From contig NZ_RKQQ01000001.1 of NCBI RefSeq assembly GCF_003814815.1, forward strand, positions 248,001-312,000: a DNA stretch of 64,000 nt. Reading direction: 5' to 3'. Source of the DNA: Salisediminibacterium halotolerans. GTDB taxonomy: Bacteria > Bacillota > Bacilli > Bacillales > Salisediminibacteriaceae. A model generated the notes under the pieces. The model did not search any database. It worked only from the letters and a program-made list of their open reading frames with translations, and had not been told where the DNA came from. A program made the position numbers and the translations under genes. Below are positions 1-64,000 of this stretch, in pieces; position 1 is the stretch's first letter; every line of letters begins with the position of its first letter.

Positions 1-1219
1 CAAGTTTATTCTTGGTTTTAAGAAAATCAATTCTCATAAATGGCGCGGGGATTTCTTTGCTTAATCCTTCAGCGGTTAACAAATCCTCTGCTGAGAAGCC
101 GCGTCCGGCAAAGCGCTCATCTTCGTATTTTCCTGTAATCACTTTCTTGCCGTTCACATCCCACCAGCAAAACTCCGTCCGTTCAGAACGGTTGACTTCT
201 AAAATTAATTTTACCTCACCGTAAAAACAATAGAATTTCAAATCACGCGCCGGTTCTCCGTTTTCCTCTACGATATGCTCTTCGAGGTACCATTTATCTT
301 CATGCACATCACCGGAAAGAAGATCTTCTGTCATAGCCTCGCGCCATTCGTTTTCAGAATTTAAAAACTGACCGTCCCTTATCCGCTGAATTTGATTGGC
401 TGAAAAAACTCGGTAAACTCCTCTTGATCCCGCAGCATCAACCGGTTTCACAACGGAAGCAGATGTAAGCGGAACAGCTGCTGCCGAAGTATACACTTCA
501 GAAATACCGGGGCGTACAATATTCAATTCATCGGCCAGCCGGTAAGCTGTTAAACGGTCATCCAATGCATTCTCCGCACTGTCATCTTCCATAAGCCTTT
601 TGGCCGTTTGAAAAGCAAGGCTCGCGTTGAAAGAAGCTGGCCAGGGGCAACTGTTTGAAGACGTTTCTAAAATGATCCGTGAATATTTCTCCGACAACGT
701 GCGCAGATCGAAGCTTTTATATAGCTGTTCAAAAATCATCTGCTTAACATCTGCATCTTGATGATGAACATAACGATCGGCGACCGCTTGTAAAAATTCT
801 GTATCAGCTTCTTTTCTTTCCTGTATTTCATTTAATTTTATCATGATCGTGCGTAAACTTGGGTCATGATTTTCCATTTCTTTAACAAGCGCTCTCGAAT
901 CTTTTGCGCGCTCGTCTTCGATAGAACGGGTAAGAAAAGCTGCCTTTTTTTCAGCTGCCTCCAGCTTCTCTTGCAAACGCCGGTTTTGTTCAACAAGAAA
1001 TGCGTTCTCCCGTTTTTCATTTTGCAATTCCTGTTTTAGCTTGGGAAACAAAGCCTGCATCCCTTTTATCGGCTTCACAACCAGTTTCCCAGCACGATAT
1101 CGATTACTTTTTACAATTTGATCGGACCGCTTTATCAATCGTTTCTTTTCATTGGAGCGCCTTTTCATGCCGGCCTGATCATTCAATTTATTATGAATCG
1201 CTTCATAATCTTTTGTCAT
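1..1219 (-). CDS. TupA-like ATP-grasp protein, 3' end beyond the window edge
   Basis: The first 406 residues are visible and the C-terminus lies off the left edge. The N-terminal ~170 residues are charged and helical. The rest resembles the TupA-like ATP-grasp family: a VVKP lysine strand followed by a GSRG loop, WYLEEHI, and a LKFYCFYGEVKLI core strand. TupA is tied to teichuronopeptide, an acidic wall polymer of alkaliphilic Bacillus, so a ligase joining amino acids or sugars to a surface polymer is the likely role (inference). The start ATG follows GGAGAG and overlaps the upstream glycosyltransferase gene by 17 bases. It is the last visible gene of the leftward glycopolymer operon. The family call is fairly secure; the substrate is unknown. 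Confidence 0.75.
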   Translation of the reverse strand, partial: MTKDYEAIHNKLNDQAGMKRRSNEKKRLIKRSDQIVKSNRYRAGKLVVKPIKGMQALFPKLKQELQNEKRENAFLVEQNRRLQEKLEAAEKKAAFLTRSIEDERAKDSRALVKEMENHDPSLRTIMIKLNEIQERKEADTEFLQAVADRYVHHQDADVKQMIFEQLYKSFDLRTLSEKYSRIILETSSNSCPWPASFNASLAFQTAKRLMEDDSAENALDDRLTAYRLADELNIVRPGISEVYTSAAAVPLTSASVVKPVDAAGSRGVYRVFSANQIQRIRDGQFLNSENEWREAMTEDLLSGDVHEDKWYLEEHIVEENGEPARDLKFYCFYGEVKLILEVNRSERTEFCWWDVNGKKVITGKYEDERFAGRGFSAEDLLTAEGLSKEIPAPFMRIDFLKTKNKL

Positions 1220-3800
1220 GATTTATCTCTCCAATAAGCCGTTTAATGTGGTGTTCGTAACCGAAATTTTCCTTGGCAAATTGCCTCGCCGCACATGTTG
1301 CGGACTGATAGGTTTTCTCATCTGCTATTAGCTCTTGTATTGCTGGTTTCACTTCTTCCGGCTTCGCATACACGGCCCCTGAACCGAATAGTTCTTTGTA
1401 CTTCGGATCTAATATGACCGGAACACCCGCGGCCATGGCTTCTAATACGGATCGCCCAAATGCTTCCACCCACTCCGAATGGGTATAATATACATACACA
1501 TCTATTTCTTGCAAAAACTCATGCGGCTTAACCGAACCAAATGGATAAACTATCCAATTACCAGGGATTGCACCGAGAATCTTTTCTGCTGCCGAAGCGC
1601 CGCCAAGGACACGGACCTGATAGGTTTCATCTTTCGGGTAAATCAAATTCATTAACTCCGCTGTTTCCGGCCACTTCACATATTGATCTCGAGAATGACG
1701 GCCGATTCGGACTTGATTGACATTTGGTTGATGAGCAGGCCGATGCCACTCTTCAACATTAATGATATTTACCCAATCATCTGCGGACAGCGGGATTTTG
1801 GTTATTTCTTCGCTGTGCTGCTCTGCTAAAATTTTTCTTACTTGCGGTCCAATCGGATGCCATATTCCGGAATGACCAAAGTATGAACGCAGATGCGCCA
1901 TGGTGTTTTGAAAATCGTACAGTCGATTCTCAGAACCGGTATAATCTCTCATCGGCGGCTGATTAATAATGACATACACATCTTCTGCGTATATTTCAGG
2001 AACATACCTTTGCCATTCCTGTAAAATTGGCGGGTGCCTCACAATAAGCTTGTCGCAAGTCACTTGTTCGCCATAAGTAACCACCTCAACATCTAAACCA
2101 TTGACTTGCTCACGCACTAACGGATTCCACTCTTCACGAGAATCCAGATCATAACGATAAAGCTGGACTAACCCTGTCTTCATGCCAAACGTTCGCTGGG
2201 CTTTAATTTCTTCGATGTTGCTCATATTTGTCCCGCCCAACAGCCGGAAATCCGAAGCAATAATGACATCAAAATGTCTGATGGCTTCTTTTTTACGTTC
2301 AGGCTTTAACGGTTCCGGGATCGGAAAAGGACGTTCAGTCATCGGAAACGAGTACTTCAAACTTGTCGCTTGATTATGAAAATGTCGATAGGATTGCACA
2401 TACTCCTTACGGATACCGTAAAAGTAACCTTGATACCCAAAGGAAGTACTGCCGGTTAACGAACGGCTGCTTTGACGGAGAAAGGAGTAAACGCCTGCTT
2501 TTAAATCCGCGACGGCCTCTTTTCCAAACACCTCTTTCAACCGCTGCTTAAATTCACCATCAGCTCCGAATCGAACGGAGTCCCAATAGCCTAAATGTTC
2601 TTGAACCGGTTTCTTGCGAAACATTAACGAAGACATATTCGGATAAATATAATAGCCTGCCTTTAATCTTCGCGTTACATGAAAGTCTTCCGTTACACGT
2701 ACTTGACTCGATGTATTTGCGATAACATCCGGGTTCTCTAGAAGGTGATTAACTTGATAAGCAATTTTTTCCGGATGCGTCCAATCATCAGCATCTTGGA
2801 CGGTAACAAACTCTCCTGAAGCTTCGTTCAGCCCTGTATTACGAGCTGCATAAGGACCGCTGTTACTAGCCAGCTTTTTGAGGCGAATTCTCGGGTCCGC
2901 TTCCATCCAAGCCCTTACTTCCTCAATAGTGCCGTCATCACTTTGATCATCAATGACAATGATTTCAAGGTTTCTCCATGTTTGCTTTACGATGCTTCGA
3001 AGACTGGTCCCGATCGTTTTTTCTGCATTATAAACCGGAACGAGAACGGTAACGAGCGGGCCGTCGTCAATATACGAAGATTGAGAGCTGTCTAATTGAT
3101 CGTAATAGCAGTCTGAAGCAATGTTCGTGTTTAAAAATACCGGTTCCTGACCGTTTGTTCTTAACAAAAGATTTAATAAGTTTATTTTTGTTTCGATTGA
3201 GTCTGTTAAGTTCATGCTCTCTAACAGATAATCGTTATGAGGCTCTTTTTTCATCGCATCAGTAATCAATGCATAAGCCCGTTTATGATCATGTAAACTG
3301 CGTAACAGCTCGGATTTCAGCAAATTCACATTTCTTTTCGACACATTAGGCTTTGGTTTGGTTTCTGCTAGTTCGAACCAGTCCATTGCTTTACGCTTTT
3401 CATTCAAACCATCTTGATTCGCATGCCACACAGCTAGTTCCCAAGAAGCCAGTCCTAACAAATAAGGATTATCCGACCAAGAAACTATCGATTTCAGTTC
3501 ATTGATCACTGCCGTTTCAAATCCGTGCTCATATAACTTTTTTTTCAATTGATTTATTTGTTTTTTTGCTTTTTGTTTCCGCTGGCGTTTACTGAAGACG
3601 TCACGAAAAGCTCTTTTCCCTTTGGCAATTTTAACGATTTGTCTTGTTAAGTGTTTAGCCTTCGCCGCTTTATCAAAAAGTAATCCGGGAAAACCGTTTT
3701 CAATTTCTGCGAAACTTACCTCAAGTTCACGAAGGTTTTTACGTTGCCGATCAATTTCTTCGTTTGCTGCTATGTTTAAATCAGTCTCGAATCGTTTCAT
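1203..3800 (-). CDS. bifunctional GT2-GT4 glycosyltransferase (paralogue 1)
   Basis: 865 residues in three parts. Residues ~1-245 are helical and repeat-like. At ~247-430 is a GT-A family 2 domain, with VTVLVPVYNA, a VIDDQSDDGT strand and a metal-binding DADDW at ~334. At ~510-860 is a GT-B family 4 domain, opening with a DVIIASDF Rossmann strand and carrying EAFGRSVLE (E-x7-E) at ~778-787. Such two-headed enzymes add two different sugars to a growing surface polysaccharide at the cytoplasmic side of the membrane. The gene overlaps both neighbours by 17-20 bases, consistent with coupled translation. It is a divergent paralogue of the upstream gene across its full length. Donor and acceptor sugars cannot be read from sequence. 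Confidence 0.85.
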   Translation of the reverse strand: MKRFETDLNIAANEEIDRQRKNLRELEVSFAEIENGFPGLLFDKAAKAKHLTRQIVKIAKGKRAFRDVFSKRQRKQKAKKQINQLKKKLYEHGFETAVINELKSIVSWSDNPYLLGLASWELAVWHANQDGLNEKRKAMDWFELAETKPKPNVSKRNVNLLKSELLRSLHDHKRAYALITDAMKKEPHNDYLLESMNLTDSIETKINLLNLLLRTNGQEPVFLNTNIASDCYYDQLDSSQSSYIDDGPLVTVLVPVYNAEKTIGTSLRSIVKQTWRNLEIIVIDDQSDDGTIEEVRAWMEADPRIRLKKLASNSGPYAARNTGLNEASGEFVTVQDADDWTHPEKIAYQVNHLLENPDVIANTSSQVRVTEDFHVTRRLKAGYYIYPNMSSLMFRKKPVQEHLGYWDSVRFGADGEFKQRLKEVFGKEAVADLKAGVYSFLRQSSRSLTGSTSFGYQGYFYGIRKEYVQSYRHFHNQATSLKYSFPMTERPFPIPEPLKPERKKEAIRHFDVIIASDFRLLGGTNMSNIEEIKAQRTFGMKTGLVQLYRYDLDSREEWNPLVREQVNGLDVEVVTYGEQVTCDKLIVRHPPILQEWQRYVPEIYAEDVYVIINQPPMRDYTGSENRLYDFQNTMAHLRSYFGHSGIWHPIGPQVRKILAEQHSEEITKIPLSADDWVNIINVEEWHRPAHQPNVNQVRIGRHSRDQYVKWPETAELMNLIYPKDETYQVRVLGGASAAEKILGAIPGNWIVYPFGSVKPHEFLQEIDVYVYYTHSEWVEAFGRSVLEAMAAGVPVILDPKYKELFGSGAVYAKPEEVKPAIQELIADEKTYQSATCAARQFAKENFGYEHHIKRLIGEINHDKRL

Positions 3801-6315
3801 GGTTTCCCCCTTTCAAGCGGGAAATGTGTTTTGTATAGCCGAAATGCTCTTCAACATAATTGAATGCTTTTTCGACTTGGTTTTGATAAAATTCAGGATT
3901 ATCCATAAGTTCACGAACAGTCTGTTCCACATTTTCAGGTTCGGCATATAATGCCGCTTCCCCGAACAAAACCTTGTATTTAGGTTCAATAATCACCGGT
4001 ACACCGGTTGCCATCGCTTCGATGATGACTCGTCCAAACGCCTCTACCCATCCGGAATGCGTATAATAAACATATACATCTAACTCATGTAAAAATTCCT
4101 TTGGAGTCAATTCATCGAACTGATATACAGTCCAATTCTTAGGAAGAGAGCCATTCATGATAGTCTTTGCTGTTTTTGCGCCGCCTAAAACGCGAATCTC
4201 AAAATCGGCGGATTCTGGATACACTTGCTTTAATATTTCTTCATCTTCCGGCCATTTCACCATTTGATCTCTTGAATGACGGCCTATTCGTATCGATTTT
4301 TCCCTGGTATAGTCTGACGGCCGCCGCCACTCATCAATATTTATGATATTTAACCAATCTTTCTCAGCCAAAGGAATATCATGAAGTTCCTCTTTGTGCT
4401 CGGTCAATAAAATTTCTCGAATCCGGGGACCGATTGGATACCACGTTCCCTTCTTGCCGAAATAGGACTCTAAATTACGAAGGTTCTTATCAAAAGAGTA
4501 CAAACGATGTTTTTCTTCTTCGTAATCGCGCAGCGGGGTTTGATTTATAATGACATGAATATTTTTCGCCTCGATGTTCGGGACATAGCGCTGCCATTCT
4601 TCCAGCGCAGGCGGATGGCGTACAATTAATATGTCACAAGTGACATGTTCGCCGTAGACAATTTTTTCAACCCATTCGCCATCAATCCATTCCCGCACAT
4701 GGGGATTCATACTCTCTGCTTTATTTAAATCGTACCTGGATAACTGTACAAGTCCCGTTTTGAGACCGTTTGATTTTTGCGCTTTTATCTCTTCAATGTT
4801 TGTCATATTTGTTCCGCCTGTCAAACGAAATTCAGAAGCAATAATAACGTCAAAATGGCGGATTGCCTCTTTTGATCGTCCAGGTTTCATCGGTTCAGGA
4901 ACGGGAAAAGGGCGATCTTGTTGCGGAAAGTCATAAAACAGCGATCCGCCTTGCTCCCGGTAAAATGTATGGGCTTCATCGTACTCCTGCCTTGCTCCCA
5001 TAAAGAAACCCGGGAAACCAAAAACGGAGTTTCCCGTTAATGATTCCTCAGTAGACCGTAATAACGACAACGGAGGCCCTTCAAGATAAGCCAAACTTTT
5101 TTCACCAAAGCTAGCTTTAAGTCGAGCTACAAATTCTGAATCGCCGGCAAATCGAACAGAATCCCAATAGCCGAGCTGTTCAAGCACTTTATCTTTGCGA
5201 AACATCAGCGACGAAAAGTTAGGAAAAACATAAATTCCAAATTTCCCTCTGCGTGAAAAAGAAAGATCATTTGAAACACGGGCATGATTACTGAAGTTGC
5301 CGATAATCCGCTTATTTTTCTCTAAATGCCTCACTTGCACTTCGATTTTTTCCGGATGGCTCCAATCGTCCGAATCATTAATTGTTATGTAATCACCTTC
5401 TGCTACTTTCAAAGCAATATTGCGCGCTGCATAAGGGCCGCTGTTTCTATCCGTTTGCAGCAGCGTGATTCGCGAATCTTTTTCCACCCAACTCTGTACG
5501 GTTTCTTTTGTTCGATCCGTACTGCAGTCATCGACGACGAGCAACTCAATATTTCGCCATGTTTGTTTCATAATTGACCGTATCGCGGTATTGATGTACG
5601 TTTCTGCATTATAGGCAGGCATGATGATCGATACTTTAGGTCCGTAAGAATATGGAGTGACCTTCTCAGAAGGTACTGATGCATCAAGTTGATCATAAAG
5701 GGGGAATTTTACGTAATCTCTGTTAAAAAACACAGGTGCATAATTAGATGATATATATTCTTCATTGATGAAATTCAATTTGCCGTGTGAAGTTTGTTCG
5801 AGGTTCGCCTTGGCATACCGCACATCTATATGCTTATCCTGATCGTACAGCTTTTGCAGTGTGCGAGCTGCAGTATCGCGTTCATCTAAAGACAGTAAAG
5901 ATTCTGATACCATGATGATTAGCCGGCGCAATTGCGGCTTATCTTTTTCCAGCTTTAAAAGACATTCACCGATTTCCAGAGAACGTAAACGGGAAGCTCT
6001 ATCGCCAGAATTCTCATACCACTGCATCAACTCATAACCAGCCAACCGAGACAACTCGATATCCTCAGCTTGAGAAAAAGTGTCTTCCAAGTCGGCCACC
6101 GCTTTTTCCTCAAACCCAAGCGTCGTCAATTTATAGTTCAGTCTTTTTATTTTTTCCATCCGTTTACGCTGTTCACCTGAACCTAATAACCGACGGATAC
6201 GCTGTTTTTGATTTTCTGAAAGGTAAGCAGACATTTTTGCCTTTTGGTCTGATGATACCCATTGAAAAATAGATTTCTCAATCATACGAACAGCTGTCTG
6301 TTTTAGATTGATCAT
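3781..6315 (-). CDS. bifunctional GT2-GT4 glycosyltransferase (paralogue 2)
   Basis: 844 residues with the same layout as the downstream gene: a helical N-terminal third, a GT2 domain from ~224 (VSIIMPAYNA, VVDDCSTDRT, DSDDW at ~312), then a GT4-type domain from ~500 with EAFGRVIIE (E-x7-E) at ~755-763. Long stretches match the neighbour almost word for word, including the GGTNM-NIEEIKAQ segment and the block RIGRHSRDQ-VKWPE. The pair therefore arose by tandem duplication and may add alternating units of a repeating polymer (inference). The stop overlaps the next start by 20 bases and the start overlaps the ABC ATPase gene by 4 bases, so the genes are surely co-transcribed. Confidence 0.85.
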   Translation of the reverse strand: MINLKQTAVRMIEKSIFQWVSSDQKAKMSAYLSENQKQRIRRLLGSGEQRKRMEKIKRLNYKLTTLGFEEKAVADLEDTFSQAEDIELSRLAGYELMQWYENSGDRASRLRSLEIGECLLKLEKDKPQLRRLIIMVSESLLSLDERDTAARTLQKLYDQDKHIDVRYAKANLEQTSHGKLNFINEEYISSNYAPVFFNRDYVKFPLYDQLDASVPSEKVTPYSYGPKVSIIMPAYNAETYINTAIRSIMKQTWRNIELLVVDDCSTDRTKETVQSWVEKDSRITLLQTDRNSGPYAARNIALKVAEGDYITINDSDDWSHPEKIEVQVRHLEKNKRIIGNFSNHARVSNDLSFSRRGKFGIYVFPNFSSLMFRKDKVLEQLGYWDSVRFAGDSEFVARLKASFGEKSLAYLEGPPLSLLRSTEESLTGNSVFGFPGFFMGARQEYDEAHTFYREQGGSLFYDFPQQDRPFPVPEPMKPGRSKEAIRHFDVIIASEFRLTGGTNMTNIEEIKAQKSNGLKTGLVQLSRYDLNKAESMNPHVREWIDGEWVEKIVYGEHVTCDILIVRHPPALEEWQRYVPNIEAKNIHVIINQTPLRDYEEEKHRLYSFDKNLRNLESYFGKKGTWYPIGPRIREILLTEHKEELHDIPLAEKDWLNIINIDEWRRPSDYTREKSIRIGRHSRDQMVKWPEDEEILKQVYPESADFEIRVLGGAKTAKTIMNGSLPKNWTVYQFDELTPKEFLHELDVYVYYTHSGWVEAFGRVIIEAMATGVPVIIEPKYKVLFGEAALYAEPENVEQTVRELMDNPEFYQNQVEKAFNYVEEHFGYTKHISRLKGGNHETIRD

Positions 6316-7835
6316 TTCATTTCCTCCAATTTTCGTTGCGCCTTTAATTCTTCAACGCGGGCCTGGTATTTTTCGACCGCCTCATCAGGATCACCGTCGT
6401 ACATGATTCTGCCTTGTTCCATCCAAATGACCCGGTTGCACATTTTTCGGGCAACACCCATGCTGTGTGTAACAATGAGTACCGCTTTTGATTGTCCCAT
6501 GATCTCCTGGATTTTTTCGCTTGCTTTTTGTTTAAAAGCCATGTCACCTGTTGATAAGGCTTCATCAATAATAAAGACATCCGGTTTTAAAATCGCCGCA
6601 ATACTGAAACCGAGACGTGCCCGCATACCGCTTGAATACGTTTTGACTGCGCGGTCAATGTGTTTTTCCAGTTCGGCGAATGCAACGATTTCATCATGCA
6701 TCGCTTCGATCCGTTCTTTGGAAATCCCTAAGAGCATTCCATTTAAATAAATGTTATCTGTCCCGGACAGTTGTTCATTAAAACCTGCGCCGTAACTTAA
6801 CAATGATGTCGTTTCTCCTTCTACTGTCAAACTTCCCTCATCAGGGACCAAAATATTTGTTAAAGCTCGGCATAACGTCGTTTTCCCTGCGCCGTTATGA
6901 CCGATAATGCCGACAACTTGACCTTCCTTCACTTTAAAATTCAAATCTCTTAATGCCCAAAAATCATCTTTATTAATTTTAAAATGTACGCCCAGGTTGT
7001 CCGCTTCAATAACGGTTCTATTTTTCACTGTGGTTTCAATTTTTTCCAATTCAATTTTTGTTGATTTTCTCGCCCTTTTAGGTACTGTTTTTTTATATTC
7101 ACGAATCATTTCAGCTGGATCGCCGGCACCGCGAACTTCACCTTTTTCCAGCCACAACAGCCGGTCACAATTCTTCTTCGCATAGTTCAAACTGTGGGTG
7201 ACGATAATGACCATTTTGGCTTTTCCGACAAGTTCACGCATTTTCTCTGCTGCTTTTTCGCCAAAGCGGCGATCACCGGTATTTAACGCCTCGTCTAAAA
7301 TTAATATTTCTGGCTCTAAATGCGATGCGACACTGAAACCAAGGCGCGCCTTCATTCCGCTGGAATAATACTTCATCGGACGTTCAAAGAATTCATCGAG
7401 CTCGGAAAACTCTTTTATAATCTCGATATATTCACGAATAAACTTTTTCTCGACTCCGAGCATCATACCGTTTAAATACACATTCTCCCGGCCGGTTAAT
7501 TCTTTGTTAAAACCCATTCCCATGGAAAATAGTGATGAGACTTTGCCGTCTATGGAAAGCTCGCCTTGATCCGGTTTAATAATCCCGGTTAACAATTTAC
7601 ACAATGTCGTTTTTCCTGAGCCGTTCGAGCCGATAATTCCGAGGATCTCGCCTTCATATCCAGTGAAATCGATATCTTTGAGCGGCCAAAAAACTTCTTT
7701 ACCTTTTGATTTTTTGTCAGCAGAAAAAAGATCCATCATTCTCGATTTATAATCATCTGTCGATCCTGTATTAAAATAAAGCCCGAGGTTTTTGGCCTCA
7801 ATAACTTTATTAGCTTCTTCCTTTAGAGTATTCAT
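6312..7835 (-). CDS. polysaccharide/teichoic acid export ABC ATPase with two fused nucleotide-binding domains
   Basis: 507 residues containing two complete ABC domains of the TagH/Wzt/RfbB type. Domain 1 has Walker A GSNGSGKTT (~67-75), signature YSSGMKARLGFS and Walker B ILILDEAL. Domain 2 has GHNGAGKTT (~310-318), YSSGMRARLGFS and VFIIDEAL. TagH of B. subtilis has one such domain plus a C-terminal extension, and dimerises. Here one chain could supply both ATP sites. It presumably powers the adjacent ABC-2 permease, exporting the polymer made by the operon. It overlaps the downstream glycosyltransferase gene by 4 bases. The family is certain; the single-chain dimer is an inference. Confidence 0.9.
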   Translation of the reverse strand: MNTLKEEANKVIEAKNLGLYFNTGSTDDYKSRMMDLFSADKKSKGKEVFWPLKDIDFTGYEGEILGIIGSNGSGKTTLCKLLTGIIKPDQGELSIDGKVSSLFSMGMGFNKELTGRENVYLNGMMLGVEKKFIREYIEIIKEFSELDEFFERPMKYYSSGMKARLGFSVASHLEPEILILDEALNTGDRRFGEKAAEKMRELVGKAKMVIIVTHSLNYAKKNCDRLLWLEKGEVRGAGDPAEMIREYKKTVPKRARKSTKIELEKIETTVKNRTVIEADNLGVHFKINKDDFWALRDLNFKVKEGQVVGIIGHNGAGKTTLCRALTNILVPDEGSLTVEGETTSLLSYGAGFNEQLSGTDNIYLNGMLLGISKERIEAMHDEIVAFAELEKHIDRAVKTYSSGMRARLGFSIAAILKPDVFIIDEALSTGDMAFKQKASEKIQEIMGQSKAVLIVTHSMGVARKMCNRVIWMEQGRIMYDGDPDEAVEKYQARVEELKAQRKLEEMK

Positions 7836-7849
7836 CTACATACCCCTCT

Positions 7850-8626
7850 TTATAATGCTTTAATAATTTTATGCTCATTATTGCTGTAATATTTCAGCAT
7901 CCCGAATAAAACAAGAGCAGATACAACCGTAATTACGAAAAGTCCTGTGAAATTCGGCATTTGTTGATACATGAGGATATCGCGGTACGACTCTATAATA
8001 ATCGCTACCGGATTAATCTCTACGACCCATTGGTATTCATCCGGCAAGCGTCCGCCTTCCCAAATGATTGGCGAAGAATAAAAGAACACCCGGGTCACAT
8101 GAGAAAGCAAATGCTCCATATCTCTTATGAAAATCGTTACATAAGCCAAAATAAATGACACGGCGATCAGCAAAATCAGCTGTACGATTATGATTAACGG
8201 AAGAAAGATCACTTCCCATCCTGGCATAATGCCGTACACAACTAGAAAGATCGCCACGACAATAATTCCAAACCCAAAGTTAAATAGTTGTGTGAACGTG
8301 AACGCTAACGGAAACATTGATTTCGGCATATATACTTGATTAATAATTGAACTGTATTTCAAAATCGATTTAGAAGATGTATTAATCGTTGTACTGATCC
8401 AGCGCCATGCAACCAGTCCAATAACAAGAAAAACAGCAAAATTTTCCCCGCCGCGACCTAAGATCGTCGACACTAAAAAGTAGTAAATTACAACATTTAA
8501 CAAGGGGTCTAAGAGCCACCAAAAATACCCTAAGAAACTATTTCTATGTTCGGCTTTTAAACCTGAACGAACCAGATAAAAAAGTAAATCTTTTCGCTTA
8601 AAAATTTCCAATAAATACGTCCGCAT
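7850..8626 (-). CDS. ABC-2 type polysaccharide export permease (TagG-like)
   Basis: 258 residues, almost wholly hydrophobic, with about six membrane segments and the typical N-terminal stretch ending in FLGYFWWLLDPLLN, then ending in a charged NNEHKIIKAL tail. This matches the TagG/RfbA/Wzm family, which carries lipid-linked teichoic acids or O-antigen-type glycans across the membrane with a paired ATPase. The cognate ATPase begins 14 bases downstream. Its partner and the surrounding glycosyltransferases point to export of a completed wall glycopolymer. Length is normal for the family. Confidence 0.9.
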   Translation of the reverse strand: MRTYLLEIFKRKDLLFYLVRSGLKAEHRNSFLGYFWWLLDPLLNVVIYYFLVSTILGRGGENFAVFLVIGLVAWRWISTTINTSSKSILKYSSIINQVYMPKSMFPLAFTFTQLFNFGFGIIVVAIFLVVYGIMPGWEVIFLPLIIIVQLILLIAVSFILAYVTIFIRDMEHLLSHVTRVFFYSSPIIWEGGRLPDEYQWVVEINPVAIIIESYRDILMYQQMPNFTGLFVITVVSALVLFGMLKYYSNNEHKIIKAL

Positions 8627-8664
8627 TTTGATTCCGACACCGCCTAACTTGTTCTTCTCTGTTT

Positions 8665-9435
8665 TTAACTGCTGTACTTCGTCAGCTTATTTACTGCAAA
8701 ATGACTGAAATAATAAAGGCTTTTTATCAACGAAAGCTCTTCAACTTCTCGATATACCCGCCAGTTCAATTTTGCCATTTCTAACTTGTTGCTCGAAAGA
8801 GACTTCGTCAACTCCCTGTATTTAGCAAGCGGACGATTGATTCCGTAGGCGGGGAAACCGCTTTTCGCTAATTCGAGCCAAAGGACATAATCCTGCCTGG
8901 CTTTGATCGGTTTCATATACCGCTCTCCTGTTTGCTGCTGATCAATCATCACTGTTAAGCAGCCAATATCATTATGCTTCAACATATCAGCATAAGACAA
9001 CTGCTTAGGTGCTTGAATCGTTCTGTCAATATCATTGCCGTTTTCATCAACTGTTATATAAGAGGTGAACGAAAACGCCCAGCTCCGCCTCAGCATTTCA
9101 TATAATTGTATTTCAAGCTTTTCCGGAAACCACATATCATCGCTGTCAAGAAAAGCAATAAAACGTCCTCGTGCCTGCTGTAAAGATATATTTCTCGCAT
9201 GAGCGGCTCCGTGATTCGTTTCTAAAGCAACTAATTTAATACGGGAATCGTCCTCTTCATATTTTTTAATAATATTGATTGTGCCGTCCTTAGAAGCGTC
9301 ATCTGTAATGATCATCTCCCAATTCGAATACGTTTGCGCTAAAACTGAGTCTATTGTTTGTCCGATAAACCGTTCTGCAAAATATGTCGGCGTAATGACA
9401 GATACTAAAGGCGAATCAGAAGCTGTATTCATCAT
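8665..9435 (-). CDS. family 2 glycosyltransferase
   Basis: 256 residues with one GT-A domain: PLVSVITPTYFA at the N-terminus, MIITDDASKDGT, and the donor/metal motif FLDSDDMW near residue 95. The C-terminal part has the RQDYVLW-LAKSG block common in bacterial GT2 enzymes acting on surface polysaccharides. It probably adds one sugar to a lipid-linked intermediate in the cytoplasm. The start lies 5 bases after the stop of the preceding GT4 gene. The sugar donor is unknown. Confidence 0.88.
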   Translation of the reverse strand: MMNTASDSPLVSVITPTYFAERFIGQTIDSVLAQTYSNWEMIITDDASKDGTINIIKKYEEDDSRIKLVALETNHGAAHARNISLQQARGRFIAFLDSDDMWFPEKLEIQLYEMLRRSWAFSFTSYITVDENGNDIDRTIQAPKQLSYADMLKHNDIGCLTVMIDQQQTGERYMKPIKARQDYVLWLELAKSGFPAYGINRPLAKYRELTKSLSSNKLEMAKLNWRVYREVEELSLIKSLYYFSHFAVNKLTKYSS

Positions 9436-9440
9436 TTCAC

Positions 9441-10571
9441 TTATCCAGTTCCTTTCTTCCTGTTTTCGTATAAGGCTATTAACTTCTCTGCCTGAACTCG
9501 CCAGTTCAACGTTTCAAGCACCGCTGTAAAGCCATTTTCACCCATTTCTCGAGCTTCTTCCGGATTGTCACGCAAGTAATTGACTGCTTCTTTAATCTGC
9601 TCAGGAGAATCTGGATCGACTGTTAACCCGCAATTATACTTGTGCATAAATGCTTTCCACTCCGGGAAATTGGAGCAGACGACAGGCAAACCGTGATACA
9701 TATATTCAAAAAACTTGGTCAGTTCTTTTCGGCGGTAATGATCTGAATCGGGAAACAGAGCTACACCGGCGATCCAACGGTCTGCTAAATAGTACTCATC
9801 GATCTCACCTTTAGGGATGAAGCGGTCCACACCTACTACGGTTAAATGATCCGAAAATGACCCGGCTGCGTCTTTCATTGCCTTATATAAATGAGCCGGG
9901 CACTTGCCAACCATCGTTACATCAATCCCTTCAAGGTGGATCGGCAGCAGAGCATGCTGAAAAGCCCCTCGATCCTCGGTTATGTTCCCAGTATATAATA
10001 GTTCATGGTTGTTCGCGAAATCTCTTGGGGTTCGAGGGCTGTCTGCATTTTCAATTCGAGGATAATTCAAAATTTGCGTACCGTCAGGATATTTTTCTTG
10101 ATAATATTTTTCTGCAAGGACGATCTCCATCCCTTTAACAGCCCAATTTTCTATTCGTTTATATAAAAAACTCATCATCTTGCGAATCGGATAAGTAAAA
10201 TATTCTCGCGTTACAATACCTGTTTCATAATCTTCATGAATGTCATAGACCACTTTATTGCTTGGCTTTTTTAAAAATTTAGCAAAAGGCAGAAATTCCG
10301 GATCATGAAAATGATAAATATCCGCCTTCATTTTTTTCGCTGTTAAGTAAGCTTGTATGGGTGTCAGAAACATACTGATGAATCTTCTCTTAGCACTCCT
10401 AAGCCCTATGTAATTCACACCAGAAACATTATTCGGTACATCATTATACTTTTTCGCAATCAACGTCACATCATAACCCGCATCAGCCAAGGACTGACAT
10501 TCTTTTAGCATGATTCTCGGATCGAGCGGATGGTGGACGGTGGTAATGTGCACAATTTTTTTTGCTGTCAT
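9441..10571 (-). CDS. family 4 glycosyltransferase
   Basis: 376 residues, GT-B fold. The N-terminal domain opens with KIVHITTVHHPLDPRI and holds the acceptor-side FHDPEFLPFAK block. The C-terminal nucleotide-sugar domain carries ELLYTGNITEDRG and KFFEYMYHGLPVVCS. The first acidic residue of the usual E-x7-E motif is not clearly placed, so catalytic details are less certain than for the next gene. It probably acts as a cytoplasmic hexosyl or aminohexosyl transferase in the same glycopolymer pathway. It is separated by 5-7 bases from genes on both sides. Confidence 0.85.
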   Translation of the reverse strand: MTAKKIVHITTVHHPLDPRIMLKECQSLADAGYDVTLIAKKYNDVPNNVSGVNYIGLRSAKRRFISMFLTPIQAYLTAKKMKADIYHFHDPEFLPFAKFLKKPSNKVVYDIHEDYETGIVTREYFTYPIRKMMSFLYKRIENWAVKGMEIVLAEKYYQEKYPDGTQILNYPRIENADSPRTPRDFANNHELLYTGNITEDRGAFQHALLPIHLEGIDVTMVGKCPAHLYKAMKDAAGSFSDHLTVVGVDRFIPKGEIDEYYLADRWIAGVALFPDSDHYRRKELTKFFEYMYHGLPVVCSNFPEWKAFMHKYNCGLTVDPDSPEQIKEAVNYLRDNPEEAREMGENGFTAVLETLNWRVQAEKLIALYENRKKGTG

Positions 10572-10578
10572 CTATTGA

Positions 10579-11709
10579 TCACCCTTGTCCTTTCGATCCG
10601 GTCAATACTTTTTGAAATACTTGTTCATACTCTTTGACAATCTTATCAGCTCTAAATTGGTTAGCTCGGGTTACCCCCGCGGAAATATCTTTCTGTTGCT
10701 CTGTATCTGTTTTTTTCAACTGTTTAATCATCGCCGCAGCCATTTGCTGATCGTCACCGACCGGACATAGATAACCGTATTTCCCATCGGCTAATACTTC
10801 AGCAGGCCCGGATTTGCAGTTTGCAGATACAACGGGTGTTCCTGCTGCTAAAGACTCTGCTAAGACGTGGCTAAATCCTTCATGTTTTGAACTTAAAACA
10901 AACAAATCCGCTCGAGCAAAATAGTTATACGGGTTATGTTGAAAACCGATAAAATGAACGGATTTATCAACGCCAAATTCTCTCGCCTGTTCTTCCAGTT
11001 CCGCCTGCAAATGCCCCTCTCCTAAAATTACCAGTCTTGCCGGCAGTTCTTTTTTCACTGCTGCAAAAGCCCGCAACAATGTCGCATGATCTTTTTGTTC
11101 AACCAACCTTCCGGCGGTAATGATCACTTTTTCTTCTGTTTCGTAGATCTCATAATGATCATCTGGCAAATTTTCCGCTGCAAGCGTTTGGATTGCGGCA
11201 ACGTCCACAGGATTATAGACGACTTCAATATCTTTGGGTTTCAATTTATATTTTTTAGCTAAATTGTTTTTCACGCCTTGTGATAATGAAACTACTTGAT
11301 CACTGAACCGATAAACTATGCCGTAGATAGGCAGCGTTATGTCGACTTTCCATGTCCCGCCTAAATTATCAGCTTCTCGGACAATGTTTTTTGCTTTGGA
11401 AAAAGACAGGAGTTTTGCAATCGTTGCGATCGCATTCACTCGATGTATGGTGCTGAAAACGATATCGACATCATGCTTTCTAATCAGCTTCGCCAATTTA
11501 AAAACCGTACGGCTCAAGCGTTTCGTCGGCAGTTTGATCAGCGGAATATCACTGTCAATCAAATGTTCGTAAGAACCGTTTACATTTAATGTCACAACCA
11601 TTGGCTCATACTCATCTCGATTAAGATTATTCATAATATTAAGTAACGTCCGGGCAGCCCCCCCGGCACCCATTTCATATATGAAAAAAACAATTTTTGT
11701 CCGCTTCAT
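10579..11709 (-). CDS. family 4 glycosyltransferase, first gene of the operon
   Basis: 376 residues, GT-B fold. The glycine-rich MGAGGAARTLLNI near the N-terminus is the usual GT4 loop. VIITAGRLVEQKDH and EGFSHVLAE (E-x7-E), followed by SLAAGTPVV, form the nucleotide-sugar site. This is the classic layout of enzymes adding the first or an early sugar to a lipid carrier. The ATG follows AAAGGCGGATCGATCG. It heads a run of at least eight leftward genes with gaps of 14 bases or less (about 40 at one junction), so the operon promoter should lie just upstream (11.71-11.80 kb). Confidence 0.88.
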   Translation of the reverse strand: MKRTKIVFFIYEMGAGGAARTLLNIMNNLNRDEYEPMVVTLNVNGSYEHLIDSDIPLIKLPTKRLSRTVFKLAKLIRKHDVDIVFSTIHRVNAIATIAKLLSFSKAKNIVREADNLGGTWKVDITLPIYGIVYRFSDQVVSLSQGVKNNLAKKYKLKPKDIEVVYNPVDVAAIQTLAAENLPDDHYEIYETEEKVIITAGRLVEQKDHATLLRAFAAVKKELPARLVILGEGHLQAELEEQAREFGVDKSVHFIGFQHNPYNYFARADLFVLSSKHEGFSHVLAESLAAGTPVVSANCKSGPAEVLADGKYGYLCPVGDDQQMAAAMIKQLKKTDTEQQKDISAGVTRANQFRADKIVKEYEQVFQKVLTGSKGQG

Positions 11710-11816
11710 CGATCGATCCGCCTTTCTGTGATTCCATCTGCAACAATTAATGATATCATATTTTTATGCGGACTTCCGCGATACTTCCTGTTCATTTTAT
11801 TCAGAGGTGATAGTTT

Positions 11817-11888
11817 ATGTCCAGCACATCCCGTACTATTACTGTTATCGGCCTCAAGTATGCAGACCTTCCATCAAAGAAAACGTAG
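11817..11888 (+). pseudogene. possible remnant of a UDP-sugar dehydrogenase start
   Basis: A 23-codon reading frame preceded by AGAGGTGATAGTTT, a good ribosome site. Its product contains TITVIGLKYADLPS, close to the VIGLGYVGLPLA dinucleotide-binding start of UDP-glucose/UDP-ManNAc dehydrogenases (TuaD type). The glycines of the GxGYxGLP motif are lost and a stop follows at once. Such enzymes supply uronic acids for teichuronic polymers, which fits the adjacent operon. The match is short, so chance similarity remains possible. No continuation of the enzyme is visible downstream. Confidence 0.35.
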
Positions 11889-11981
11889 CCGATCCATGAG
11901 ATTTAAAAGGAATCGATATTATCCGAGCATTAAAAATTACATTATTAAAATAGCGTATTGATATATCTAATTATTTCAAAA

Positions 11982-12008
11982 AAACTGACAGATTTCTCTG
12001 TCAGTCTT
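11982..12008. terminator. hairpin with T-tract, distal copy
   Basis: Stem CTGACAGA/TCTGTCAG. Read leftward it is followed by seven Ts, so it is a proper intrinsic terminator for leftward transcription from the penicillin-binding protein gene. The same 27 bases recur at 12430-12456, on the other side of the inserted repeat. Confidence 0.7.
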
Positions 12009-12012
12009 AGAC

Positions 12013-12424
12013 TGTAGACAAACTATATTTTGATGTCAGCCATGAATCCACTACCCTCCGCTTGCCCCGGGCAAGGACTCAGCTAGTATTCGGCGGTCTA
12101 AGACCGCCGAATACGGATCTTCGTCTCTTGCTTTCCCGGAGGTGTCGGAGGAGTGGATGCATGGCTTCTTTTTTATGAATACACTCGATTCAAAAAAGAG
12201 GATGACCCAGCATCCCGGCTTTCTCCTGCGGGATAGCGAGACAGGCGAGACACTGCAGGGCATCAGCCCGAAGCGGCTCGGCGCTCGTCCGCGGACTAGT
12301 AAGACACGGCGAAGTCTTATTGAGCCGATGTCGCAGTGATACCTTCAGGTGAAAGAAGCCGGACGATGCGTAGTCATCCGTTCCTTTTAATATGACTTCG
12401 ATCGATGTCATGACTTTGTCAACA
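12013..12424 (-). mobile_element. structured terminator-associated repeat, copy 1 (longest)
   Basis: About 412 bp with imperfect terminal inverted repeats TGTAGACAAA (12013-12022) and TGTTGACAAA (complement of 12415-12424). The interior has a closing stem around CCACT/AGTGG, a CTTGCC-CGG-GGCAAG hairpin, and a perfect 13-bp stem at 12086-12098/12102-12114. Related copies lie near 29.5, 51.3 and 57.4 kb. Compared with copy 2 it carries an extra ~150-170 bp module. No transposase is encoded, so this is a non-autonomous element or a structured RNA. Identical 27-bp hairpins flank it. Confidence 0.7.
12196..12362. repeat. extra module nested in repeat copy 1
   Basis: Copies 2 and 3 read straight through at this point, whereas copy 1 carries about 150-170 bp here between GGATGAC and GGACGATGCG. 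It includes CATCCCG/CGGGATAG pairing and GCGAGACAGGCGAGAC. By memory this resembles a very common repeat type in Bacillaceae intergenic DNA, but this was not checked. Exact ends are uncertain by several bases. Confidence 0.45.
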
Positions 12425-12429
12425 CTCTG

Positions 12430-12456
12430 AAACTGACAGATTTCTCTGTCAGTCTT
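12430..12456. terminator. proximal duplicate of the hairpin, T-tract lost
   Basis: Identical over 27 bases to 11982-12008 and 13 bases past the stop of the penicillin-binding protein gene. Read leftward, the stem is followed only by TTTCAGAG and then the repeat, so the T-tract is missing here. Confidence 0.6.
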
Positions 12457-12468
12457 TCTTGTGACTCT

Positions 12469-14499
12469 TCACTCCATCTCCGCCCAAATTTCATTCGCCA
12501 AATCGACGGCATAGCCGCTGCCGCCGTGATCTTCTGCATTTTGCACCATCACCGTCATAATGTAGTCATTGTTACCGGCATCGGCGCTGACATACCAGCC
12601 GATCTGTTCGCCGTCTTCAGCGCTGTCCGATTTTAATTCCGCTGTTCCTGTTTTGCCGATCAGTTCGCGGTCGTGCCCGTTTTCATCGCGATAAGCGGTG
12701 CCGTCCTCAGCTTGCACGACACTCGCTAATGACTCTTTCACCGTCGAAGCGGTTGCTTCACTGATGACACTCTCATTCACTTCTCCTTCCTCTGTAAGGC
12801 CGGGAAGCTGCCAATCGCCGCCATTTGTAAAAAGCGAATACAGCGACGTCATATGAACCGGGGAAATCAAAATTTCACCTTGTCCGTACCCGGTATCAGC
12901 CAACAAAACATCGCGGTCGAGCTCGTCGCTGACAAGCTGTGATGTATACAGCGGATAATCCGTCGCCAAATTTTCTCCGAAACCGAAGTCTTCCGCCCAG
13001 GCCGTCATCGTCTCCTCGCCGTATTCACGCGCGAGCTGGGCAAAATAAATATTGTCCGACAGTTTCATCGCCGTATCCAGATCGATTTCAGTTTCCGAAT
13101 CATTGACGCGCCGCACTTCGTAATCGCCCCAGCCGGCATCTTCCGGCTGCCACGTCTCGCCTTCGATCGTAACGGCTTCATTTGCATCCAACAAGTCCTC
13201 TTCTAAGCCGATCGCCGCCGTCAGCGGTTTGAACACCGATCCGGGCGAGTACACGTTTTGAAACCGGTTTTCAAAGAGCAAATCTGTCTCTTCATACTCT
13301 TCCGCCTGTTCATCCGGAAGCCCCAAATACCGAAGCGACGAATCGTAAGAAGGCTGACTGACAAGCGTACGCAGTTCGCCTGTCGACTGCTCCATGACAA
13401 CGACAGCCGCTGAGTCTTCGCCGACCTTATCGGTGACCATCGTTTGCATCGCCGAATCAATCGTTAAATCGAAGTCCTCTCCGGCTTCTGCTTCTTCACT
13501 GCCGAGTTCTTCCCGGACTTCATCGTTTTCTGTCATAATCGACAGCGTCCCCCCCCGTTCACCGCGGAGATCTTCTTCGAAATGCGCTTCCAAACCGCTG
13601 CGGCCGATAGCAGATTCGGCGTCATAATAACCCTCTTCGTCTTCTTCGAGATCTTCTGCCGTCACATTCCCGATATAGCCGATCAAATGCGCAGCGTCAC
13701 GGCTGAGCGGATACTCCCTTCCCTCTGCAGACTCAAGCAAGACACCGTCAACCTCAAGCAGCTCATCTGTCCGTTCATCTTCCGCGCCGATCATTTGCAC
13801 AGGCGCAGCCCATTCCGGTTCATCCGGATACGCATTCGCTGCTTCCACTGCTCTCTCGTCATCGATATTCAAAATTTCGGCGACCTCTTCCGCACTTGCG
13901 TCCGTATCGTCCGTGCTGTCAGGCACAATACTGACTTGATACACTTCTCCGTTGATCGCAAGCGGATCGCCTTCGCTGCCGTAAATTTCGCCGCGTTCAG
14001 GCGACTCGGTCGCATACGAGACAGTATCCGTCACCGCTTCCATGCCGGGCATGAAATGATCCGGCTCCCATGCGATCCGCCAGGAAATCACCTCACCGTC
14101 TTCCGTTTCTTCTGTCTGCCGCTGCATATTGACCGCGAGTGTATACGTGATCTCGCCGACGATCGTATCCATCGCGACCTCCACGGGAATGTCAAATGAC
14201 TCCGTTTCTTCCGCATCAATCTCGTGTTCTTCAAAAAAGCCTTCATCAAACGACAGCTCTGTCATTTCGATCAAAAGCTCATCATAAACTTCCTCGTAAC
14301 GCTCGGCAAAATCCCATTCTGCACCATCAACCGTTTCTTGCGACGCTTCTGTCATCTGTTCATACATTTGCGCGCCGTCTTGAGCTTCCCAGCTGTCTAA
14401 ATACGCTTGCAACGCATCTTCAGGATGTTCCGGCTCCTCCGAAGAACAACCCGCCAACATAACTGCCGCTGCTAAAAACCACATGATTCTTTTTATCAT
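12469..14499 (-). CDS. MecA-type class B penicillin-binding protein (PBP3-like), lipoprotein
   Basis: 676 residues. A short signal ends in the lipobox LAGC, so the protein is anchored outside the membrane. Residues ~25-140 match the NTF2-like MecA_N domain, ~150-330 the PBP dimerisation region, and the rest a D,D-transpeptidase. Catalytic motifs are complete: SVFK with S421, SDN in KLSDNIYFAQ, and KTGT with K616. It cross-links peptidoglycan and corresponds in architecture and length to B. subtilis PbpC. The sequence is rich in Asp and Glu, as expected for an extracellular protein of a halophile. A good ribosome site (GGAGGGGG) precedes the ATG. It is a monocistronic leftward gene. Confidence 0.92.
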   Translation of the reverse strand: MIKRIMWFLAAAVMLAGCSSEEPEHPEDALQAYLDSWEAQDGAQMYEQMTEASQETVDGAEWDFAERYEEVYDELLIEMTELSFDEGFFEEHEIDAEETESFDIPVEVAMDTIVGEITYTLAVNMQRQTEETEDGEVISWRIAWEPDHFMPGMEAVTDTVSYATESPERGEIYGSEGDPLAINGEVYQVSIVPDSTDDTDASAEEVAEILNIDDERAVEAANAYPDEPEWAAPVQMIGAEDERTDELLEVDGVLLESAEGREYPLSRDAAHLIGYIGNVTAEDLEEDEEGYYDAESAIGRSGLEAHFEEDLRGERGGTLSIMTENDEVREELGSEEAEAGEDFDLTIDSAMQTMVTDKVGEDSAAVVVMEQSTGELRTLVSQPSYDSSLRYLGLPDEQAEEYEETDLLFENRFQNVYSPGSVFKPLTAAIGLEEDLLDANEAVTIEGETWQPEDAGWGDYEVRRVNDSETEIDLDTAMKLSDNIYFAQLAREYGEETMTAWAEDFGFGENLATDYPLYTSQLVSDELDRDVLLADTGYGQGEILISPVHMTSLYSLFTNGGDWQLPGLTEEGEVNESVISEATASTVKESLASVVQAEDGTAYRDENGHDRELIGKTGTAELKSDSAEDGEQIGWYVSADAGNNDYIMTVMVQNAEDHGGSGYAVDLANEIWAEME

Positions 14500-14579
14500 T
14501 TATGTATTCCCCCTCCAACTTGCCACTGTACTTTTATAGGCATTATTTACCACTCTACCACAGCAGTAAAAATAAAGAA

Positions 14580-14614
14580 AATCCCGCTGCTCACAATCTG
14601 TAAGCAGCGGGATT
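14580..14614 (-). terminator. terminator of the NlpC/P60 gene
   Basis: Stem AATCCCGCTGCT/AGCAGCGGGATT with an 11-base loop, immediately after the stop codon. Leftward it runs into TTCTTTATTTTT. Confidence 0.8.
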
Positions 14615-14617
14615 GGC

Positions 14618-16441
14618 TTAATGAAGGCGCTTAGCACCAAGATATCTTGAAGACCAGTAGCTTGAATTCATGTTTGCGACTGTCACACCGGTCGACGAGC
14701 CGGCATGGATAAATTGGTTGTTGCCGATATAAATGCCGTTATGCGATGGTCCGGAGCGGTACGTTTCAAAGAAGACAACATCGCCGACTCTCGGCGACGA
14801 CACCGTCGTCCCTGCATTCCACTGCTGCGCAGCCGTGCGCGGCAAGTCGACGCCGTTTTGATTAAAAACGTATTGAATGAAACCGCTGCAGTCAAAGCCA
14901 GACGGCGTTGTACCTCCCCATTTGTAAGGAACGCCTAAATGCTCGGAAGCATCGGCGATTAAATTCGTCGCATTAAAGCTTCCGGACGAGGAACCGGACG
15001 AACTCGTCGATTCACTCATATGCACAGCCGATACTTCTTCCAGTTTCTCAACCGTGCGCTGCGTCGCAATACCATCCGATGTCATATCCCACTGATTTTG
15101 GAATTTACTGACGGCCGATTTTGTCAGCGGACCAAAGATCCCGTCGACACCTGATGAATAATGCCCCGTCGCCCGCAGCATTTCTTGCAGCTCGCGGACA
15201 TCTGCTCCGCGGCTGCCTACTTTAAGCACGTCACCGCTGGACGATCCGCTCGATGCCGAAGAATCGGATGATGAATTGTTCGAAGAGGATCCGCCTGATG
15301 AAGACGGCGCTCCGCTCAGCTCACCGTACGTTTGCGGGCCGAATATTCCGTCGACAGAAATCCCCGTTGCGCGCTGCAAACCGCGGACAGCCGAGGCTGT
15401 CATCGGCCCGTAAATACCGTCAATCGAACCGGTATAATAGCCCAAATCTTTCAGCTCATCTTGCAGTGTACGCACGTTATCACCGCGCGCGCCTTGACGC
15501 AGCACGACTCCCGACAGCGACGAATTTCCGCTTGAACTTGAAGCTGATGAATCATTCGAAGAGGACGAATTAGAATTGCCGCCGCTCGTATTGCCGAGCT
15601 TCGAGAACGTTTGCGGACCGAAAATCCCGTCGACCGTAATGTTCGTCTCACGCTGCAAATCGCGTACGGCAGATGCGGTAAGCGGTCCGTAGATGCCGTC
15701 AACAGTGCTTGTGTAATGACCGAGTTCTTTCAGTTCTTCTTGCAGGGATTCAACTTTACTGCCGCGGTCTCCTTGGCGCAGAACAGAACCTTCGAGCGAT
15801 GAACGCGACATGCTCGTGGCCTGATCAACATTGCTGCCGATTTCTTGATTCATTTGTCCAAGCGTCTCCGGCCCGGCCAAACCGTCTGTTTTTAACTCTC
15901 TGGCTTGCTGAAACTGGCGGACCGCTTCCTTCGTCATGTTGCCATAAATTCCGGTCACTTCTGGATGATCATAAAAACCGGCTTTTTGCAAATACTGCTG
16001 CAGCGATTCAACATCGCTCGACCGCACACCTTTTCGGAGCACTTGCGATTCATCACTGATCGGAGTAATCGATACTGAAACAGATTCCGAAGCATATGTA
16101 TCTTCTGCTTCTTCCGTCGCCAGCGATTCTTCCGGCAGAGTGTTCAGTATAGAGAACGTTTTCGCCCCGGCAACTCCGTCAGGCAAGAGCATGTGGTTTG
16201 CTTGAAATTGCTGGACAGCTGATCGGGTTACTTCACCAAATACCCCCGGTGTGTCAAAACCGCCAAAAAAACCTTCTTTTTGGAGCAAATTTTGCAGCGT
16301 CTTCACGTGTTCCCCCTGCATCCCGAACGAAAGGTCTTCTTCACCGAACGAAGCTTCTGTAACTTGCGGAGCAGCCACGACTCCGGCAGCAGCCGCGGAT
16401 ATCACAACAGCCGAACGAATTGATTTCCCCGTTTTTGCCAT
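14618..16441 (-). CDS. secreted D,L-endopeptidase: five peptidoglycan-binding repeats plus NlpC/P60
   Basis: 607 residues with a signal peptide. Five PG_binding_1 repeats follow, recognisable by L-x-G-x-R-G-x-x-V-x-x-LQ-x-x-L-x-x-x-G; they start near 35, 130, 220, 315 and 410. Serine/asparagine-rich linkers separate repeats 3-5. The C-terminal NlpC/P60 domain has its full triad: C518 in FDCSGF, H567 in SHNGIY and H579 in FIHAG. The enzyme would bind wall glycan or stem peptides and cut gamma-D-Glu-diaminopimelate bonds during growth or separation. The ATG follows AAGAGGTGATTGG. Five binding repeats is more than most Bacillus relatives carry. Confidence 0.92.
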   Translation of the reverse strand: MAKTGKSIRSAVVISAAAAGVVAAPQVTEASFGEEDLSFGMQGEHVKTLQNLLQKEGFFGGFDTPGVFGEVTRSAVQQFQANHMLLPDGVAGAKTFSILNTLPEESLATEEAEDTYASESVSVSITPISDESQVLRKGVRSSDVESLQQYLQKAGFYDHPEVTGIYGNMTKEAVRQFQQARELKTDGLAGPETLGQMNQEIGSNVDQATSMSRSSLEGSVLRQGDRGSKVESLQEELKELGHYTSTVDGIYGPLTASAVRDLQRETNITVDGIFGPQTFSKLGNTSGGNSNSSSSNDSSASSSSGNSSLSGVVLRQGARGDNVRTLQDELKDLGYYTGSIDGIYGPMTASAVRGLQRATGISVDGIFGPQTYGELSGAPSSSGGSSSNNSSSDSSASSGSSSGDVLKVGSRGADVRELQEMLRATGHYSSGVDGIFGPLTKSAVSKFQNQWDMTSDGIATQRTVEKLEEVSAVHMSESTSSSGSSSGSFNATNLIADASEHLGVPYKWGGTTPSGFDCSGFIQYVFNQNGVDLPRTAAQQWNAGTTVSSPRVGDVVFFETYRSGPSHNGIYIGNNQFIHAGSSTGVTVANMNSSYWSSRYLGAKRLH

Positions 16442-16558
16442 CCAATCACCTCTTCATTTATTTTTGTAGACACTGCCCTATTTATACGCTAACACTGAAA
16501 TATTTTACCAAAGAGTAGTCAAAACCATCAGTGCCTTAAGTACCATTTTCACATTTTT

Positions 16559-16587
16559 TTGAAAATAACAGGCATTTTTGATACATA
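16559..16587 (+). promoter_or_regulatory. sigma-A-like promoter reading away from the hydrolase gene
   Basis: TTGAAA at 16559-16564, 17-base spacer, TACATA at 16582-16587. It points rightward into a stretch with no gene that ends in a strong terminator at 16716-16752. Confidence 0.4.
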
Positions 16588-16593
16588 ATGATT

Positions 16594-16752
16594 CTTTTTT
16601 AAATTAATGTTTATTCGCTGCAAAACCGGGGTAAACAAAAATTAAGAGCTGAAACCACCACTTTCATCTCTCCCCCCTATCATTTATATATCATGCCCGT
16701 GCACAGTTGCGGGCGAAGCGGTCGCCCTCGTCCCAGGGCCGACCGCTTTTTT
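16594..16752 (+). ncRNA. candidate small RNA
   Basis: A sigma-A-like promoter and a strong rightward terminator bracket about 160 bases with no supported reading frame. The 3' part has a GCCCG/CGGGC hairpin (16695-16714) just before the terminator. AACCGGGGTAAA (16625-16636) is complementary to TTTACCCCGGTT (16754-16765), which closes the whole region but extends past the terminator. It may instead be part of a leftward leader. No known RNA family was recognised. Confidence 0.3.
16716..16752 (+). terminator. strong rightward terminator
   Basis: Stem AAGCGGTCG-CCCT/AGGG-CCGACCGCTT followed by TTTTTTC. No rightward protein gene lies upstream, which is the main reason to suspect a small RNA. 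Confidence 0.7.
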
Positions 16753-16773
16753 CTTTACCCCGGTTAAAAAATG

Positions 16774-16805
16774 CCGCTTGGCAATCCAAATGCCAAGCGG
16801 TTTTT
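16774..16805. terminator. bidirectional terminator of the CwlO-like gene
   Basis: Stem CCGCTTGGCA/TGCCAAGCGG flanked by TTTTT on the right and AAAAAAT on the left, so it works for leftward transcription from the CwlO-like gene. Confidence 0.8.
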
Positions 16806-16826
16806 CACTCTATTGCTGCCGACTTT

Positions 16827-18170
16827 TTAATAATTCGGACGGATCACGTGGCCGTTGTAGTTGTTTGCCCAATAGCCGCTGCTCATATCGGCTACCGCGA
16901 CGCCCGTTGATGATTGCGCCCCGAGAAACGTGCCGTTCCCGAGATAAATCCCCGCGTGCCCATTCGTTTTGTACGTATCAAAAAAGACAATATCTCCGCG
17001 CCGCTTCTCACTTGATGAAACGCGTGTACCAGCAGAAGCTAACCCGTCTGTCGAAGCAGGCATATTCATGCCGATTGAACTGAAGGCCCAGCTGAGAAAC
17101 CCAGAACAATCGAAACGGCCGGCATTAATGTCAGACTGCGAGCGGCCGCCGCCGAAAACGTACGTGGAATTGCCGATGTATTCTTTGCCGTTGCTGATTA
17201 AGCTTTCCGCACCGCTTCCGCCGGAAGGAGCACTGCTGCCGGAAGACGAGGCATTGTTTGTGTTTGCATTGCTGCTTGGTTGATTGCTCGCCGATGCGTT
17301 ATTTCCGCTGTCTTCTGTATTTTCGCTGTCTTCTGAACCGCTCTCGTTTGAAGGTGCAACGTTTTCGTCAGATGCTGCTGAAGCAGCCTCTGCTTCCGCT
17401 TCTTGGCGTTCGCGTTCTTCTTCAATACGATTTAACAAATCGGCTTCTTCAGAAGCGAGCTCGTCATCCTCTGCGGCCAGTTCGGCAATTAAATCTTCTT
17501 GCTCGTCTTCATTGGCCGCTACATCATCTTTCATCTTTTCCGTTTGTTCTTTTTGCTCTTGGAGATAATCTGCCATCCCTTCAAGCTCCGTCATTTGTTC
17601 ATCGAGTTCAGCTAATGTTTCCTCATGTTTTTCTTGTTTCTTAGAGAGCTCGTCTTCGAGTGCTTTTAATTCATCAATAAATTCTTGATCCGCTTCCGCT
17701 ATTCGCGATACATTCGCGACTCGGCTGATAAAATCCGCAAAACCTTCAGCCCCTAAAATGACTTCTATGTAGCTGACATCGCTGCTGCCGTTTTGCTGAT
17801 AAGAACTTGCACGGCTTTTCAGCAAATTGAACCGCTCATCAATGTCCGCTTCTAACACATCAATTTCCTCTTCAATTTCAGTCACTTTTTCTTCGTTTGC
17901 AGCAATATTTTCTTCTGTATCGACGATCTTCGCTTCATTTTCCTCGATCGTCTCGTTCATTTCTGTCAGTTCTTCTTCCAGCTCTTCCTTCTCATCAATT
18001 AAGTCCGCCAGTTCTTGTTCCGCCTCGGACAATTCCGATTGCACTTCACTGCGTTCTTCATCTATTTGATTCTGCTCATTTTCAAGATTTTCCGTCGCTG
18101 TTGCTTCGTTATGCCCTCCGAATACTGCACTTATACCTAAGACCGTTGCTAAAATTAGTGCTTTCCTCAC
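16827..18170 (-). CDS. CwlO-like D,L-endopeptidase (coiled coil plus NlpC/P60)
   Basis: 447 residues from the GTG at 18170, which sits properly behind GGGGGATGAACTG. An ATG 5 codons upstream overlaps that ribosome site. A signal peptide is followed by a long coiled coil (~30-255) with heavy Glu content, a Ser/Asn linker, and an NlpC/P60 domain (C355 in FDCSGF, H405 in GHAGIY). This layout is that of CwlO, whose coiled coil lets the FtsEX complex activate it for cell elongation. A second gene at 57.5-59.2 kb is a close paralogue, with near-identical blocks such as SRASSYQQNGSS and the whole C-terminal domain. Confidence 0.9.
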   Translation of the reverse strand: MRKALILATVLGISAVFGGHNEATATENLENEQNQIDEERSEVQSELSEAEQELADLIDEKEELEEELTEMNETIEENEAKIVDTEENIAANEEKVTEIEEEIDVLEADIDERFNLLKSRASSYQQNGSSDVSYIEVILGAEGFADFISRVANVSRIAEADQEFIDELKALEDELSKKQEKHEETLAELDEQMTELEGMADYLQEQKEQTEKMKDDVAANEDEQEDLIAELAAEDDELASEEADLLNRIEEERERQEAEAEAASAASDENVAPSNESGSEDSENTEDSGNNASASNQPSSNANTNNASSSGSSAPSGGSGAESLISNGKEYIGNSTYVFGGGRSQSDINAGRFDCSGFLSWAFSSIGMNMPASTDGLASAGTRVSSSEKRRGDIVFFDTYKTNGHAGIYLGNGTFLGAQSSTGVAVADMSSGYWANNYNGHVIRPNY

Positions 18171-18270
18171 CAGTTCATCCCCCATATCGACACGTTTCGT
18201 TATTTTTTTCTCACAATGAACAGTCTATCAGTCCTATGTGACATGTATGTAATCATAAGATTACGATTAT

Positions 18271-18287
18271 ATTTCAATCGTGTAACA
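18271..18287 (-). promoter_or_regulatory. WalR-like direct repeat upstream of the CwlO-like gene
   Basis: On the minus strand it reads TGTTAC-N5-TGAAAT, one mismatch from the WalR (YycF) consensus TGTWAH-N5-TGTWAH. A similar site lies upstream of the paralogue at 59.35 kb. WalR controls cwlO-type autolysins in B. subtilis. Confidence 0.4.
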
Positions 18288-18422
18288 AAATACGCCTTTT
18301 TTAATGTTTTTCTTATAAATGGACGGACAAACTGACTATATTTCCGCTTTTCTGTTCTTTCAAGTTGCATATTATGGTATATATTTAAGAGGTATGAAGA
18401 CTACCGAAAGGGAGGTGCCTAA

Positions 18423-18632
18423 ATGATCAGTGATATATTGCTTATTTCCGCTATCGTTTTATTTATCCTGTCTTTTTTCATCAATAACAAAAAAGACGAT
18501 GTTACTGACCGGATTGATCAGCAAGCAATCGAAACATCCAAAAAATTAATTCAAACCGAAGACCGGATGCATAAACTTGAGCAGCGGGTTTTTTATTTGG
18601 AAAATCATGAAAAAAGCAACATAAATGATTAA
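18423..18632 (+). CDS. small membrane protein with coiled-coil tail
   Basis: 69 residues. One N-terminal membrane segment (~4-21) precedes a charged helical tail with heptad-like leucines (DRMHKLEQRVFYLE). A textbook ribosome site, GGGAGGTGCCTAA, precedes the ATG. It is followed 27 bases later by a secreted protein gene and then by a protease gene, so a three-gene envelope operon is likely. No family was recognised. A scaffold or anti-sigma-like role is possible but unsupported. Confidence 0.7.
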   Translation: MISDILLISAIVLFILSFFINNKKDDVTDRIDQQAIETSKKLIQTEDRMHKLEQRVFYLENHEKSNIND

Positions 18633-18659
18633 AATAGTTTAAAATAAAGGAGATTCATA

Positions 18660-19199
18660 ATGATGTCCAAAACCGGTATCCGGAATTTTGCCTTCGGTCT
18701 GCTTGTTGCCACAATCATTCTTTCGCCCCCGGCGTTTTTTCCGTTTGATTTCGCCGCAAGTGAAGAAAATCCGTCGACAGATGAAACAAATTCGGCGGAT
18801 ACCTCGTCCAATACAAATGACGGCGACGTCGAACAAGCAGACGAAGCAGCTCTTAAAGCAGAGATTTCATCACTGGAAGAAGAGCTGGAAACAGCTAAAG
18901 AGGACCAAGAGCAGTTAGCTGATGAATTAGAAGAACAAGAGACAAGCGAGAATAACCAGCACAGCGAAGACGGCGAAAATAGCGACGATGAAACAGTCCG
19001 CCTTTACCTAGGCGTTTCATCCGGTATGACTGCCGGAGAAATCGCCGCTATTCTGGAAGAGTCAGAAATCATTGACGACCGTTCAGACTTTACTGCATAC
19101 ATCGAGGATAATGACATGATGATGGATGTCCGTTCAGGGGAATATGAACTCACAAATGAGCTGAGTATACCTGAAATAGCTGAGATGATTACATCGTAA
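18660..19199 (+). CDS. secreted MltG/YceG N-terminal-like protein
   Basis: 179 residues. A signal or anchor segment (~8-30) is followed by an acidic low-complexity and coiled region. The final ~70 residues (VRLYLGVSSGMTAGEIAAILEESEII-type) match the LysM-like subdomain that precedes the catalytic domain in MltG/YceG lytic transglycosylases. The catalytic part is absent. Bacillaceae commonly encode such short YceG-like proteins, possibly binding glycan strands. The ribosome site is AAGGAGATTCATA; the ATG at 18663 is an equally possible start. Confidence 0.7.
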   Translation: MMSKTGIRNFAFGLLVATIILSPPAFFPFDFAASEENPSTDETNSADTSSNTNDGDVEQADEAALKAEISSLEEELETAKEDQEQLADELEEQETSENNQHSEDGENSDDETVRLYLGVSSGMTAGEIAAILEESEIIDDRSDFTAYIEDNDMMMDVRSGEYELTNELSIPEIAEMITS

Positions 19200-19230
19200 T
19201 GTACGCCGTTCAGACAAGGGGGAGGAAAGA

Positions 19231-20067
19231 TTGCTAAAGACAAACAGCTGCACTGTATTCACAGTGCTGTTCACCGGTTTTACAGCGGGAGCGGTTTTGA
19301 TTTCCGGCTGCGCCGCGAAAACGATTCAAGAATCAAGCAGTTTCACAGATGTTGAACGAGAAACACCTGTCTTGTCTGAACGTTCAAACCTCGAGTTTTC
19401 CGCTGAAGAGTATGCCTGGGTTGATAAGCGGGAAAATCCGCTCGATTATCTTGGCTGGGAAGAAAGCCTTGACTATATGAACGATGCGGTCGTTGACGTT
19501 GAAACACCCTCACAGTACGGGCAAGGTTTTTACATAGAAGAGGATAAACTGCTGACAAACGCGCACGTCATTTTAAACGATTTAAACGCCGATATTGTTA
19601 ATCAACATGACGAGACGGTCACAGCTGAGGTGATCGGCGTTTCTATCGATGAGGATATTGCCCTTTTAGAAGTGGACGACACCGAGCACGTTGAAACCAG
19701 CATCCCCCTTCGCACGGACAGCGAGCTTGCTGAGGACGATGAAATCATCCGGCTCGATACGAACGCTGACTTTGATGAAAATCACTATTACGGAACTTTG
19801 CTTGAAAAAAGCCGATCGATTTATGCATCCTTAAACCTGCAAGAACACCTTTACTACCTCGACTTGGCGATTCACGGCGGCGACAGCGGCTCACCGATCG
19901 TTACTGAAGACGCAAAAGGAGCTGTCGGTGTCATTACCGCGAGAAGTGATACCGTCGACGGGGCAAGTTACGCGATCCCGGTCAATAATTTCCATGATTA
20001 TATAGATGAGTGGTTCGAAACCCCTATGTCTGAAGAGCAAATTTTAGACGAATTTTCGAACATCTGA
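19231..20067 (+). CDS. trypsin-like serine protease, lipoprotein
   Basis: 278 residues, starting at TTG 19231 behind GGGGGAGGAAAGA. The signal ends in the lipobox LISGC. The chymotrypsin-fold triad is complete: H112 in LTNAHVI, D142 in EDIALLEV and S219 in GGDSGSP. No PDZ domain follows, unlike HtrA/DegP, so it resembles the short V8/trypsin-type proteases of Bacilli. It would act on the outer face of the membrane, perhaps in surface protein processing. It follows the YceG-like gene by 31 bases and may share its transcript. Confidence 0.88.
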   Translation: MLKTNSCTVFTVLFTGFTAGAVLISGCAAKTIQESSSFTDVERETPVLSERSNLEFSAEEYAWVDKRENPLDYLGWEESLDYMNDAVVDVETPSQYGQGFYIEEDKLLTNAHVILNDLNADIVNQHDETVTAEVIGVSIDEDIALLEVDDTEHVETSIPLRTDSELAEDDEIIRLDTNADFDENHYYGTLLEKSRSIYASLNLQEHLYYLDLAIHGGDSGSPIVTEDAKGAVGVITARSDTVDGASYAIPVNNFHDYIDEWFETPMSEEQILDEFSNI

Positions 20068-20076
20068 TAAGTTTGA

Positions 20077-20105
20077 TTGATTTTTGTTCATTTTTCCCTT
20101 ATGAT
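20077..20105 (+). promoter_or_regulatory. sigma-A-like promoter for the zinc-ribbon gene
   Basis: TTGATT (20077-20082), 17-base spacer, TATGAT (20100-20105), 55 bases upstream of the start at 20161. Confidence 0.5.
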
Positions 20106-20160
20106 AATCCGTGGAGAGAGCAGTACGTTCGTAAAAAATCGGGATGAGTGTGGTGGTTGA

Positions 20161-20454
20161 ATGTTATTCAAGGCAGCGCGCCGAAAAAAGGTGATCAATG
20201 CCTCGCATGTGGAATGTCCGAATTGTACAAATGTGCATTCCGCAGAAACTTGGAATGATTGGGCTCAGCAAACATACGGAAATCAAGCGCCCGACATTCG
20301 AAAAGCCGGAGCAGATAAGAACAATTCGTTTCCGTTTCAGTGTCCGTCATGTTATAAAGCTTTCTCTGCTTATAGAATGGATTTTCATAAACAGACAAAG
20401 GATACGGATGCAAAAGACGAATACTCTGCTAATTGGCGTACAAGTGAATCATGA
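20161..20454 (+). CDS. small zinc-ribbon protein
   Basis: 97 residues with two CxxC knuckles, CPNC near 19 and CPSC near 61, the second set in FQCPSCYKAFSAYRMDF. This suggests a structural zinc site. The function is unknown. The ribosome site (GTGGTTGA) is modest. The gene has its own promoter and a strong terminator at 20461-20510, so it is a single-gene unit. Confidence 0.7.
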   Translation: MLFKAARRKKVINASHVECPNCTNVHSAETWNDWAQQTYGNQAPDIRKAGADKNNSFPFQCPSCYKAFSAYRMDFHKQTKDTDAKDEYSANWRTSES

Positions 20455-20460
20455 TCGTAC

Positions 20461-20510
20461 AAAACACCCTCTATGCTGTACAAGGACAACTGCTGCATAG
20501 AGGGTGTTTT
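20461..20510. terminator. bidirectional terminator
   Basis: Stem AAAACACCCTCTATGC/GCATAGAGGGTGTTTT between convergent genes; it serves the zinc-ribbon gene and probably the SGNH-like gene. Confidence 0.8.
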
Positions 20511-20541
20511 TATCGTTATTTTTAACTTGTCGCTATTCAGC

Positions 20542-21405
20542 TTACTCCCCGCCGAGCATCTGTCCAAGTGCTTCTCCCCAAAGAGCATGCCCTTCTTCTG
20601 TCGGCAGACGGTCTTCTTCACCGACATAATCAAGCAGTTCAGTATCAAAAAGATCCGGCCATGCGCTCCAATGATCAAGGTAAATTATGCCGCTTTCTTC
20701 AGCATAATCTTCCAAGGCTTCGATCTGCGCCGGGTAATTTACGGTCTGAAAAGCCGGTTGAGACGGTGTCAAAGCCAATGCTTCTGTCTGTTCTTCAAAC
20801 TCTGCTATCATCGTTGTGATATGCTCCAGCGACTGGTCTTGGCCGACAACCCCGTTGTCGTTCCAAAGCAGCGGCTCAAAAATGACTAAATCCGTCCCCT
20901 CATCAACGGCACCTTCATACGCATTCTCCTGCACCATTTCGAGTGTTGTTTGCTCACCGAATGTCTCAGCTGTGACTGAAAATGCTGCATTATCATACGT
21001 TTCTTCCAAATACGATTCCAATACTGCCGGCCATGCATCTCCTTCTTCACTTTCGGCTGATTCGGAGGCAACGACAGTCACGGAAATCTCTTCCCCGTTT
21101 TCAATCGAATTGATAAAAGCGTCGGAAATATCTTCCGGCAAATTCATCGCTCGGTCCATATCCGCCTCAGAAACATCGACATCGCTGTCGTCATTCTCAT
21201 CCGCGCTTTCTTCTTCGTTTGCTTCTTCAGCGTTTTCATCATTGACTGTTGCCGTCTCCGATTCTTCAGCTTCCATATATGTATCTAAAGCCTGCTGCTG
21301 TGCCGCCGTCGCAATATCATTCAATTTTTCCGTATAGTACCAGCGCCCGAACAAAATCACAGCCACCGATAGGATCACACCGGTGATAACCACCCATCTT
21401 TTCAT
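20542..21405 (-). CDS. membrane-anchored SGNH/GDSL-like hydrolase
   Basis: 287 residues from the ATG at 21405, behind AAAAGGAGACTGACG; a TTG 6 codons upstream lies within that ribosome site. One N-terminal membrane anchor precedes an acidic linker (~35-80). The rest follows the SGNH order: block I as VTVVASES in place of GDS, then LVIFEPLLWNDNG in the GxND region, and PTEEGHALWGEAL carrying the block V histidine. The asparagine and histidine are kept, and a serine is present in the nonstandard block I. It may be an extracellular esterase acting on wall polymers, or an inactive relative. Confidence 0.7.
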   Translation of the reverse strand: MKRWVVITGVILSVAVILFGRWYYTEKLNDIATAAQQQALDTYMEAEESETATVNDENAEEANEEESADENDDSDVDVSEADMDRAMNLPEDISDAFINSIENGEEISVTVVASESAESEEGDAWPAVLESYLEETYDNAAFSVTAETFGEQTTLEMVQENAYEGAVDEGTDLVIFEPLLWNDNGVVGQDQSLEHITTMIAEFEEQTEALALTPSQPAFQTVNYPAQIEALEDYAEESGIIYLDHWSAWPDLFDTELLDYVGEEDRLPTEEGHALWGEALGQMLGGE

Positions 21406-21476
21406 CGTCAGTCTCCTTTTCAATCGATAATCTACCGTTATTATACAAGAAAAGCAGCCTCATTCACATGCCTTCT

Positions 21477-21749
21477 TTATTGCACTGTTACATTTACTTT
21501 ATCTTCCACATCCATACCTTCAATGCGGAGACGAATATCTGCTTCCAACGAAAAATCCGTATCCAAGTCAGTCATTTCAAAGTAGTGATAGCGGTCAATA
21601 TGCACTGACGCCACCCGTTGATGATTAATTAACAAAACAATTTCTTCCCCTGCCGCATCTTCTGCTGTATTCACAAGACCGGTCAAGGCAAAAACGCGGC
21701 TGCCCTCAGCTTGTTCACATATTGTAAACGTTTGTTCTTCGGTCGTCAT
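21477..21749 (-). CDS. small protein of unknown function
   Basis: 90 residues from the ATG at 21749, eight bases after AAGGA; an ATG three codons upstream has no ribosome-site spacing. The predicted strands (FTICEQAEGSRVFALTGLV, EIVLLINHQRVASVHI) suggest an all-beta fold. No signal peptide is present. No family was recognised. It lies between the SGNH-like gene and a 48-residue gene, all leftward. Confidence 0.6.
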   Translation of the reverse strand: MTTEEQTFTICEQAEGSRVFALTGLVNTAEDAAGEEIVLLINHQRVASVHIDRYHYFEMTDLDTDFSLEADIRLRIEGMDVEDKVNVTVQ

Positions 21750-21870
21750 TACGCTCATCCTTTACTTCAATCTTAATCTAATATTGTCGCCGATATATGT
21801 TACCACATATTTCAAATCTTTCATAGACAATCTGTCGTTTTATTATCTCATTTTTAGTGCTATTCCGCAG

Positions 21871-21903
21871 AAAAAGCCAGCGGCTGTTCGCCGCTGGCTT
21901 TTT
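21871..21903 (-). terminator. terminator of the 48-residue gene
   Basis: Perfect stem AAAAAGCCAGCGGC/GCCGCTGGCTTTTT with a five-base loop, directly after the stop codon. Confidence 0.85.
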
Positions 21904-21907
21904 CATC

Positions 21908-22054
21908 CTATTCATACGTTGCCTTCGATTGGTTTATTTGTTTTTTTAATTGATCCTGTATGTAATTCAGCAATTCAGCTTCATTGATTTCTTCGTCTGT
22001 CGAACCGCGTTTCTTCACTTCGAGCAACAATGCTTTGAAACGCTCTGAATCCAT
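21908..22054 (-). CDS. 48-residue helical protein
   Basis: An ATG at 22054 is preceded by GGGGGGGAGATA and the frame ends 4 bases before a perfect terminator, so this is a real gene despite its size. The product starts MDSERFKALLLEVKKRG and continues with DEEINEAELLNYIQDQLKK. It is amphipathic and highly charged, without membrane segment or cysteines. The family is unknown. A small regulatory or anti-sigma-type binding helix is conceivable but unsupported. Confidence 0.7.
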   Translation of the reverse strand: MDSERFKALLLEVKKRGSTDEEINEAELLNYIQDQLKKQINQSKATYE

Positions 22055-22172
22055 TATCTCCCCCCCCTTTGCAGAAATGTACCATTACTGTAGCACATAT
22101 TTTCCGCAAAGTATGTCGAAAAATGGAAATAATCCCAATTAACTAGATTCCAAATTTTTTCGTATAACCATC

Positions 22173-22970
22173 TCAGTTATAATATTCTGGCACTCTGCTC
22201 TTTAACGCCGGCACCTGTTCTCTCACTTCTGAGACATAATTCAGATCCAAGACTTCTGCCAACACTTCTTCTTGATCTATTGAGCCTTCCGCCAAGACAT
22301 CCCCCCATGGATTAATAATCATTGAACGTCCGGCAAATCCAGTGCCGTCATAACTGCCAACTCGATTTGAAGAAATCACATACATTTGATTTTCAATCGC
22401 CCGCGCCCGGCTGAGTACATCCCAATGAAGTGTCCGGGACGCCGGCCATTCTGCCGGAATAAAGAGCGCTTTGGCGCCTTGAAGAGCGAGACTGCGAATA
22501 ATTTCCGGAAACCTGAGATCAAAACAAATAATGATGCCCATTTTTATTCCATCCAACTCGAATGTTTCTACGGCTTTTTCCCCCGGTGACAAATAGGCCG
22601 GTTCATTCAGCATCGGCACTAAATGAAGTTTGTCGTACGTATAAATCAGTTCGCCCTGACGGTTAATCACGAGCGCCCGGTTGAACACTTTGGCATTTTT
22701 CTTCACTGCAATCGATCCGCCGATAATGTTTGTATTGTAAGCGACGGCTAATTCTTGCAGCAGTTTCGTTGATTCATTCTCCTCCACCGGTTCTGCAATC
22801 GTATTTAACTCCGGCAAAGTATACGCCGTCGTCCACATCTCCGGCAAAACAACCAGGTCAACGGGCGGTCCATTTTGAATGGCTTCTGTTTCAAACCAAT
22901 TTCTCACTCGTTCTCGGTTCGCTTCCGGGTCGCCAGGGATGATGTCCATTTGAAATACCTTCGTATGCAT
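22173..22970 (-). CDS. mtnU: carbon-nitrogen hydrolase (nitrilase superfamily), MtnU-like
   Basis: 265 residues from the ATG at 22970 (GGGAG nine bases upstream; a TTG two codons earlier is too close). The catalytic triad is E44 in VLPEMW, K114 in YDKLHLVPM and C149 in GIIICFDLRFPE. The sequence resembles B. subtilis MtnU/YkrU and omega-amidases, which hydrolyse 2-oxoacid amides such as alpha-ketoglutaramate formed in methionine salvage. No other mtn genes are present nearby, so the symbol rests on sequence feel only. Confidence 0.75.
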   Translation of the reverse strand: MHTKVFQMDIIPGDPEANRERVRNWFETEAIQNGPPVDLVVLPEMWTTAYTLPELNTIAEPVEENESTKLLQELAVAYNTNIIGGSIAVKKNAKVFNRALVINRQGELIYTYDKLHLVPMLNEPAYLSPGEKAVETFELDGIKMGIIICFDLRFPEIIRSLALQGAKALFIPAEWPASRTLHWDVLSRARAIENQMYVISSNRVGSYDGTGFAGRSMIINPWGDVLAEGSIDQEEVLAEVLDLNYVSEVREQVPALKSRVPEYYN

Positions 22971-23144
22971 AAACAACTACTCCCTTCATTAAATCATTAA
23001 CGAACAATCACCTTTACCTTCATTGTACTATAAATGCCCGCTGCTTTTTCGGATTGATCCAAATAGGTTAATAACTTTTCCCAGTTTCACGTTTCTTTGA
23101 TATGGTAAAATAACCATTAAGACGATGAAGGAGGGCGATGGACG

Positions 23145-24833
23145 ATGGAACAGCTACTGCGACATATTTTGCAGCGAATTAACGGTGAGAAGGCTGAGTT
23201 GCCCGAGATTGATGCTCCATATGCCTATAGCGATGAAAACGGACATCAACACGTATACATATCCGCCGCCTATAATGGCGAGCGTGCTCAAGTTCGCGGG
23301 GGAAAAGGAGCATCGCTTTCCGAAGCAGCGGAATCTGCCCTGAGTCAAATGCCGGTGATCAAGACCGAGGACGTAAAATTCGACGTCGTAACAGAAATCA
23401 ATACCGTAAAACAGACGATGAGCTGGATGAATGTCCTGAACGAAAAAATTTCGTACACACCGAGAGAAGACGGTATTATTTTAGATAAAGAAGGATTTTT
23501 GTCATTTTTGCCGGAAGAAGTCGAGATGTACGGCATGATCCGTTCCGGAAAATTACAACGCGAACATATGTATCGCGCCCTGCGCAAACATGGCCTGCTC
23601 GGTACGCCGGCAGAAAAAATGCTGACAGCGGAAGAATGGTTTGATGTGTTTACATTTAAAACAGCAAGCTATTATTTAAATGACGAAGGACTGCATGTAT
23701 TGTTTCGCGGCCACCGCGATACACAGAATGAACCGCTGACCAGAGAAAAATTGGAACAGGCTGTTGCTTTAACGAAAAACCACTACTTCATGCAGGTGTT
23801 AAACCGGCAAGGCAAATTCGTTTATTCGTACGATCCGCGCGATCAGTTTGCTGCAAACCGGTACAATATTCTACGCCATGCCGGTACGGTGTACGCAATG
23901 CTTGAAGCATACGAACTCACGCAGGACACCGACCTGCTAAAAACAGCTGAAAAGGCGCTTCGCTATTTACTGAAAAGAATCGAGTTTTTTCAATTGGAAG
24001 GCAGAGAAGTTGCCGCCGTTGTGGAAAACGACGCCATAAAACTCGGCGGAAATGGATTGGCTTTAATTGCCCTTAGTAAATACACAGAACAGTCCAACGA
24101 CAAACAATACCTTGCCTATATGACCGGGCTCGCTGCTTGGATGCAAGCAACACAGGACGAGACAGGCAAATTCGCCGTTCATAAACAAACGTTTTCGACC
24201 GGCGAAGTGACCCATTTTAATTCGTCGTATTATCCGGGTGAAGCGATCCTCGGTCTCGTTCGGTTGTATCAATTGGACGGTAATGAAACATGGCTTGTTA
24301 CGGCGGAAAACGAAGCGGATTTTCTTATCAACCGCCGTGACGCCGAAGCCCAGCAGGACAGCATCGAACACGATCACTGGCTTCTTTATGCCTTAAATGA
24401 ACTGCACCGGGAACGGCCGAAAGAGCTGTACGTCCGTCACAGCTATTTCATTGCTGAAGCCATGTTTGCTTCTCAGCGAACAGATGCTACAGCTTATGAT
24501 CACGAATGGCTCGGTTCTTATGAAATGAAAGGAATCCCGCGTTCGACGCCGACAGCCTGCCGAAGCGAAGGGCTCGGTGCCGTCTATCAAATGGCCCTGC
24601 GCATTAACGATCACAACATGGCGGAAAAAGCTAGAGAAGCGATCTTTGCCGGCATTCGCTTTCAGCTTCAGCTGCAATACCGTCTGGAGTCCGTCATGTA
24701 TTTAACAAACAAAACGCTCTGTCTCGGAGCTTTGCATGAAAGCCTCGACAGTTATGACATTCGCAATGATTACACACAGCACAGCTTATCCAGTTTCATT
24801 CAAGCGATAAAAATCATCACAACATCATCTTAA
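23145..24833 (+). CDS. helical-toroid protein of unknown function
   Basis: 562 residues, cytoplasmic (no signal peptide). After an N-terminal ~170-residue domain, residues ~220-560 contain repeated helical hairpins with R-x-N-x-LRHAGT, KLGGNGLALIALSKYT and HFNSSYYPGEAILGLVRLY, recalling alpha/alpha toroids of epimerases, mannuronan-type or six-hairpin glycosidases. Acidic residues that could be catalytic occur in DHEWLGSYE, but no known family is certain. The ATG follows GGAGGGCGATGGACG. The gene stands alone with its own terminator. A role in sugar or polymer processing is an inference from fold only. Confidence 0.7.
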   Translation: MEQLLRHILQRINGEKAELPEIDAPYAYSDENGHQHVYISAAYNGERAQVRGGKGASLSEAAESALSQMPVIKTEDVKFDVVTEINTVKQTMSWMNVLNEKISYTPREDGIILDKEGFLSFLPEEVEMYGMIRSGKLQREHMYRALRKHGLLGTPAEKMLTAEEWFDVFTFKTASYYLNDEGLHVLFRGHRDTQNEPLTREKLEQAVALTKNHYFMQVLNRQGKFVYSYDPRDQFAANRYNILRHAGTVYAMLEAYELTQDTDLLKTAEKALRYLLKRIEFFQLEGREVAAVVENDAIKLGGNGLALIALSKYTEQSNDKQYLAYMTGLAAWMQATQDETGKFAVHKQTFSTGEVTHFNSSYYPGEAILGLVRLYQLDGNETWLVTAENEADFLINRRDAEAQQDSIEHDHWLLYALNELHRERPKELYVRHSYFIAEAMFASQRTDATAYDHEWLGSYEMKGIPRSTPTACRSEGLGAVYQMALRINDHNMAEKAREAIFAGIRFQLQLQYRLESVMYLTNKTLCLGALHESLDSYDIRNDYTQHSLSSFIQAIKIITTSS

Positions 24834-24844
24834 ACACGGCATAA

Positions 24845-24881
24845 AAAAGGCATTTCCCGATACAAACGGGAAATGCCTTTT
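24845..24881. terminator. bidirectional terminator
   Basis: Stem AAAAGGCATTTCCCG/CGGGAAATGCCTTTT between the convergent toroid-protein and aspartate-run lipoprotein genes. Confidence 0.85.
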
Positions 24882-24902
24882 CATTTAACTCTCACACGCA
24901 AA

Positions 24903-25226
24903 TTAATCGTTCAAGTTGTCGTCATCGTCGTCATCGTTAAGCATGTCATCATCGTCGTCGTCATCGTCATCGTTGAGCATATCATCGTCGTCATCATCAT
25001 CGTCGTTCATCATATCGTCATCGTCATCATCATCGTCATCGTTAAGCATATCATCGTCGTCATCGTCGTCATTATAGCCGTCGTTGTCTGCATCGTTTTC
25101 AACATTGTTATTCATTCCGTCGTTGTTGTTCATTCCATCATTATTGTCAACATCGTCTCCGCACCCTGCTAACACACCGAGTGCAAGCACGCTTGACATG
25201 ACAGAAATTCCTAGTGATTTTTTCAT
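24903..25226 (-). CDS. lipoprotein with long aspartate runs
   Basis: 107 residues. A lipobox (VLAGC) follows a normal signal, so the mature protein is lipid-anchored outside the cell. The first mature part is Asn/Asp rich (DNNDGMNNN). From ~50 it is a tandem repeat of 6-9 aspartates separated by MLN or MMN. The DNA is a GTC/ATC trinucleotide-type repeat on the plus strand. Such a chain would be unfolded and extremely negative, able to bind Ca2+ or other cations or keep water and salt near the membrane (inference). The repeat number probably varies by slippage. The start follows AAGGAGG. Confidence 0.8.
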   Translation of the reverse strand: MKKSLGISVMSSVLALGVLAGCGDDVDNNDGMNNNDGMNNNVENDADNDGYNDDDDDDDMLNDDDDDDDDDMMNDDDDDDDDMLNDDDDDDDDDMLNDDDDDDNLND

Positions 25227-25351
25227 TATATGAATCCTCCTTCATTATATCGTGTTACGGTACAGTCTATTTCACGTATTTTCTACACCAAAACGTTCAT
25301 AAACTTTTTTTGACATTTTCACATATTATGAATGACGGTTTCATATCCAGG

Positions 25352-26104
25352 TTATAAATCTTGCTCTATTTTTTCCGTGTAATGACGAAACAACGTTTCA
25401 ACAGCAATATAAAACGGAACAAACGAGACAATTTCCGCTCCTTGTTTCGACTGTGCCGGGGTGCTGGCAGCGTAAAGCGTATACGGCGACATTTGCGCTA
25501 AATGATTGTTTTTTAAGTTCGTAATCGAGATAAACGGAATCCCGCGCGCATTAAGCTGCTTGGCTTGCGGCAACAGAGCCGGGGTATCACCAGAAAGCGA
25601 GAGAATAATGACGACATCTTCCGCATCGATTGCCGGAAATATCGTTTCAAATTCGACGCTGTCGTGAATCACCGTCACAAACGTATGGACGATCGCAAAC
25701 AAACGCTGCGCCTCTTTCGCACAGGACAGCTGTGCTGTCCCGCTGGCATAAATGAATATGCGTTTGGCATCCGCCAACTGCTGGACAATCGGCTTAAAAT
25801 CGACGGTCGCTAAATGTTTGATCGTTGCCGCCGTATCGGATTCCAGCCGTTGAATATGACCTGGTTCGACCTTTCCCTGTGTTTCTTCCCATTTAAGAAA
25901 AACCCGAAATTCGCTGTAACCGGAAAATCCGAGTTTTTTCGTTAAGCGGTGAACCGACGACCTCGACGCATGGCAGGCTTCAGCTAATTCGTTTATCCCC
26001 ATATGACCGCTGCGCTCTTTATTGTTAAGGACGTACTTTAACACGTGCATATCATTTTCATTCAACCGATCGTAATATTCGTTAATCAATTCCTCCAGTT
26101 TCAC
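25352..26104 (-). CDS. glvR: MurR/RpiR-family regulator of the maltose operon
   Basis: 250 residues from the GTG at 26104, behind AAAGGGGTGGTCGAT; a longer frame starts inside that site. The N-terminal HTH (~20-75, GINELAEACHASRSSVHRLTKKLGF) is of RpiR type. The C-terminal SIS domain (~110-245), with FIYASGTAQ and ILSLSGDTPALL, senses a phosphosugar. GlvR in B. subtilis activates the maltose-6-phosphate genes, and here the gene is divergent from glvC-glvA. The name rests on context and family. No clear terminator was seen. Confidence 0.82.
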   Translation of the reverse strand: MKLEELINEYYDRLNENDMHVLKYVLNNKERSGHMGINELAEACHASRSSVHRLTKKLGFSGYSEFRVFLKWEETQGKVEPGHIQRLESDTAATIKHLATVDFKPIVQQLADAKRIFIYASGTAQLSCAKEAQRLFAIVHTFVTVIHDSVEFETIFPAIDAEDVVIILSLSGDTPALLPQAKQLNARGIPFISITNLKNNHLAQMSPYTLYAASTPAQSKQGAEIVSFVPFYIAVETLFRHYTEKIEQDL

Positions 26105-26228
26105 ATCGACCACCCCTTTAACGTTTAAGCTCACTGTTGTTCATTGTATCACGAATGTTCGGAAATTTTCCCGCGAATTGAAACAATATCCGGATGTTTC
26201 CACCTCTTCCCTCAGTGCTCTCAAGCCA

Positions 26229-26257
26229 TTGTATCCGCTTTCTTTTAAAGATATAGT
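26229..26257 (+). promoter_or_regulatory. promoter of glvC-glvA
   Basis: TTGTAT (26229-26234), 17-base spacer, TATAGT (26252-26257), about 60 bases before the glvC start. Confidence 0.55.
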
Positions 26258-26270
26258 TACAAGTGTAAAC
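26256..26270 (+). promoter_or_regulatory. dyad operator overlapping the glv promoter
   Basis: GTTACA-AG-TGTAAAC is a near-perfect inverted repeat touching the -10 and start point, a good candidate for GlvR binding. Confidence 0.45.
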
Positions 26271-26284
26271 AGTAAACGCATACA
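26271..26284 (+). promoter_or_regulatory. weak CcpA (cre)-like site
   Basis: AGTAAACGCATACA matches 11 of 14 positions of the cre consensus TGAAARCGYTWWCW. It lies just after the probable start point, where CcpA would repress. Confidence 0.3.
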
Positions 26285-26315
26285 AAAATTCTAACTATGA
26301 AAGTGGTGAGTGTTC

Positions 26316-27932
26316 ATGAATTCGATTCGCAGGTTCGGCAGTGCGATGATTGTTCCGGTTTTATTATTTCCTTTCTTCGGTATCGTCGTCGGACTCGCTA
26401 CACTATTTAAAAATGAACAAATCATGGGCGGCTTGGCCGACCCGGACAGTCTTTGGTATCAAGTATGGACGTTGATTGAAAACACCGGTTGGACTGTTTT
26501 CACGCATATGGAATTGGTCTTCTTAATTGGACTGCCGATTTCCTTAGCGAAGAAAGCTTCCGGCCGTGCGGTTCTCTCCGCAGTGATGGCTTACTTGATG
26601 TTTAACACGTACATCAACTCGATTATGGAGATGTGGGGACCGGCATTTAACATTGATGCTGATGCAGAACTCGATGCCGGAACCGGCTTAACGGCGATTG
26701 CCGGAATCGAGACGCTCGACACTAATATTTTAGGCGCGATTGTCATCTCCGGAATAACGATTTGGCTGCACAATCGTTACTATGATAAGAAACTTCCCGA
26801 TTCGTTAGGGATTTTCCAAGGCGGCCCGTTTGTCGTTATGCTTTCCTTCTTTGTCATGCTGCCGCTGGCCTTTTTCACCGCTTGGTTCTGGCCGATGGTG
26901 CAAGACGGCATTGCTGCTTTGCAAGGATTTATGATCGCATCAGGTTCGCTCGGTGTATGGCTTTTCCACTTCCTTGAGAGAATCTTGATCCCGACCGGGT
27001 TGCATCACTTTATTTACACACCGTTCCAATTCGGTCCGGCAGTGGTCAATGACGGCATCACCGCCACATGGGTCAGTCAACTCGGCGAATTAGCTGCAAC
27101 CGACGGTTCCATGGCAGATGAATGGGACGGCGGCGGTTTCCTCCTGCAAGGAAACATTAAGATGTTCGGTTCGATCGGAATTGCGTTAGCAATGTACAGC
27201 TGTGCGAAACCAGAAAAGAAGAAAACAGTCGGCGCACTGTTGCTCGCTGCTACCTTAACAGCTGTCGTAGCCGGCATCACAGAGCCGCTTGAATTCACGT
27301 TCTTGTTCATTGCTCCGGCACTCTTTGCACTCCACGCTGCACTCGGTGCAACAATGGTAACGATTCAAAACGCATTCGGCCTCGTCGGTAACCAAGGCGG
27401 CGGTTTGATCGAAATCGCGACAACGAACTGGATTCCGCTTGGCGCGGCCCATTGGGAAGTGTATTTGGCTCAAATTGTCGTTGGTGTTCTTTTCACCGTC
27501 ATATACTTCTATCTCTTCCGCTTCTTGATCTTGAAATTCGATTTTGCCCTGCCAGGGCGTGAAAAAGATGATAACGGCGGAGAAACAAAGCTTTACACGA
27601 AAGAAGATTATAAAGCAAGCAAGCAGGGAAGTGCTTCCGGACAAGCAGCCCAACAATACGACAGCGAATACGACCAGCGCGGATCGGCCTTTTTAGAAGG
27701 ACTCGGCGGCGCCGGCAACATCCAAGATATCACCAACTGTGCGACGCGTTTGCGCGTCACCGTGCACGATCCGGAAAAAGTCCAAGATGATGCGTACTTC
27801 AAAGAGCACGGACAGGCACACGGACTCGTGAAAAACGGTCAAAGCATTCAAGTCATTGTCGGCTTATCTGTTCCGCAAGTGCGGGATTCCATCGAAGGCT
27901 TTATCGATGACTACGAAAACAATCAAAAATAA
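26316..27932 (+). CDS. glvC: PTS alpha-glucoside (maltose) transporter, EIICB
   Basis: 538 residues from the ATG at 26316. The EIIC membrane domain spans ~1-410 with about ten segments and the substrate-binding region around AGITEPLEFTFLF. A linker leads to EIIB (~450-538), whose phosphorylated C475 lies in ITNCATRLRVTV. There is no EIIA, as in B. subtilis MalP/GlvC, so a general EIIA-Glc must phosphorylate it. It imports maltose or related alpha-glucosides as 6-phosphates, which the next gene hydrolyses. The intergenic gap to glvA is 21 bases. Confidence 0.93.
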   Translation: MNSIRRFGSAMIVPVLLFPFFGIVVGLATLFKNEQIMGGLADPDSLWYQVWTLIENTGWTVFTHMELVFLIGLPISLAKKASGRAVLSAVMAYLMFNTYINSIMEMWGPAFNIDADAELDAGTGLTAIAGIETLDTNILGAIVISGITIWLHNRYYDKKLPDSLGIFQGGPFVVMLSFFVMLPLAFFTAWFWPMVQDGIAALQGFMIASGSLGVWLFHFLERILIPTGLHHFIYTPFQFGPAVVNDGITATWVSQLGELAATDGSMADEWDGGGFLLQGNIKMFGSIGIALAMYSCAKPEKKKTVGALLLAATLTAVVAGITEPLEFTFLFIAPALFALHAALGATMVTIQNAFGLVGNQGGGLIEIATTNWIPLGAAHWEVYLAQIVVGVLFTVIYFYLFRFLILKFDFALPGREKDDNGGETKLYTKEDYKASKQGSASGQAAQQYDSEYDQRGSAFLEGLGGAGNIQDITNCATRLRVTVHDPEKVQDDAYFKEHGQAHGLVKNGQSIQVIVGLSVPQVRDSIEGFIDDYENNQK

Positions 27933-27938
27933 TTATAA

Positions 27939-29279
<1,341 letters not shown>

Positions 29280-29290
29280 ATTCGTTACCA

Positions 29291-29330
29291 AACCGTCCCG
29301 GTGATCCCTCTGATCCGGGACGGTTTTTTG
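29291..29330 (+). terminator. terminator of glvC-glvA
   Basis: Stem AACCGTCCCGG/CCGGGACGGTT followed by TTTTTTG. Confidence 0.85.
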
Positions 29331-29354
29331 CTTCGATCAAACAGACAAAAACAA

Positions 29355-29383
29355 ACCGTCAGGCATAGCTCTGACGGTTTCAG
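29355..29383. terminator. distal copy of the duplicated hairpin with T-tract
   Basis: Stem ACCGTCAG/CTGACGGT. Leftward it is followed by TTTGTTTTTG, so it is a working terminator for leftward transcription. It differs at only about 4 of 29 positions from the hairpin at 29644-29672 on the other side of the repeat. Confidence 0.65.
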
Positions 29384-29385
29384 AG

Positions 29386-29636
29386 TGTTGACAAAGTCAT
29401 GACATCGATCGATGTCATATTAAAAGGAACGGATGACTACGCATCGTCCTTCTTTGAATCGAGTGTATTCATAATAAAGGAAGCCGTCTATCCACTCCTC
29501 CGACGCCTCCGGGAAAGCAAGAGACGAAGATCCGGATTCCGCGGACTCAGGCCGCCGAATACTAGCTGAGTCCTTGCCCGGGGCAAGCGGAGGTTAGTGG
29601 ATGCCTGGCTTACGTCAAAATAATAATTTGTCTACA
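29386..29636 (+). mobile_element. structured terminator-associated repeat, copy 2
   Basis: 251 bp with termini TGTTGACAAA (29386-29395) and TGTAGACAAA (complement of 29627-29636). It has the same interior order as copy 1 in opposite orientation: ATCGATCGATGTCAT, GGATGACTACGCATCGTCC, the CCACT/AGTGG closing stem, the imperfect central GGATTCCGCGG hairpin and CTTGCCCGGGGCAAG. It lacks the extra module of copy 1. Diverged copies of one hairpin flank it on both sides. No protein is encoded. Confidence 0.75.
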
Positions 29637-29676
29637 AGCTGAGACCGTCAGGCATAACCCTGACGGTCTCAGCTTG
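29637..29676 (-). terminator. proximal hairpin after the ABC ATPase gene
   Basis: Perfect 17-bp stem (AAGCTGAGACCGTCAGG and its complement) around CATAAC. It lies 8 bases past the leftward ABC ATPase stop. Leftward it runs into TTGTAGACAAA, the repeat end, with no T-tract. Confidence 0.7.
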
Positions 29677-29684
29677 TCATTTAT

Positions 29685-30767
29685 TTATGATTTAACCGGG
29701 AGATCTTCCGGAATGATATGCACGCGGTCAGGAAAACCCAGTCCTACCTTATCACCGCGCCGGTGAATCTTTGCACTGAGAGGGTTGAGCGCATCAATAT
29801 AGAGCGGTTCACCAAACAGATCTACGTGATAGCGGACACTGTTTCCATGATAAACAGCTTTTTTAACTTCTGCTTGATAAGGACTATCTTCATCCACGGT
29901 GATCATTTCCGGACGCAAGAGCACCGTCCCTTTTTTTCCCTTCCAATCTCCGCCGATATTTAACGGAAATGTCAGTTCAGGGCTTACATCTGATTGAAAC
30001 ACAATCCCATCTTCCTTGCCGGTAAAAGATCCTTCAATCAAATTGGCGTGCCCGACAAACTCAGCGACGAATTCATTTTCCGGATGCTGGTAGACGGCTG
30101 GAGGGGCATCGAGCTGTTGAACTTCTCCGTCTTTTAAAACGAGAACACGGTCGGAAATACTTAGCGCTTCCTCCTGATCATGGGTGACAAAAACGATTGT
30201 TAAATTCAATTCCTCTTTTAAACGCCGGATTTCATCGCGCATTATCAGACGAAGATTAGCATCCAAGTTTGAAAGGGGTTCATCAAGCAAAAGCACTTTC
30301 GGCTTTAATACAAGACAACGGGCGATCGCAACTCGTTGCTGCTGTCCGCCGCTCAATTCACTCGGCTTTCTCGCTTCATATCCGTCAAGCTGCACTTGTT
30401 TCAATGCGTCTTTAATTAAACTGTCCCGTTCTTCGGCGGGCACATCTTTTTTTAATTTCAGCCCGTAAGCGACATTGTCATATACACTCATGTGCGGAAA
30501 TAGGGCGTAGTTTTGAAATACCATCCCTGTTGTCCGTTTTTCCGGCGGAAGCTGATCGATGGTTTCTCCATCAAGGATCACCGCTCCTTCTGTCTGTTCG
30601 TGGAACCCTCCGATCACGCGTAAAAGCGTCGTTTTTCCGCTTCCGCTCGGGCCGATAAATGTAATCAACTCCCCTTCTTCGACATCCAGTGAAATATTTT
30701 TCAACACATGCTCTTCACCGAAAAACTTCTCTATCCCCTGCAAACGCAGAATTGCTTGCTCGCTCAA
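29685..30767 (-). CDS. ABC importer ATPase (iron/phosphonate/spermidine type)
   Basis: 360 residues starting at TTG 30767, eight bases behind AAGGAGG. Walker A GPSGSGKTT, signature LSGGQQQR, Walker B VLLLDEPLSNLD and switch HDQEEAL are intact, and a TOBE-like domain fills ~235-355. It belongs to the PotA/FbpC/PhnT group of importer ATPases. With the fused permease and binding protein just upstream it makes a complete import system. It is the last gene of the unit and is followed by a hairpin and repeat copy 2. Confidence 0.92.
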   Translation of the reverse strand: MSEQAILRLQGIEKFFGEEHVLKNISLDVEEGELITFIGPSGSGKTTLLRVIGGFHEQTEGAVILDGETIDQLPPEKRTTGMVFQNYALFPHMSVYDNVAYGLKLKKDVPAEERDSLIKDALKQVQLDGYEARKPSELSGGQQQRVAIARCLVLKPKVLLLDEPLSNLDANLRLIMRDEIRRLKEELNLTIVFVTHDQEEALSISDRVLVLKDGEVQQLDAPPAVYQHPENEFVAEFVGHANLIEGSFTGKEDGIVFQSDVSPELTFPLNIGGDWKGKKGTVLLRPEMITVDEDSPYQAEVKKAVYHGNSVRYHVDLFGEPLYIDALNPLSAKIHRRGDKVGLGFPDRVHIIPEDLPVKS

Positions 30768-30783
30768 AGATGACGCCTCCTTT

Positions 30784-32454
30784 TTACAACTTAGAGTTAA
30801 TACTCCATTTTCGCTCCATCAATTTCAATAAGCCCATACAGCAGATAACAATAACGATCAGAATAAACGACATGGCCGAAGCGCGGCCGACAGCTGCTTG
30901 ATCGGCTAAATTTAAAATATACGGGGCCGCCAGATTCGTTCCCGGCGAAATAATGAAAATAACGGAACTGACTGAAACCATCGCTGTCATAAACGTATAC
31001 ACAAATCCGGCCATAAATGCCGGTGTTAACAGCGGCACGACTATACGTCCGAATGTTTTATACGGTCCTGCTCCGAGATCTTGTGATGCTTGTTCAAGCG
31101 AAGGATCGATTTGCTGCATTTTACTGATCCCCGCTTCAAGACCGACCCCGACTTTTCGAAATGCCATATTCATGACAAGCAAAAAGATCGTACCTGTTAA
31201 ATAAAACGGCGCCCCGTTAAAAATCAGGACGTAACCGATCCCCATCACCGTTCCCGGGACGGCGAGCCCGAATAGAGCGGTAAATTCCATCAGTTTTTTC
31301 ATCGGCACATTTTTACGCGCCGTCATATACCCTTGTAAAATCCCGATGCCTGAAGCAATTAACGCCGCAAAAAATGACACAACGACACTGTTCCACAGAA
31401 AGTCAAAACCGGACTGATCGGCGAAGTGATCGAGGGTAAAGGTGTTATTAACACCGATAATCTGCACAAATGCGCTAAGGACAACCATAATAAACATCAC
31501 GACGATAAATAAAGCGACAAGCGTGCTGATTCCAAACATCAGTCTTTTCATCCGCGGATTCAGCGGGTTGTTTGCTCCGCCCGATTGACTCGTAGCCGTG
31601 TCATGCCCTTTCAGCAAATACGTTTGAAATAAAAAGACCAGCAAACTCGGAATAATTAAAAATACGCCGAGGACGGCCGCCATCTCCAAGTTTTGCTGAC
31701 CGGTTACAAGTAAAAACGCATCCGAAGCCAAGAAGTTTTCGCCGCCGCCGATAATCAGCGGGTTAGAAAAGTCAGCAAGCGCCATCACAAAAACGATCAA
31801 TCCTGCTTTTAAAATCGCTGTTCCTGCCAGCGGCAGCGTAATTTTACCAAGCGTCCGCCCTTGGCCGGCACCAAGATCTTGCGAGGCTTGTTCAACACTG
31901 GGATTGATATTGCGCATTGAACTTTCAATCATCATATAAGCGACTGGAAAATAACCGAGAACCTGCGCAATAACTACACCCCAGAACCCGTAAATACTGA
32001 TCTCGAGACCTGTCACATCATTAAACACCTGTGTCACAACCCCGCGCCGACCGAATAAGATAATCAGTGACAACGAGAAAATAAACGGCGGTGCAACGAG
32101 AGGCAATAAACCGATCCCGCGATACACCGAGGAAAGCCATGTTGACGTCCGTGTCACATAAAGAGCAAACGGGATACTCAAACAGACGATCACAAATGTT
32201 GAAATACTTGCAGCAGCGATACTGTTAAACAATGACTGCAAATAGTTTGCATGTGTGAAAAACCGTTCATAATGCTCCAGGGTGAATGCTCCCGCGCCGA
32301 TACCAAAACTCTGCAGTAAAACAGCAAGCACAGGCGCTAAAATAAATAGAAATAGGAGGGCGGCAATCCCCCAGGTTGCCGCCAAAAATCCTTTTTCAAC
32401 TCGTTCTTTCTTTTTTGCGGGGGAGTTCACAGAACCCGCTGTGTTATCACTCAT
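30784..32454 (-). CDS. ABC importer permease with two fused membrane domains
   Basis: 556 residues from the ATG at 32454 (AGGTGG upstream); a GTG three codons earlier has worse spacing. Twelve or so membrane segments form two homologous halves, each with an EAA-type loop: VEQASQDLGAGQGRTLGKITLPL near 200 and LEQASQDLGAGPYKTFGRIVVPL near 475. Fused permeases of this size are typical of Fe3+ (FbpB) and 2-aminoethylphosphonate (PhnU/V-like) importers. It starts 32 bases after the binding-protein gene. The substrate is undecided. Confidence 0.92.
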   Translation of the reverse strand: MSDNTAGSVNSPAKKKERVEKGFLAATWGIAALLFLFILAPVLAVLLQSFGIGAGAFTLEHYERFFTHANYLQSLFNSIAAASISTFVIVCLSIPFALYVTRTSTWLSSVYRGIGLLPLVAPPFIFSLSLIILFGRRGVVTQVFNDVTGLEISIYGFWGVVIAQVLGYFPVAYMMIESSMRNINPSVEQASQDLGAGQGRTLGKITLPLAGTAILKAGLIVFVMALADFSNPLIIGGGENFLASDAFLLVTGQQNLEMAAVLGVFLIIPSLLVFLFQTYLLKGHDTATSQSGGANNPLNPRMKRLMFGISTLVALFIVVMFIMVVLSAFVQIIGVNNTFTLDHFADQSGFDFLWNSVVVSFFAALIASGIGILQGYMTARKNVPMKKLMEFTALFGLAVPGTVMGIGYVLIFNGAPFYLTGTIFLLVMNMAFRKVGVGLEAGISKMQQIDPSLEQASQDLGAGPYKTFGRIVVPLLTPAFMAGFVYTFMTAMVSVSSVIFIISPGTNLAAPYILNLADQAAVGRASAMSFILIVIVICCMGLLKLMERKWSINSKL

Positions 32455-32486
32455 GATTGCCACCTGCTTTCTTTACATACATCTGC

Positions 32487-33467
32487 TTAGTCAAAACGCT
32501 CCTGCCATTCATCCATAATCCGCTCGCGGTTTTCCGAAGCCCACACGGCATCATAATCGATCAAATTCGGCTCAAAATCGATCGTTCCGTCAACATCAGG
32601 TTTTGTAACCATCGAACGGTGCTCAGCAGCTAACTCCATCCCTGCGTCACTGCCGATATAATCAATAACGGTTTCAGCAGCTTCTTGATTTTCTGCCCCT
32701 TCAAAAATCCAAGCTACATCCAAGTCATAGCCGACGCCTTCTTCAGGAATAACGATATCGATTGGGTAACCTTCATCTATCCGATCAAAGATCGCTTGAT
32801 CCCATGTGATGCCGATGGCGTATTCACCTTGTGCCGCCATTTGCGCCGGCGCTGAACCGGACTGCGAATATTGACCGACGTTGTCGTCAAGTTCATCCAA
32901 ATACTCCCACGCTTCTTCTTCACCCATTTCTTGCATCAAGGTCGATACGAAGAGAAATGCTGTTCCTGACGTTCCTGGGTCCGGCAGGGCGATTTCCCCT
33001 TCGTACTGCGGATCCAACAGATCATCCCATGATTCCGGAACATCCATATCGTTTTCTTCCAATAATTCTTCATTTACAGCCAAAGCGTTAAACCAGTACG
33101 ACCACCCGTACCAGCGTCCTTCCGGATCAACAAACTCATCCGGGACATCTTCCCATTCCGGCGAATCGTACGATGCGAGCATATCCTCTTCATTCTCGGC
33201 AACGAGCGCAAAGCTGTGGAGCATTCCCCACATCATGTCTGCATTAACATCAGGATGCTCGGCATCAATCCGGCTCCAAGCTTCTTCACTCGACATCCGC
33301 AGCACTTCGGTTTCCACACCGGTCGCCTCTTCTACTCCGGACGCAAACGCCTGCATTTCATCTTCATCGTTATGTGTGTACATCGTGACAGTTTCATTTT
33401 CTCCCCCGCATGCCGTTAAAACGGCAGCTGCGGAAACAGCTGTTAAACTTAAGATTGATTTTTTCAT
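32487..33467 (-). CDS. ABC importer substrate-binding lipoprotein (AfuA/PhnS-like)
   Basis: 326 residues with lipobox VLTAC. Type 2 periplasmic-binding fold: TVTMYTHNDEDEMQAF, then MMWGMLHSFALVAE and the hinge block PDPGTSGTAFLFVSTL, which binds anionic groups in this family, and QSGSAPAQMAAQGEYAIGI. It is close in layout to Fe3+ and to 2-aminoethylphosphonate or phosphoglycerate binding proteins. Iron-binding paired tyrosines are not obvious, which favours an organic anion (inference). The surface is strongly acidic. Confidence 0.85.
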   Translation of the reverse strand: MKKSILSLTAVSAAAVLTACGGENETVTMYTHNDEDEMQAFASGVEEATGVETEVLRMSSEEAWSRIDAEHPDVNADMMWGMLHSFALVAENEEDMLASYDSPEWEDVPDEFVDPEGRWYGWSYWFNALAVNEELLEENDMDVPESWDDLLDPQYEGEIALPDPGTSGTAFLFVSTLMQEMGEEEAWEYLDELDDNVGQYSQSGSAPAQMAAQGEYAIGITWDQAIFDRIDEGYPIDIVIPEEGVGYDLDVAWIFEGAENQEAAETVIDYIGSDAGMELAAEHRSMVTKPDVDGTIDFEPNLIDYDAVWASENRERIMDEWQERFD

Positions 33468-33482
33468 TTGTATTTACCCCTT

Positions 33483-34220
33483 TCATGATTTACAAGTTAA
33501 TTCGTGATAAGAAGAAACGGTAAAATCCGCTTCTGTTAAATGCGCCGCTGAATCAGCATATGTAACGATCCCGACGGTTGAGCACATCCTCCCTCTTCGG
33601 CCGACGATCATATCTGAATTGGTGTCGCCGATCATCATCGTCTCTTCCAAACGAACATCTAAACGTTCAGCCGCAAGTTTCACCATATCCGGGTACGGCT
33701 TCGTGCGCTTCACCTCATCAGCTCCGATAACCGTGTCAAAGCAGCGATCGATGCCAAGTTTTTGTAAATGAGCTGCAGCTGTTTTCGAATCATCCGCAGT
33801 AACGACAGCCGTTTTAACACCGGAATTTTTTAATGAGCGCAAAAATTCATGCGCTCCCTCGACCGGCTGCAAATTTCGAAGGTGATCAGCCGTTTCATCG
33901 AGATGATCCATTCGTTCGATCACTTCATGAAAAGCGCGGTGCCAAGGTTTGCCGTGAACATAAAGCACATTCGCCAAAATAGAACGGACATCTTGCATGC
34001 TCCCGATTGCCAGCGGGCCTTCCGGGTCGACCGTGCCGTTCGCCAGCGAGATGCCGAGCGATTTCTCCGCATCGTTCCCGCTCATTTGATCAGGGAAGAC
34101 CGTCATTAAATGTTGAGCCCACGGAAGCCATATCGATGAAAAATCGATCAGTGTCCCGTCTTTATCAAAAAAGACGGCCTGCACCGGGATCCTCCTGCCA
34201 TTAATCTGAACCGTTGCCAT
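33483..34220 (-). CDS. HAD-family phosphatase linked to the importer
   Basis: 245 residues from the ATG at 34220, behind AAAAGGAGGGTATCA; an ATG seven codons upstream would place the ribosome site inside the gene. HAD motifs: FFDKDGTLID (nucleophile and acid Asp), VVTADDS, KRTKPYPD with the motif III lysine, and MIGDTNSDM. An alpha-helical cap lies between motifs I and II, as in phosphoglycolate or phosphonoacetaldehyde-type enzymes. As first gene of the import operon it probably dephosphorylates the imported compound, pointing to a phosphorylated or phosphonate substrate. Confidence 0.85.
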   Translation of the reverse strand: MATVQINGRRIPVQAVFFDKDGTLIDFSSIWLPWAQHLMTVFPDQMSGNDAEKSLGISLANGTVDPEGPLAIGSMQDVRSILANVLYVHGKPWHRAFHEVIERMDHLDETADHLRNLQPVEGAHEFLRSLKNSGVKTAVVTADDSKTAAAHLQKLGIDRCFDTVIGADEVKRTKPYPDMVKLAAERLDVRLEETMMIGDTNSDMIVGRRGRMCSTVGIVTYADSAAHLTEADFTVSSYHELTCKS

Positions 34221-34300
34221 TGATACCCTCCTTTTCCGCATCGTGTTAAGTAAATATAAAATATAAAAAATTTATTTAACAACAACGAACATTCTATTCA

Positions 34301-34314
34301 TTTCCCGCGGGAAA
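34301..34314. promoter_or_regulatory. perfect palindrome, candidate operator
   Basis: TTTCCCGCGGGAAA is a perfect 14-base palindrome 81-94 bases upstream of the HAD gene start. It suits a dimeric regulator. No regulator gene is adjacent. Confidence 0.35.
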
Positions 34315-34751
34315 GTAAAACCGCACAAGCGGCTTTCACACGTGAACAAATGCTCTGACAGAATACTAGCTGTTTATATCTTCCTAACTAACGGCAAGTT
34401 CTTTGCTATATCTCGCCCATTCACAAAATCGAAACATTTTTGAGATTTTTTCATATTCCCTTTCATGCTTTTTGGTGAAGGATAGACTCATTTTTCTTTT
34501 AACATCTGCTCAACCGCTTATCAGACAAGTTTATCTTCGCTCTTCCCCCTAAGAAAAATTTTCAAAAATAAGGCTAAAATCTTATACATTTTCTCATATT
34601 CCATTTATTGTTGATTATTCTGTTGATTTTATTGAACTTCGTTCGTTTAAACAGCGTTATTTCATGAAACGTCCTAAATCTTTTGTTCGATATTGATCAC
34701 GGGCGCTAGTCTTTTAGGTTGACAGTCGTCTGACTTGTCTGACAACGGGAA

Positions 34752-34780
34752 TTGTTTTCTTTGATCAAGAACGTTAAAAT
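34752..34780 (+). promoter_or_regulatory. promoter of the 5'-nucleotidase gene
   Basis: TTGTTT (34752-34757), 17-base spacer, TAAAAT (34775-34780). GTCTGAC repeats just upstream might be a regulator site. Confidence 0.45.
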
Positions 34781-34835
34781 GAAACCGCTCGCAATAATTG
34801 CGGCTGAAACATATACTTAAGGAGGCCATGATGAA

Positions 34836-36824
34836 ATGAGATTTTACCGAACATTGACAGGCATGTTGACAATCGGATTGATCGCTTCAGCCACGACAGC
34901 TGCAGCCAACAACGGTCAAAGCCAAGGACCGCCGGGGAATGGAAATGACGCTCCAGGAAACAGCGGCAATACGCCGAACGGGCCGGATCGAACTGTCGAG
35001 AGCGTGAATACGTTAGATCCATCCAGTTTCACCGTCTCGTTTGACAAAACGTTTCCTGCCGGGCTCGATCTGGAACGGGTCACCGACATTGAAGCAAAAG
35101 ATGACGACGGTAATGCGATTGATATTGGCGAGACAGATGTTGAAGTGCATGAAGACGACCGCTCTGAAATCACCGTTACGCACGATGATTTGACCGATGA
35201 AAGCGGAACATTGACTGTCGGCGGTGAGTCATCTGATTTTAATTATGGCTCATTTGATATGAATATTTTCCACACGAACGATCTCCACGGCCGAGTCGAC
35301 ATGTATCCGCAAATGATCACGACATTAAATGAAGCGCGTGACACATACGGCGACGGGCTGACGCTCGAAGCAGGCGACATTTTCTCCGGTACGCTTTATT
35401 TCAATGAATTCCGCGGTCAGGCGGCATTATCATTTATGAATCTAATGGATTATGACGCTTTTGTTCCGGGCAACCATGAATTCGATCTCGGCGATCCTGA
35501 TGAAGGTCATCCAGAATTCGCCGAATTTGTAGAAAATGCTGAATTCCCGGTTGTCGGCGCGAACATGAACTTTGATAATGACCCTTCTCTTTCCGGACTG
35601 GCAGAAGGCGGAATCAGCTATGAAGCAGAAAACGGCGTCATTTATGACGGCATCGTTGAAGAACATGACGGCGAAGAAATCGGGATCTTCGGCTTAAATA
35701 CAGAAGATACCGAAAATATCTCCAGTCCGATGGATGTAACGTTCTCTGATTATGCTGAAGCTGCTGAAGAGATGGTTGCTCAGTTTGAAGATGAAGGCAT
35801 CAATAAAATTGTCGCCCTCACCCACCTTGGCTACGACAGCGATCCAAGTGTCGGCAACGACCTTCGCCTCGCTGAACAAGTCGAAGGGATCGATGTCATT
35901 GTCGGCGGACATAGCCATACAGAGGTAGAGCCTCCGACCCTTGTGGAAGAAAATGCCGACGGCGACGCGATTGAACCGACCGTTGTTGCTCAAGCCGGTG
36001 AATACGGTCAACACGTCGGTGTAATTGACCTGACGTTCGATTACAGCGGATCGGTTGAACGTGTGGACGGCGAACTGCTCGCAACCGACGAACGCGAAGC
36101 CGATCCGGACGCAGCCGATCAGCTTGAGCCGTATACAGAACAAATTGAAGAAGTGCAAAATGAGCCGGCAGGGTCCTACGTCGTTAACGAATTGCCGAAC
36201 CCGCGTCTCGGGGACGGCAGCGACGTCAGCGTTCGCGCGAATGAAACAGCACTCGGAAACTTAATTACAGATGGACAGCTTGACGCAGCACTCGATACAA
36301 ATGATGAAATCATTATGGCCGTGCAAAACGGCGGCGGCATCCGCGCGCCAATTGCCCAAGGCGAAGTGACAGTCGGCGAACTGATCGAAGTACAGCCGTT
36401 CGGCAACCGGCTCGCTACATTAGATTTGACCGGTGAAGAGTTGTATGAAGCCTTCGAGACAAGCGTTGCTGATGCTCCGAATGAGAACGGCGGCTTCTTG
36501 CAAGTCTCTGACGGCACGCAGCTGACGTATGACAGCGACAATGAACCGGGCGAGCGCGTTGAAGCGATTGAAGTCGATCTCAACGGCAATGGCGAATACG
36601 AAGAGATTGCCCGCGATGACGAGATGCATACGATCGCAACCAATAACTTCACCGCCACCGGCGGCGACGGATATGATACTTTCGCTGAAGCTTATGATGA
36701 AGGACGCGGAACGATTGTCGGCTTTACCGACTGGGAGATGCTCCGCGATTACATGGCAGAACTCGGCGATGTGGACTATGAAGTCGAAGGCCGGATTAAC
36801 GATCTTGCTGCCAGCGACGAATAA
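34836..36824 (+). CDS. secreted 5'-nucleotidase / 2',3'-cyclic phosphodiesterase (UshA family)
   Basis: 662 residues. The signal peptide (~1-25) ends near TTAAANNG. Residues ~45-140 form a domain also found at the start of the next gene (GPDRTVESVNTLD). The metallophosphatase core starts at H146 (HTNDLHG) and includes LEAGDIFSG, PGNHEFDLG and GGHSHTE; a 5'-nucleotidase C-terminal domain follows (GNLITDG, NGGGIRA, TGGDGYDTF). It releases phosphate and nucleosides from extracellular nucleotides. The ATG follows AAGGAGG by ten bases; a four-codon frame (ATGATGAAATGA) sits between and overlaps the start. No sortase motif was seen. Confidence 0.92.
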   Translation: MRFYRTLTGMLTIGLIASATTAAANNGQSQGPPGNGNDAPGNSGNTPNGPDRTVESVNTLDPSSFTVSFDKTFPAGLDLERVTDIEAKDDDGNAIDIGETDVEVHEDDRSEITVTHDDLTDESGTLTVGGESSDFNYGSFDMNIFHTNDLHGRVDMYPQMITTLNEARDTYGDGLTLEAGDIFSGTLYFNEFRGQAALSFMNLMDYDAFVPGNHEFDLGDPDEGHPEFAEFVENAEFPVVGANMNFDNDPSLSGLAEGGISYEAENGVIYDGIVEEHDGEEIGIFGLNTEDTENISSPMDVTFSDYAEAAEEMVAQFEDEGINKIVALTHLGYDSDPSVGNDLRLAEQVEGIDVIVGGHSHTEVEPPTLVEENADGDAIEPTVVAQAGEYGQHVGVIDLTFDYSGSVERVDGELLATDEREADPDAADQLEPYTEQIEEVQNEPAGSYVVNELPNPRLGDGSDVSVRANETALGNLITDGQLDAALDTNDEIIMAVQNGGGIRAPIAQGEVTVGELIEVQPFGNRLATLDLTGEELYEAFETSVADAPNENGGFLQVSDGTQLTYDSDNEPGERVEAIEVDLNGNGEYEEIARDDEMHTIATNNFTATGGDGYDTFAEAYDEGRGTIVGFTDWEMLRDYMAELGDVDYEVEGRINDLAASDE

Positions 36825-36842
36825 AACAGACGAATAAAAATT

Positions 36843-36880
36843 AAAAAGCCCGGTCTCTTTGAGTGAGCACCGGGCTTTTT
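36843..36880. terminator. terminator between nucleotidase and nuclease genes
   Basis: Stem AAAAAGCCCGGT/ACCGGGCTTTTT. It shows that the nuclease gene needs its own promoter or read-through, and that a longer reading frame entering this stem is not the true start. Confidence 0.85.
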
Positions 36881-36942
36881 ATACAAACAGATCGGTATTC
36901 TTCTTTATAGATAATGAATTTTTACACAGGGGGACAAGATTG

Positions 36943-39900
36943 ATGTCAATTAACCGATATTTTTCCTTAACGATGACAGCTGTAATGCTCGGATCGATGT
37001 TTGCACCGGCAGCCGGCGCACAAGCAAGTCCCGGCGGCGGTCCGCCCGACCATGCGAATTCACAAGGACCTGACCGCACCGTCGAAGGCGTGAATGTGCT
37101 TGATTCGACGACATTTGAAGTCGAATTCGATAAAACTTACCCCGCCGGTATCGACATCAGCCGAATGATCGAACCGTCCGTCGCGCTTGAAGACGGAACG
37201 ACCGTCGAACCGGAACTGACGGATTATGAGGTCAACGAGGACGACCGGAGCACGGTGACCGTCGAACATACTGATGATGATTTAGCAGAGCTTGCCGGCA
37301 CCTTGCTCGTCGGGGACGAAGAAGATACGTTTGATTTCACGCCTGACGATGAATTTGACGGCTCAACCATTCAGGAAGTGCGCGATCAGCCGGATGAAGA
37401 ACATACGATTCAAGGAACGGTCACCGCTGCGTTTGAAGAAGGCGGCGCCACAAACATGTACATCGAGGACGATACAGCCGCCATCGTCATCCGCGGCGAA
37501 AACCTCGGTAATCTGTATGACCGCGGCGATCTTGTTGAAGCAACTGGAACTGGTGATGATTATTACGGCATGCTTCAGTTTCCAACAGACGAAGAAAATA
37601 CTGAATTGATCGAAGAAGACGCCGGCTTGGTTGAACCTGAAATGATAACGTCAGAGAAACTGCGCGAAAGCGGCGAAGATTACCATGCGCAGCTCGTTGA
37701 AATGACCGATGTTGATGTCGCGGACAATTTTGATTTTGACGATTACAATGCATCAGACTCCGCCGGAGAGTTCGTTATGCTCGGCAATCATGCAAACATT
37801 AGCGAAGAGACGAACTACGACAGTGTTACCGGGGTCATCAATTATAATTTTGGTGTTGATAAGCTGATGCCGCGCGATAACGCTGATCTTGTTGAAGATG
37901 CTGATCGTGTTCAGCCTGTTGAAGCCTCACCGGAAAGTACGAATGTCGCTGAAGGCACAGAAGTCGAGCTGAACACCGCGACGGAAGATGCAACAATTTA
38001 CTATACGCTCGACGGAACGGATCCAACTGAGGACAGTCAAGTATATGACAGCCCGATCGAATTAACTGAAGACACTGAAATCCGGGCGATCGCCGTTGCA
38101 GATGAGCTTGAAAACAGTGCAATTGCTTCGTTCGAATACACGATCAGGCCGGAAGCCGGCGAGCTTGAAATTTATGATATTCAAGGTGCCGCGCACACAT
38201 CCCCGTATGAAGGAACGCAAGTAACTGAGGTTCCGGGAATCGTTACGCATGTGGAAAACAACGGCTATTACATGCAAAGTGAAGAATCCGACGGCGATAA
38301 CAATACATCTGAAGGGATTTATGTCTACCATTACGGGCACGACGTCTCCGAAGGCGATCTCGTGCATACGAGCGGCGAAGTCGTTGAATACGAAGAAGAC
38401 GGTTTTGACGGCAACAATGACTTAACAACAACACAAATCGCTGCTGATGAGTCGGCTGTCCAATCTTCAGGCAACGAGCTGCCAGACGCGGTCGTAATCG
38501 GCGAGGACCGGCAGATTCCTGAACAGACGGTCGCCGACCCGGACACATACGATCCAGAAGATCCATCGACATTTGATGCTGACGTGAATGCGATCGATTT
38601 TTACGAGAGCTTGGAAGGAATGAAACTGGAAATTCCTGAGCAGGTGACCGTTACCGGTCCGCAATCATACGGAGAATTGACCGTTGTCTCGGAACAGTGG
38701 GACATTGATAACCGAACGCCTGAAGGCGGGGTCTATTTAACAGAAGACGAAGACAACCCGGAAATTATGTTTGTCAATGTACCACGAGATACTGTCGCGA
38801 AAACCGGCGACTATTTTGATGAATCGGTCACCGGTGTTTTGACGTATGATTTCAGCAATTTTAAACTCGAGCCTGTTGACGGCGGCCTCCCGGAGCTTCA
38901 AGAAGGCGATGCGGAACGCCGGGAAAATACGACGATTGAATTTGACGAAGATCAATTGACCGTTGCGACCTACAATGTGGAGAACTTCCATCCGGACGCC
39001 GATGATACGCGGCGCGAACGGTTAGCTCATTCAATGGCGAATGAACTCGATGCACCGGATGTGATTGCTTTAGTCGAAGTGATGTCCAACAGCGGGGACA
39101 CCGATGACGGCACCGTTGAAGCGGACGAAAGTTATCAGACGCTGATTGATGAAATTGCTGCTCAAGGCGGCCCCGATTATGATTACATCGATATCCCGCC
39201 AAAAGACGGCGTTGACGGCGGGATCCCCGGCGGCAATATCCGTGTCGGTTACATTTACCGCACAGACCGGGTTGAAATCCCTGACGGCGAGATCGGCGGT
39301 TCAACGGACGCGCTCGAGTTCGATGAAGACGGTGAACTGAACTACGTCACCGGCCGAATTGATCCGGAAAACGACGCATTTGAAAGTTCACGCGTTCCGC
39401 TAATGACAGAATTCAACTTCAAAGGTGAATCAGTTTATGTCATCGGCAACCACTGGAACTCAAAACGCGGAGATGAAGCGCCGATGAGCATGGACGCGCC
39501 GGCCGAACAAAACAGCCGCGAGCAGCGCGATCAAATCGCTACCGTCGTGCGTGATTTCGTCCGCGAATTGGAAGAAAATAAAGAGCAGCCGAACGTTGTT
39601 GTCGGCGGTGATTTTAACGAATTCCCGTGGGCTTCGCCGGTACAAATTCTTGAAGACGACGGCATGCTCTACAACGCTATTTATGAACTGCCGCGCGAAA
39701 ACCAATTTACGTACAACTATGAAGGCAATGCCCAATCACTCGACTCCATTCTTGTATCTGATCATTTACAGGACGGACTCGATGTCGATGTGATGAACAT
39801 TAACTCGAAGTTTATGGAAGAACACGGACGCGCCAGTGACCACGATCCAATGGTTGTTCAGCTGGACGTTCCCGACATCGATCCGGACTATGATTACGGC

Positions 39901-40617
39901 GATACTACAGCGCCGGAAATTACATTTGAAGATGCTGCGCTTAATGACGATCCTTCGATGACGCTCGAAGTCGGCGAAGAATTTGCAGTTCCGGCTGTCA
40001 CAGCCGAAGATGAAACCGATGGGGATTTAACCGATGAAGTCAACATTGAAAACAACGTTGACACATCTGAATCCGGTGACTACGAAGTCGTCTACAGCGT
40101 CACAGATGAAGCCGGAAACAAAGGAACTTTAACGCTCGAAGTCCGCGTCTTGACAGATGCTGACGGACTCGAAGACTTAGCCAACGGCGATTTTTCTGAC
40201 TGGACAGACGGTATGCCTGACGCTTGGAACGGAGAGGCAACCAATTTCCCGGACAGCCGCGTAAGTCAAAGTGACGAGGCTGTTACCGGCGACTACAGCC
40301 TCGCACTTGAAAACACGACGGCGAGTCACAACCGTTTCACAACAGAAAGCTACGCGATCGCTGACGGGACAACGTATGAAGTTTCCTACGAAGTAAAAGG
40401 ATCCGGCAACATCCGTAATGCGATGTACGCGCCTGATTATCACGGCAACGGCTACAGCGGTTACTCGGATTATACAGAAATCAGGTCAGATGATGACTGG
40501 GAGACAATTACCTGGGAATATGAAGCACCGGGAGACGGCGAAGCTGAACTGATCTTCTCTGCTTCTGATGCGGAAAATCTCGTGATCGATAACGTTGAAG
40601 TTGAAGTTGCTGAATAA
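36943..40617 (+). CDS. large secreted nuclease (YhcR/ExeM-like)
   Basis: 1224 residues from the ATG at 36943, behind GGGGGACAAGATTG. Order: signal peptide (~1-30); N-terminal domain shared with the upstream nucleotidase (~45-125, GPDRTVEGVNVLD); OB-fold (~139-315); chitobiase C-terminal-like domain (~325-397, YYTLDGTDPTEDS); second OB region (~407-642); endonuclease/exonuclease/phosphatase domain (~669-971: TYNVENFHPD, VVVGGDFNEFPW, RASDHDPMVV); Ig-like domain (~988-1068); carbohydrate-binding-like C-terminus (~1078-1224). It would degrade extracellular DNA or RNA, feeding the neighbouring nucleotidase. B. subtilis YhcR joins related functions in one chain. Strongly acidic. Confidence 0.9.
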   Translation: MSINRYFSLTMTAVMLGSMFAPAAGAQASPGGGPPDHANSQGPDRTVEGVNVLDSTTFEVEFDKTYPAGIDISRMIEPSVALEDGTTVEPELTDYEVNEDDRSTVTVEHTDDDLAELAGTLLVGDEEDTFDFTPDDEFDGSTIQEVRDQPDEEHTIQGTVTAAFEEGGATNMYIEDDTAAIVIRGENLGNLYDRGDLVEATGTGDDYYGMLQFPTDEENTELIEEDAGLVEPEMITSEKLRESGEDYHAQLVEMTDVDVADNFDFDDYNASDSAGEFVMLGNHANISEETNYDSVTGVINYNFGVDKLMPRDNADLVEDADRVQPVEASPESTNVAEGTEVELNTATEDATIYYTLDGTDPTEDSQVYDSPIELTEDTEIRAIAVADELENSAIASFEYTIRPEAGELEIYDIQGAAHTSPYEGTQVTEVPGIVTHVENNGYYMQSEESDGDNNTSEGIYVYHYGHDVSEGDLVHTSGEVVEYEEDGFDGNNDLTTTQIAADESAVQSSGNELPDAVVIGEDRQIPEQTVADPDTYDPEDPSTFDADVNAIDFYESLEGMKLEIPEQVTVTGPQSYGELTVVSEQWDIDNRTPEGGVYLTEDEDNPEIMFVNVPRDTVAKTGDYFDESVTGVLTYDFSNFKLEPVDGGLPELQEGDAERRENTTIEFDEDQLTVATYNVENFHPDADDTRRERLAHSMANELDAPDVIALVEVMSNSGDTDDGTVEADESYQTLIDEIAAQGGPDYDYIDIPPKDGVDGGIPGGNIRVGYIYRTDRVEIPDGEIGGSTDALEFDEDGELNYVTGRIDPENDAFESSRVPLMTEFNFKGESVYVIGNHWNSKRGDEAPMSMDAPAEQNSREQRDQIATVVRDFVRELEENKEQPNVVVGGDFNEFPWASPVQILEDDGMLYNAIYELPRENQFTYNYEGNAQSLDSILVSDHLQDGLDVDVMNINSKFMEEHGRASDHDPMVVQLDVPDIDPDYDYGDTTAPEITFEDAALNDDPSMTLEVGEEFAVPAVTAEDETDGDLTDEVNIENNVDTSESGDYEVVYSVTDEAGNKGTLTLEVRVLTDADGLEDLANGDFSDWTDGMPDAWNGEATNFPDSRVSQSDEAVTGDYSLALENTTASHNRFTTESYAIADGTTYEVSYEVKGSGNIRNAMYAPDYHGNGYSGYSDYTEIRSDDDWETITWEYEAPGDGEAELIFSASDAENLVIDNVEVEVAE

Positions 40618-40625
40618 GTACTCTG

Positions 40626-40652
40626 ATTCTCCTGCCTTTCGAGGCGGGAGAA
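40626..40652 (+). terminator. terminator of the nuclease gene
   Basis: Stem ATTCTCCTGCC/GGCGGGAGAAT with one wobble pair, just after the stop codon; the T-tract is weak. Confidence 0.65.
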
Positions 40653-40653
40653 T

Positions 40654-40683
40654 TTGTGATTGCTGGGGTTTTTCCTGTATACT
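40654..40683 (+). promoter_or_regulatory. promoter of the thioesterase gene
   Basis: TTGTGA (40654-40659), 18-base spacer, TATACT (40678-40683), about 30 bases before the start. Confidence 0.5.
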
Positions 40684-40714
40684 GTATAAATCACCTTGTA
40701 CAGGAGGAACTTTT

Positions 40715-41242
40715 ATGAACGTCACACCAAACACGAAAACATGCCGCGAATCAAAAGTAATCAAAACCGGCCGCGTCTTCCCTGAAGATACGAACAATCA
40801 CAATACAATGTTTGGCGGCAAACTGATGCGCGACATTGATGATGTTGCTTCCATATCGGCAGCGCGGCATTGCCGCTGTGAATGCGTCACAGCTTCAACA
40901 GACAGCGTCGACTTTTTAGAACCGATCCGAAAAACCGATTCCGTCTGCCTTGAATCGCACGTTACCTGGACAGGACGAAGTTCGATGGAAGTATTTGTCA
41001 AGGTCGTCGCTGAAGATTTGCGCACAGGAACCCGGCGCGTTGCGGCGCACAGTTTTTTAACATTCGTCGGCTTAAAAGATGACGGTACACCAGCGGAAGT
41101 GCCTGATGTCGTACCGGAATCAGACGAAGAATTATACTTGCATAATTCCGCGCCGGCGCGGATCCAAATCCGCCAAGAACGGCGGGCGCACAGTAAAGAA
41201 CTGGCGAAGATACTTGATGAAAACAAACCGTGGGATAACTGA
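40715..41242 (+). CDS. acyl-CoA thioesterase (hotdog fold, YkhA-like)
   Basis: 175 residues from the ATG at 40715, behind AGGAGGAACTTTT; an upstream extension of the frame runs through the promoter and terminator and is not real. FPEDTNNHNTMFGGKLM is the catalytic-Asn/Asp helix of the medium and long-chain acyl-CoA hydrolase family, followed by a single hotdog domain. It hydrolyses acyl-CoA to free acid and CoA in the cytoplasm. It is a single-gene unit with its own promoter and terminator. Confidence 0.9.
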   Translation: MNVTPNTKTCRESKVIKTGRVFPEDTNNHNTMFGGKLMRDIDDVASISAARHCRCECVTASTDSVDFLEPIRKTDSVCLESHVTWTGRSSMEVFVKVVAEDLRTGTRRVAAHSFLTFVGLKDDGTPAEVPDVVPESDEELYLHNSAPARIQIRQERRAHSKELAKILDENKPWDN

Positions 41243-41253
41243 ATTAAACGCAA

Positions 41254-41286
41254 AAAAACCGAAGGGCTTTCCGCCCTTCGGTTTTT
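41254..41286. terminator. bidirectional terminator
   Basis: Stem AAAAACCGAAGGGC/GCCCTTCGGTTTTT between convergent genes. It overlaps the stop codon of the ParB-like gene by two bases. Confidence 0.85.
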
Positions 41287-41983
41287 ATTTCGCAACAGCC
41301 GGCTGTTTGCAATTCAGCTGCTCAATCTCAAGGTTGATGGCTTCGATCGGATCCATTGCATGCTTATTCAGGCATTTTATTGCCCACTCATAATGGATTC
41401 CTTGGATAAACACCGGGATCTCGCGGATATTCAGTGTTCGCGCTGCAGCAAGTCGGTGTTTGCCGCAATCGACAACTTTGAGAAAATTACCATGCCGGTC
41501 AATCACAACTTTAATCTCATCCACTTCTTTAAAATCATGATACACCGGTTTGGCATTTAATTGTTTTTGGCTTAAATAACCGTATTTTTTGATGCGGTCA
41601 TAAACTTTTAGATAACGTTCCGTACGCAGATTTTTTTCATTATAGATGTACGGAAAGATTTTCGCTTTATGCTGGTCCCAATCGCCGTCTTCAACAAACC
41701 GTTCTTTAAACAGATCACGGCCCGCGGGGGTTACATATGAAAGACCTAAATCACGTGCATAATGGGTTAAATCTTCCATCGGAATATAAATCGAACGATG
41801 AATGTTCATATAATGAGAAATATTGTATAAGGCCTCTTCATCACTGCTTTTTTTCGTTCGCTTTTCATACTCTCTGAGCGAACGCTTAACCGCTTGCTGA
41901 TGCTGGTATTGTTCAAATGACTCTTCTCCGGTACTGAAACGGACGATCAAATTTTTTACACGTTTTTGGTATTTATCAAGCAT
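41285..41983 (-). CDS. ParB/sulfiredoxin-like domain protein
   Basis: 232 residues. The N-terminal ~130 residues are basic and helical. The C-terminal part (~150-215) has DEIKVVIDRHGNFLKVVDCGKHRLAAARTL-like sequence; the G-x-HR-LAAA element is the nucleotide-binding loop of ParB/Srx-type domains. Such proteins outside plasmid partition often accompany surface-polysaccharide genes and may bind nucleotides (known for the fold). There is no helix-turn-helix, so it is not a chromosome partition ParB. The start follows GGAGAGATACA. Confidence 0.6.
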   Translation of the reverse strand: MLDKYQKRVKNLIVRFSTGEESFEQYQHQQAVKRSLREYEKRTKKSSDEEALYNISHYMNIHRSIYIPMEDLTHYARDLGLSYVTPAGRDLFKERFVEDGDWDQHKAKIFPYIYNEKNLRTERYLKVYDRIKKYGYLSQKQLNAKPVYHDFKEVDEIKVVIDRHGNFLKVVDCGKHRLAAARTLNIREIPVFIQGIHYEWAIKCLNKHAMDPIEAINLEIEQLNCKQPAVAK

Positions 41984-42138
41984 TGTATCTCTCCTCTCTA
42001 CAATGTGATCTCACCCTACTCTCGTGGCAATCGTCAAAGAACATGTTAATTTACTAAAATTATACATTAATACGGTTGCTATTAAAAGGGTATATGTCAG
42101 AAATTTTAAAAATATTTCAACTTTATGACAACAGAAGA

Positions 42139-42166
42139 TAAAAATGCCGTGTGCAGAACACACGGC
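42139..42166 (-). terminator. terminator of the acyl-CoA dehydrogenase gene
   Basis: Stem GCCGTGTG/CACACGGC followed leftward by ATTTTTATC. Confidence 0.75.
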
Positions 42167-42175
42167 AAGTCGGGA

Positions 42176-43867
42176 TTAAACCCTAGAGTTTGCGCCTTGT
42201 TCAGTTAAGCCGAGCACGACCCATCCTTCTTCCGGCCGCCATGACGTATGGTTATATGAAAACAGCGGATAAAGCTGAGATTTTATATAAATCGAAGCGG
42301 AAATTTGTTCCCAGCCGCCCGGATCGGCTTCTTCTGTTGCTTCAAGCATCATGACAGTTTCAAAGATTGTCACCATTTTTTTCGCCGCCGGTTTGATTTT
42401 ACGCGTTTGTTCGTAATCGCTAAGGGCGGTGATTTCGTCTAATTCATCCGCCAATTGCGCAATCATCGAGCGTACATTTGCGAGCAGCTTCGGATCTGTT
42501 ACATAACATCTCGCGGCTTTTTCTTCCATACGGCGAATAAATTCTTGATGAATCGCGTACTTATTCATCAGCCGCAACACTTCTAAGCCGAGAATATTAC
42601 TCGTTCCCTCCCAAACGGTCAATACTTGGGCGTCTCTTAACATCCGCGGAGTGACAAAGTCTTCAATATAACCGTTTCCGCCGTGCATCTCAATCGCTTC
42701 GTGAGCAAATGAAATCGACTGATCCGCTGTTTCCGCTTTGATTAAAGCGATCAACAGCCGCAAATAGGCTGTTTCGCTGCCGCTTGTTTTCCCTTCGTAA
42801 TAAAAAGAAAGATCGTACTCTTCAATCAAATGAAAAACACTGTACAATTCTGCATCGAGTTTAATCTTCATTTTTGTCAGCGTATCTTGAATCATCGGAT
42901 AGTCAATCAGCGGTTTAGCAAATGCTTGGCGCGTCTCTGCGTACGTGTATGATTCAAGGTACGACCGTCGCATAATCCCGAGCGATGCCACTGCATTACT
43001 GATGCGGGATAAATTGAGCGCTTCCATCATATAATAAAAACCATCTTCCGCTTTGCCGACAAGATATCCTTTTGCCCCGTCCAATTCCACTTCTGCTGAA
43101 GGGACAGCCTTCACCCCGAGCTTGTCTTTCAGACGGCGAATCGAAAGGCGGTTGCGCGTTCCGTCTTCGTGTTGCCAAGGAACAAGAAAGAGGGACAGCC
43201 CTTTTGTTCCCGGCTTCGATCCGGCAATCCGTGCGAGCACCATCGCGACTTCTGCGCGACCGGCGTTTGATGCAAAATATTTTTCACCGTAAAGACGGTA
43301 GGAGCCGTCTTCAGCTTCCAGCGCTTCCGTTTCATTCGCGCCGACATCAGAACCCCCTTGCCGTTCCGTTAAAAAGGTTCCCCCTTCATACATTTCTTTT
43401 TCTCCGGTTGATAATATATGCGGGAGGAATCGTCTTTTCAGTTCGTCATCACCGTAAGAATCCAGTAAATACGCCGTTGCCATCGTCAACGTCACCGGGC
43501 AGTAAAATCCCGGTTCGGCTTGCGAAAGAAGGTATCCTTGTGCGAAGGAATAAAAGTAGTTGCCTTTTCGGCCCAGCTCGGGTATTTCCCGGTGCGGATA
43601 GGCAACAATCCCGCGGCGGTAGATATCATCAGCCGTTTGCCGATACCCTTCATTCACCCAAACGTACGATTGATCTTCACCAAATCGGTCATATTTCACT
43701 AACTTCGGCTCACCGTCATTGTCTGTATGCGCCGCCCGCTCATCAATCCGTCCCGCCGCTGCACTTCCCAAGTCTGACAACTCACCTTCCGCCCAGTTAA
43801 ACAGTTCGGGGTCCATCATCCGCTTCAGCATTGCGCAAAACGTACGGTCTTCTGTGAAAAAATTCAT
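42176..43867 (-). CDS. acyl-CoA dehydrogenase, AidB-like
   Basis: 563 residues from the ATG at 43867, behind GGAGGGTCGGCGA; the frame continues 20 codons upstream without a ribosome site. FLTERQGGSDVGANET and AMVLARIAG mark the AidB subgroup, with EMHGGNGYIEDFVTPRMLRD near ~420 and a long C-terminal helical region. FAD-dependent enzymes of this group oxidise branched acyl-CoA or, as AidB, bind DNA during alkylation stress. The substrate is unknown. It is a single-gene unit with its own terminator. Confidence 0.85.
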   Translation of the reverse strand: MNFFTEDRTFCAMLKRMMDPELFNWAEGELSDLGSAAAGRIDERAAHTDNDGEPKLVKYDRFGEDQSYVWVNEGYRQTADDIYRRGIVAYPHREIPELGRKGNYFYSFAQGYLLSQAEPGFYCPVTLTMATAYLLDSYGDDELKRRFLPHILSTGEKEMYEGGTFLTERQGGSDVGANETEALEAEDGSYRLYGEKYFASNAGRAEVAMVLARIAGSKPGTKGLSLFLVPWQHEDGTRNRLSIRRLKDKLGVKAVPSAEVELDGAKGYLVGKAEDGFYYMMEALNLSRISNAVASLGIMRRSYLESYTYAETRQAFAKPLIDYPMIQDTLTKMKIKLDAELYSVFHLIEEYDLSFYYEGKTSGSETAYLRLLIALIKAETADQSISFAHEAIEMHGGNGYIEDFVTPRMLRDAQVLTVWEGTSNILGLEVLRLMNKYAIHQEFIRRMEEKAARCYVTDPKLLANVRSMIAQLADELDEITALSDYEQTRKIKPAAKKMVTIFETVMMLEATEEADPGGWEQISASIYIKSQLYPLFSYNHTSWRPEEGWVVLGLTEQGANSRV

Positions 43868-43993
43868 TCGCCGACCCTCCATTTTTAAGATAAACAGGCA
43901 AAGAAATCGTTTACATATATTTACCACTTTTTCAGTTTTGGCAAACTGATTTATCTAACCAGCAAAAAAATCCGGTCCTGGTCAGATTACAAA

Positions 43994-44033
43994 AAATCCC
44001 TCCAATGCATATTTTTATGCACTGGAGGGATTT
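43994..44033 (-). terminator. terminator of the paired secreted-protein operon
   Basis: Stem AAATCCCTCCA-TGCAT/ATGCA-TGGAGGGATTT, 5 bases beyond the stop codon; strong in the leftward direction. Confidence 0.85.
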
Positions 44034-44037
44034 CTTC

Positions 44038-45051
44038 TTATTCTGCAGCGGCTGCTTCTTCGAGCGCATTGACGCGATCAGCTGTTTCACCTTCATACTC
44101 GCTGTAATGTTCTTTAAGCGCAGCAATAATTTCCGATGTTCGTTTAAAATCATGAAGTTCATCATTTAATTCGAAGAACGCCCAGAAGTCAATCAGAGCT
44201 TCAGCCGGAATTTCTCCTTGCCAAGGATCTTCGCCGCTTTCCGCTTCCAAAATATCTGATGCTGCCAATACTAAGGAGGGATAATCAAGCTCGAGCATGT
44301 AAGGCATGCTGTTGAACGTCGTCTCGAGCGCCGCTTCATAAGCTTCGTTCATGCTGTCTTCACCGTCGGTTGATTCCTCAATCCCTGCAAGCAGAATCCG
44401 GCTGAACATGACCGGGAAATGATGATACTCTTGACCGCTGCCTGCATTCTCTGTCAACGGATTTTCCGCCTCTTCATAATATTCTTCTGCCGCATCCGTT
44501 TCGTCAACCTCATCGGTTGATTCCTCAATCACTGCCTCCTCTTGCAAGGATTCGTCCAGCCCTTCTTCCAGCACTGTTTCCGAAGCAGGATCAGATTCTG
44601 CGCTGTCTTCGCCTAACAATTCCTCAACGAGCTGTTCTTCAAGTGCTTCTTGATCGCTCTCGGCCGACCCTTCACCTGACAAGTCTGATTCTTGCCTGCT
44701 CATGCCCGGCGCTAAAGCATCTTCTTCTGTCTCGGGCACCCCGCCGGCATTCGGTTCACTTCTTGGAACATCTCCAGCATCCGTCGTTTCCCCGCCAATA
44801 AAACCATTGCCGCTTTCTGTATGAGAACGGTTTGTACGGTTAGCTCCGTTTTCCCCGTTCATTCTGCTGTCCCGGTTCATATCCCGATCCGCAGAAGAAT
44901 CATCGGAAAACGCCCCCCACTGCTGATCGAATCGTTTATTATGACCGAAACCGTCATCAGTTGCTTCAACACTATTCGTCAGCGGTGTGAAAAGCAGCCC
45001 GATTGCCGCCGTCATACCGGCTAAGCTGAAATACATGTTTACTTTCTTCAT
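44038..45051 (-). CDS. acidic secreted protein, paralogue B
   Basis: 337 residues with a signal peptide ending near NSVEA. Residues ~35-190 are disordered and very rich in Glu, Asp, Ser and Asn. The C-terminal ~130 residues (PVMFSRILLAGIEE ... YPSLVLAASDILEAESGEDPW ... FWAFFELNDELHDF) form a helical domain matched by the upstream gene. The start codon touches the upstream stop (TAAATG), so translation is coupled. No known family was recognised. The pairing suggests two parts of one surface assembly (inference). Confidence 0.75.
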   Translation of the reverse strand: MKKVNMYFSLAGMTAAIGLLFTPLTNSVEATDDGFGHNKRFDQQWGAFSDDSSADRDMNRDSRMNGENGANRTNRSHTESGNGFIGGETTDAGDVPRSEPNAGGVPETEEDALAPGMSRQESDLSGEGSAESDQEALEEQLVEELLGEDSAESDPASETVLEEGLDESLQEEAVIEESTDEVDETDAAEEYYEEAENPLTENAGSGQEYHHFPVMFSRILLAGIEESTDGEDSMNEAYEAALETTFNSMPYMLELDYPSLVLAASDILEAESGEDPWQGEIPAEALIDFWAFFELNDELHDFKRTSEIIAALKEHYSEYEGETADRVNALEEAAAAE

Positions 45052-46356
45052 TTAAAACAACCCCGCAAATAAATTTCCGATCGATGAAAAGAACGAGCGA
45101 ATCGTGCCTAAAAAACCGGTCCCGCCTGAACCGTCGGCAATCGCGTCTTCGAGTTTTTCAGACAGCTCGGCCGCCTCATCGTGCAGATGGTCGTAATGCG
45201 TTTCGAGCACGGCAAAAACAAGATCGCTTTGTCCGTAATCTTGCAGGTCCTCCGATGCTAAGAAAAACGCCCATAGCTCTGCTAATTCCTCTTCATCTGC
45301 AGAACCGTTCCACGGATCATCGCCCGGTTCTGCCTCTAAAATATCTCGAGCTGCAAGCAAGATCGCTTGATAATCGGTCGTGATCGCTCCGTTGACATTC
45401 TCATACTCTGTTTCGATCGCGGAACCGAATCCGGGCCGAAACGTCTCGTCTCCTTCCAGTTCGTCCACTTCGGAAGTTTCCTGAGCTAATGCGAGACGTT
45501 CAGCACGAAGGTCAAATAACGTGTCATCGTTGAGGAAAAAATAAGCACGCTTTTCTTCCTCATGCTCATCCGTTTCATTTTCCTCCGCATTGTCATTCGA
45601 TTCATTTTGCTCGTTTTCTTCATTGTTGTCATTATCAGAATCGTTTTCATTATTCATTTCGCTATTCGCGTTTTCAGAAGCAGCGTTACCGTTCTCGGCT
45701 TCGTTGTCACCGTTTTCGCTCAGGGGAGTGTCGGTTTGTTCAGCAGAGCCGCTATTCCCCTGCGGCCCATCATTCGTCGACTGGCCGCCGGTACCGCCGT
45801 TTTCTGATGTGTTGCCGCCGTTCCATGTATTGTTAGTATTATTGCCGCTGTTTTGCTGATTTGGCTGCCAGTTCGTATTCCCGCCGGATGATCCGCCGCT
45901 TGTACCGCCGGTATTTTGATTTGTTCCGCTGTTTGTATTACCGGTGTCCGTTGTCCCGTTTGATTGATTTGTGCTGCCCGTATTATTCAATCCGCCGCTG
46001 TCAGACGTGTTCTGGCTGTTTGTATTCGAACTGTTTTCATTGGAGGAATTGCTGCCGGATGAGTTATTTCCGGATCCGCTGTTATTGGTTGAATTCGAGT
46101 TCCCGGAATCGGCTGAATTGTTTTCGCCGTCTGTATTATTGCCCGAATTGTTACCGGCCGGCTCATTGTTTGCCGCCGTATCGTCTTCATTTTCACTTCC
46201 GCCGTTGTTTTCCGGCGGTGTCCAATTCCAATTATCATTTTCAAAATTATACGAATTGCCGCTGTTATCGTTATTCGTCTCTTCTGCCGTTACAGCCGCC
46301 GCCCCGAAGGCGAACACGAGCGCTGCGAAACCAATCGATAATGAATATTTTTTCAT
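45052..46356 (-). CDS. acidic secreted protein, paralogue A, with Asn/Ser/Gly linker
   Basis: 434 residues from the ATG at 46356, behind AAAGGAGGGGGTTGCTG; an ATG 8 codons upstream includes the ribosome site and is rejected. A signal peptide precedes ~240 residues of Asn/Ser/Gly/Thr low complexity that turn Asn/Glu rich. The C-terminal domain (~270-400: YQAILLAARDILEAEPGDDPW, LWAFFLASEDLQDY) is paralogous to the downstream gene. The last ~20 residues (GFLGTIRSFFSSIGNLFAGLF) are hydrophobic and aromatic, perhaps membrane-interacting. The function is unknown. Confidence 0.75.
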   Translation of the reverse strand: MKKYSLSIGFAALVFAFGAAAVTAEETNNDNSGNSYNFENDNWNWTPPENNGGSENEDDTAANNEPAGNNSGNNTDGENNSADSGNSNSTNNSGSGNNSSGSNSSNENSSNTNSQNTSDSGGLNNTGSTNQSNGTTDTGNTNSGTNQNTGGTSGGSSGGNTNWQPNQQNSGNNTNNTWNGGNTSENGGTGGQSTNDGPQGNSGSAEQTDTPLSENGDNEAENGNAASENANSEMNNENDSDNDNNEENEQNESNDNAEENETDEHEEEKRAYFFLNDDTLFDLRAERLALAQETSEVDELEGDETFRPGFGSAIETEYENVNGAITTDYQAILLAARDILEAEPGDDPWNGSADEEELAELWAFFLASEDLQDYGQSDLVFAVLETHYDHLHDEAAELSEKLEDAIADGSGGTGFLGTIRSFFSSIGNLFAGLF

Positions 46357-46554
46357 CAGCAACCCCCTCCTTTTTCCCATCCTCTCATACTCGAGAACTA
46401 CATTACTTCTATATTACCATAAATCCCCTGTATTTGAATCCCTATCGTCATAAATTTTGATCTGTCACAAATCTGTGCGAAGCGGGCGGCTTAAATCGAA
46501 GGATTTCCGGGTATGAGATAAGGCAGACGAGGTTTAAACAAAGGTGGGGTTGAA

Positions 46555-46827
46555 ATGGCGACAGAAGAGTATTCACAGCGGATCACCCGGACAAAAGAGA
46601 AACTTTCAGTCACGATTCCGCCGGAGATTGCCGAATATTTAGCGGTTAATCAAGGCGATGAGGTATCGTTTCGGATTGAGAATAAGCAGGTGGTGATCCG
46701 TCCGGAGCGTTCGCTTGATCTGAGCGGGATGGACGATGCAGACGAAGATTTTATTGACGGGATGCGGCACGTGCTTGATCAGTATGATCAAACGTTTCGT
46801 ACGCTTGCAGATCGGAGGGGCGGCTGA
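46555..46827 (+). CDS. AbrB/MazE-type antitoxin
   Basis: 90 residues. The N-terminal ~50 residues form a SpoVT/AbrB swapped-hairpin DNA-binding domain (KLSVTIPPEIAEYLAVNQGDEVSFRIENKQVVIRP). An acidic tail (~57-75, DDADEDF) could bind the partner toxin. The ATG follows AGGTGGGGTTGAA. The stop overlaps the next start by one base (TGATG), the usual coupling in toxin-antitoxin operons. It likely represses its own promoter. Confidence 0.85.
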   Translation: MATEEYSQRITRTKEKLSVTIPPEIAEYLAVNQGDEVSFRIENKQVVIRPERSLDLSGMDDADEDFIDGMRHVLDQYDQTFRTLADRRGG

Positions 46828-47231
46828 TGCGGTATGTGCTCTTGCATGAATTGAAGTGGATTAATACGCTTGTGAACCGGATTTATTCGCCTGATCAGCC
46901 GTTCGGCGTTCGCGATGAAGAGGCACTGGTTGATGCGGCGGAACGTCCGATTCAAAGCCTATTCGGCGAGGAAGCTTTCCCGACGTTTTGGCTGAAGTGT
47001 GCTGCGCTGTACAGCACGGTTTTAAAAAACCGGCCGTTTTATTACGGCAACCGGCGCACTGCGTTTGCGGCGCTTGTATTGATGCTGTATTTAAACGGTT
47101 ACCGGCTGACAGCAAGCGAAAACCGGGCCGAGGAGTACACCCGGCACGTTTGGGTGAATAAACCGTCGATCGGCGAAATTTCCGCTTGGATTGAGAAATA
47201 TGCTGAACCGGTTAGAAATACAGAAGAATAA
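46827..47231 (+). CDS. Doc-like (Fic fold) toxin with altered catalytic motif
   Basis: 134 residues, the size of Doc. The Fic/Doc motif HxFx(D/N)(G/A)NKR appears as R69-P-F-Y-Y-G-N-R-R77, so the catalytic histidine is arginine and the acidic residue is tyrosine. The rest of the fold is kept (AALVLMLYLNGYRLTA). Doc from phage P1 phosphorylates EF-Tu. With the histidine lost this protein may be inactive, use another chemistry, or be a degenerating toxin. It is coupled to an AbrB-type antitoxin rather than Phd. Confidence 0.78.
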   Translation: MRYVLLHELKWINTLVNRIYSPDQPFGVRDEEALVDAAERPIQSLFGEEAFPTFWLKCAALYSTVLKNRPFYYGNRRTAFAALVLMLYLNGYRLTASENRAEEYTRHVWVNKPSIGEISAWIEKYAEPVRNTEE

Positions 47232-47246
47232 ACGATAACTATAAAC

Positions 47247-47287
47247 AAACCGCGAACGTGATTGAGTCAATCAGGGGTTCGCGGTTT
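47247..47287. terminator. bidirectional terminator
   Basis: Stem AAACCGCGAAC/GTTCGCGGTTT with an inner ATTGA/TCAAT pairing, between the toxin gene and the convergent antiporter gene. Confidence 0.85.
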
Positions 47288-47314
47288 TTTCGCTTCGAAT
47301 CGTTTCTGCATAAG

Positions 47315-48511
47315 TTACACTTGCGACAACCCGAGTTTGCGCGCGAGCGGTCCGAGCGTAAAGCCGTGAATCGTCACGGTAATAAAGACGAGCGCGAGTG
47401 TGAGCGGAACGAAAATCTCCGCATCGGTAAAACCAGCGTCGACAAGAATCGTTTCAAAATAACTGCTCACCGTGAGTGCTACGATTCCGCGCGGTGCGAT
47501 CCAGCCGACGATTGTTTTTTCCCGCGCCGGAATTCCTGTATTGGCAAGTCCGAGCCAGACGGAAAGCGGGCGGACAAGCAAAATCATCACCGCGACGAAG
47601 ACGAGCAGGCGCCAATCCAGCATCGTCATCGCTTCTGCGCGCGTGACCGATGCCGTTAAAATAATAAACACAGCTGAAATAAGCAGCACTGATATGTTTT
47701 CTTTGAAATGACGGATATTTTCAAAAATATGCCGGTCGAGCCCCATGTTGGCCAGCGCCATGCCCATCGCCGTCACGGTCAGCAAGCCGCTTTCCGGCAT
47801 TAACAGGTTGGACGCGCCGAACGCGAGCACGACAACGGCGAACATCATCGACGTCTGCATGAAATACGGCACCATCTTGCGCTCGAACATCCGCCCCATC
47901 GTATGACCGAGCAAATAACCGCCGACCGAAGCAATGATCGCTGAGCCGAAGAAGGCAGCAAGGGCAAAAATGTCCGTAGCGCCGGTTAAGACGAGGCCGA
48001 TTTGAAACGCAAACAACGCATACAGCGGACCGATCGGATCAACAACGATTCCTTCCCAGCGTAACAGCGCCGACGGACGGTTTTGCAAATTGGCTTGACG
48101 AAGAAGCGGCATGATCACTGTCGGTCCCGTCACGACAAACAATCCGCCGATCACAAATGCAACCGTCCACGACAGTCCGATAATAAAATGCACCGCCAGC
48201 GCCGTCATTACCCATGATAACAGCGGCACAACCGTGATCATCCGCTGGACCGGCTTGCGAAAACCGAGAATTTCTTCCCTGTCCAAACTCATACTGCCTT
48301 CAAACAATATGATCGCAACTGCCAGTGACACGAGCGGCTTCATTAAATCGCCAAACACTTCTTCCGGATTTAACAGCCCAAGCCCCGGACCAAGAAGCAT
48401 GCCCGCAACTGTCATCACAACAATCGCCGGCATCCCCCAGCGCCAAGAAACCCAGTGCGAAACCATCCCCGCAAATAAGAACAATCCCATCGTTACAACT
48501 GTCAATTCCAT
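47315..48511 (-). CDS. CPA1-type cation/proton antiporter (NhaP-like)
   Basis: 398 residues, hydrophobic throughout, with about 12 membrane segments. FEGSMSLDREEI, VTGPTVIMPLLR and GWIAPRGIVALTVSSYF match the Na+/H+ (K+/H+) antiporter family; the short cytoplasmic tail and lack of a TrkA domain fit NhaP. It exchanges Na+ or K+ for protons and would help pH and sodium homeostasis in an alkaline or saline habitat. The start follows GCGGAGGTGTTGTAA. Single gene. Confidence 0.88.
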   Translation of the reverse strand: MELTVVTMGLFLFAGMVSHWVSWRWGMPAIVVMTVAGMLLGPGLGLLNPEEVFGDLMKPLVSLAVAIILFEGSMSLDREEILGFRKPVQRMITVVPLLSWVMTALAVHFIIGLSWTVAFVIGGLFVVTGPTVIMPLLRQANLQNRPSALLRWEGIVVDPIGPLYALFAFQIGLVLTGATDIFALAAFFGSAIIASVGGYLLGHTMGRMFERKMVPYFMQTSMMFAVVVLAFGASNLLMPESGLLTVTAMGMALANMGLDRHIFENIRHFKENISVLLISAVFIILTASVTRAEAMTMLDWRLLVFVAVMILLVRPLSVWLGLANTGIPAREKTIVGWIAPRGIVALTVSSYFETILVDAGFTDAEIFVPLTLALVFITVTIHGFTLGPLARKLGLSQV

Positions 48512-48645
48512 TTACAACACCTCCGCTCGGCTGAAAACCGCATAAATAATCTATGTAAAATTCGCCCTTTCACACACAGCCCGAACATTATAAACGCTAT
48601 AAAGATCCTCATGCAATCGTAAACTGTCTATTAACAGTAAAAAAT

Positions 48646-48673
48646 AAAGACCCCTGCATCAGCAGGGATCTTT
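48646..48673 (-). terminator. terminator of the kinase-fold gene
   Basis: Stem AAAGA-CCCTGC/GCAGGG-TCTTT with one mismatch, followed leftward by ATTTTTTACTG. Confidence 0.75.
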
Positions 48674-48680
48674 ATATCGA

Positions 48681-49793
48681 TCATGACAGTTCAAGCTCTT
48701 TGATCCGGTCGATCTGCTCATTATGCTTCAAGGCGGAACGTTTTTTATCCGGACGGCTTTTCGCAAGTTCTTTGCGATAAATCTTCTCCGTTAAATACAT
48801 GAAATACAGCGTCTTGCGCGAGTACTCATTGTAATAAAGACCGAACGCCCGGAACAGCTTGTCAAAATAAGGGTCAAAATCGCCGTGAAAATAGTCTATC
48901 AAGCCAATTTTATGCGGTTCGCTTCGTTCGTCGATTTTATCTTGAAACCAATGGAATAAATCGAAGCCGAGCAAATATTTCATTGACTGGTCCCAACCGG
49001 TAAAATAAATCTTATCGTCATCGTCACAGCAGATTAAAATATTGTCCGAATGCATATTGCCATGCTGGCGGATATGCGGAAACGGCGTGCGTTTCACGAG
49101 TTCCGGAATCGCCGTGTCCAACAGCGCGGCTGTTTCAACGAAAGCACGATCCGAACCGATTCTTGCGAGCTTCGCTTTAACGTTTCCGTAACTGACCGAT
49201 ATTTCCTCGCCGCACGTTTGCGCATACTCATAATAGTTACTGAACAGACGGGCTGTCACTTTATCATAATGAGCAAACGTCCAGTCTTTTTTTCGCATGA
49301 ACGGAACAAACTGTTCAGAACAAATCCGGCGCTCCAAATCAATCGTGTTCACCTCAGTCAGCTGGAAGAAATCGCGAAAATACGTATCGTTTGCTGCGTA
49401 TTTATACACATCATGGTCTCTTTCGAACAGGGTAAGCACTTCTTCCTCTTCAAACTTAAACACTTTTGCTTCGGCCTTCCCCGTCTCATCGGCTGATGTG
49501 ATGACATAATAGACAGTTCCGCCGTCATCATCGGCTTTTTTTTCAATTTTGCACGTCGGATTGCCGAGATTCAAATATACGCGCCGGCCGTCAAATGAGA
49601 CTGCGGCTCTTTCGTGCTCCAGGCCAAAATATTGGCTGACATAGCGGATCGTGTCTGCATCAACACGATAAATGAGTTTTAAATCGGGTGATAACGCGTA
49701 CGTTCCCGGCTTCATGTTCGCTGCCCTTTCCTTAAAACGCTGTTTCAGTTTGGACGTTTCTCTCGTATGACGCACTAAATCAGCGATCACCAT
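48681..49793 (-). CDS. phosphotransferase/kinase-fold protein (APH-like)
   Basis: 370 residues. The C-terminal half carries HGNMHSDNILI near ~240, equivalent to the catalytic HGDxHxxN loop of aminoglycoside/choline kinases, and YFTGWDQS in the place of the metal-binding DxD. The catalytic-loop aspartate is Asn here, unlike active kinases, while the second Asn and following Asp are kept. The N-terminal ~170 residues are a separate alpha/beta region without a clear P-loop. It could be a divergent kinase for a sugar or lipid. Single gene, own terminator. Confidence 0.6.
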   Translation of the reverse strand: MVIADLVRHTRETSKLKQRFKERAANMKPGTYALSPDLKLIYRVDADTIRYVSQYFGLEHERAAVSFDGRRVYLNLGNPTCKIEKKADDDGGTVYYVITSADETGKAEAKVFKFEEEEVLTLFERDHDVYKYAANDTYFRDFFQLTEVNTIDLERRICSEQFVPFMRKKDWTFAHYDKVTARLFSNYYEYAQTCGEEISVSYGNVKAKLARIGSDRAFVETAALLDTAIPELVKRTPFPHIRQHGNMHSDNILICCDDDDKIYFTGWDQSMKYLLGFDLFHWFQDKIDERSEPHKIGLIDYFHGDFDPYFDKLFRAFGLYYNEYSRKTLYFMYLTEKIYRKELAKSRPDKKRSALKHNEQIDRIKELELS

Positions 49794-49914
49794 TGGTCAC
49801 AGCCCTCCCCCTCATGGATTGATTGCGAATACACAGTTGAACCATCTATTTTAAATTATACTATATCAAGAACAATAAATGTTAAATATTTTCATTTATC
49901 TCCTCATATCATCC

Positions 49915-49949
49915 AAAAAAACGTCCGCAACCGAAGCTGCGGACGTTTT
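49915..49949 (-). terminator. terminator of the methyltransferase gene
   Basis: Stem AAAACGTCCGCA/TGCGGACGTTTT with an eight-base loop. Confidence 0.85.
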
Positions 49950-49978
49950 CCTTCACTGGGGGAGCTTATACTATTTTG

Positions 49979-51031
49979 TTACGCTTTGCCGCGATACGCT
50001 TGATTGTGCTGCTTTAACGTGTCATCGGAACCGAAAAGGAAGTGTTTTTGCATATCCGGCGAATAACGGGAATTGATCGCCTCAAGCCCGACTGCTTCGG
50101 TGACAGAGCGGATCATCGCCGGCGACGCGCCGCAGCACAGTCCGATATAGTTCACACCGGCTGCTTTCGCTTCTTTTGCCCATTCAGCTATTTCGTAACG
50201 GTTAACGTAGAGCGGGTCAAGCGATGTCGGAAACGTCGTCTCGGTCGGGATGCAGCACGTGCAGCCTTCATCCGGCAAATTGAAAAAGGTCGGATGCTCT
50301 TCTGTCGTGCGGTACGGAACCGGAAGCGCCCCTAAATGACCTTTGACCGTTTTGGCAATTTTTTCGATATACGGCTGCATTGTCGCCGGACCGCGGAAGC
50401 AGTTCATCCCGACTACAAGCGCGCCGGCATCTTCTAAAATTTTGCACGATTCCTCGACGGAATAACCGTCGCGCATTTGATTTTCGCCCATCATCGCGAG
50501 CATAATCGCTGCCGGCAAGTCGGCTGCCAAAATTTCCTCAAGGGCAATCATCGCCTCCTCATGGTAGTAAAATGTTTCACCGGCGATGAAATCGACGCCT
50601 TCTTCTTTACACCAGCCGATCATTTCACGGAACATCATGCGGACATCCTCTTTTGACTGCGGGTCTTCCGGATCGAAAATGTTCGTGTTCGAAATATTCC
50701 CGGCGACAAGCGCCTCTTCATTCGGATGTTCAGCGGCGACTTCTTTCGCGAGCCGAATCGCCTGACGGTTTAACGGCTCAAGCTGGTCTTCTTTGCCGAT
50801 AATCCGCATTTTTTCACGGTGGGCGTTATATGTAAACGCCAATACTACATCGGAACCGGCATACATAAAATCACGGTACACCGACTTTAATACTTCCGGA
50901 TTTTCCAGTGATACTTCCGGGACAAACGAACCCGCCTGCAAATAGCCGCGCCGTTCCAATTCAAATAAATATCCTTCTGCCACAATGACAGTGCCGTCGT
51001 TTAATCGCTCTGCTAAACTCCGCTTCGCCAT
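49979..51031 (-). CDS. homocysteine S-methyltransferase family protein (betaine-homocysteine type)
   Basis: 350 residues, (beta/alpha)8 barrel. The zinc-binding cysteines are seen as GMNCFRG near ~220 and GLCCGASP near ~300; DGTVIVAEGYLFEL and DVVLAFTYNA belong to the N-terminal part. The family transfers a methyl group to homocysteine, giving methionine. In a salt-adapted organism the donor could be glycine betaine or another osmolyte (inference). The start follows AAGGAGGTCATCAAG. There is no SAM riboswitch-like leader upstream. Single gene. Confidence 0.85.
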   Translation of the reverse strand: MAKRSLAERLNDGTVIVAEGYLFELERRGYLQAGSFVPEVSLENPEVLKSVYRDFMYAGSDVVLAFTYNAHREKMRIIGKEDQLEPLNRQAIRLAKEVAAEHPNEEALVAGNISNTNIFDPEDPQSKEDVRMMFREMIGWCKEEGVDFIAGETFYYHEEAMIALEEILAADLPAAIMLAMMGENQMRDGYSVEESCKILEDAGALVVGMNCFRGPATMQPYIEKIAKTVKGHLGALPVPYRTTEEHPTFFNLPDEGCTCCIPTETTFPTSLDPLYVNRYEIAEWAKEAKAAGVNYIGLCCGASPAMIRSVTEAVGLEAINSRYSPDMQKHFLFGSDDTLKQHNQAYRGKA

Positions 51032-51213
51032 CTTGATGACCTCCTTGTTTTCTTATATATTCACTTAACTTAACAGGAAACAGATGTCATTGTAAACGAC
51101 TGAACAAGAAAAAGGCGAAAAATTTTGTTTTTTTATCGAAAAGACCGATAACGCGGCCGTAAAAAAGACTCAGCCACGGTAAAAGCGGCCGTTATGGCGC
51201 CGGTTTTCTAGGC
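51032..51213. other. intergenic region before repeat copy 3
   Basis: No gene. It holds the leader of the methyltransferase gene and, at ~51146-51205, an imperfect inverted repeat (ATAACGCGGCCG against GCGGCCGTTAT) with an internal AAAAAAGACTCAGCC. The latter may be a degraded copy of the hairpin that lies on the other side of the repeat. Confidence 0.4.
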
Positions 51214-51435
51214 TGTCGACAAACGATAATTTTGACGCAAGCCATGAATCCACTACCCTCCGCTTGCCCCGGGCAAGGACTCAGCTAGTATTCGTCTCTT
51301 GCTTTCCCGGAGGCGCCGGAGGAGTGGATGCACAGCTTCCTTTCTTGTGAATATACTCGATTCAAAGAGGGACGATGCGTCGTCATCCGGTCTTTAAACG
51401 AGTTGACGTCTGATGATGCTTTTACTTTGTCTGCA
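51214..51435 (-). mobile_element. structured terminator-associated repeat, copy 3
   Basis: 222 bp, same orientation as copy 1. Ends: TGTCGACAAA (51214-51223) and the complement of TTTGTCTGCA (51426-51435). The closing stem and CTTGCCCCGGGCAAG are kept. The central hairpin is deleted, apparently between two TTCG tetranucleotides present in copy 1. The GACGATGCGTCGTCATCC segment is present and uninterrupted. Confidence 0.7.
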
Positions 51436-51439
51436 ATCT

Positions 51440-51466
51440 AAAAGACTGCCCGCAGGCAGTCTTTTT
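51440..51466 (-). terminator. terminator of the ribose operon
   Basis: Stem AAAGACTGCC/GGCAGTCTTT with a four-base loop, 17 bases past rbsB and directly next to repeat copy 3. Its core equals the hairpin next to copy 4. Confidence 0.8.
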
Positions 51467-51482
51467 ATATCCGTAGAATTGA

Positions 51483-52433
51483 TTACTCTGTTACCAATTC
51501 CAAATCAACGCCGACAAAATCCTCGACATCTTCACCGTTAAGGTAACTTACCGCTGCGTCCAGTGCTTCTTCTGCAATAAGACCCGGCTGCTGGGCAACT
51601 GTTCCGGAAAGACGTCCTTCTTCAACAGCATCGACCGCATCATCGGTCGCATCAAAACCGATAATTTCTAAGTCTTCGCGGTCAGCCCCTTCAGCGGCTT
51701 CGAGAGCTCCCAATGCCATCTCATCGTTATGCGCAAATACTCCTTCAATCCCTTCATTTCCTTGCAAAATATCTTCCATGACAGAAAGCCCTTCTGAGCG
51801 GTCAAAATCGCCTGCTTGAGAAGCTACAACATCCAGTTGATCGTCAGCAATATTGTTAAAGCCTTCACCGCGTTCCGTGGCCGCAGATGAACCAGGAATT
51901 CCTTCAATTTCGGCAACCTCTGCTCCTTCACCGACTAAGTCAACGAGAAGTTCCGCGGCCATTTCGCCGCCTTCAACGTTATCCGAAGCTACGTGTGTCA
52001 CTACCTCGCCGCCTTCTGAGCCGCGGTCGACGGTAACAACGGGAATGTCTTCAGCATTAGCCAATTCAATCGAACTGACAACCGCATCAGAATCTGTCGG
52101 GTTGATCATTAATAAATCAATATCTTGCTGCATCAAATCTTCCACATCATTGATCTGCGTCGCATCATCATCTTGGGCATCAGCTGTGATCAATTCCACC
52201 CCTAATTCATCCGCATAATCAGACGCCGCTTCTTCTAACGACACAAAGAATGGATTATTTAATGTTGATACAGAAAACCCAATGGTATATTCTTCGTCTC
52301 CATCAGCCTCTGCATTGTTATTTCCTTCGTTTCCGCCTCCGTTATTATTCTCCTCGACGGGCGACTCGGTTGAACAAGCAGCTAACAGCATACCTCCGGT
52401 TAACAAAACGGACAACGCTTGAATTTTTTTCAT
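51483..52433 (-). CDS. rbsB: ribose ABC transporter binding lipoprotein
   Basis: 316 residues with lipobox LLAACS, an Asn/Gly/Asp-rich linker (~25-45), then a type 1 sugar-binding fold: YTIGFSVSTLNNPFFVSLEE, INPTDSDAV, VTVDRG and HNDEMALGALEA. It captures ribose outside the membrane and delivers it to RbsAC. It is the last gene of rbsRKDACB, 19 bases after rbsC. More acidic than B. subtilis RbsB, as expected in a halophile. Confidence 0.95.
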   Translation of the reverse strand: MKKIQALSVLLTGGMLLAACSTESPVEENNNGGGNEGNNNAEADGDEEYTIGFSVSTLNNPFFVSLEEAASDYADELGVELITADAQDDDATQINDVEDLMQQDIDLLMINPTDSDAVVSSIELANAEDIPVVTVDRGSEGGEVVTHVASDNVEGGEMAAELLVDLVGEGAEVAEIEGIPGSSAATERGEGFNNIADDQLDVVASQAGDFDRSEGLSVMEDILQGNEGIEGVFAHNDEMALGALEAAEGADREDLEIIGFDATDDAVDAVEEGRLSGTVAQQPGLIAEEALDAAVSYLNGEDVEDFVGVDLELVTE

Positions 52434-52452
52434 GTTGTTTCTCCCCTTTTTC

Positions 52453-53391
52453 TTAAGATTTTTTTCGATCTACCATGACCGCGAATAAAATGACACTTCC
52501 TTTAACAACTTGCTGATAAAATGAGCTCACCCCCAACAAATTGAGACCATTATCAATAACTCCTATGATCAAGGCACCGATAAGCGTGCCGACGATCCAA
52601 CCTCTTCCGCCTGTAAGGCTCGTTCCTCCGAGCACAACAGCAGCGATCGCATCGAGTTCATACATTTGTCCGGCTGTCGGCTGCGCGGAGTTCAAACGTG
52701 AAGTTAAAATCATTCCGGCTGTCGCCGCTAAAAAACCGGTTAAGGAATAAACATAAATCTTGATTCGGTCAGCTTTAATCCCTGATAACAAAGCCGCTTC
52801 TTCATTACCTCCGACAGCATAAACGCGGCGGCCGAACGTCGTTTTCTTCAATATCAAATAGAGAATAACGAATGATAATATCATTGTGATCGCAGGCACA
52901 GGCACCCCTAAAATGTAACCCCGGCCGTACATTTCAAATGCAACAGAATCACCCAGACCGGTTACAGGACGTCCGTCAGTCAACACAAGCGTCAAACCGC
53001 GGTATATCGTCATCGTTGCCAACGTTGCAATAAACGGCGCTACTTTTCCTTTCGCGATAAACACCCCGTTTAACGCCCCTAGAACGGCACCTGCTAAAAG
53101 AGCAAGAAGCATCGCCAAAATCGGATCGACTCCCGCTGCCATTAAGGAGGCTCCGACTGCAGATGACAGTGCCAATGTTGAGCCGACCGATAAATCGATC
53201 CCGCCTGTTAAAATAACGTATGTCATGCCAAAAGCGATCAACGCATTAACAGACACTTGACGTAATAGGTTAAACAAATTTGTCGGCGAGAGAAAACTCG
53301 GATTCAAAATCGAAACGATCGCTACAATCAAAAGCAAGCCTATTAGCGGGCCGATCGTCCGCAGCACTGTCGACAATTGTTTATTTTTCAT
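52453..53391 (-). CDS. rbsC: ribose ABC transporter permease
   Basis: 312 residues from the ATG at 53391 (GGGAGGAGAGTCATTTC upstream); a start eight codons earlier would place the ribosome site inside the gene. Eight to ten membrane segments and the typical TYVILTGGIDLSVGS, GAVLGALNGVFIAKGKVAPFIATL and VVLGGTSLTGGRG blocks. It overlaps rbsA by 11 bases. It forms the channel for ribose import. Confidence 0.95.
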   Translation of the reverse strand: MKNKQLSTVLRTIGPLIGLLLIVAIVSILNPSFLSPTNLFNLLRQVSVNALIAFGMTYVILTGGIDLSVGSTLALSSAVGASLMAAGVDPILAMLLALLAGAVLGALNGVFIAKGKVAPFIATLATMTIYRGLTLVLTDGRPVTGLGDSVAFEMYGRGYILGVPVPAITMILSFVILYLILKKTTFGRRVYAVGGNEEAALLSGIKADRIKIYVYSLTGFLAATAGMILTSRLNSAQPTAGQMYELDAIAAVVLGGTSLTGGRGWIVGTLIGALIIGVIDNGLNLLGVSSFYQQVVKGSVILFAVMVDRKKS

Positions 53392-54877
53392 GAAATGACT
53401 CTCCTCCCGTGGCATAGTGCATGATTCGCTCCTCTGTCAGTTCAGACCGCTCCAACACGGTCTGCATCTTGCCTTCAAACATGACACCGACCCGTGAACT
53501 CATGCCGATCACTTCCGGAAGCTCCGATGAGATCATAATGATAGCCACACCGTGTTTGGCAAGCTCATTCATAATCGAATAAATTTCTTTTTTCGCGCCG
53601 ACATCCACGCCTCGCGTAGGTTCATCCAAAATCAATACACGCGGAGTTGTATAAAGCCACTTCGCGATCACCACTTTTTGCTGATTACCGCCGCTTAACG
53701 ACTTGGCGGACTGTCCTGGCCCCGATGTCACAATGCCGAGTTTCTTGACCAGCTCATCGTACAGCTCACGTTCTTTGTTCGCAGATATCCACGTCCGCTT
53801 TGAGATCTCGTTCAAATTTGTCATGTTTAAATTGTCTTGAATCGAAAAATGAACGACGAGTCCTTTTGACTTCCGGTCTTCAGAAACAAACCCGAACCCT
53901 TTTACGATCGAATCGTGCGGATGTTTTAAGTTGATTTCTTCCCCGTCAAGAAATACTGCGCCGCTGTCTTTTTTTCGATAACCGAACAGTGTTTCAACAA
54001 CCTCAGAGCGTCCGGCCCCCATCAGACCGGCGATACCGAAAATTTCTCCTTCACATACTGAAAACGAGACGTCTTCGAAAAGTCCTTTTTTCGCCAACTC
54101 TTTAACTGCGAGCTTTTCCGCTCCCGGCTGCAATTGATAATCGGGAAATTGATCACCTAAATCGCGCCCGACCATCATTTTAACGATCCCGTCGAAATCG
54201 GTCTCAGCGGTTTTTCGTGTGCCGATATACTCGCCATCGCGCAAAACTGTGATACGATCGCAAAGTGAAAAAATCTCCTCCATACGATGCGATATATACA
54301 CAAACGAAACACCTTCAGCTTGTAAATCACGAATAATCTTAAAAAGCGTCTCTATTTCACGCCCCGTCAGCGCAGCCGTCGGTTCATCCATAATAATTAA
54401 TTCCGCTTTTGTCTCCAGTGCTTTTGCGATTTCAATAATTTGCTGCTGCCCAACCGATAAGCTGCCTGCCCTCGTTGTCGGGCTGACGTTTAAGCCCAAT
54501 TTCCCCATGACTTCAGCCGTTTTCCGGTTCATGTCTTTAGTTTTCAGCCACGGAGAACGTCCTGCTGTTTCTTCTTTTCCGAGGTAGAAGTTTTCGGCAA
54601 CCGACAGCTCAGGCAAAATATTTAATTCTTGATGAATGACGGCAATCCCGTCACCTTCCGCTTCTTTCGGGTGACTGTATTCGATTTCCCTCTCCTTCAC
54701 GCGAATGGTACCAGCGTCGCTCTCATGAATTCCGGTCAAGATTTTTATTAACGTCGATTTCCCCGCACCGTTTTCACCCATAAGCGCATGAATTTCTCCT
54801 GACGCGACATGAAAATCAACACTTTTCAGCACTTTATTTGCGCCGAACGATTTATCAATTCCTCGCATTTCAATCAT
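53381..54877 (-). CDS. rbsA: ribose ABC transporter ATPase
   Basis: 498 residues with two ABC domains. The first has Walker A GENGAGKST, LSVGQQQIIEIAKAL and IIMDEPTAAL. The second has the degenerate GLMGAGRSE loop normal for this family, LSGGNQQKVVIAKWL and LILDEPTRGVD. It drives ribose uptake with RbsC and RbsB. The ribosome site is GGGGGGGTGATCAA. Gap to rbsD is 22 bases. Confidence 0.95.
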   Translation of the reverse strand: MIEMRGIDKSFGANKVLKSVDFHVASGEIHALMGENGAGKSTLIKILTGIHESDAGTIRVKEREIEYSHPKEAEGDGIAVIHQELNILPELSVAENFYLGKEETAGRSPWLKTKDMNRKTAEVMGKLGLNVSPTTRAGSLSVGQQQIIEIAKALETKAELIIMDEPTAALTGREIETLFKIIRDLQAEGVSFVYISHRMEEIFSLCDRITVLRDGEYIGTRKTAETDFDGIVKMMVGRDLGDQFPDYQLQPGAEKLAVKELAKKGLFEDVSFSVCEGEIFGIAGLMGAGRSEVVETLFGYRKKDSGAVFLDGEEINLKHPHDSIVKGFGFVSEDRKSKGLVVHFSIQDNLNMTNLNEISKRTWISANKERELYDELVKKLGIVTSGPGQSAKSLSGGNQQKVVIAKWLYTTPRVLILDEPTRGVDVGAKKEIYSIMNELAKHGVAIIMISSELPEVIGMSSRVGVMFEGKMQTVLERSELTEERIMHYATGGESFHEK

Positions 54878-54899
54878 TTGATCACCCCCCCTATTCGGC

Positions 54900-55295
54900 T
54901 TAGCCGAAAATGACCCCTGCCTGTAAAATCACATTTGCAAAAGGCGTATTCTCGCCAGTTCGAATCACCGCTTTGACGTTGGCACAATCTTTTTTCAACT
55001 GTTCATGCTTTACCCAAGTAACAGGCGGTTGATATGTTTCGGTAAAATGAAGATATAAACCTGGATTCGCCTCCTTCATCTCTTCGGCGGCAAGCAAATG
55101 CTCCACTTCCATTTCTGCCAGCACTACGTCCAAGACATCCGTAAACGAAGGGGTTCCCAGTTTCAAACTGAGGTCAATACATTTTACGCCGTCCGGGATC
55201 GGCAGACCGCAATCCGCCACAACGATTTGGTCCGTGTGACCAAGCTTTGCCAGCACTTCAGCAATATCACGATTCAAAATTCCATGCTTTTGCAT
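54900..55295 (-). CDS. rbsD: D-ribose pyranase
   Basis: 131 residues, full length for RbsD. MQKHGILNRDIAEVLAKLGHTDQIVVADCGLPIP includes the active-site histidine (H20) of the GHTD motif, and the end has TGENTPFANVILQAGV. It interconverts pyran and furan forms of ribose so that RbsK can use it. It starts 2 bases after rbsK ends. Confidence 0.95.
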   Translation of the reverse strand: MQKHGILNRDIAEVLAKLGHTDQIVVADCGLPIPDGVKCIDLSLKLGTPSFTDVLDVVLAEMEVEHLLAAEEMKEANPGLYLHFTETYQPPVTWVKHEQLKKDCANVKAVIRTGENTPFANVILQAGVIFG

Positions 55296-55297
55296 AC

Positions 55298-56182
55298 TCA
55301 GCCTTCCTCCTTCAACAGTTTTTCTACCGCTTCACGATCGGGCATCCCTTCTTGCGCACCGAAAACTCTTACTGAAAGCGATGCAGCAGCATTGGCAAAC
55401 TTAACAGCATCATACATTTTTTGCTTTTCAGCCAGAGCTACGGTCAAGGCCCCGTTAAATGTGTCTCCCGCCCCTGTTGTGTCGACAACGTCAGCCGCAA
55501 ACGCCGGAACAGTTATTTCCTGATCCGTTTGATAAAACAACGTGCCGCCCGCGCCTTTTGTAACGATCAATTTTCGCTCAAGCTCTTGAGTATCATCGCG
55601 CTGAAAAAGCTGCGCAAACTCCGTTTCATTCGGCGTGATCCAGGCGGCCTTCATCCAAGTTTGTTTGTCAAGCTCTGCTGCCGGGGCCGGGTTGACAATG
55701 ACCGGGACTCCCCACTCGGCACATTTATTAACTAAATAAGCAATCGTATCCAGCGGGATTTCCATTTGGACGAGTACGGCGTCGCTCATTTTGAGACGCT
55801 CCTCGTTGCGGTCAATACTCCGGCGGTCGACTGTGCTGTTTGCCCCGGGTGTGACGATAATCCGGTTATCTCCGCCGGAAAGCAGGATCGTCGCAACGCC
55901 GGTCGAAACATCTGTAACCGGTTCCACACCATCCAAAAAAAGAGATTCCTTAGCTAAAGTATCCAGCAACGTCTTTCCAAATACATCGTTGCCGACCGCC
56001 CCAATTAAAGCTGTATCCGCTCCGAGTCTTGCGGCTGCGACCGCTTGATTGGCTCCCTTCCCGCCGGAAAATGTCGCAAATGTTCCGCCAATCAGCGTTT
56101 CGCCTTGGTCTGGAATCCGTTCTGTTTTGGTGACCATATCCAAATTAATGCTTCCTACAACCGTTACTTTAGGCCGTCTCAT
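55298..56182 (-). CDS. rbsK: ribokinase
   Basis: 294 residues, PfkB family. The N-terminus has VVGSINLDMVTKTERIPDQGET and the sugar-binding GGKGANQAVAAARLG. The C-terminal DTTGAGDTFNGAL carries the catalytic Asp and anion hole. It phosphorylates ribose to ribose-5-phosphate in the cytoplasm. Order rbsR-K-D-A-C-B matches B. subtilis. Gap to rbsR is 14 bases. Confidence 0.95.
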   Translation of the reverse strand: MRRPKVTVVGSINLDMVTKTERIPDQGETLIGGTFATFSGGKGANQAVAAARLGADTALIGAVGNDVFGKTLLDTLAKESLFLDGVEPVTDVSTGVATILLSGGDNRIIVTPGANSTVDRRSIDRNEERLKMSDAVLVQMEIPLDTIAYLVNKCAEWGVPVIVNPAPAAELDKQTWMKAAWITPNETEFAQLFQRDDTQELERKLIVTKGAGGTLFYQTDQEITVPAFAADVVDTTGAGDTFNGALTVALAEKQKMYDAVKFANAAASLSVRVFGAQEGMPDREAVEKLLKEEG

Positions 56183-56196
56183 CTCTTTTCTCCTCC

Positions 56197-57165
56197 TTAA
56201 GTCGTCTCTCTGATAATCAACGAAACCGGAAAAATATGCTCGCAGCTCTCACTCTCACCGTGCTCAATCTGCTGGATTAAAAGCTGCGCCGCTTTCTCGC
56301 CCATTTGATAGATCGATTGCTGCACGGTAGTTAACGAAGGGACAAGCATATTACAGAGCGGGATACCGTCAAAACCGATCACTTTCACGTCTCCCGGAAC
56401 GCTTCTCCCCGATTGCGCCAAAGCTTGCATCGCGCCGGCTGCGGTGACATCACTGGCTGCAAAGATCCCGTCAATATCGGGGTGATCGGCCAGCAGCTTC
56501 ATTGTTTCTTTTTCTGCCTGTTTAATCGAGAAGTTTGTTTGAACAACCACGCTTCGAAGTCCTTTTTCCTCAATCACTTCTTCAAACCCGGCCGCTCGAT
56601 CGTCTGCCGGGCGAACGCCGGCCGGGCCTTTTAAATGAGCGATAAATGAACAGCCGCGTTCGGCCAAGTGAATTGTTGCCTGCCGGGCGCCGTTTTTATT
56701 GTCTGACGCAACGGTCGGAATATGTTTGCCGATTACCCGGTCAAGCGCAACAATCGGCATATCCCATTGCGCATAATCACTCGCTGATTGACTGCTCGCT
56801 GTTAAAATAATCCCGTCAACATATTTTTGCTTCAGTGCGTCAAAATAACGTTTTTCTTTTGCTTCTTCTTCATCCGTATTACAAAATACCACTGTATACC
56901 CCGACTCAAGAGCAACATCTTCCACTGCCCGGGCCAATTCAGGGAAAAACGGGTTTGTGATATCCGGCATGAATAACCCGATCATACCGGATGTTTTATG
57001 ATAAAGTGATCGCGCGACGGAATTCGGCTGATAATTCAATTTCTCGATCGCGTCGAGCACTCGCCGGCGCGCCTCTGCACTTGCATACCCTCTGTCATTC
57101 AATACTCTTGATACCGTCGCCACAGAAACCTCTGCGTATTTAGCTACGTCTTTAATCGTTGTCAT
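56197..57165 (-). CDS. rbsR: LacI-family ribose repressor
   Basis: 322 residues from the ATG at 57165, behind GGAGGACTTTTT; an upstream extension crosses the operator and promoter. The LacI helix-turn-helix (TIKDVAKYAEVSVATVSRVLN) and hinge are followed by a ribose-sensing core (MIGLFMPDITNPFFPELARA, GFDGIPLCNMLVPSLTTVQQ). It should bind the palindrome 17-30 bases upstream of its own start, repressing the whole operon in the absence of ribose. Confidence 0.93.
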   Translation of the reverse strand: MTTIKDVAKYAEVSVATVSRVLNDRGYASAEARRRVLDAIEKLNYQPNSVARSLYHKTSGMIGLFMPDITNPFFPELARAVEDVALESGYTVVFCNTDEEEAKEKRYFDALKQKYVDGIILTASSQSASDYAQWDMPIVALDRVIGKHIPTVASDNKNGARQATIHLAERGCSFIAHLKGPAGVRPADDRAAGFEEVIEEKGLRSVVVQTNFSIKQAEKETMKLLADHPDIDGIFAASDVTAAGAMQALAQSGRSVPGDVKVIGFDGIPLCNMLVPSLTTVQQSIYQMGEKAAQLLIQQIEHGESESCEHIFPVSLIIRETT

Positions 57166-57181
57166 AAAAAGTCCTCCGATC

Positions 57182-57195
57182 TGTAACCGGTTACA
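57182..57195. promoter_or_regulatory. RbsR operator
   Basis: TGTAACCGGTTACA is a perfect 14-base palindrome of LacI-family type with central CG. It sits at the start point of the rbs promoter. Confidence 0.75.
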
Positions 57196-57198
57196 CAC

Positions 57199-57227
57199 AT
57201 AGTAAACGCTTACATTTTTGTTGTCAA
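57199..57227 (-). promoter_or_regulatory. rbs operon promoter with embedded cre site
   Basis: On the minus strand: TTGACA (57222-57227), 17-base spacer, TACTAT (57199-57204). The sequence ATGTAAGCGTTTACT between and over the -10 matches the CcpA cre consensus well, so catabolite repression by promoter occlusion is likely. Confidence 0.75.
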
Positions 57228-57289
57228 CCTGTCTCCGATAATCAATTTATTTCAATATGCCTACGCCGTTGCGAGCAAGAAAAGAGTGC

Positions 57290-57503
57290 TGGTTCATCCT
57301 CCCAGTTTCAAACAGCGCAGTTTGAATATTATTGTGCAAAGTAAGAAAGCCGCGCATCCGCTTCTTCCGACGCCTCCGGGAAAGCAAGAGACGAAGATCC
57401 GGATTCGGCGGCCTGAGGCCGCCGAATCCTAGCTGAGTCCTTGCCCGGGGCAAGCGGAGGTTAGCGGCTGCGTGGCTTACGTCAAAATAATTGTTCATCT
57501 ACA
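57290..57503 (+). mobile_element. structured terminator-associated repeat, copy 4 (5' degraded)
   Basis: Same orientation as copy 2. Clear homology runs from TTTGAAT (~57321) to CATCTACA (57496-57503); the 5' end is truncated or diverged. The central hairpin is perfect: 13-bp arms at 57401-57413 and 57417-57429. The closing stem is CCGCT/AGCGG in place of CCACT/AGTGG, a compensated change. Confidence 0.7.
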
Positions 57504-57504
57504 A

Positions 57505-57536
57505 CTTAAAAGACTGCCCGCAGGCAGTCTTTTAAG
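57505..57536 (-). terminator. terminator of the second CwlO-like gene
   Basis: Stem CTTAAAAGACTGCC/GGCAGTCTTTTAAG, 17 bases past the stop, directly next to repeat copy 4. The core is identical to the hairpin beside copy 3. Confidence 0.8.
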
Positions 57537-57553
57537 CTTGCTTTTATTATTTT

Positions 57554-59239
57554 TTAGTAGTTCGGACGGATAACGTAACCGTTGTAGTTGTCCGCCCAGT
57601 AACCGCTCGACATATCTGCCACAGCAACGCCTGTCGACGACTGCGCGCCGAGGTATGTGCCGTTGCCGAGATAAATGCCCGCGTGGCCGTTCGTCTTGTA
57701 CGTATCGAAAAAGACGATGTCGCCGCGCTGCTTTTCACTCGAGGAAACACGGGTGCCCGCTGTCGCGAGACCGTCCGTCGACGCAGGCATGCTCATGCCA
57801 ATCGAACTGAACGCCCAGCTGAGAAAGCCGGAACAATCAAATCGCCCTGCGTTAATGTCGGATTGATTGCGTCCCGCGCCAAATACATACGTCGAATTGC
57901 CGATATATTCTCTGCCGTTTGAAATCAAATCTTCAATCCCGCTTCCGCCGGACGGCGCGCTGCTTGACGGAGATGAATTTGAACTTGAACTGTTTGAAGC
58001 ATTCGAACTGCTTGCACTCTCGTTTGAGCTGTTGCTGTTTGTATTGTTTGAGCTGCTGTTATTATTGCTTGCGTTGTTTGAACTGTTATTGCTGTTATTA
58101 TTACTTGAACTGCTGTTGTTTGAGCTTGTATTGCTGCTTGTACTATTCGTCGATTCACTGCTCGTATTATTTGAACTGTTGCTTGAATTGCTGCTGTTGT
58201 TTGAATTGTTGTTTGAACTGTTATTTGAGTTGTTATTTGCACTGTTATTGTTGCTTGCTGCAGAGTTCGGTGACTCGTTTGCTGCTGATGAACTGTTTTC
58301 TGCAGAATTTGTATTGTTTTCCTCAGACGAAGCATTTTCTTCAGCTGCCGCCTGCTCCGCACGCTCTGCTTCCGCTTCCTGTTCTGCTTGAGCTTCCGCC
58401 TCAGCCTGTTCTTCTGCAGCTTCTTCCGCTTCAGCAGCCGCCTCTTCTTCAGCGCGGCGCTCGGCTTCTGCCTGGCGTTCGCGTTCTGCTTCAATCCGCT
58501 CCATTAAGTCCGCTTCCGCCGCAGCCAAATCGGATTCTTCGGCGATCAGTTCATCGATCATCGCTTCTTGTTCCGCTTCGTTTTCGCTGACATCCTCTTT
58601 CAGCGCTTCTGTTTCTTCAATCTGCTCCGTCAAATGAGCGTCCATCCCTTCCATCTCAACGAATTGCTCATCGAGCTCATCGAGTGTGGACTGATGCTCA
58701 TCTTGTGTGTCGCGGCGCTGGTCTTCAAGAGCTTTCAGTTCATCAATAAACTCTTCGTCCGCTTCAGCGATGCGCGAAACGTTCATAATCCGGCTGATGA
58801 AATCCGCAAACCCTTCCGCTCCGAGAATTACTTGTATGTAGCTGACATTGCTGCTTCCGTTTTGCTGGTACGAACTCGCGCGGCTTTTTAACAGGTCAAA
58901 CCGCTCTTCCATATCCGCTTCAATCTCAGCAATTTCTGCTTCGAGCTCTTCCACCACGGCTTCATTTTCATCGATTTCGCCTTCCGTCTCATCCATCGCC
59001 GCTTCATTCGCTTCAATCGCCTCGTTCAATTCGGCAAGATCCGCTTCCAGTTCATCAAGATCATCCATCAGATCTACGAGTTCCTGTTCCGCAGAGGTGA
59101 TCTCATCTTGAACATCCTCGCGCTCTTCCTCGACTTGATCCTGCTCATTTTCAAGATTTTCCGTCGCGGAAACATCGTTCACTTGACCGAACGCCGTTCC
59201 CAAACCGACAATTCCTGCCAACACCAGCGCTTTTTTCAC
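57554..59239 (-). CDS. CwlO-like D,L-endopeptidase with long Asn/Ser linker (paralogue)
   Basis: 561 residues from the GTG at 59239, nine bases after AGGAG; an ATG three codons earlier abuts the ribosome site. The start VKKALVLAG aligns with VRKALILAT of the paralogue at 16.8 kb. Signal peptide; coiled coil (~25-285) that becomes Ala/Glu rich; a ~130-residue linker made almost only of Asn, Ser and Thr; NlpC/P60 domain with C469 and H519. The linker is about 100 residues longer than in the paralogue. It is likely activated by FtsEX during elongation (family knowledge). Confidence 0.9.
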   Translation of the reverse strand: MKKALVLAGIVGLGTAFGQVNDVSATENLENEQDQVEEEREDVQDEITSAEQELVDLMDDLDELEADLAELNEAIEANEAAMDETEGEIDENEAVVEELEAEIAEIEADMEERFDLLKSRASSYQQNGSSNVSYIQVILGAEGFADFISRIMNVSRIAEADEEFIDELKALEDQRRDTQDEHQSTLDELDEQFVEMEGMDAHLTEQIEETEALKEDVSENEAEQEAMIDELIAEESDLAAAEADLMERIEAERERQAEAERRAEEEAAAEAEEAAEEQAEAEAQAEQEAEAERAEQAAAEENASSEENNTNSAENSSSAANESPNSAASNNNSANNNSNNSSNNNSNNSSNSSNSSNNTSSESTNSTSSNTSSNNSSSSNNNSNNSSNNASNNNSSSNNTNSNSSNESASSSNASNSSSSNSSPSSSAPSGGSGIEDLISNGREYIGNSTYVFGAGRNQSDINAGRFDCSGFLSWAFSSIGMSMPASTDGLATAGTRVSSSEKQRGDIVFFDTYKTNGHAGIYLGNGTYLGAQSSTGVAVADMSSGYWADNYNGYVIRPNY

Positions 59240-59347
59240 ACAACTCATCTCCTAATTTATGTAATCCCGCAAATAATCTCATTTTTAACCATAATTTCTC
59301 ACATTGCCCACCTTAACAGCCGCACATCACAGCAATGTAATAATAAG

Positions 59348-59364
59348 ATTACGATTGTGTAACA
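59348..59364 (-). promoter_or_regulatory. WalR-like direct repeat upstream of the CwlO-like paralogue
   Basis: Minus strand TGTTAC-N5-CGTAAT, one mismatch to the WalR consensus. Flanking bases (AATCGTAATCTTAT) are shared with the region upstream of the other CwlO-like gene. Confidence 0.45.
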
Positions 59365-59452
59365 AAAATTAACGCTATATTAGCAAAAACCGCATCGATT
59401 GTCGCCGTACAAAGGATACACCCCGCCGTTCGCCGTTTTGAACAACCTAAAT

Positions 59453-59479
59453 AAAAAACAGCCCGGTGGCTGTTTTTTT
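59453..59479 (-). terminator. terminator of the transporter/oxidoreductase operon
   Basis: Stem AAAAAACAGC/GCTGTTTTTT just after the stop codon of the last gene. Confidence 0.8.
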
Positions 59480-59482
59480 ATC

Positions 59483-60526
59483 CTATGTCCGATCAGCTTG
59501 CAGCATCGTCTCGAGATGCTTCACGGTCGGTGTTAAATTCGCAAAGAAGTACGCTTCGCGCAAGCGCCGGTTGTCTGCGGCAGCGCGCATATACGCGGCC
59601 CCGCCGCTGTGAAGCATCGACGCATGCGTAGAATCAAGCCCGAGATACGCGGCATCGAGGCGCAGCCGGCAAATCGTTTCCCACTCCGGCCGGCCGTCTT
59701 TAACAGCTTCTTCAAAAGCCGAAGACAATTCAATCAATCGCGAGCGTAAGCTTACCGCCTGCACGGGAAGCGCACTGTTCGCCCCGTTTTGCTTGTTTGC
59801 GCATTTTTCGATTGCATCAATCGCACGTTCTGTAACGCCGAGAGCAAGCGGGATTTGATACGTGACAAACAGCGGACGAATATTCTGCACAAAACCGGCG
59901 GCATCTTCCGCGATTACCCGGCCGGCTGCAATATGCGCATCGGTAAATTTGCAGGCGTACGTCGCGCTGCCGTTTAAACCGATATAATCCGTCTTTTCTT
60001 TGTACGTCACCCCGGCTTGCGACCCGTGAACAAACAGCATCACGCACCGTCCCCCGCCGGCATCGGCGACAACGCCAAAGCCGTGGTCTTCAGCAATATT
60101 TGATACTGACGGCAAAACACCGTTCACGGTATAACCGCCGTCAGCTGACGGGGAAGCCGACAAGTTAAGCTTTTCCAAGCCCGCGTAATACTTCATCGGA
60201 TTCGACAGACCAGTCGCCGCGAGCGTGCGCGCAGATTCAAGCGCATCGATCCACTCGTTATGAAGCGTTTGATTTTCCGTGTGACGAATATACGTCAGGC
60301 CGGCTGCGTGGCACCAAAGGTTAAACCCGGTCGTCATGCAGCGATACGACACATCCCGAATCAGACGCGCCTCCTCAGCGAGCGCTTGGCCGCGAAAATA
60401 TCCGTCCGTCAAGACTTCCTGCATGAACGGTTTCGGGTAATAGGCATTTTGGTCAACATCTTTGGCAAGCCCGGCGAGTTTATCATCGAGCTCCGGGCGG
60501 AGCACTGCTTCTTTCACGGTCGTCAC
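59483..60526 (-). CDS. acyl-CoA dehydrogenase-like flavoprotein
   Basis: 347 residues from the GTG at 60526, eight bases after AGGAGG; a TTG six codons upstream would enclose that site. The fold order is that of acyl-CoA dehydrogenases: helical N-terminus (CMTTGFNLWCHAAG), beta domain (TVNGVLPSVSNIAEDHGFGVVAD), helical C-terminus (SGGAAYMRAAADNRRLREAYF). The active-site Glu is not evident. Relatives include flavin-dependent desulfurising monooxygenases (DszC/SfnB type). As last gene of an SsuABC-like unit it may oxidise the imported organosulfur compound. This role is inference. Confidence 0.7.
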   Translation of the reverse strand: MTTVKEAVLRPELDDKLAGLAKDVDQNAYYPKPFMQEVLTDGYFRGQALAEEARLIRDVSYRCMTTGFNLWCHAAGLTYIRHTENQTLHNEWIDALESARTLAATGLSNPMKYYAGLEKLNLSASPSADGGYTVNGVLPSVSNIAEDHGFGVVADAGGGRCVMLFVHGSQAGVTYKEKTDYIGLNGSATYACKFTDAHIAAGRVIAEDAAGFVQNIRPLFVTYQIPLALGVTERAIDAIEKCANKQNGANSALPVQAVSLRSRLIELSSAFEEAVKDGRPEWETICRLRLDAAYLGLDSTHASMLHSGGAAYMRAAADNRRLREAYFFANLTPTVKHLETMLQADRT

Positions 60527-60572
60527 AGCCGATTCCTCCTTCAATCATCGTTCCTCTTCCAGGGTGATGTCT

Positions 60573-61109
60573 CTATTTATCCGCTGATTTATCCGACAGC
60601 TTCGTAATTTCATCAACCGGCGCCTTGACCGCTTCACGCGCACGCAATACCGAGTCATCGTCCGGGGCGTCGTAAAAGCAGAGACACTTCGACATATCTT
60701 CGCATACGTACGTGCGGGAGAAACTGACTTCCGGCACTTCCGCGTAATGAACGGAATTTTTCTTTTTCCGCTCCAAGTATTGATCCATCGTCAAGTCTTC
60801 CGGCAAGTTCCATTCAACTAAATAATTGATTTTTTCCCGCTCTTTCTTTGCTTCTTCCAGCTCCTGCCCGACAATGCGCACCTCTTTGACGAGTGAGGCC
60901 GGCAGTCCGGATGCGTTGAGCGCCTTTGTTACCGGTTCGGTCTCCTCCGTTTCAAAAATGAAAAAAGCGCGCTTCAAATCAGCAGCCACTTGCACCTCGA
61001 TAAACGCTGCATCCGCGAGGTTTTTCTCGACGTCTTCCACAGCTTGTTCAAACGCTCCTTGTGTTTGTACGTCCGCTTGCACGTCCGTTTCGATTAAATA
61101 AAGTCCCAT
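60573..61109 (-). CDS. DUF4242-type protein
   Basis: 178 residues with two similar halves. Each opens with a strand (LYLIETDV; NYLVEWNL). The second ends in YVCEDMSKCLCFYDAPD, the block typical of DUF4242, a small ferredoxin-like domain of which one actinobacterial member binds nickel. The cysteines in CEDMSKCLC could bind a metal. It lies between the oxidoreductase and the permease gene, so it probably belongs to the same pathway as a small accessory or metal-binding factor. Confidence 0.7.
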   Translation of the reverse strand: MGLYLIETDVQADVQTQGAFEQAVEDVEKNLADAAFIEVQVAADLKRAFFIFETEETEPVTKALNASGLPASLVKEVRIVGQELEEAKKEREKINYLVEWNLPEDLTMDQYLERKKKNSVHYAEVPEVSFSRTYVCEDMSKCLCFYDAPDDDSVLRAREAVKAPVDEITKLSDKSADK

Positions 61110-61158
61110 TTTTTATCCGCTCCTTCAAATAATTGTTAGTCGTTTATCTTTGCGGTTA

Positions 61159-61920
61159 TTACCGCTCGACACCCCACTGCCGGCCGATCCAGCTTTCGCC
61201 CCAGCCGACGGCTTTATCGAGCAAAAGCCCGAGGATGCCGATCGTAAATATCCCCGCGAGCACATGATCGAGATCGAGCGCGTTGCGGGCATCGACGATT
61301 AAATAGCCGAGTCCGGACTGAGCACCGATCATTTCGCCGGCGACGAGGAAAATCCACGCTGTGCCAACGGCGATATGCAAGCCGTTCGCGATTCCCGGGA
61401 AAGCCGCCGGGAAGATAATCTTGAACATCCGCGACGTCCGTGAAACTTCCAGATTCGACGCTAATTTTAAATACGTTTTGTCGATTCGCCGCACAGCCGC
61501 GACCGTAGATAAAAGCACCGGGAAAAACGCCGCGATGAAGATAATCACGATCGCCGGCGCGCTGCCGATTCCAAACCAGAGAACGATAAACGGCGACCAC
61601 GCCACCGGTGCGACCGGTCTGAGCACCTGGACGATCGGATCAATGACGCGCCAGACATGGACCGACTGCGCCAGAAGCAGTCCGAGAATCACCGCTGCGA
61701 TCACTGCACTCGTATACCCCGCCGCAAAGCGGTATAAGCTGACGCCGATGTGCTCGGCCATCGTCCCGTCGCGCACCATTTCCATAAATCCCGCAAACGC
61801 CAGTGCCGGCGACGGCAAGAGCGCCTCAGGATAATCGCCGATCCAAACCGCTGACTGCCAAACGGTTAAAACCACGGCTGCCGCAGTAAAAATATAAACG
61901 GTTCGCTGCCACACTGTCAT
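61159..61920 (-). CDS. ABC transporter permease (SsuC/TauC type)
   Basis: 253 residues with about six membrane segments. RPVAPVAWSPFIVLWFGIG and the EAA-like LKLASNLEVSRTSRMFKIIFPAAFPGIANGL match the nitrate/sulfonate/taurine permease family. The ATG overlaps the binding-protein stop by 4 bases. It works with the ATPase and binding protein upstream. The substrate cannot be read from the permease. Confidence 0.92.
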   Translation of the reverse strand: MTVWQRTVYIFTAAAVVLTVWQSAVWIGDYPEALLPSPALAFAGFMEMVRDGTMAEHIGVSLYRFAAGYTSAVIAAVILGLLLAQSVHVWRVIDPIVQVLRPVAPVAWSPFIVLWFGIGSAPAIVIIFIAAFFPVLLSTVAAVRRIDKTYLKLASNLEVSRTSRMFKIIFPAAFPGIANGLHIAVGTAWIFLVAGEMIGAQSGLGYLIVDARNALDLDHVLAGIFTIGILGLLLDKAVGWGESWIGRQWGVER

Positions 61921-62891
61921 CGTGATTCACCATCCATGTCGCGGACGATCTCATCATTGACGAACTCGCTGTAATCCGGCGGTTCATCGATTAAGTCCAT
62001 CTCCGTCAATTTATTTTGCAAATAATCGTATTCCGCTTCGCGAATCCGCAGGTCATCGTAGGAAATCCAGCCGAGCGACTGTTCGAGCACATTGTCGTCC
62101 ACATCCAAGTACGCTTGATGTGTTTCAATCGCCTGTTCGGTCGGATCGCCCGCCTCTTTGCCGGCAGCGGAATAAGACTTAACAAACTTATCGGTAAACT
62201 CGGGATTTGCATCGGCAAAATCGTCCCGCAAGACGAGTGCGCAGCAAAGGCAATTGTCCGGGCAAAAATCTTGCGATTGGTATTCGACCTCGCCGACGCC
62301 GTTTTGCACGCCGAGCGCGCCGAACGGCTCAGCGACGATGTAGCTCGCGACCTGCCCTTCCCCGAGCGCTGCGGGCATTTCCGCCGGCGGCATTTCCACA
62401 ACGTCAACGGCGTCGTAAGGAACGCCGGCACGTTCGAGCATTTCATCGAGCAGCAAGTGATGCGCCGAAAGCGTGTGCGGAATTGCAACCGATTCCCCTT
62501 TCAGTTCGGCCGGGTCGTCGATCTCGTTGCCGGTGATGACCGCATTGCCTTCCCGGTGCCCGAGCGCCGCCGCGTGGAGCCCGATCCCGCGTTCTTTTGC
62601 TTTCATCGCCAGTTCAAATAATACGGAAGCGCCGTCGATCCGGCCGGCGTTTAACGCGTCCATCAGCTCGATCCAGCTGGAAAAGCGGACGAGTTCGACT
62701 TCAGCGCCGCCTTCAAAGTAGTCGTCTTGATTGGCATCAAGAAAATAAAGCGGCGCCGCATGCGTAATCGGCAAGTGCCCGATCCGGATCACCTCGCGAT
62801 CCGTTTCCGCCGAGGGCGGTGTTTGGCAAGCGGAGACGACAAAAGAGGAACAGAGCATCGAATAAATTGTCAGTTTTTTACGCCGGTTCAT
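61917..62891 (-). CDS. ABC transporter binding lipoprotein (SsuA/NMT1 type) with cysteine cluster
   Basis: 324 residues from the ATG at 62891, seven bases after AAGGAGG; a frame open for 46 codons upstream has no ribosome site. Lipobox VVSAC. NMT1-type fold: IGHLPITHAAPLYF, DALNAGRIDGASVL and VASYIVAEPFGALGVQ. Near 205-212 is CPDNCLCC, a cluster of four cysteines that recalls the CC motif of this subgroup and could bind a metal or a thiol compound. The family imports sulfonates, taurine, nitrate or thiamine precursors. Confidence 0.87.
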   Translation of the reverse strand: MNRRKKLTIYSMLCSSFVVSACQTPPSAETDREVIRIGHLPITHAAPLYFLDANQDDYFEGGAEVELVRFSSWIELMDALNAGRIDGASVLFELAMKAKERGIGLHAAALGHREGNAVITGNEIDDPAELKGESVAIPHTLSAHHLLLDEMLERAGVPYDAVDVVEMPPAEMPAALGEGQVASYIVAEPFGALGVQNGVGEVEYQSQDFCPDNCLCCALVLRDDFADANPEFTDKFVKSYSAAGKEAGDPTEQAIETHQAYLDVDDNVLEQSLGWISYDDLRIREAEYDYLQNKLTEMDLIDEPPDYSEFVNDEIVRDMDGESR

Positions 62892-62913
62892 CGCATTTCC
62901 TCCTTGCCGTCGG

Positions 62914-63696
62914 TTAAATGTAATATTCGAGCTTCGGTTTTTCGAGACTGAATTGAAACTCATCGAGAATTTTCTTGCGGTACGCATGAAAATCGCGGCT
63001 GCTTCGGTCACGCGGATGCGGCAGTTCAATCGGAATACTTTTGCGCACGGTGCCGGGATGACTGTCCATCATTAAAATCCGGTCGGATAAATAGACGGCT
63101 TCATCAATATCATGCGTGACGAGAATCATGTTCGTCGCTTCCTGTTCGCGAATCCGCAGCAATTCATCTTGCAAGTAATAGCGCGTAAACGTATCGAGCG
63201 CGGCAAACGGCTCATCCATTAAGATCAGTTTCGGCTGAACCGCGAGCGCGCGGGCAATCGCAACCCGCTGTTTCATTCCGCCCGACAGCTGCGAAGGAAA
63301 CTGGTGCATCTCCCGTTCTAAGCCGACAAGCTGCAAATACCTTTTCGCTCTCTCTTCGCGGGCGTCTTTTGACAGCCCCTCCGGTTCAAGCGCGATGTCA
63401 ATATTTTTTAACGCCGACCGCCAAGGCAGCAGTGCATAATCTTGAAACAGCATAATCACATCGCGCGACGGACCGCTGATCGGTTTGCCGGCAAAACGCG
63501 CTTGACCGGATGTCGGGTGCTCAAAGCCGCCGACGATATTTAACAGCGTGCTTTTGCCGCAGCCGCTTTTGCCGAGCACGGTGACAACCTCGCCGTCGCG
63601 AACCTCGGCATCAATCCCGTCGAGCACTCGCTCGGCCCCGGCGTCTTTATAAAAATCCTTCGCTACCCCGTCTAACGTAACAAGCGCTTCCGCCAT
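62914..63696 (-). CDS. ABC transporter ATPase (SsuB/TauB type)
   Basis: 260 residues. Walker A GKSGCGKST, signature LSGGMKQRVAIARAL, Walker B LILMDEPFAALD and switch HDIDEAVYLSD are intact. The C-terminus has the HPRDR and FxxxRKKIL block typical of sulfonate/nitrate ATPases. First gene of the five-gene leftward unit. The ribosome site is GGCGGTGAAAGC. Confidence 0.92.
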   Translation of the reverse strand: MAEALVTLDGVAKDFYKDAGAERVLDGIDAEVRDGEVVTVLGKSGCGKSTLLNIVGGFEHPTSGQARFAGKPISGPSRDVIMLFQDYALLPWRSALKNIDIALEPEGLSKDAREERAKRYLQLVGLEREMHQFPSQLSGGMKQRVAIARALAVQPKLILMDEPFAALDTFTRYYLQDELLRIREQEATNMILVTHDIDEAVYLSDRILMMDSHPGTVRKSIPIELPHPRDRSSRDFHAYRKKILDEFQFSLEKPKLEYYI

Positions 63697-64000
63697 GCTT
63701 TCACCGCCTATGTTTATAATCCCTATTGGTTTACTTTGTTTTTAACATGATAATACAGTTTTCCGCCGTACACAACCCGTAAAATGAAAAAACCCGAATT
63801 TAAAACGTAACAGCCTTTCGAGCTTGTTTACCAAGTTTGTCCATTCATTATTTTTCAGCAATGTGCCTGCACATATAAAAAGACTATGTGAGAATAATCC
63901 CCTTCCCGTATACAACTGATTATATAGAACCAACCCTTATATGCTAATGGAGTCATTAATAGAAAATTATAGAAAAAACATTGTGTCTATTGCACCTGCA
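63697..64000. other. upstream region of the SsuABC-like operon
   Basis: 304 bases with no supported gene. AATCCCTATTGGTTTA (about 63719-63734), near the operon start, is reminiscent of sulfur-control sites in Firmicutes, but this was not verified. Confidence 0.3.

Follow-up and report, generated by a model that had tools for sequence, protein, structure and literature searches.

Introduction

The insertion sequences that come closest to the elements described here use hairpins as targets. IS1272 and TnSha1, members of the IS1182 family from staphylococci, target hairpins, often those of terminators, without sequence preference, and IS1272 replaces its hairpin (PMC5678879, PMC4923244). Duplication of the hairpin by insertion at its 5´ feet was drawn by Wan et al. 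2017 as hypothetical, pathway b of their model (PMC5678879). For other members of the IS1182 family, palindromes are named as targets (Siguier et al. 2015, cited without details in PMC5678879 and PMC4923244). For IS1630, an IS30-family element of Mycoplasma fermentans, the title of Calcutt 1999 (cited in PMC3317919) reports targeting and duplication of inverted repeats of variable length. Hairpin targeting by IS1182 elements is already known, and duplication of inverted repeats has been reported for one IS30 element. No description was found in the open-access literature of IS1182 elements that form a clade across Firmicutes and duplicate terminators as a whole, or of a MITE family that depends on them; individual members may be catalogued in ISfinder.

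The clade described here resembles IS1272 in having an IS1182-family DDE transposase and a hairpin target, and it shares family and type of target with the palindrome-targeting members as far as the citing papers characterise these. It differs from IS1272 in the fate of the hairpin, which IS1272 deletes without duplication and which is here duplicated as a whole, and in the length of the transposase (446–480 aa compared with about 548 aa in IS1272); the element ends also differ. The duplication is similar to the one named in the title on IS1630, but that element has a transposase of another family (IS30), which was not found in this genome.

The repeat family in the window and in the genome

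The window is the whole stretch of DNA that was analysed, 64 kb in length (G000:C1:248001-312000), and belongs to a 2.84-Mb genome. In a preliminary description it had been reported to contain a four-copy family of structured repeats, present in both orientations, each adjoining the terminator of a leftward gene and with no transposase nearby. All four repeats are indeed present, copies 1 and 3 on the plus strand and copies 2 and 4 on the minus strand, and for each of them a leftward gene and its terminator are located directly to the right. As a family size, four was a large undercount, since searches that used first copy 1 and afterwards the terminal motif revealed at least 90 distinct copies in the genome, a lower bound for which copy-1 matches and terminal-motif places were merged by coordinates. 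The features of the copies in the window are the following:

11982–12008, plus strand: copy 1, terminator hairpin on the left side (AAACTGACAGATTTCTCTGTCAGTCTT), identical to 12430–12456
12009–12429, plus strand: copy 1, full-length MITE (AGACTGTAGACAAA...TTTGTCAACACTCTG), reference copy of the family
12056–12150, plus strand: copy 1, module A, folding into a long imperfect hairpin (CTTGCCCCGGGCAAG ... CTTGCTTTCCCGGAGG); homologue of the module that recurs across the order (alignment A3, model R1)
12223–12299, minus strand: copy 1, second module-like segment in opposite orientation, resembling the modules of other genera (matches of query 214–286; alignment A2)
12430–12456, plus strand: copy 1, the same terminator hairpin on the right side, downstream of the leftward gene 12469–14499
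29355–29378, plus strand: copy 2, terminator hairpin on the left side (ACCGTCAGGCATAGCTCTGACGGT)
29381–29641, minus strand: copy 2, internally deleted MITE of ~260 bp
29644–29667, plus strand: copy 2, right hairpin copy with two differences from the left one, downstream of the leftward gene 29685–30767
51210–51439, plus strand: copy 3, deleted MITE with a terminator hairpin at the right only
51440–51465, plus strand: terminator right of copy 3 (AAAAGACTGCCCGCAGGCAGTCTTTT)
57345–57507, minus strand: copy 4, MITE remnant, left end lost
57508–57533, plus strand: terminator right of copy 4, same sequence as that right of copy 3

Copies 2–4 are internally deleted forms of the ~420-bp element, and the second module-like segment of copy 1 is missing from the 250-bp variants such as copy 2. 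The termini that the four copies had been said to share are exact (TGTNGACAAA/TTTGTCNACA) on either side in copies 1 and 2 and on the left in copy 3, whereas the right end of copy 3 (TTTGTCTGCA) and that of copy 4 are degenerate and the left end of copy 4 is lost. The identical terminators at 51440–51465 and 57508–57533 bracket an operon (51483–57198) that is ribose-transport-like by gene order and lengths only; recombination between copies 3 and 4 or a composite insertion may have generated this arrangement. The window also contains a small tandemly repetitive ORF on the minus strand (24903–25226, repeat family D3), which is apparently Asp-rich, and two paralogous ORFs (16827–18185 and 57554–59248) that share their C-terminal part (repeats D1 and D2) and resemble each other in the DNA upstream (D9).

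Throughout the genome the copies are mostly 360–425 bp long, with forms of ~420 bp and ~363 bp being the commonest and 250-bp as well as longer variants occurring in addition, and they are spread at a density of about one per 30 kb. The termini (CAGASTGTNGACAAA) are terminal inverted repeats (TIR) of 14–15 bp with the conserved end sequence AGASTGTNGACAAA, which is preceded by a C in many copies. None of the ORFs of at least 100 aa in the window overlaps a copy, and 420 bp are too short for a transposase gene. The elements are thus short, present in many copies and bounded by TIR, they contain no transposase gene, they are flanked by a target-site duplication and an autonomous element has the same ends; the family almost certainly represents a non-autonomous transposon (MITE) with a partner of the IS1182 family. 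Bcr1, BOX, RUP, Correia and other bacterial MITEs are likewise short and present in many copies, with terminal repeats and without coding capacity. As far as general knowledge of these families goes, their duplication is short and fixed, whereas here it comprises a whole hairpin and its length depends on the site.

Several contigs end in or near element copies (C2:1-170, C2:549299-549417, C3:1-152 and C5:1-318), so the element probably breaks the assembly. A second, nested MITE of ~265 bp was observed at L057:571-835, L084 and L096, and also at L055, L066, L071 and L097. It has the ends GAGGCTGCTGAAAAAGT and a duplication of 9–10 bp (CTTGCTTTC), carries the GC-rich module described below, and its insertion point in the host element is apparently identical between copies.

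Terminator hairpins on both sides of the element

The same terminator hairpin is located on both sides of nearly every copy, and the sequence of this hairpin differs from locus to locus. In the window this applies to copies 1 and 2, where it had previously been missed; the decayed copies 3 and 4 have kept the hairpin on one side only. For the 72 copies with both ends, to which the test was limited, matching flanks (score of at least 14) were found in 66 cases, compared with none of 1,424 shuffled, that is mismatched, flank pairs. The duplicated piece at MITE copies is 17–40 bp long with a median of 25 bp.

A gene 3´ end adjoins 28 of the 30 full copies, which strongly confirms the proposed non-random placement beside terminators, and the distance is 16–54 bp for 36 of 38 such ends. 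We read its cause as target choice by the transposase rather than as a function of the repeat at terminators. With 25 cases versus 13, the element shows no convincing preference for one direction with respect to the terminator.

Close downstream of pheT, no more than a single terminator hairpin was seen in nine relatives, whereas here two identical hairpins surround the element. This comparison suggests one hairpin before the insertion and two after it, and is only suggestive because terminators differ between species. A search by DNA for an empty site corresponding to window copy 1 gave no match in two congeners, where the gene is not conserved. Judged from the flanking sequences, the whole hairpin is very probably duplicated at insertion.

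The IS1182-family partner and its relatives

That no transposase is near the repeats holds true locally, but an autonomous partner is present elsewhere in the genome (L049, G000:C2:366166-367901). Its ends (AGAGTGTCGACAAA/TTTGTCTACAGTCT) are 1,736 bp apart, have a gene for 480 aa between them and are flanked by a perfect 27-bp hairpin duplication. The transposase scores 451 bits against NF033551 (IS1182 family, cut-off 270) and contains the Pfam domains DDE_Tnp_1 and DDE_Tnp_1_6; D154, D281 and E408 are invariant in its clade. A Foldseek search with a transposase model of moderate quality had its best matches in Tn5 transposase, and a sequence search for a solved homologue found none. Only one autonomous copy was found in the genome. 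MITE and partner have only the ~15-bp ends in common, and the interior of the MITE has no BLAST match in the IS. We infer that the partner moves the MITE in trans because the ends are shared and the target behaviour is identical, the rest of the MITE not being shared with the IS. Both ends of the autonomous IS elements fold into strong hairpins (-20 to -32 kcal/mol), partly formed by the terminal repeat and followed, reading inward, by T-rich stretches in the manner of intrinsic terminators (L049:1667-1740 and 3328-3402; L166, L175, L183, L185). These hairpins would shield the transposase gene from outside transcription.

IS1182 transposases are encoded in 57 of 150 genomes of the order. When 30 IS1182 loci were examined, hairpin duplications were found with short transposases and TGTNGA(C/G)AAA ends and with none of the others. 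The 12 short transposases form one clade in a tree of 30 rows (support 94/98), and the other 18 rows are without such a duplication. Perfect duplications flank ten members of the clade; of the remaining two, L115 is interrupted by the end of a contig, and the hairpins to the left and right of L118 differ from each other. Near-identical IS copies are present in G103 (nine) and G045 (eight), with further copies in G157 and G079, and in these four genomes all 19 assessable IS copies are flanked by perfect duplications of 17–41 bp, which vary from locus to locus. Scanning named genomes extended these findings to Bacillus, Sporosarcina, Lysinibacillus, Enterococcus, Tetragenococcus, Lachnospiraceae and others.

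The boundaries of the duplication were analysed in 74 IS elements that have CAG...CTG as their end pair, most of them in named Firmicutes genomes; L226 is a false pairing. At 65 of the 74 the element ends directly adjoin an exact duplication of 17–42 bp, and in 64 of the 65 its deviation from symmetry about the hairpin dyad is at most 1 nt. The outermost bases of the duplication pair with each other in 53 and are A...T in 50 of the exact cases. Most of the nine other elements have the same hairpin on both sides with point changes or a small offset. At loci L118, L207 and L245 the two sides do not carry matching hairpins. Complementarity extends at least 1 bp outside the duplication at about two thirds of the sites, so that the cut need not be at the exact stem base.

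Folding and the internal module

The 420-bp sequence folds far beyond chance, with z = -9.4 as DNA and -8.9 as RNA and with none of 100 shuffles as good; the repetition as such, with its 90 or more distinct copies, also exceeds chance. Selection for structure had originally been suggested from compensated base pairs among the copies. In 57 copies these changes are weak, with a double change in 4 of 78 pairs and 10 of the 14 such cells in one column pair, and the copies of this genome show next to no covariation (covariation term -0.13; score 0.034 versus 0.030 in shuffles). Since this is hardly above background, the original evidence for structural selection fails; support for structure comes instead from an alignment across genera of a ~90-nt module.

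This GC-rich module is common to loci from many genera (for example window 12056–12150, L049:3165-3257(-), L109:1291-1384 and L035:1494-1583). For 18 sequences the covariation score is 0.214 compared with 0.091 +/- 0.014 in shuffles, a difference that has to be tempered by the relatedness of the sequences and by the choice of the inner-stem pairs through reading the sequences; none of 500 shuffles reaches 0.214 and slid controls amount to at most 0.106. RNAalifold on the MAFFT alignment returned the outer stem only, and the named inner stem was counted separately. Of 120 genomes of the order, 91 contain matches to a model of the module, often at 36 or more places per genome, and the sites of the module include MITEs with quite different ends, UTRs of some IS elements and the nested second MITE. 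The module is absent from Rfam; an Rfam search of the window gave no matches, and that of the element loci at E up to 1 gave nothing except sub-threshold tsr24. The resemblance to this S. aureus family concerns L040, L044 and L109 (22–25 bits, gathering score 50), and tsr24 may be a relative of such a MITE. Bhal-1 of Bacillus halodurans, a 74-bp intergenic structured stem-loop repeat (Petrillo 2008, PMC2267715), is possibly the same module, a likeness drawn from its description.

The module might shield its carrier from read-through or might serve as structured DNA in transposition. Tentatively, and with rather low probability, it may be an independent structured element, RNA or single-stranded DNA, that rides on unrelated IS elements and MITEs across the order and is kept for its own spread or because it shields its carriers from transcription. 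If so, the terminator-duplicating transposon would be no more than one carrier among several.

The very stable fold, the covariation of the module across genera and the position of the copies behind genes would also suit a structured RNA or regulatory element that is kept at terminators for its fold, for example as a termination or mRNA-stability device. We consider this improbable, since it does not account for the transposon ends, the hairpin duplication at each site and the partner IS with the same ends, and since the module is also located inside other MITEs away from terminators and covariation within the genome is almost absent.

Proposed mechanism of insertion

The family with its copy number, the ends common to it and an intact IS1182-type IS, and the dyad-symmetric, site-specific hairpin duplication can be read from the DNA itself. 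It is highly probable that a terminator-targeting IS1182 clade moves the MITE family in trans and duplicates the whole target hairpin. The DDE transposase would bind the element ends (CAGASTGTNGACAAA) and recognise its target through dyad symmetry; normally this would be the hairpin of a rho-independent terminator whose stem base is formed by A...T. Strand transfer would link each 3´ end of the element to one strand of the target, at the symmetrically placed 5´ feet of the stem, and gap repair would then duplicate the entire hairpin, giving 17–42 bp depending on the site. Because the duplications vary in length and yet are symmetric about the dyad, the stagger appears to be set by the secondary structure of the target. 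The target hairpin would be extruded as a cruciform, which is the simplest arrangement since both feet would then meet side by side at the junction regardless of stem length. From the pattern of the duplications such extrusion is the likely means of targeting; it is also possible that the transposase reads the duplex dyad with a flexible reach.

Two hairpins per site would likewise result if the element inserted beside an existing hairpin that was then copied across by gene conversion or replication slippage. Recent, near-identical IS copies within one genome are all already perfectly duplicated, however, and the duplications directly adjoin the element ends and have boundaries placed symmetrically around the dyad, which makes such a two-step origin very improbable. 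Even less credible is a replacement as in IS1272, in which the element would remove its hairpin and the flanking hairpins would be of other origin: IS1272 has a transposase of the same family and the same kind of target (PMC5678879, PMC4923244), but the target hairpin is present twice, exactly and flush with the ends, at the great majority of the IS sites (65/74). An equally remote candidate for the mobiliser is an IS30-family transposase of the IS1630 type, as suggested by the inverted-repeat duplication in the title of Calcutt 1999 and by duplicated junctions of 16–26 bp (PMC3317919); against it stands the IS1182 element with matching ends in the genome. A search of the genome for an IS30 transposase found no match, while control genomes gave matches, and this mobiliser was rejected. 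Group IIC introns also occur after terminators, and were dismissed because the flanks are duplicated and Rfam matched nothing in the window and only tsr24, below threshold, in the element loci.

Implications

In known cases of DDE transposition it is generally the transpososome that fixes how far apart the two strand-transfer sites lie. In the elements described here the spacing follows the target hairpin (17–42 bp) and is symmetric about its dyad, and the structure-dependent target model drawn for IS1272 becomes directly testable with ready natural sites. The doubled terminators and repeat-broken contigs of Bacillales genomes receive an explanation. For the host, a complete hairpin stays next to the upstream gene, so that an insertion should be nearly neutral, which would explain a density of about one copy per 30 kb; copies would accumulate since they probably do little harm. 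This suggests a low-cost route to high copy number, in which copying the stop signal should leave the upstream gene properly ended.
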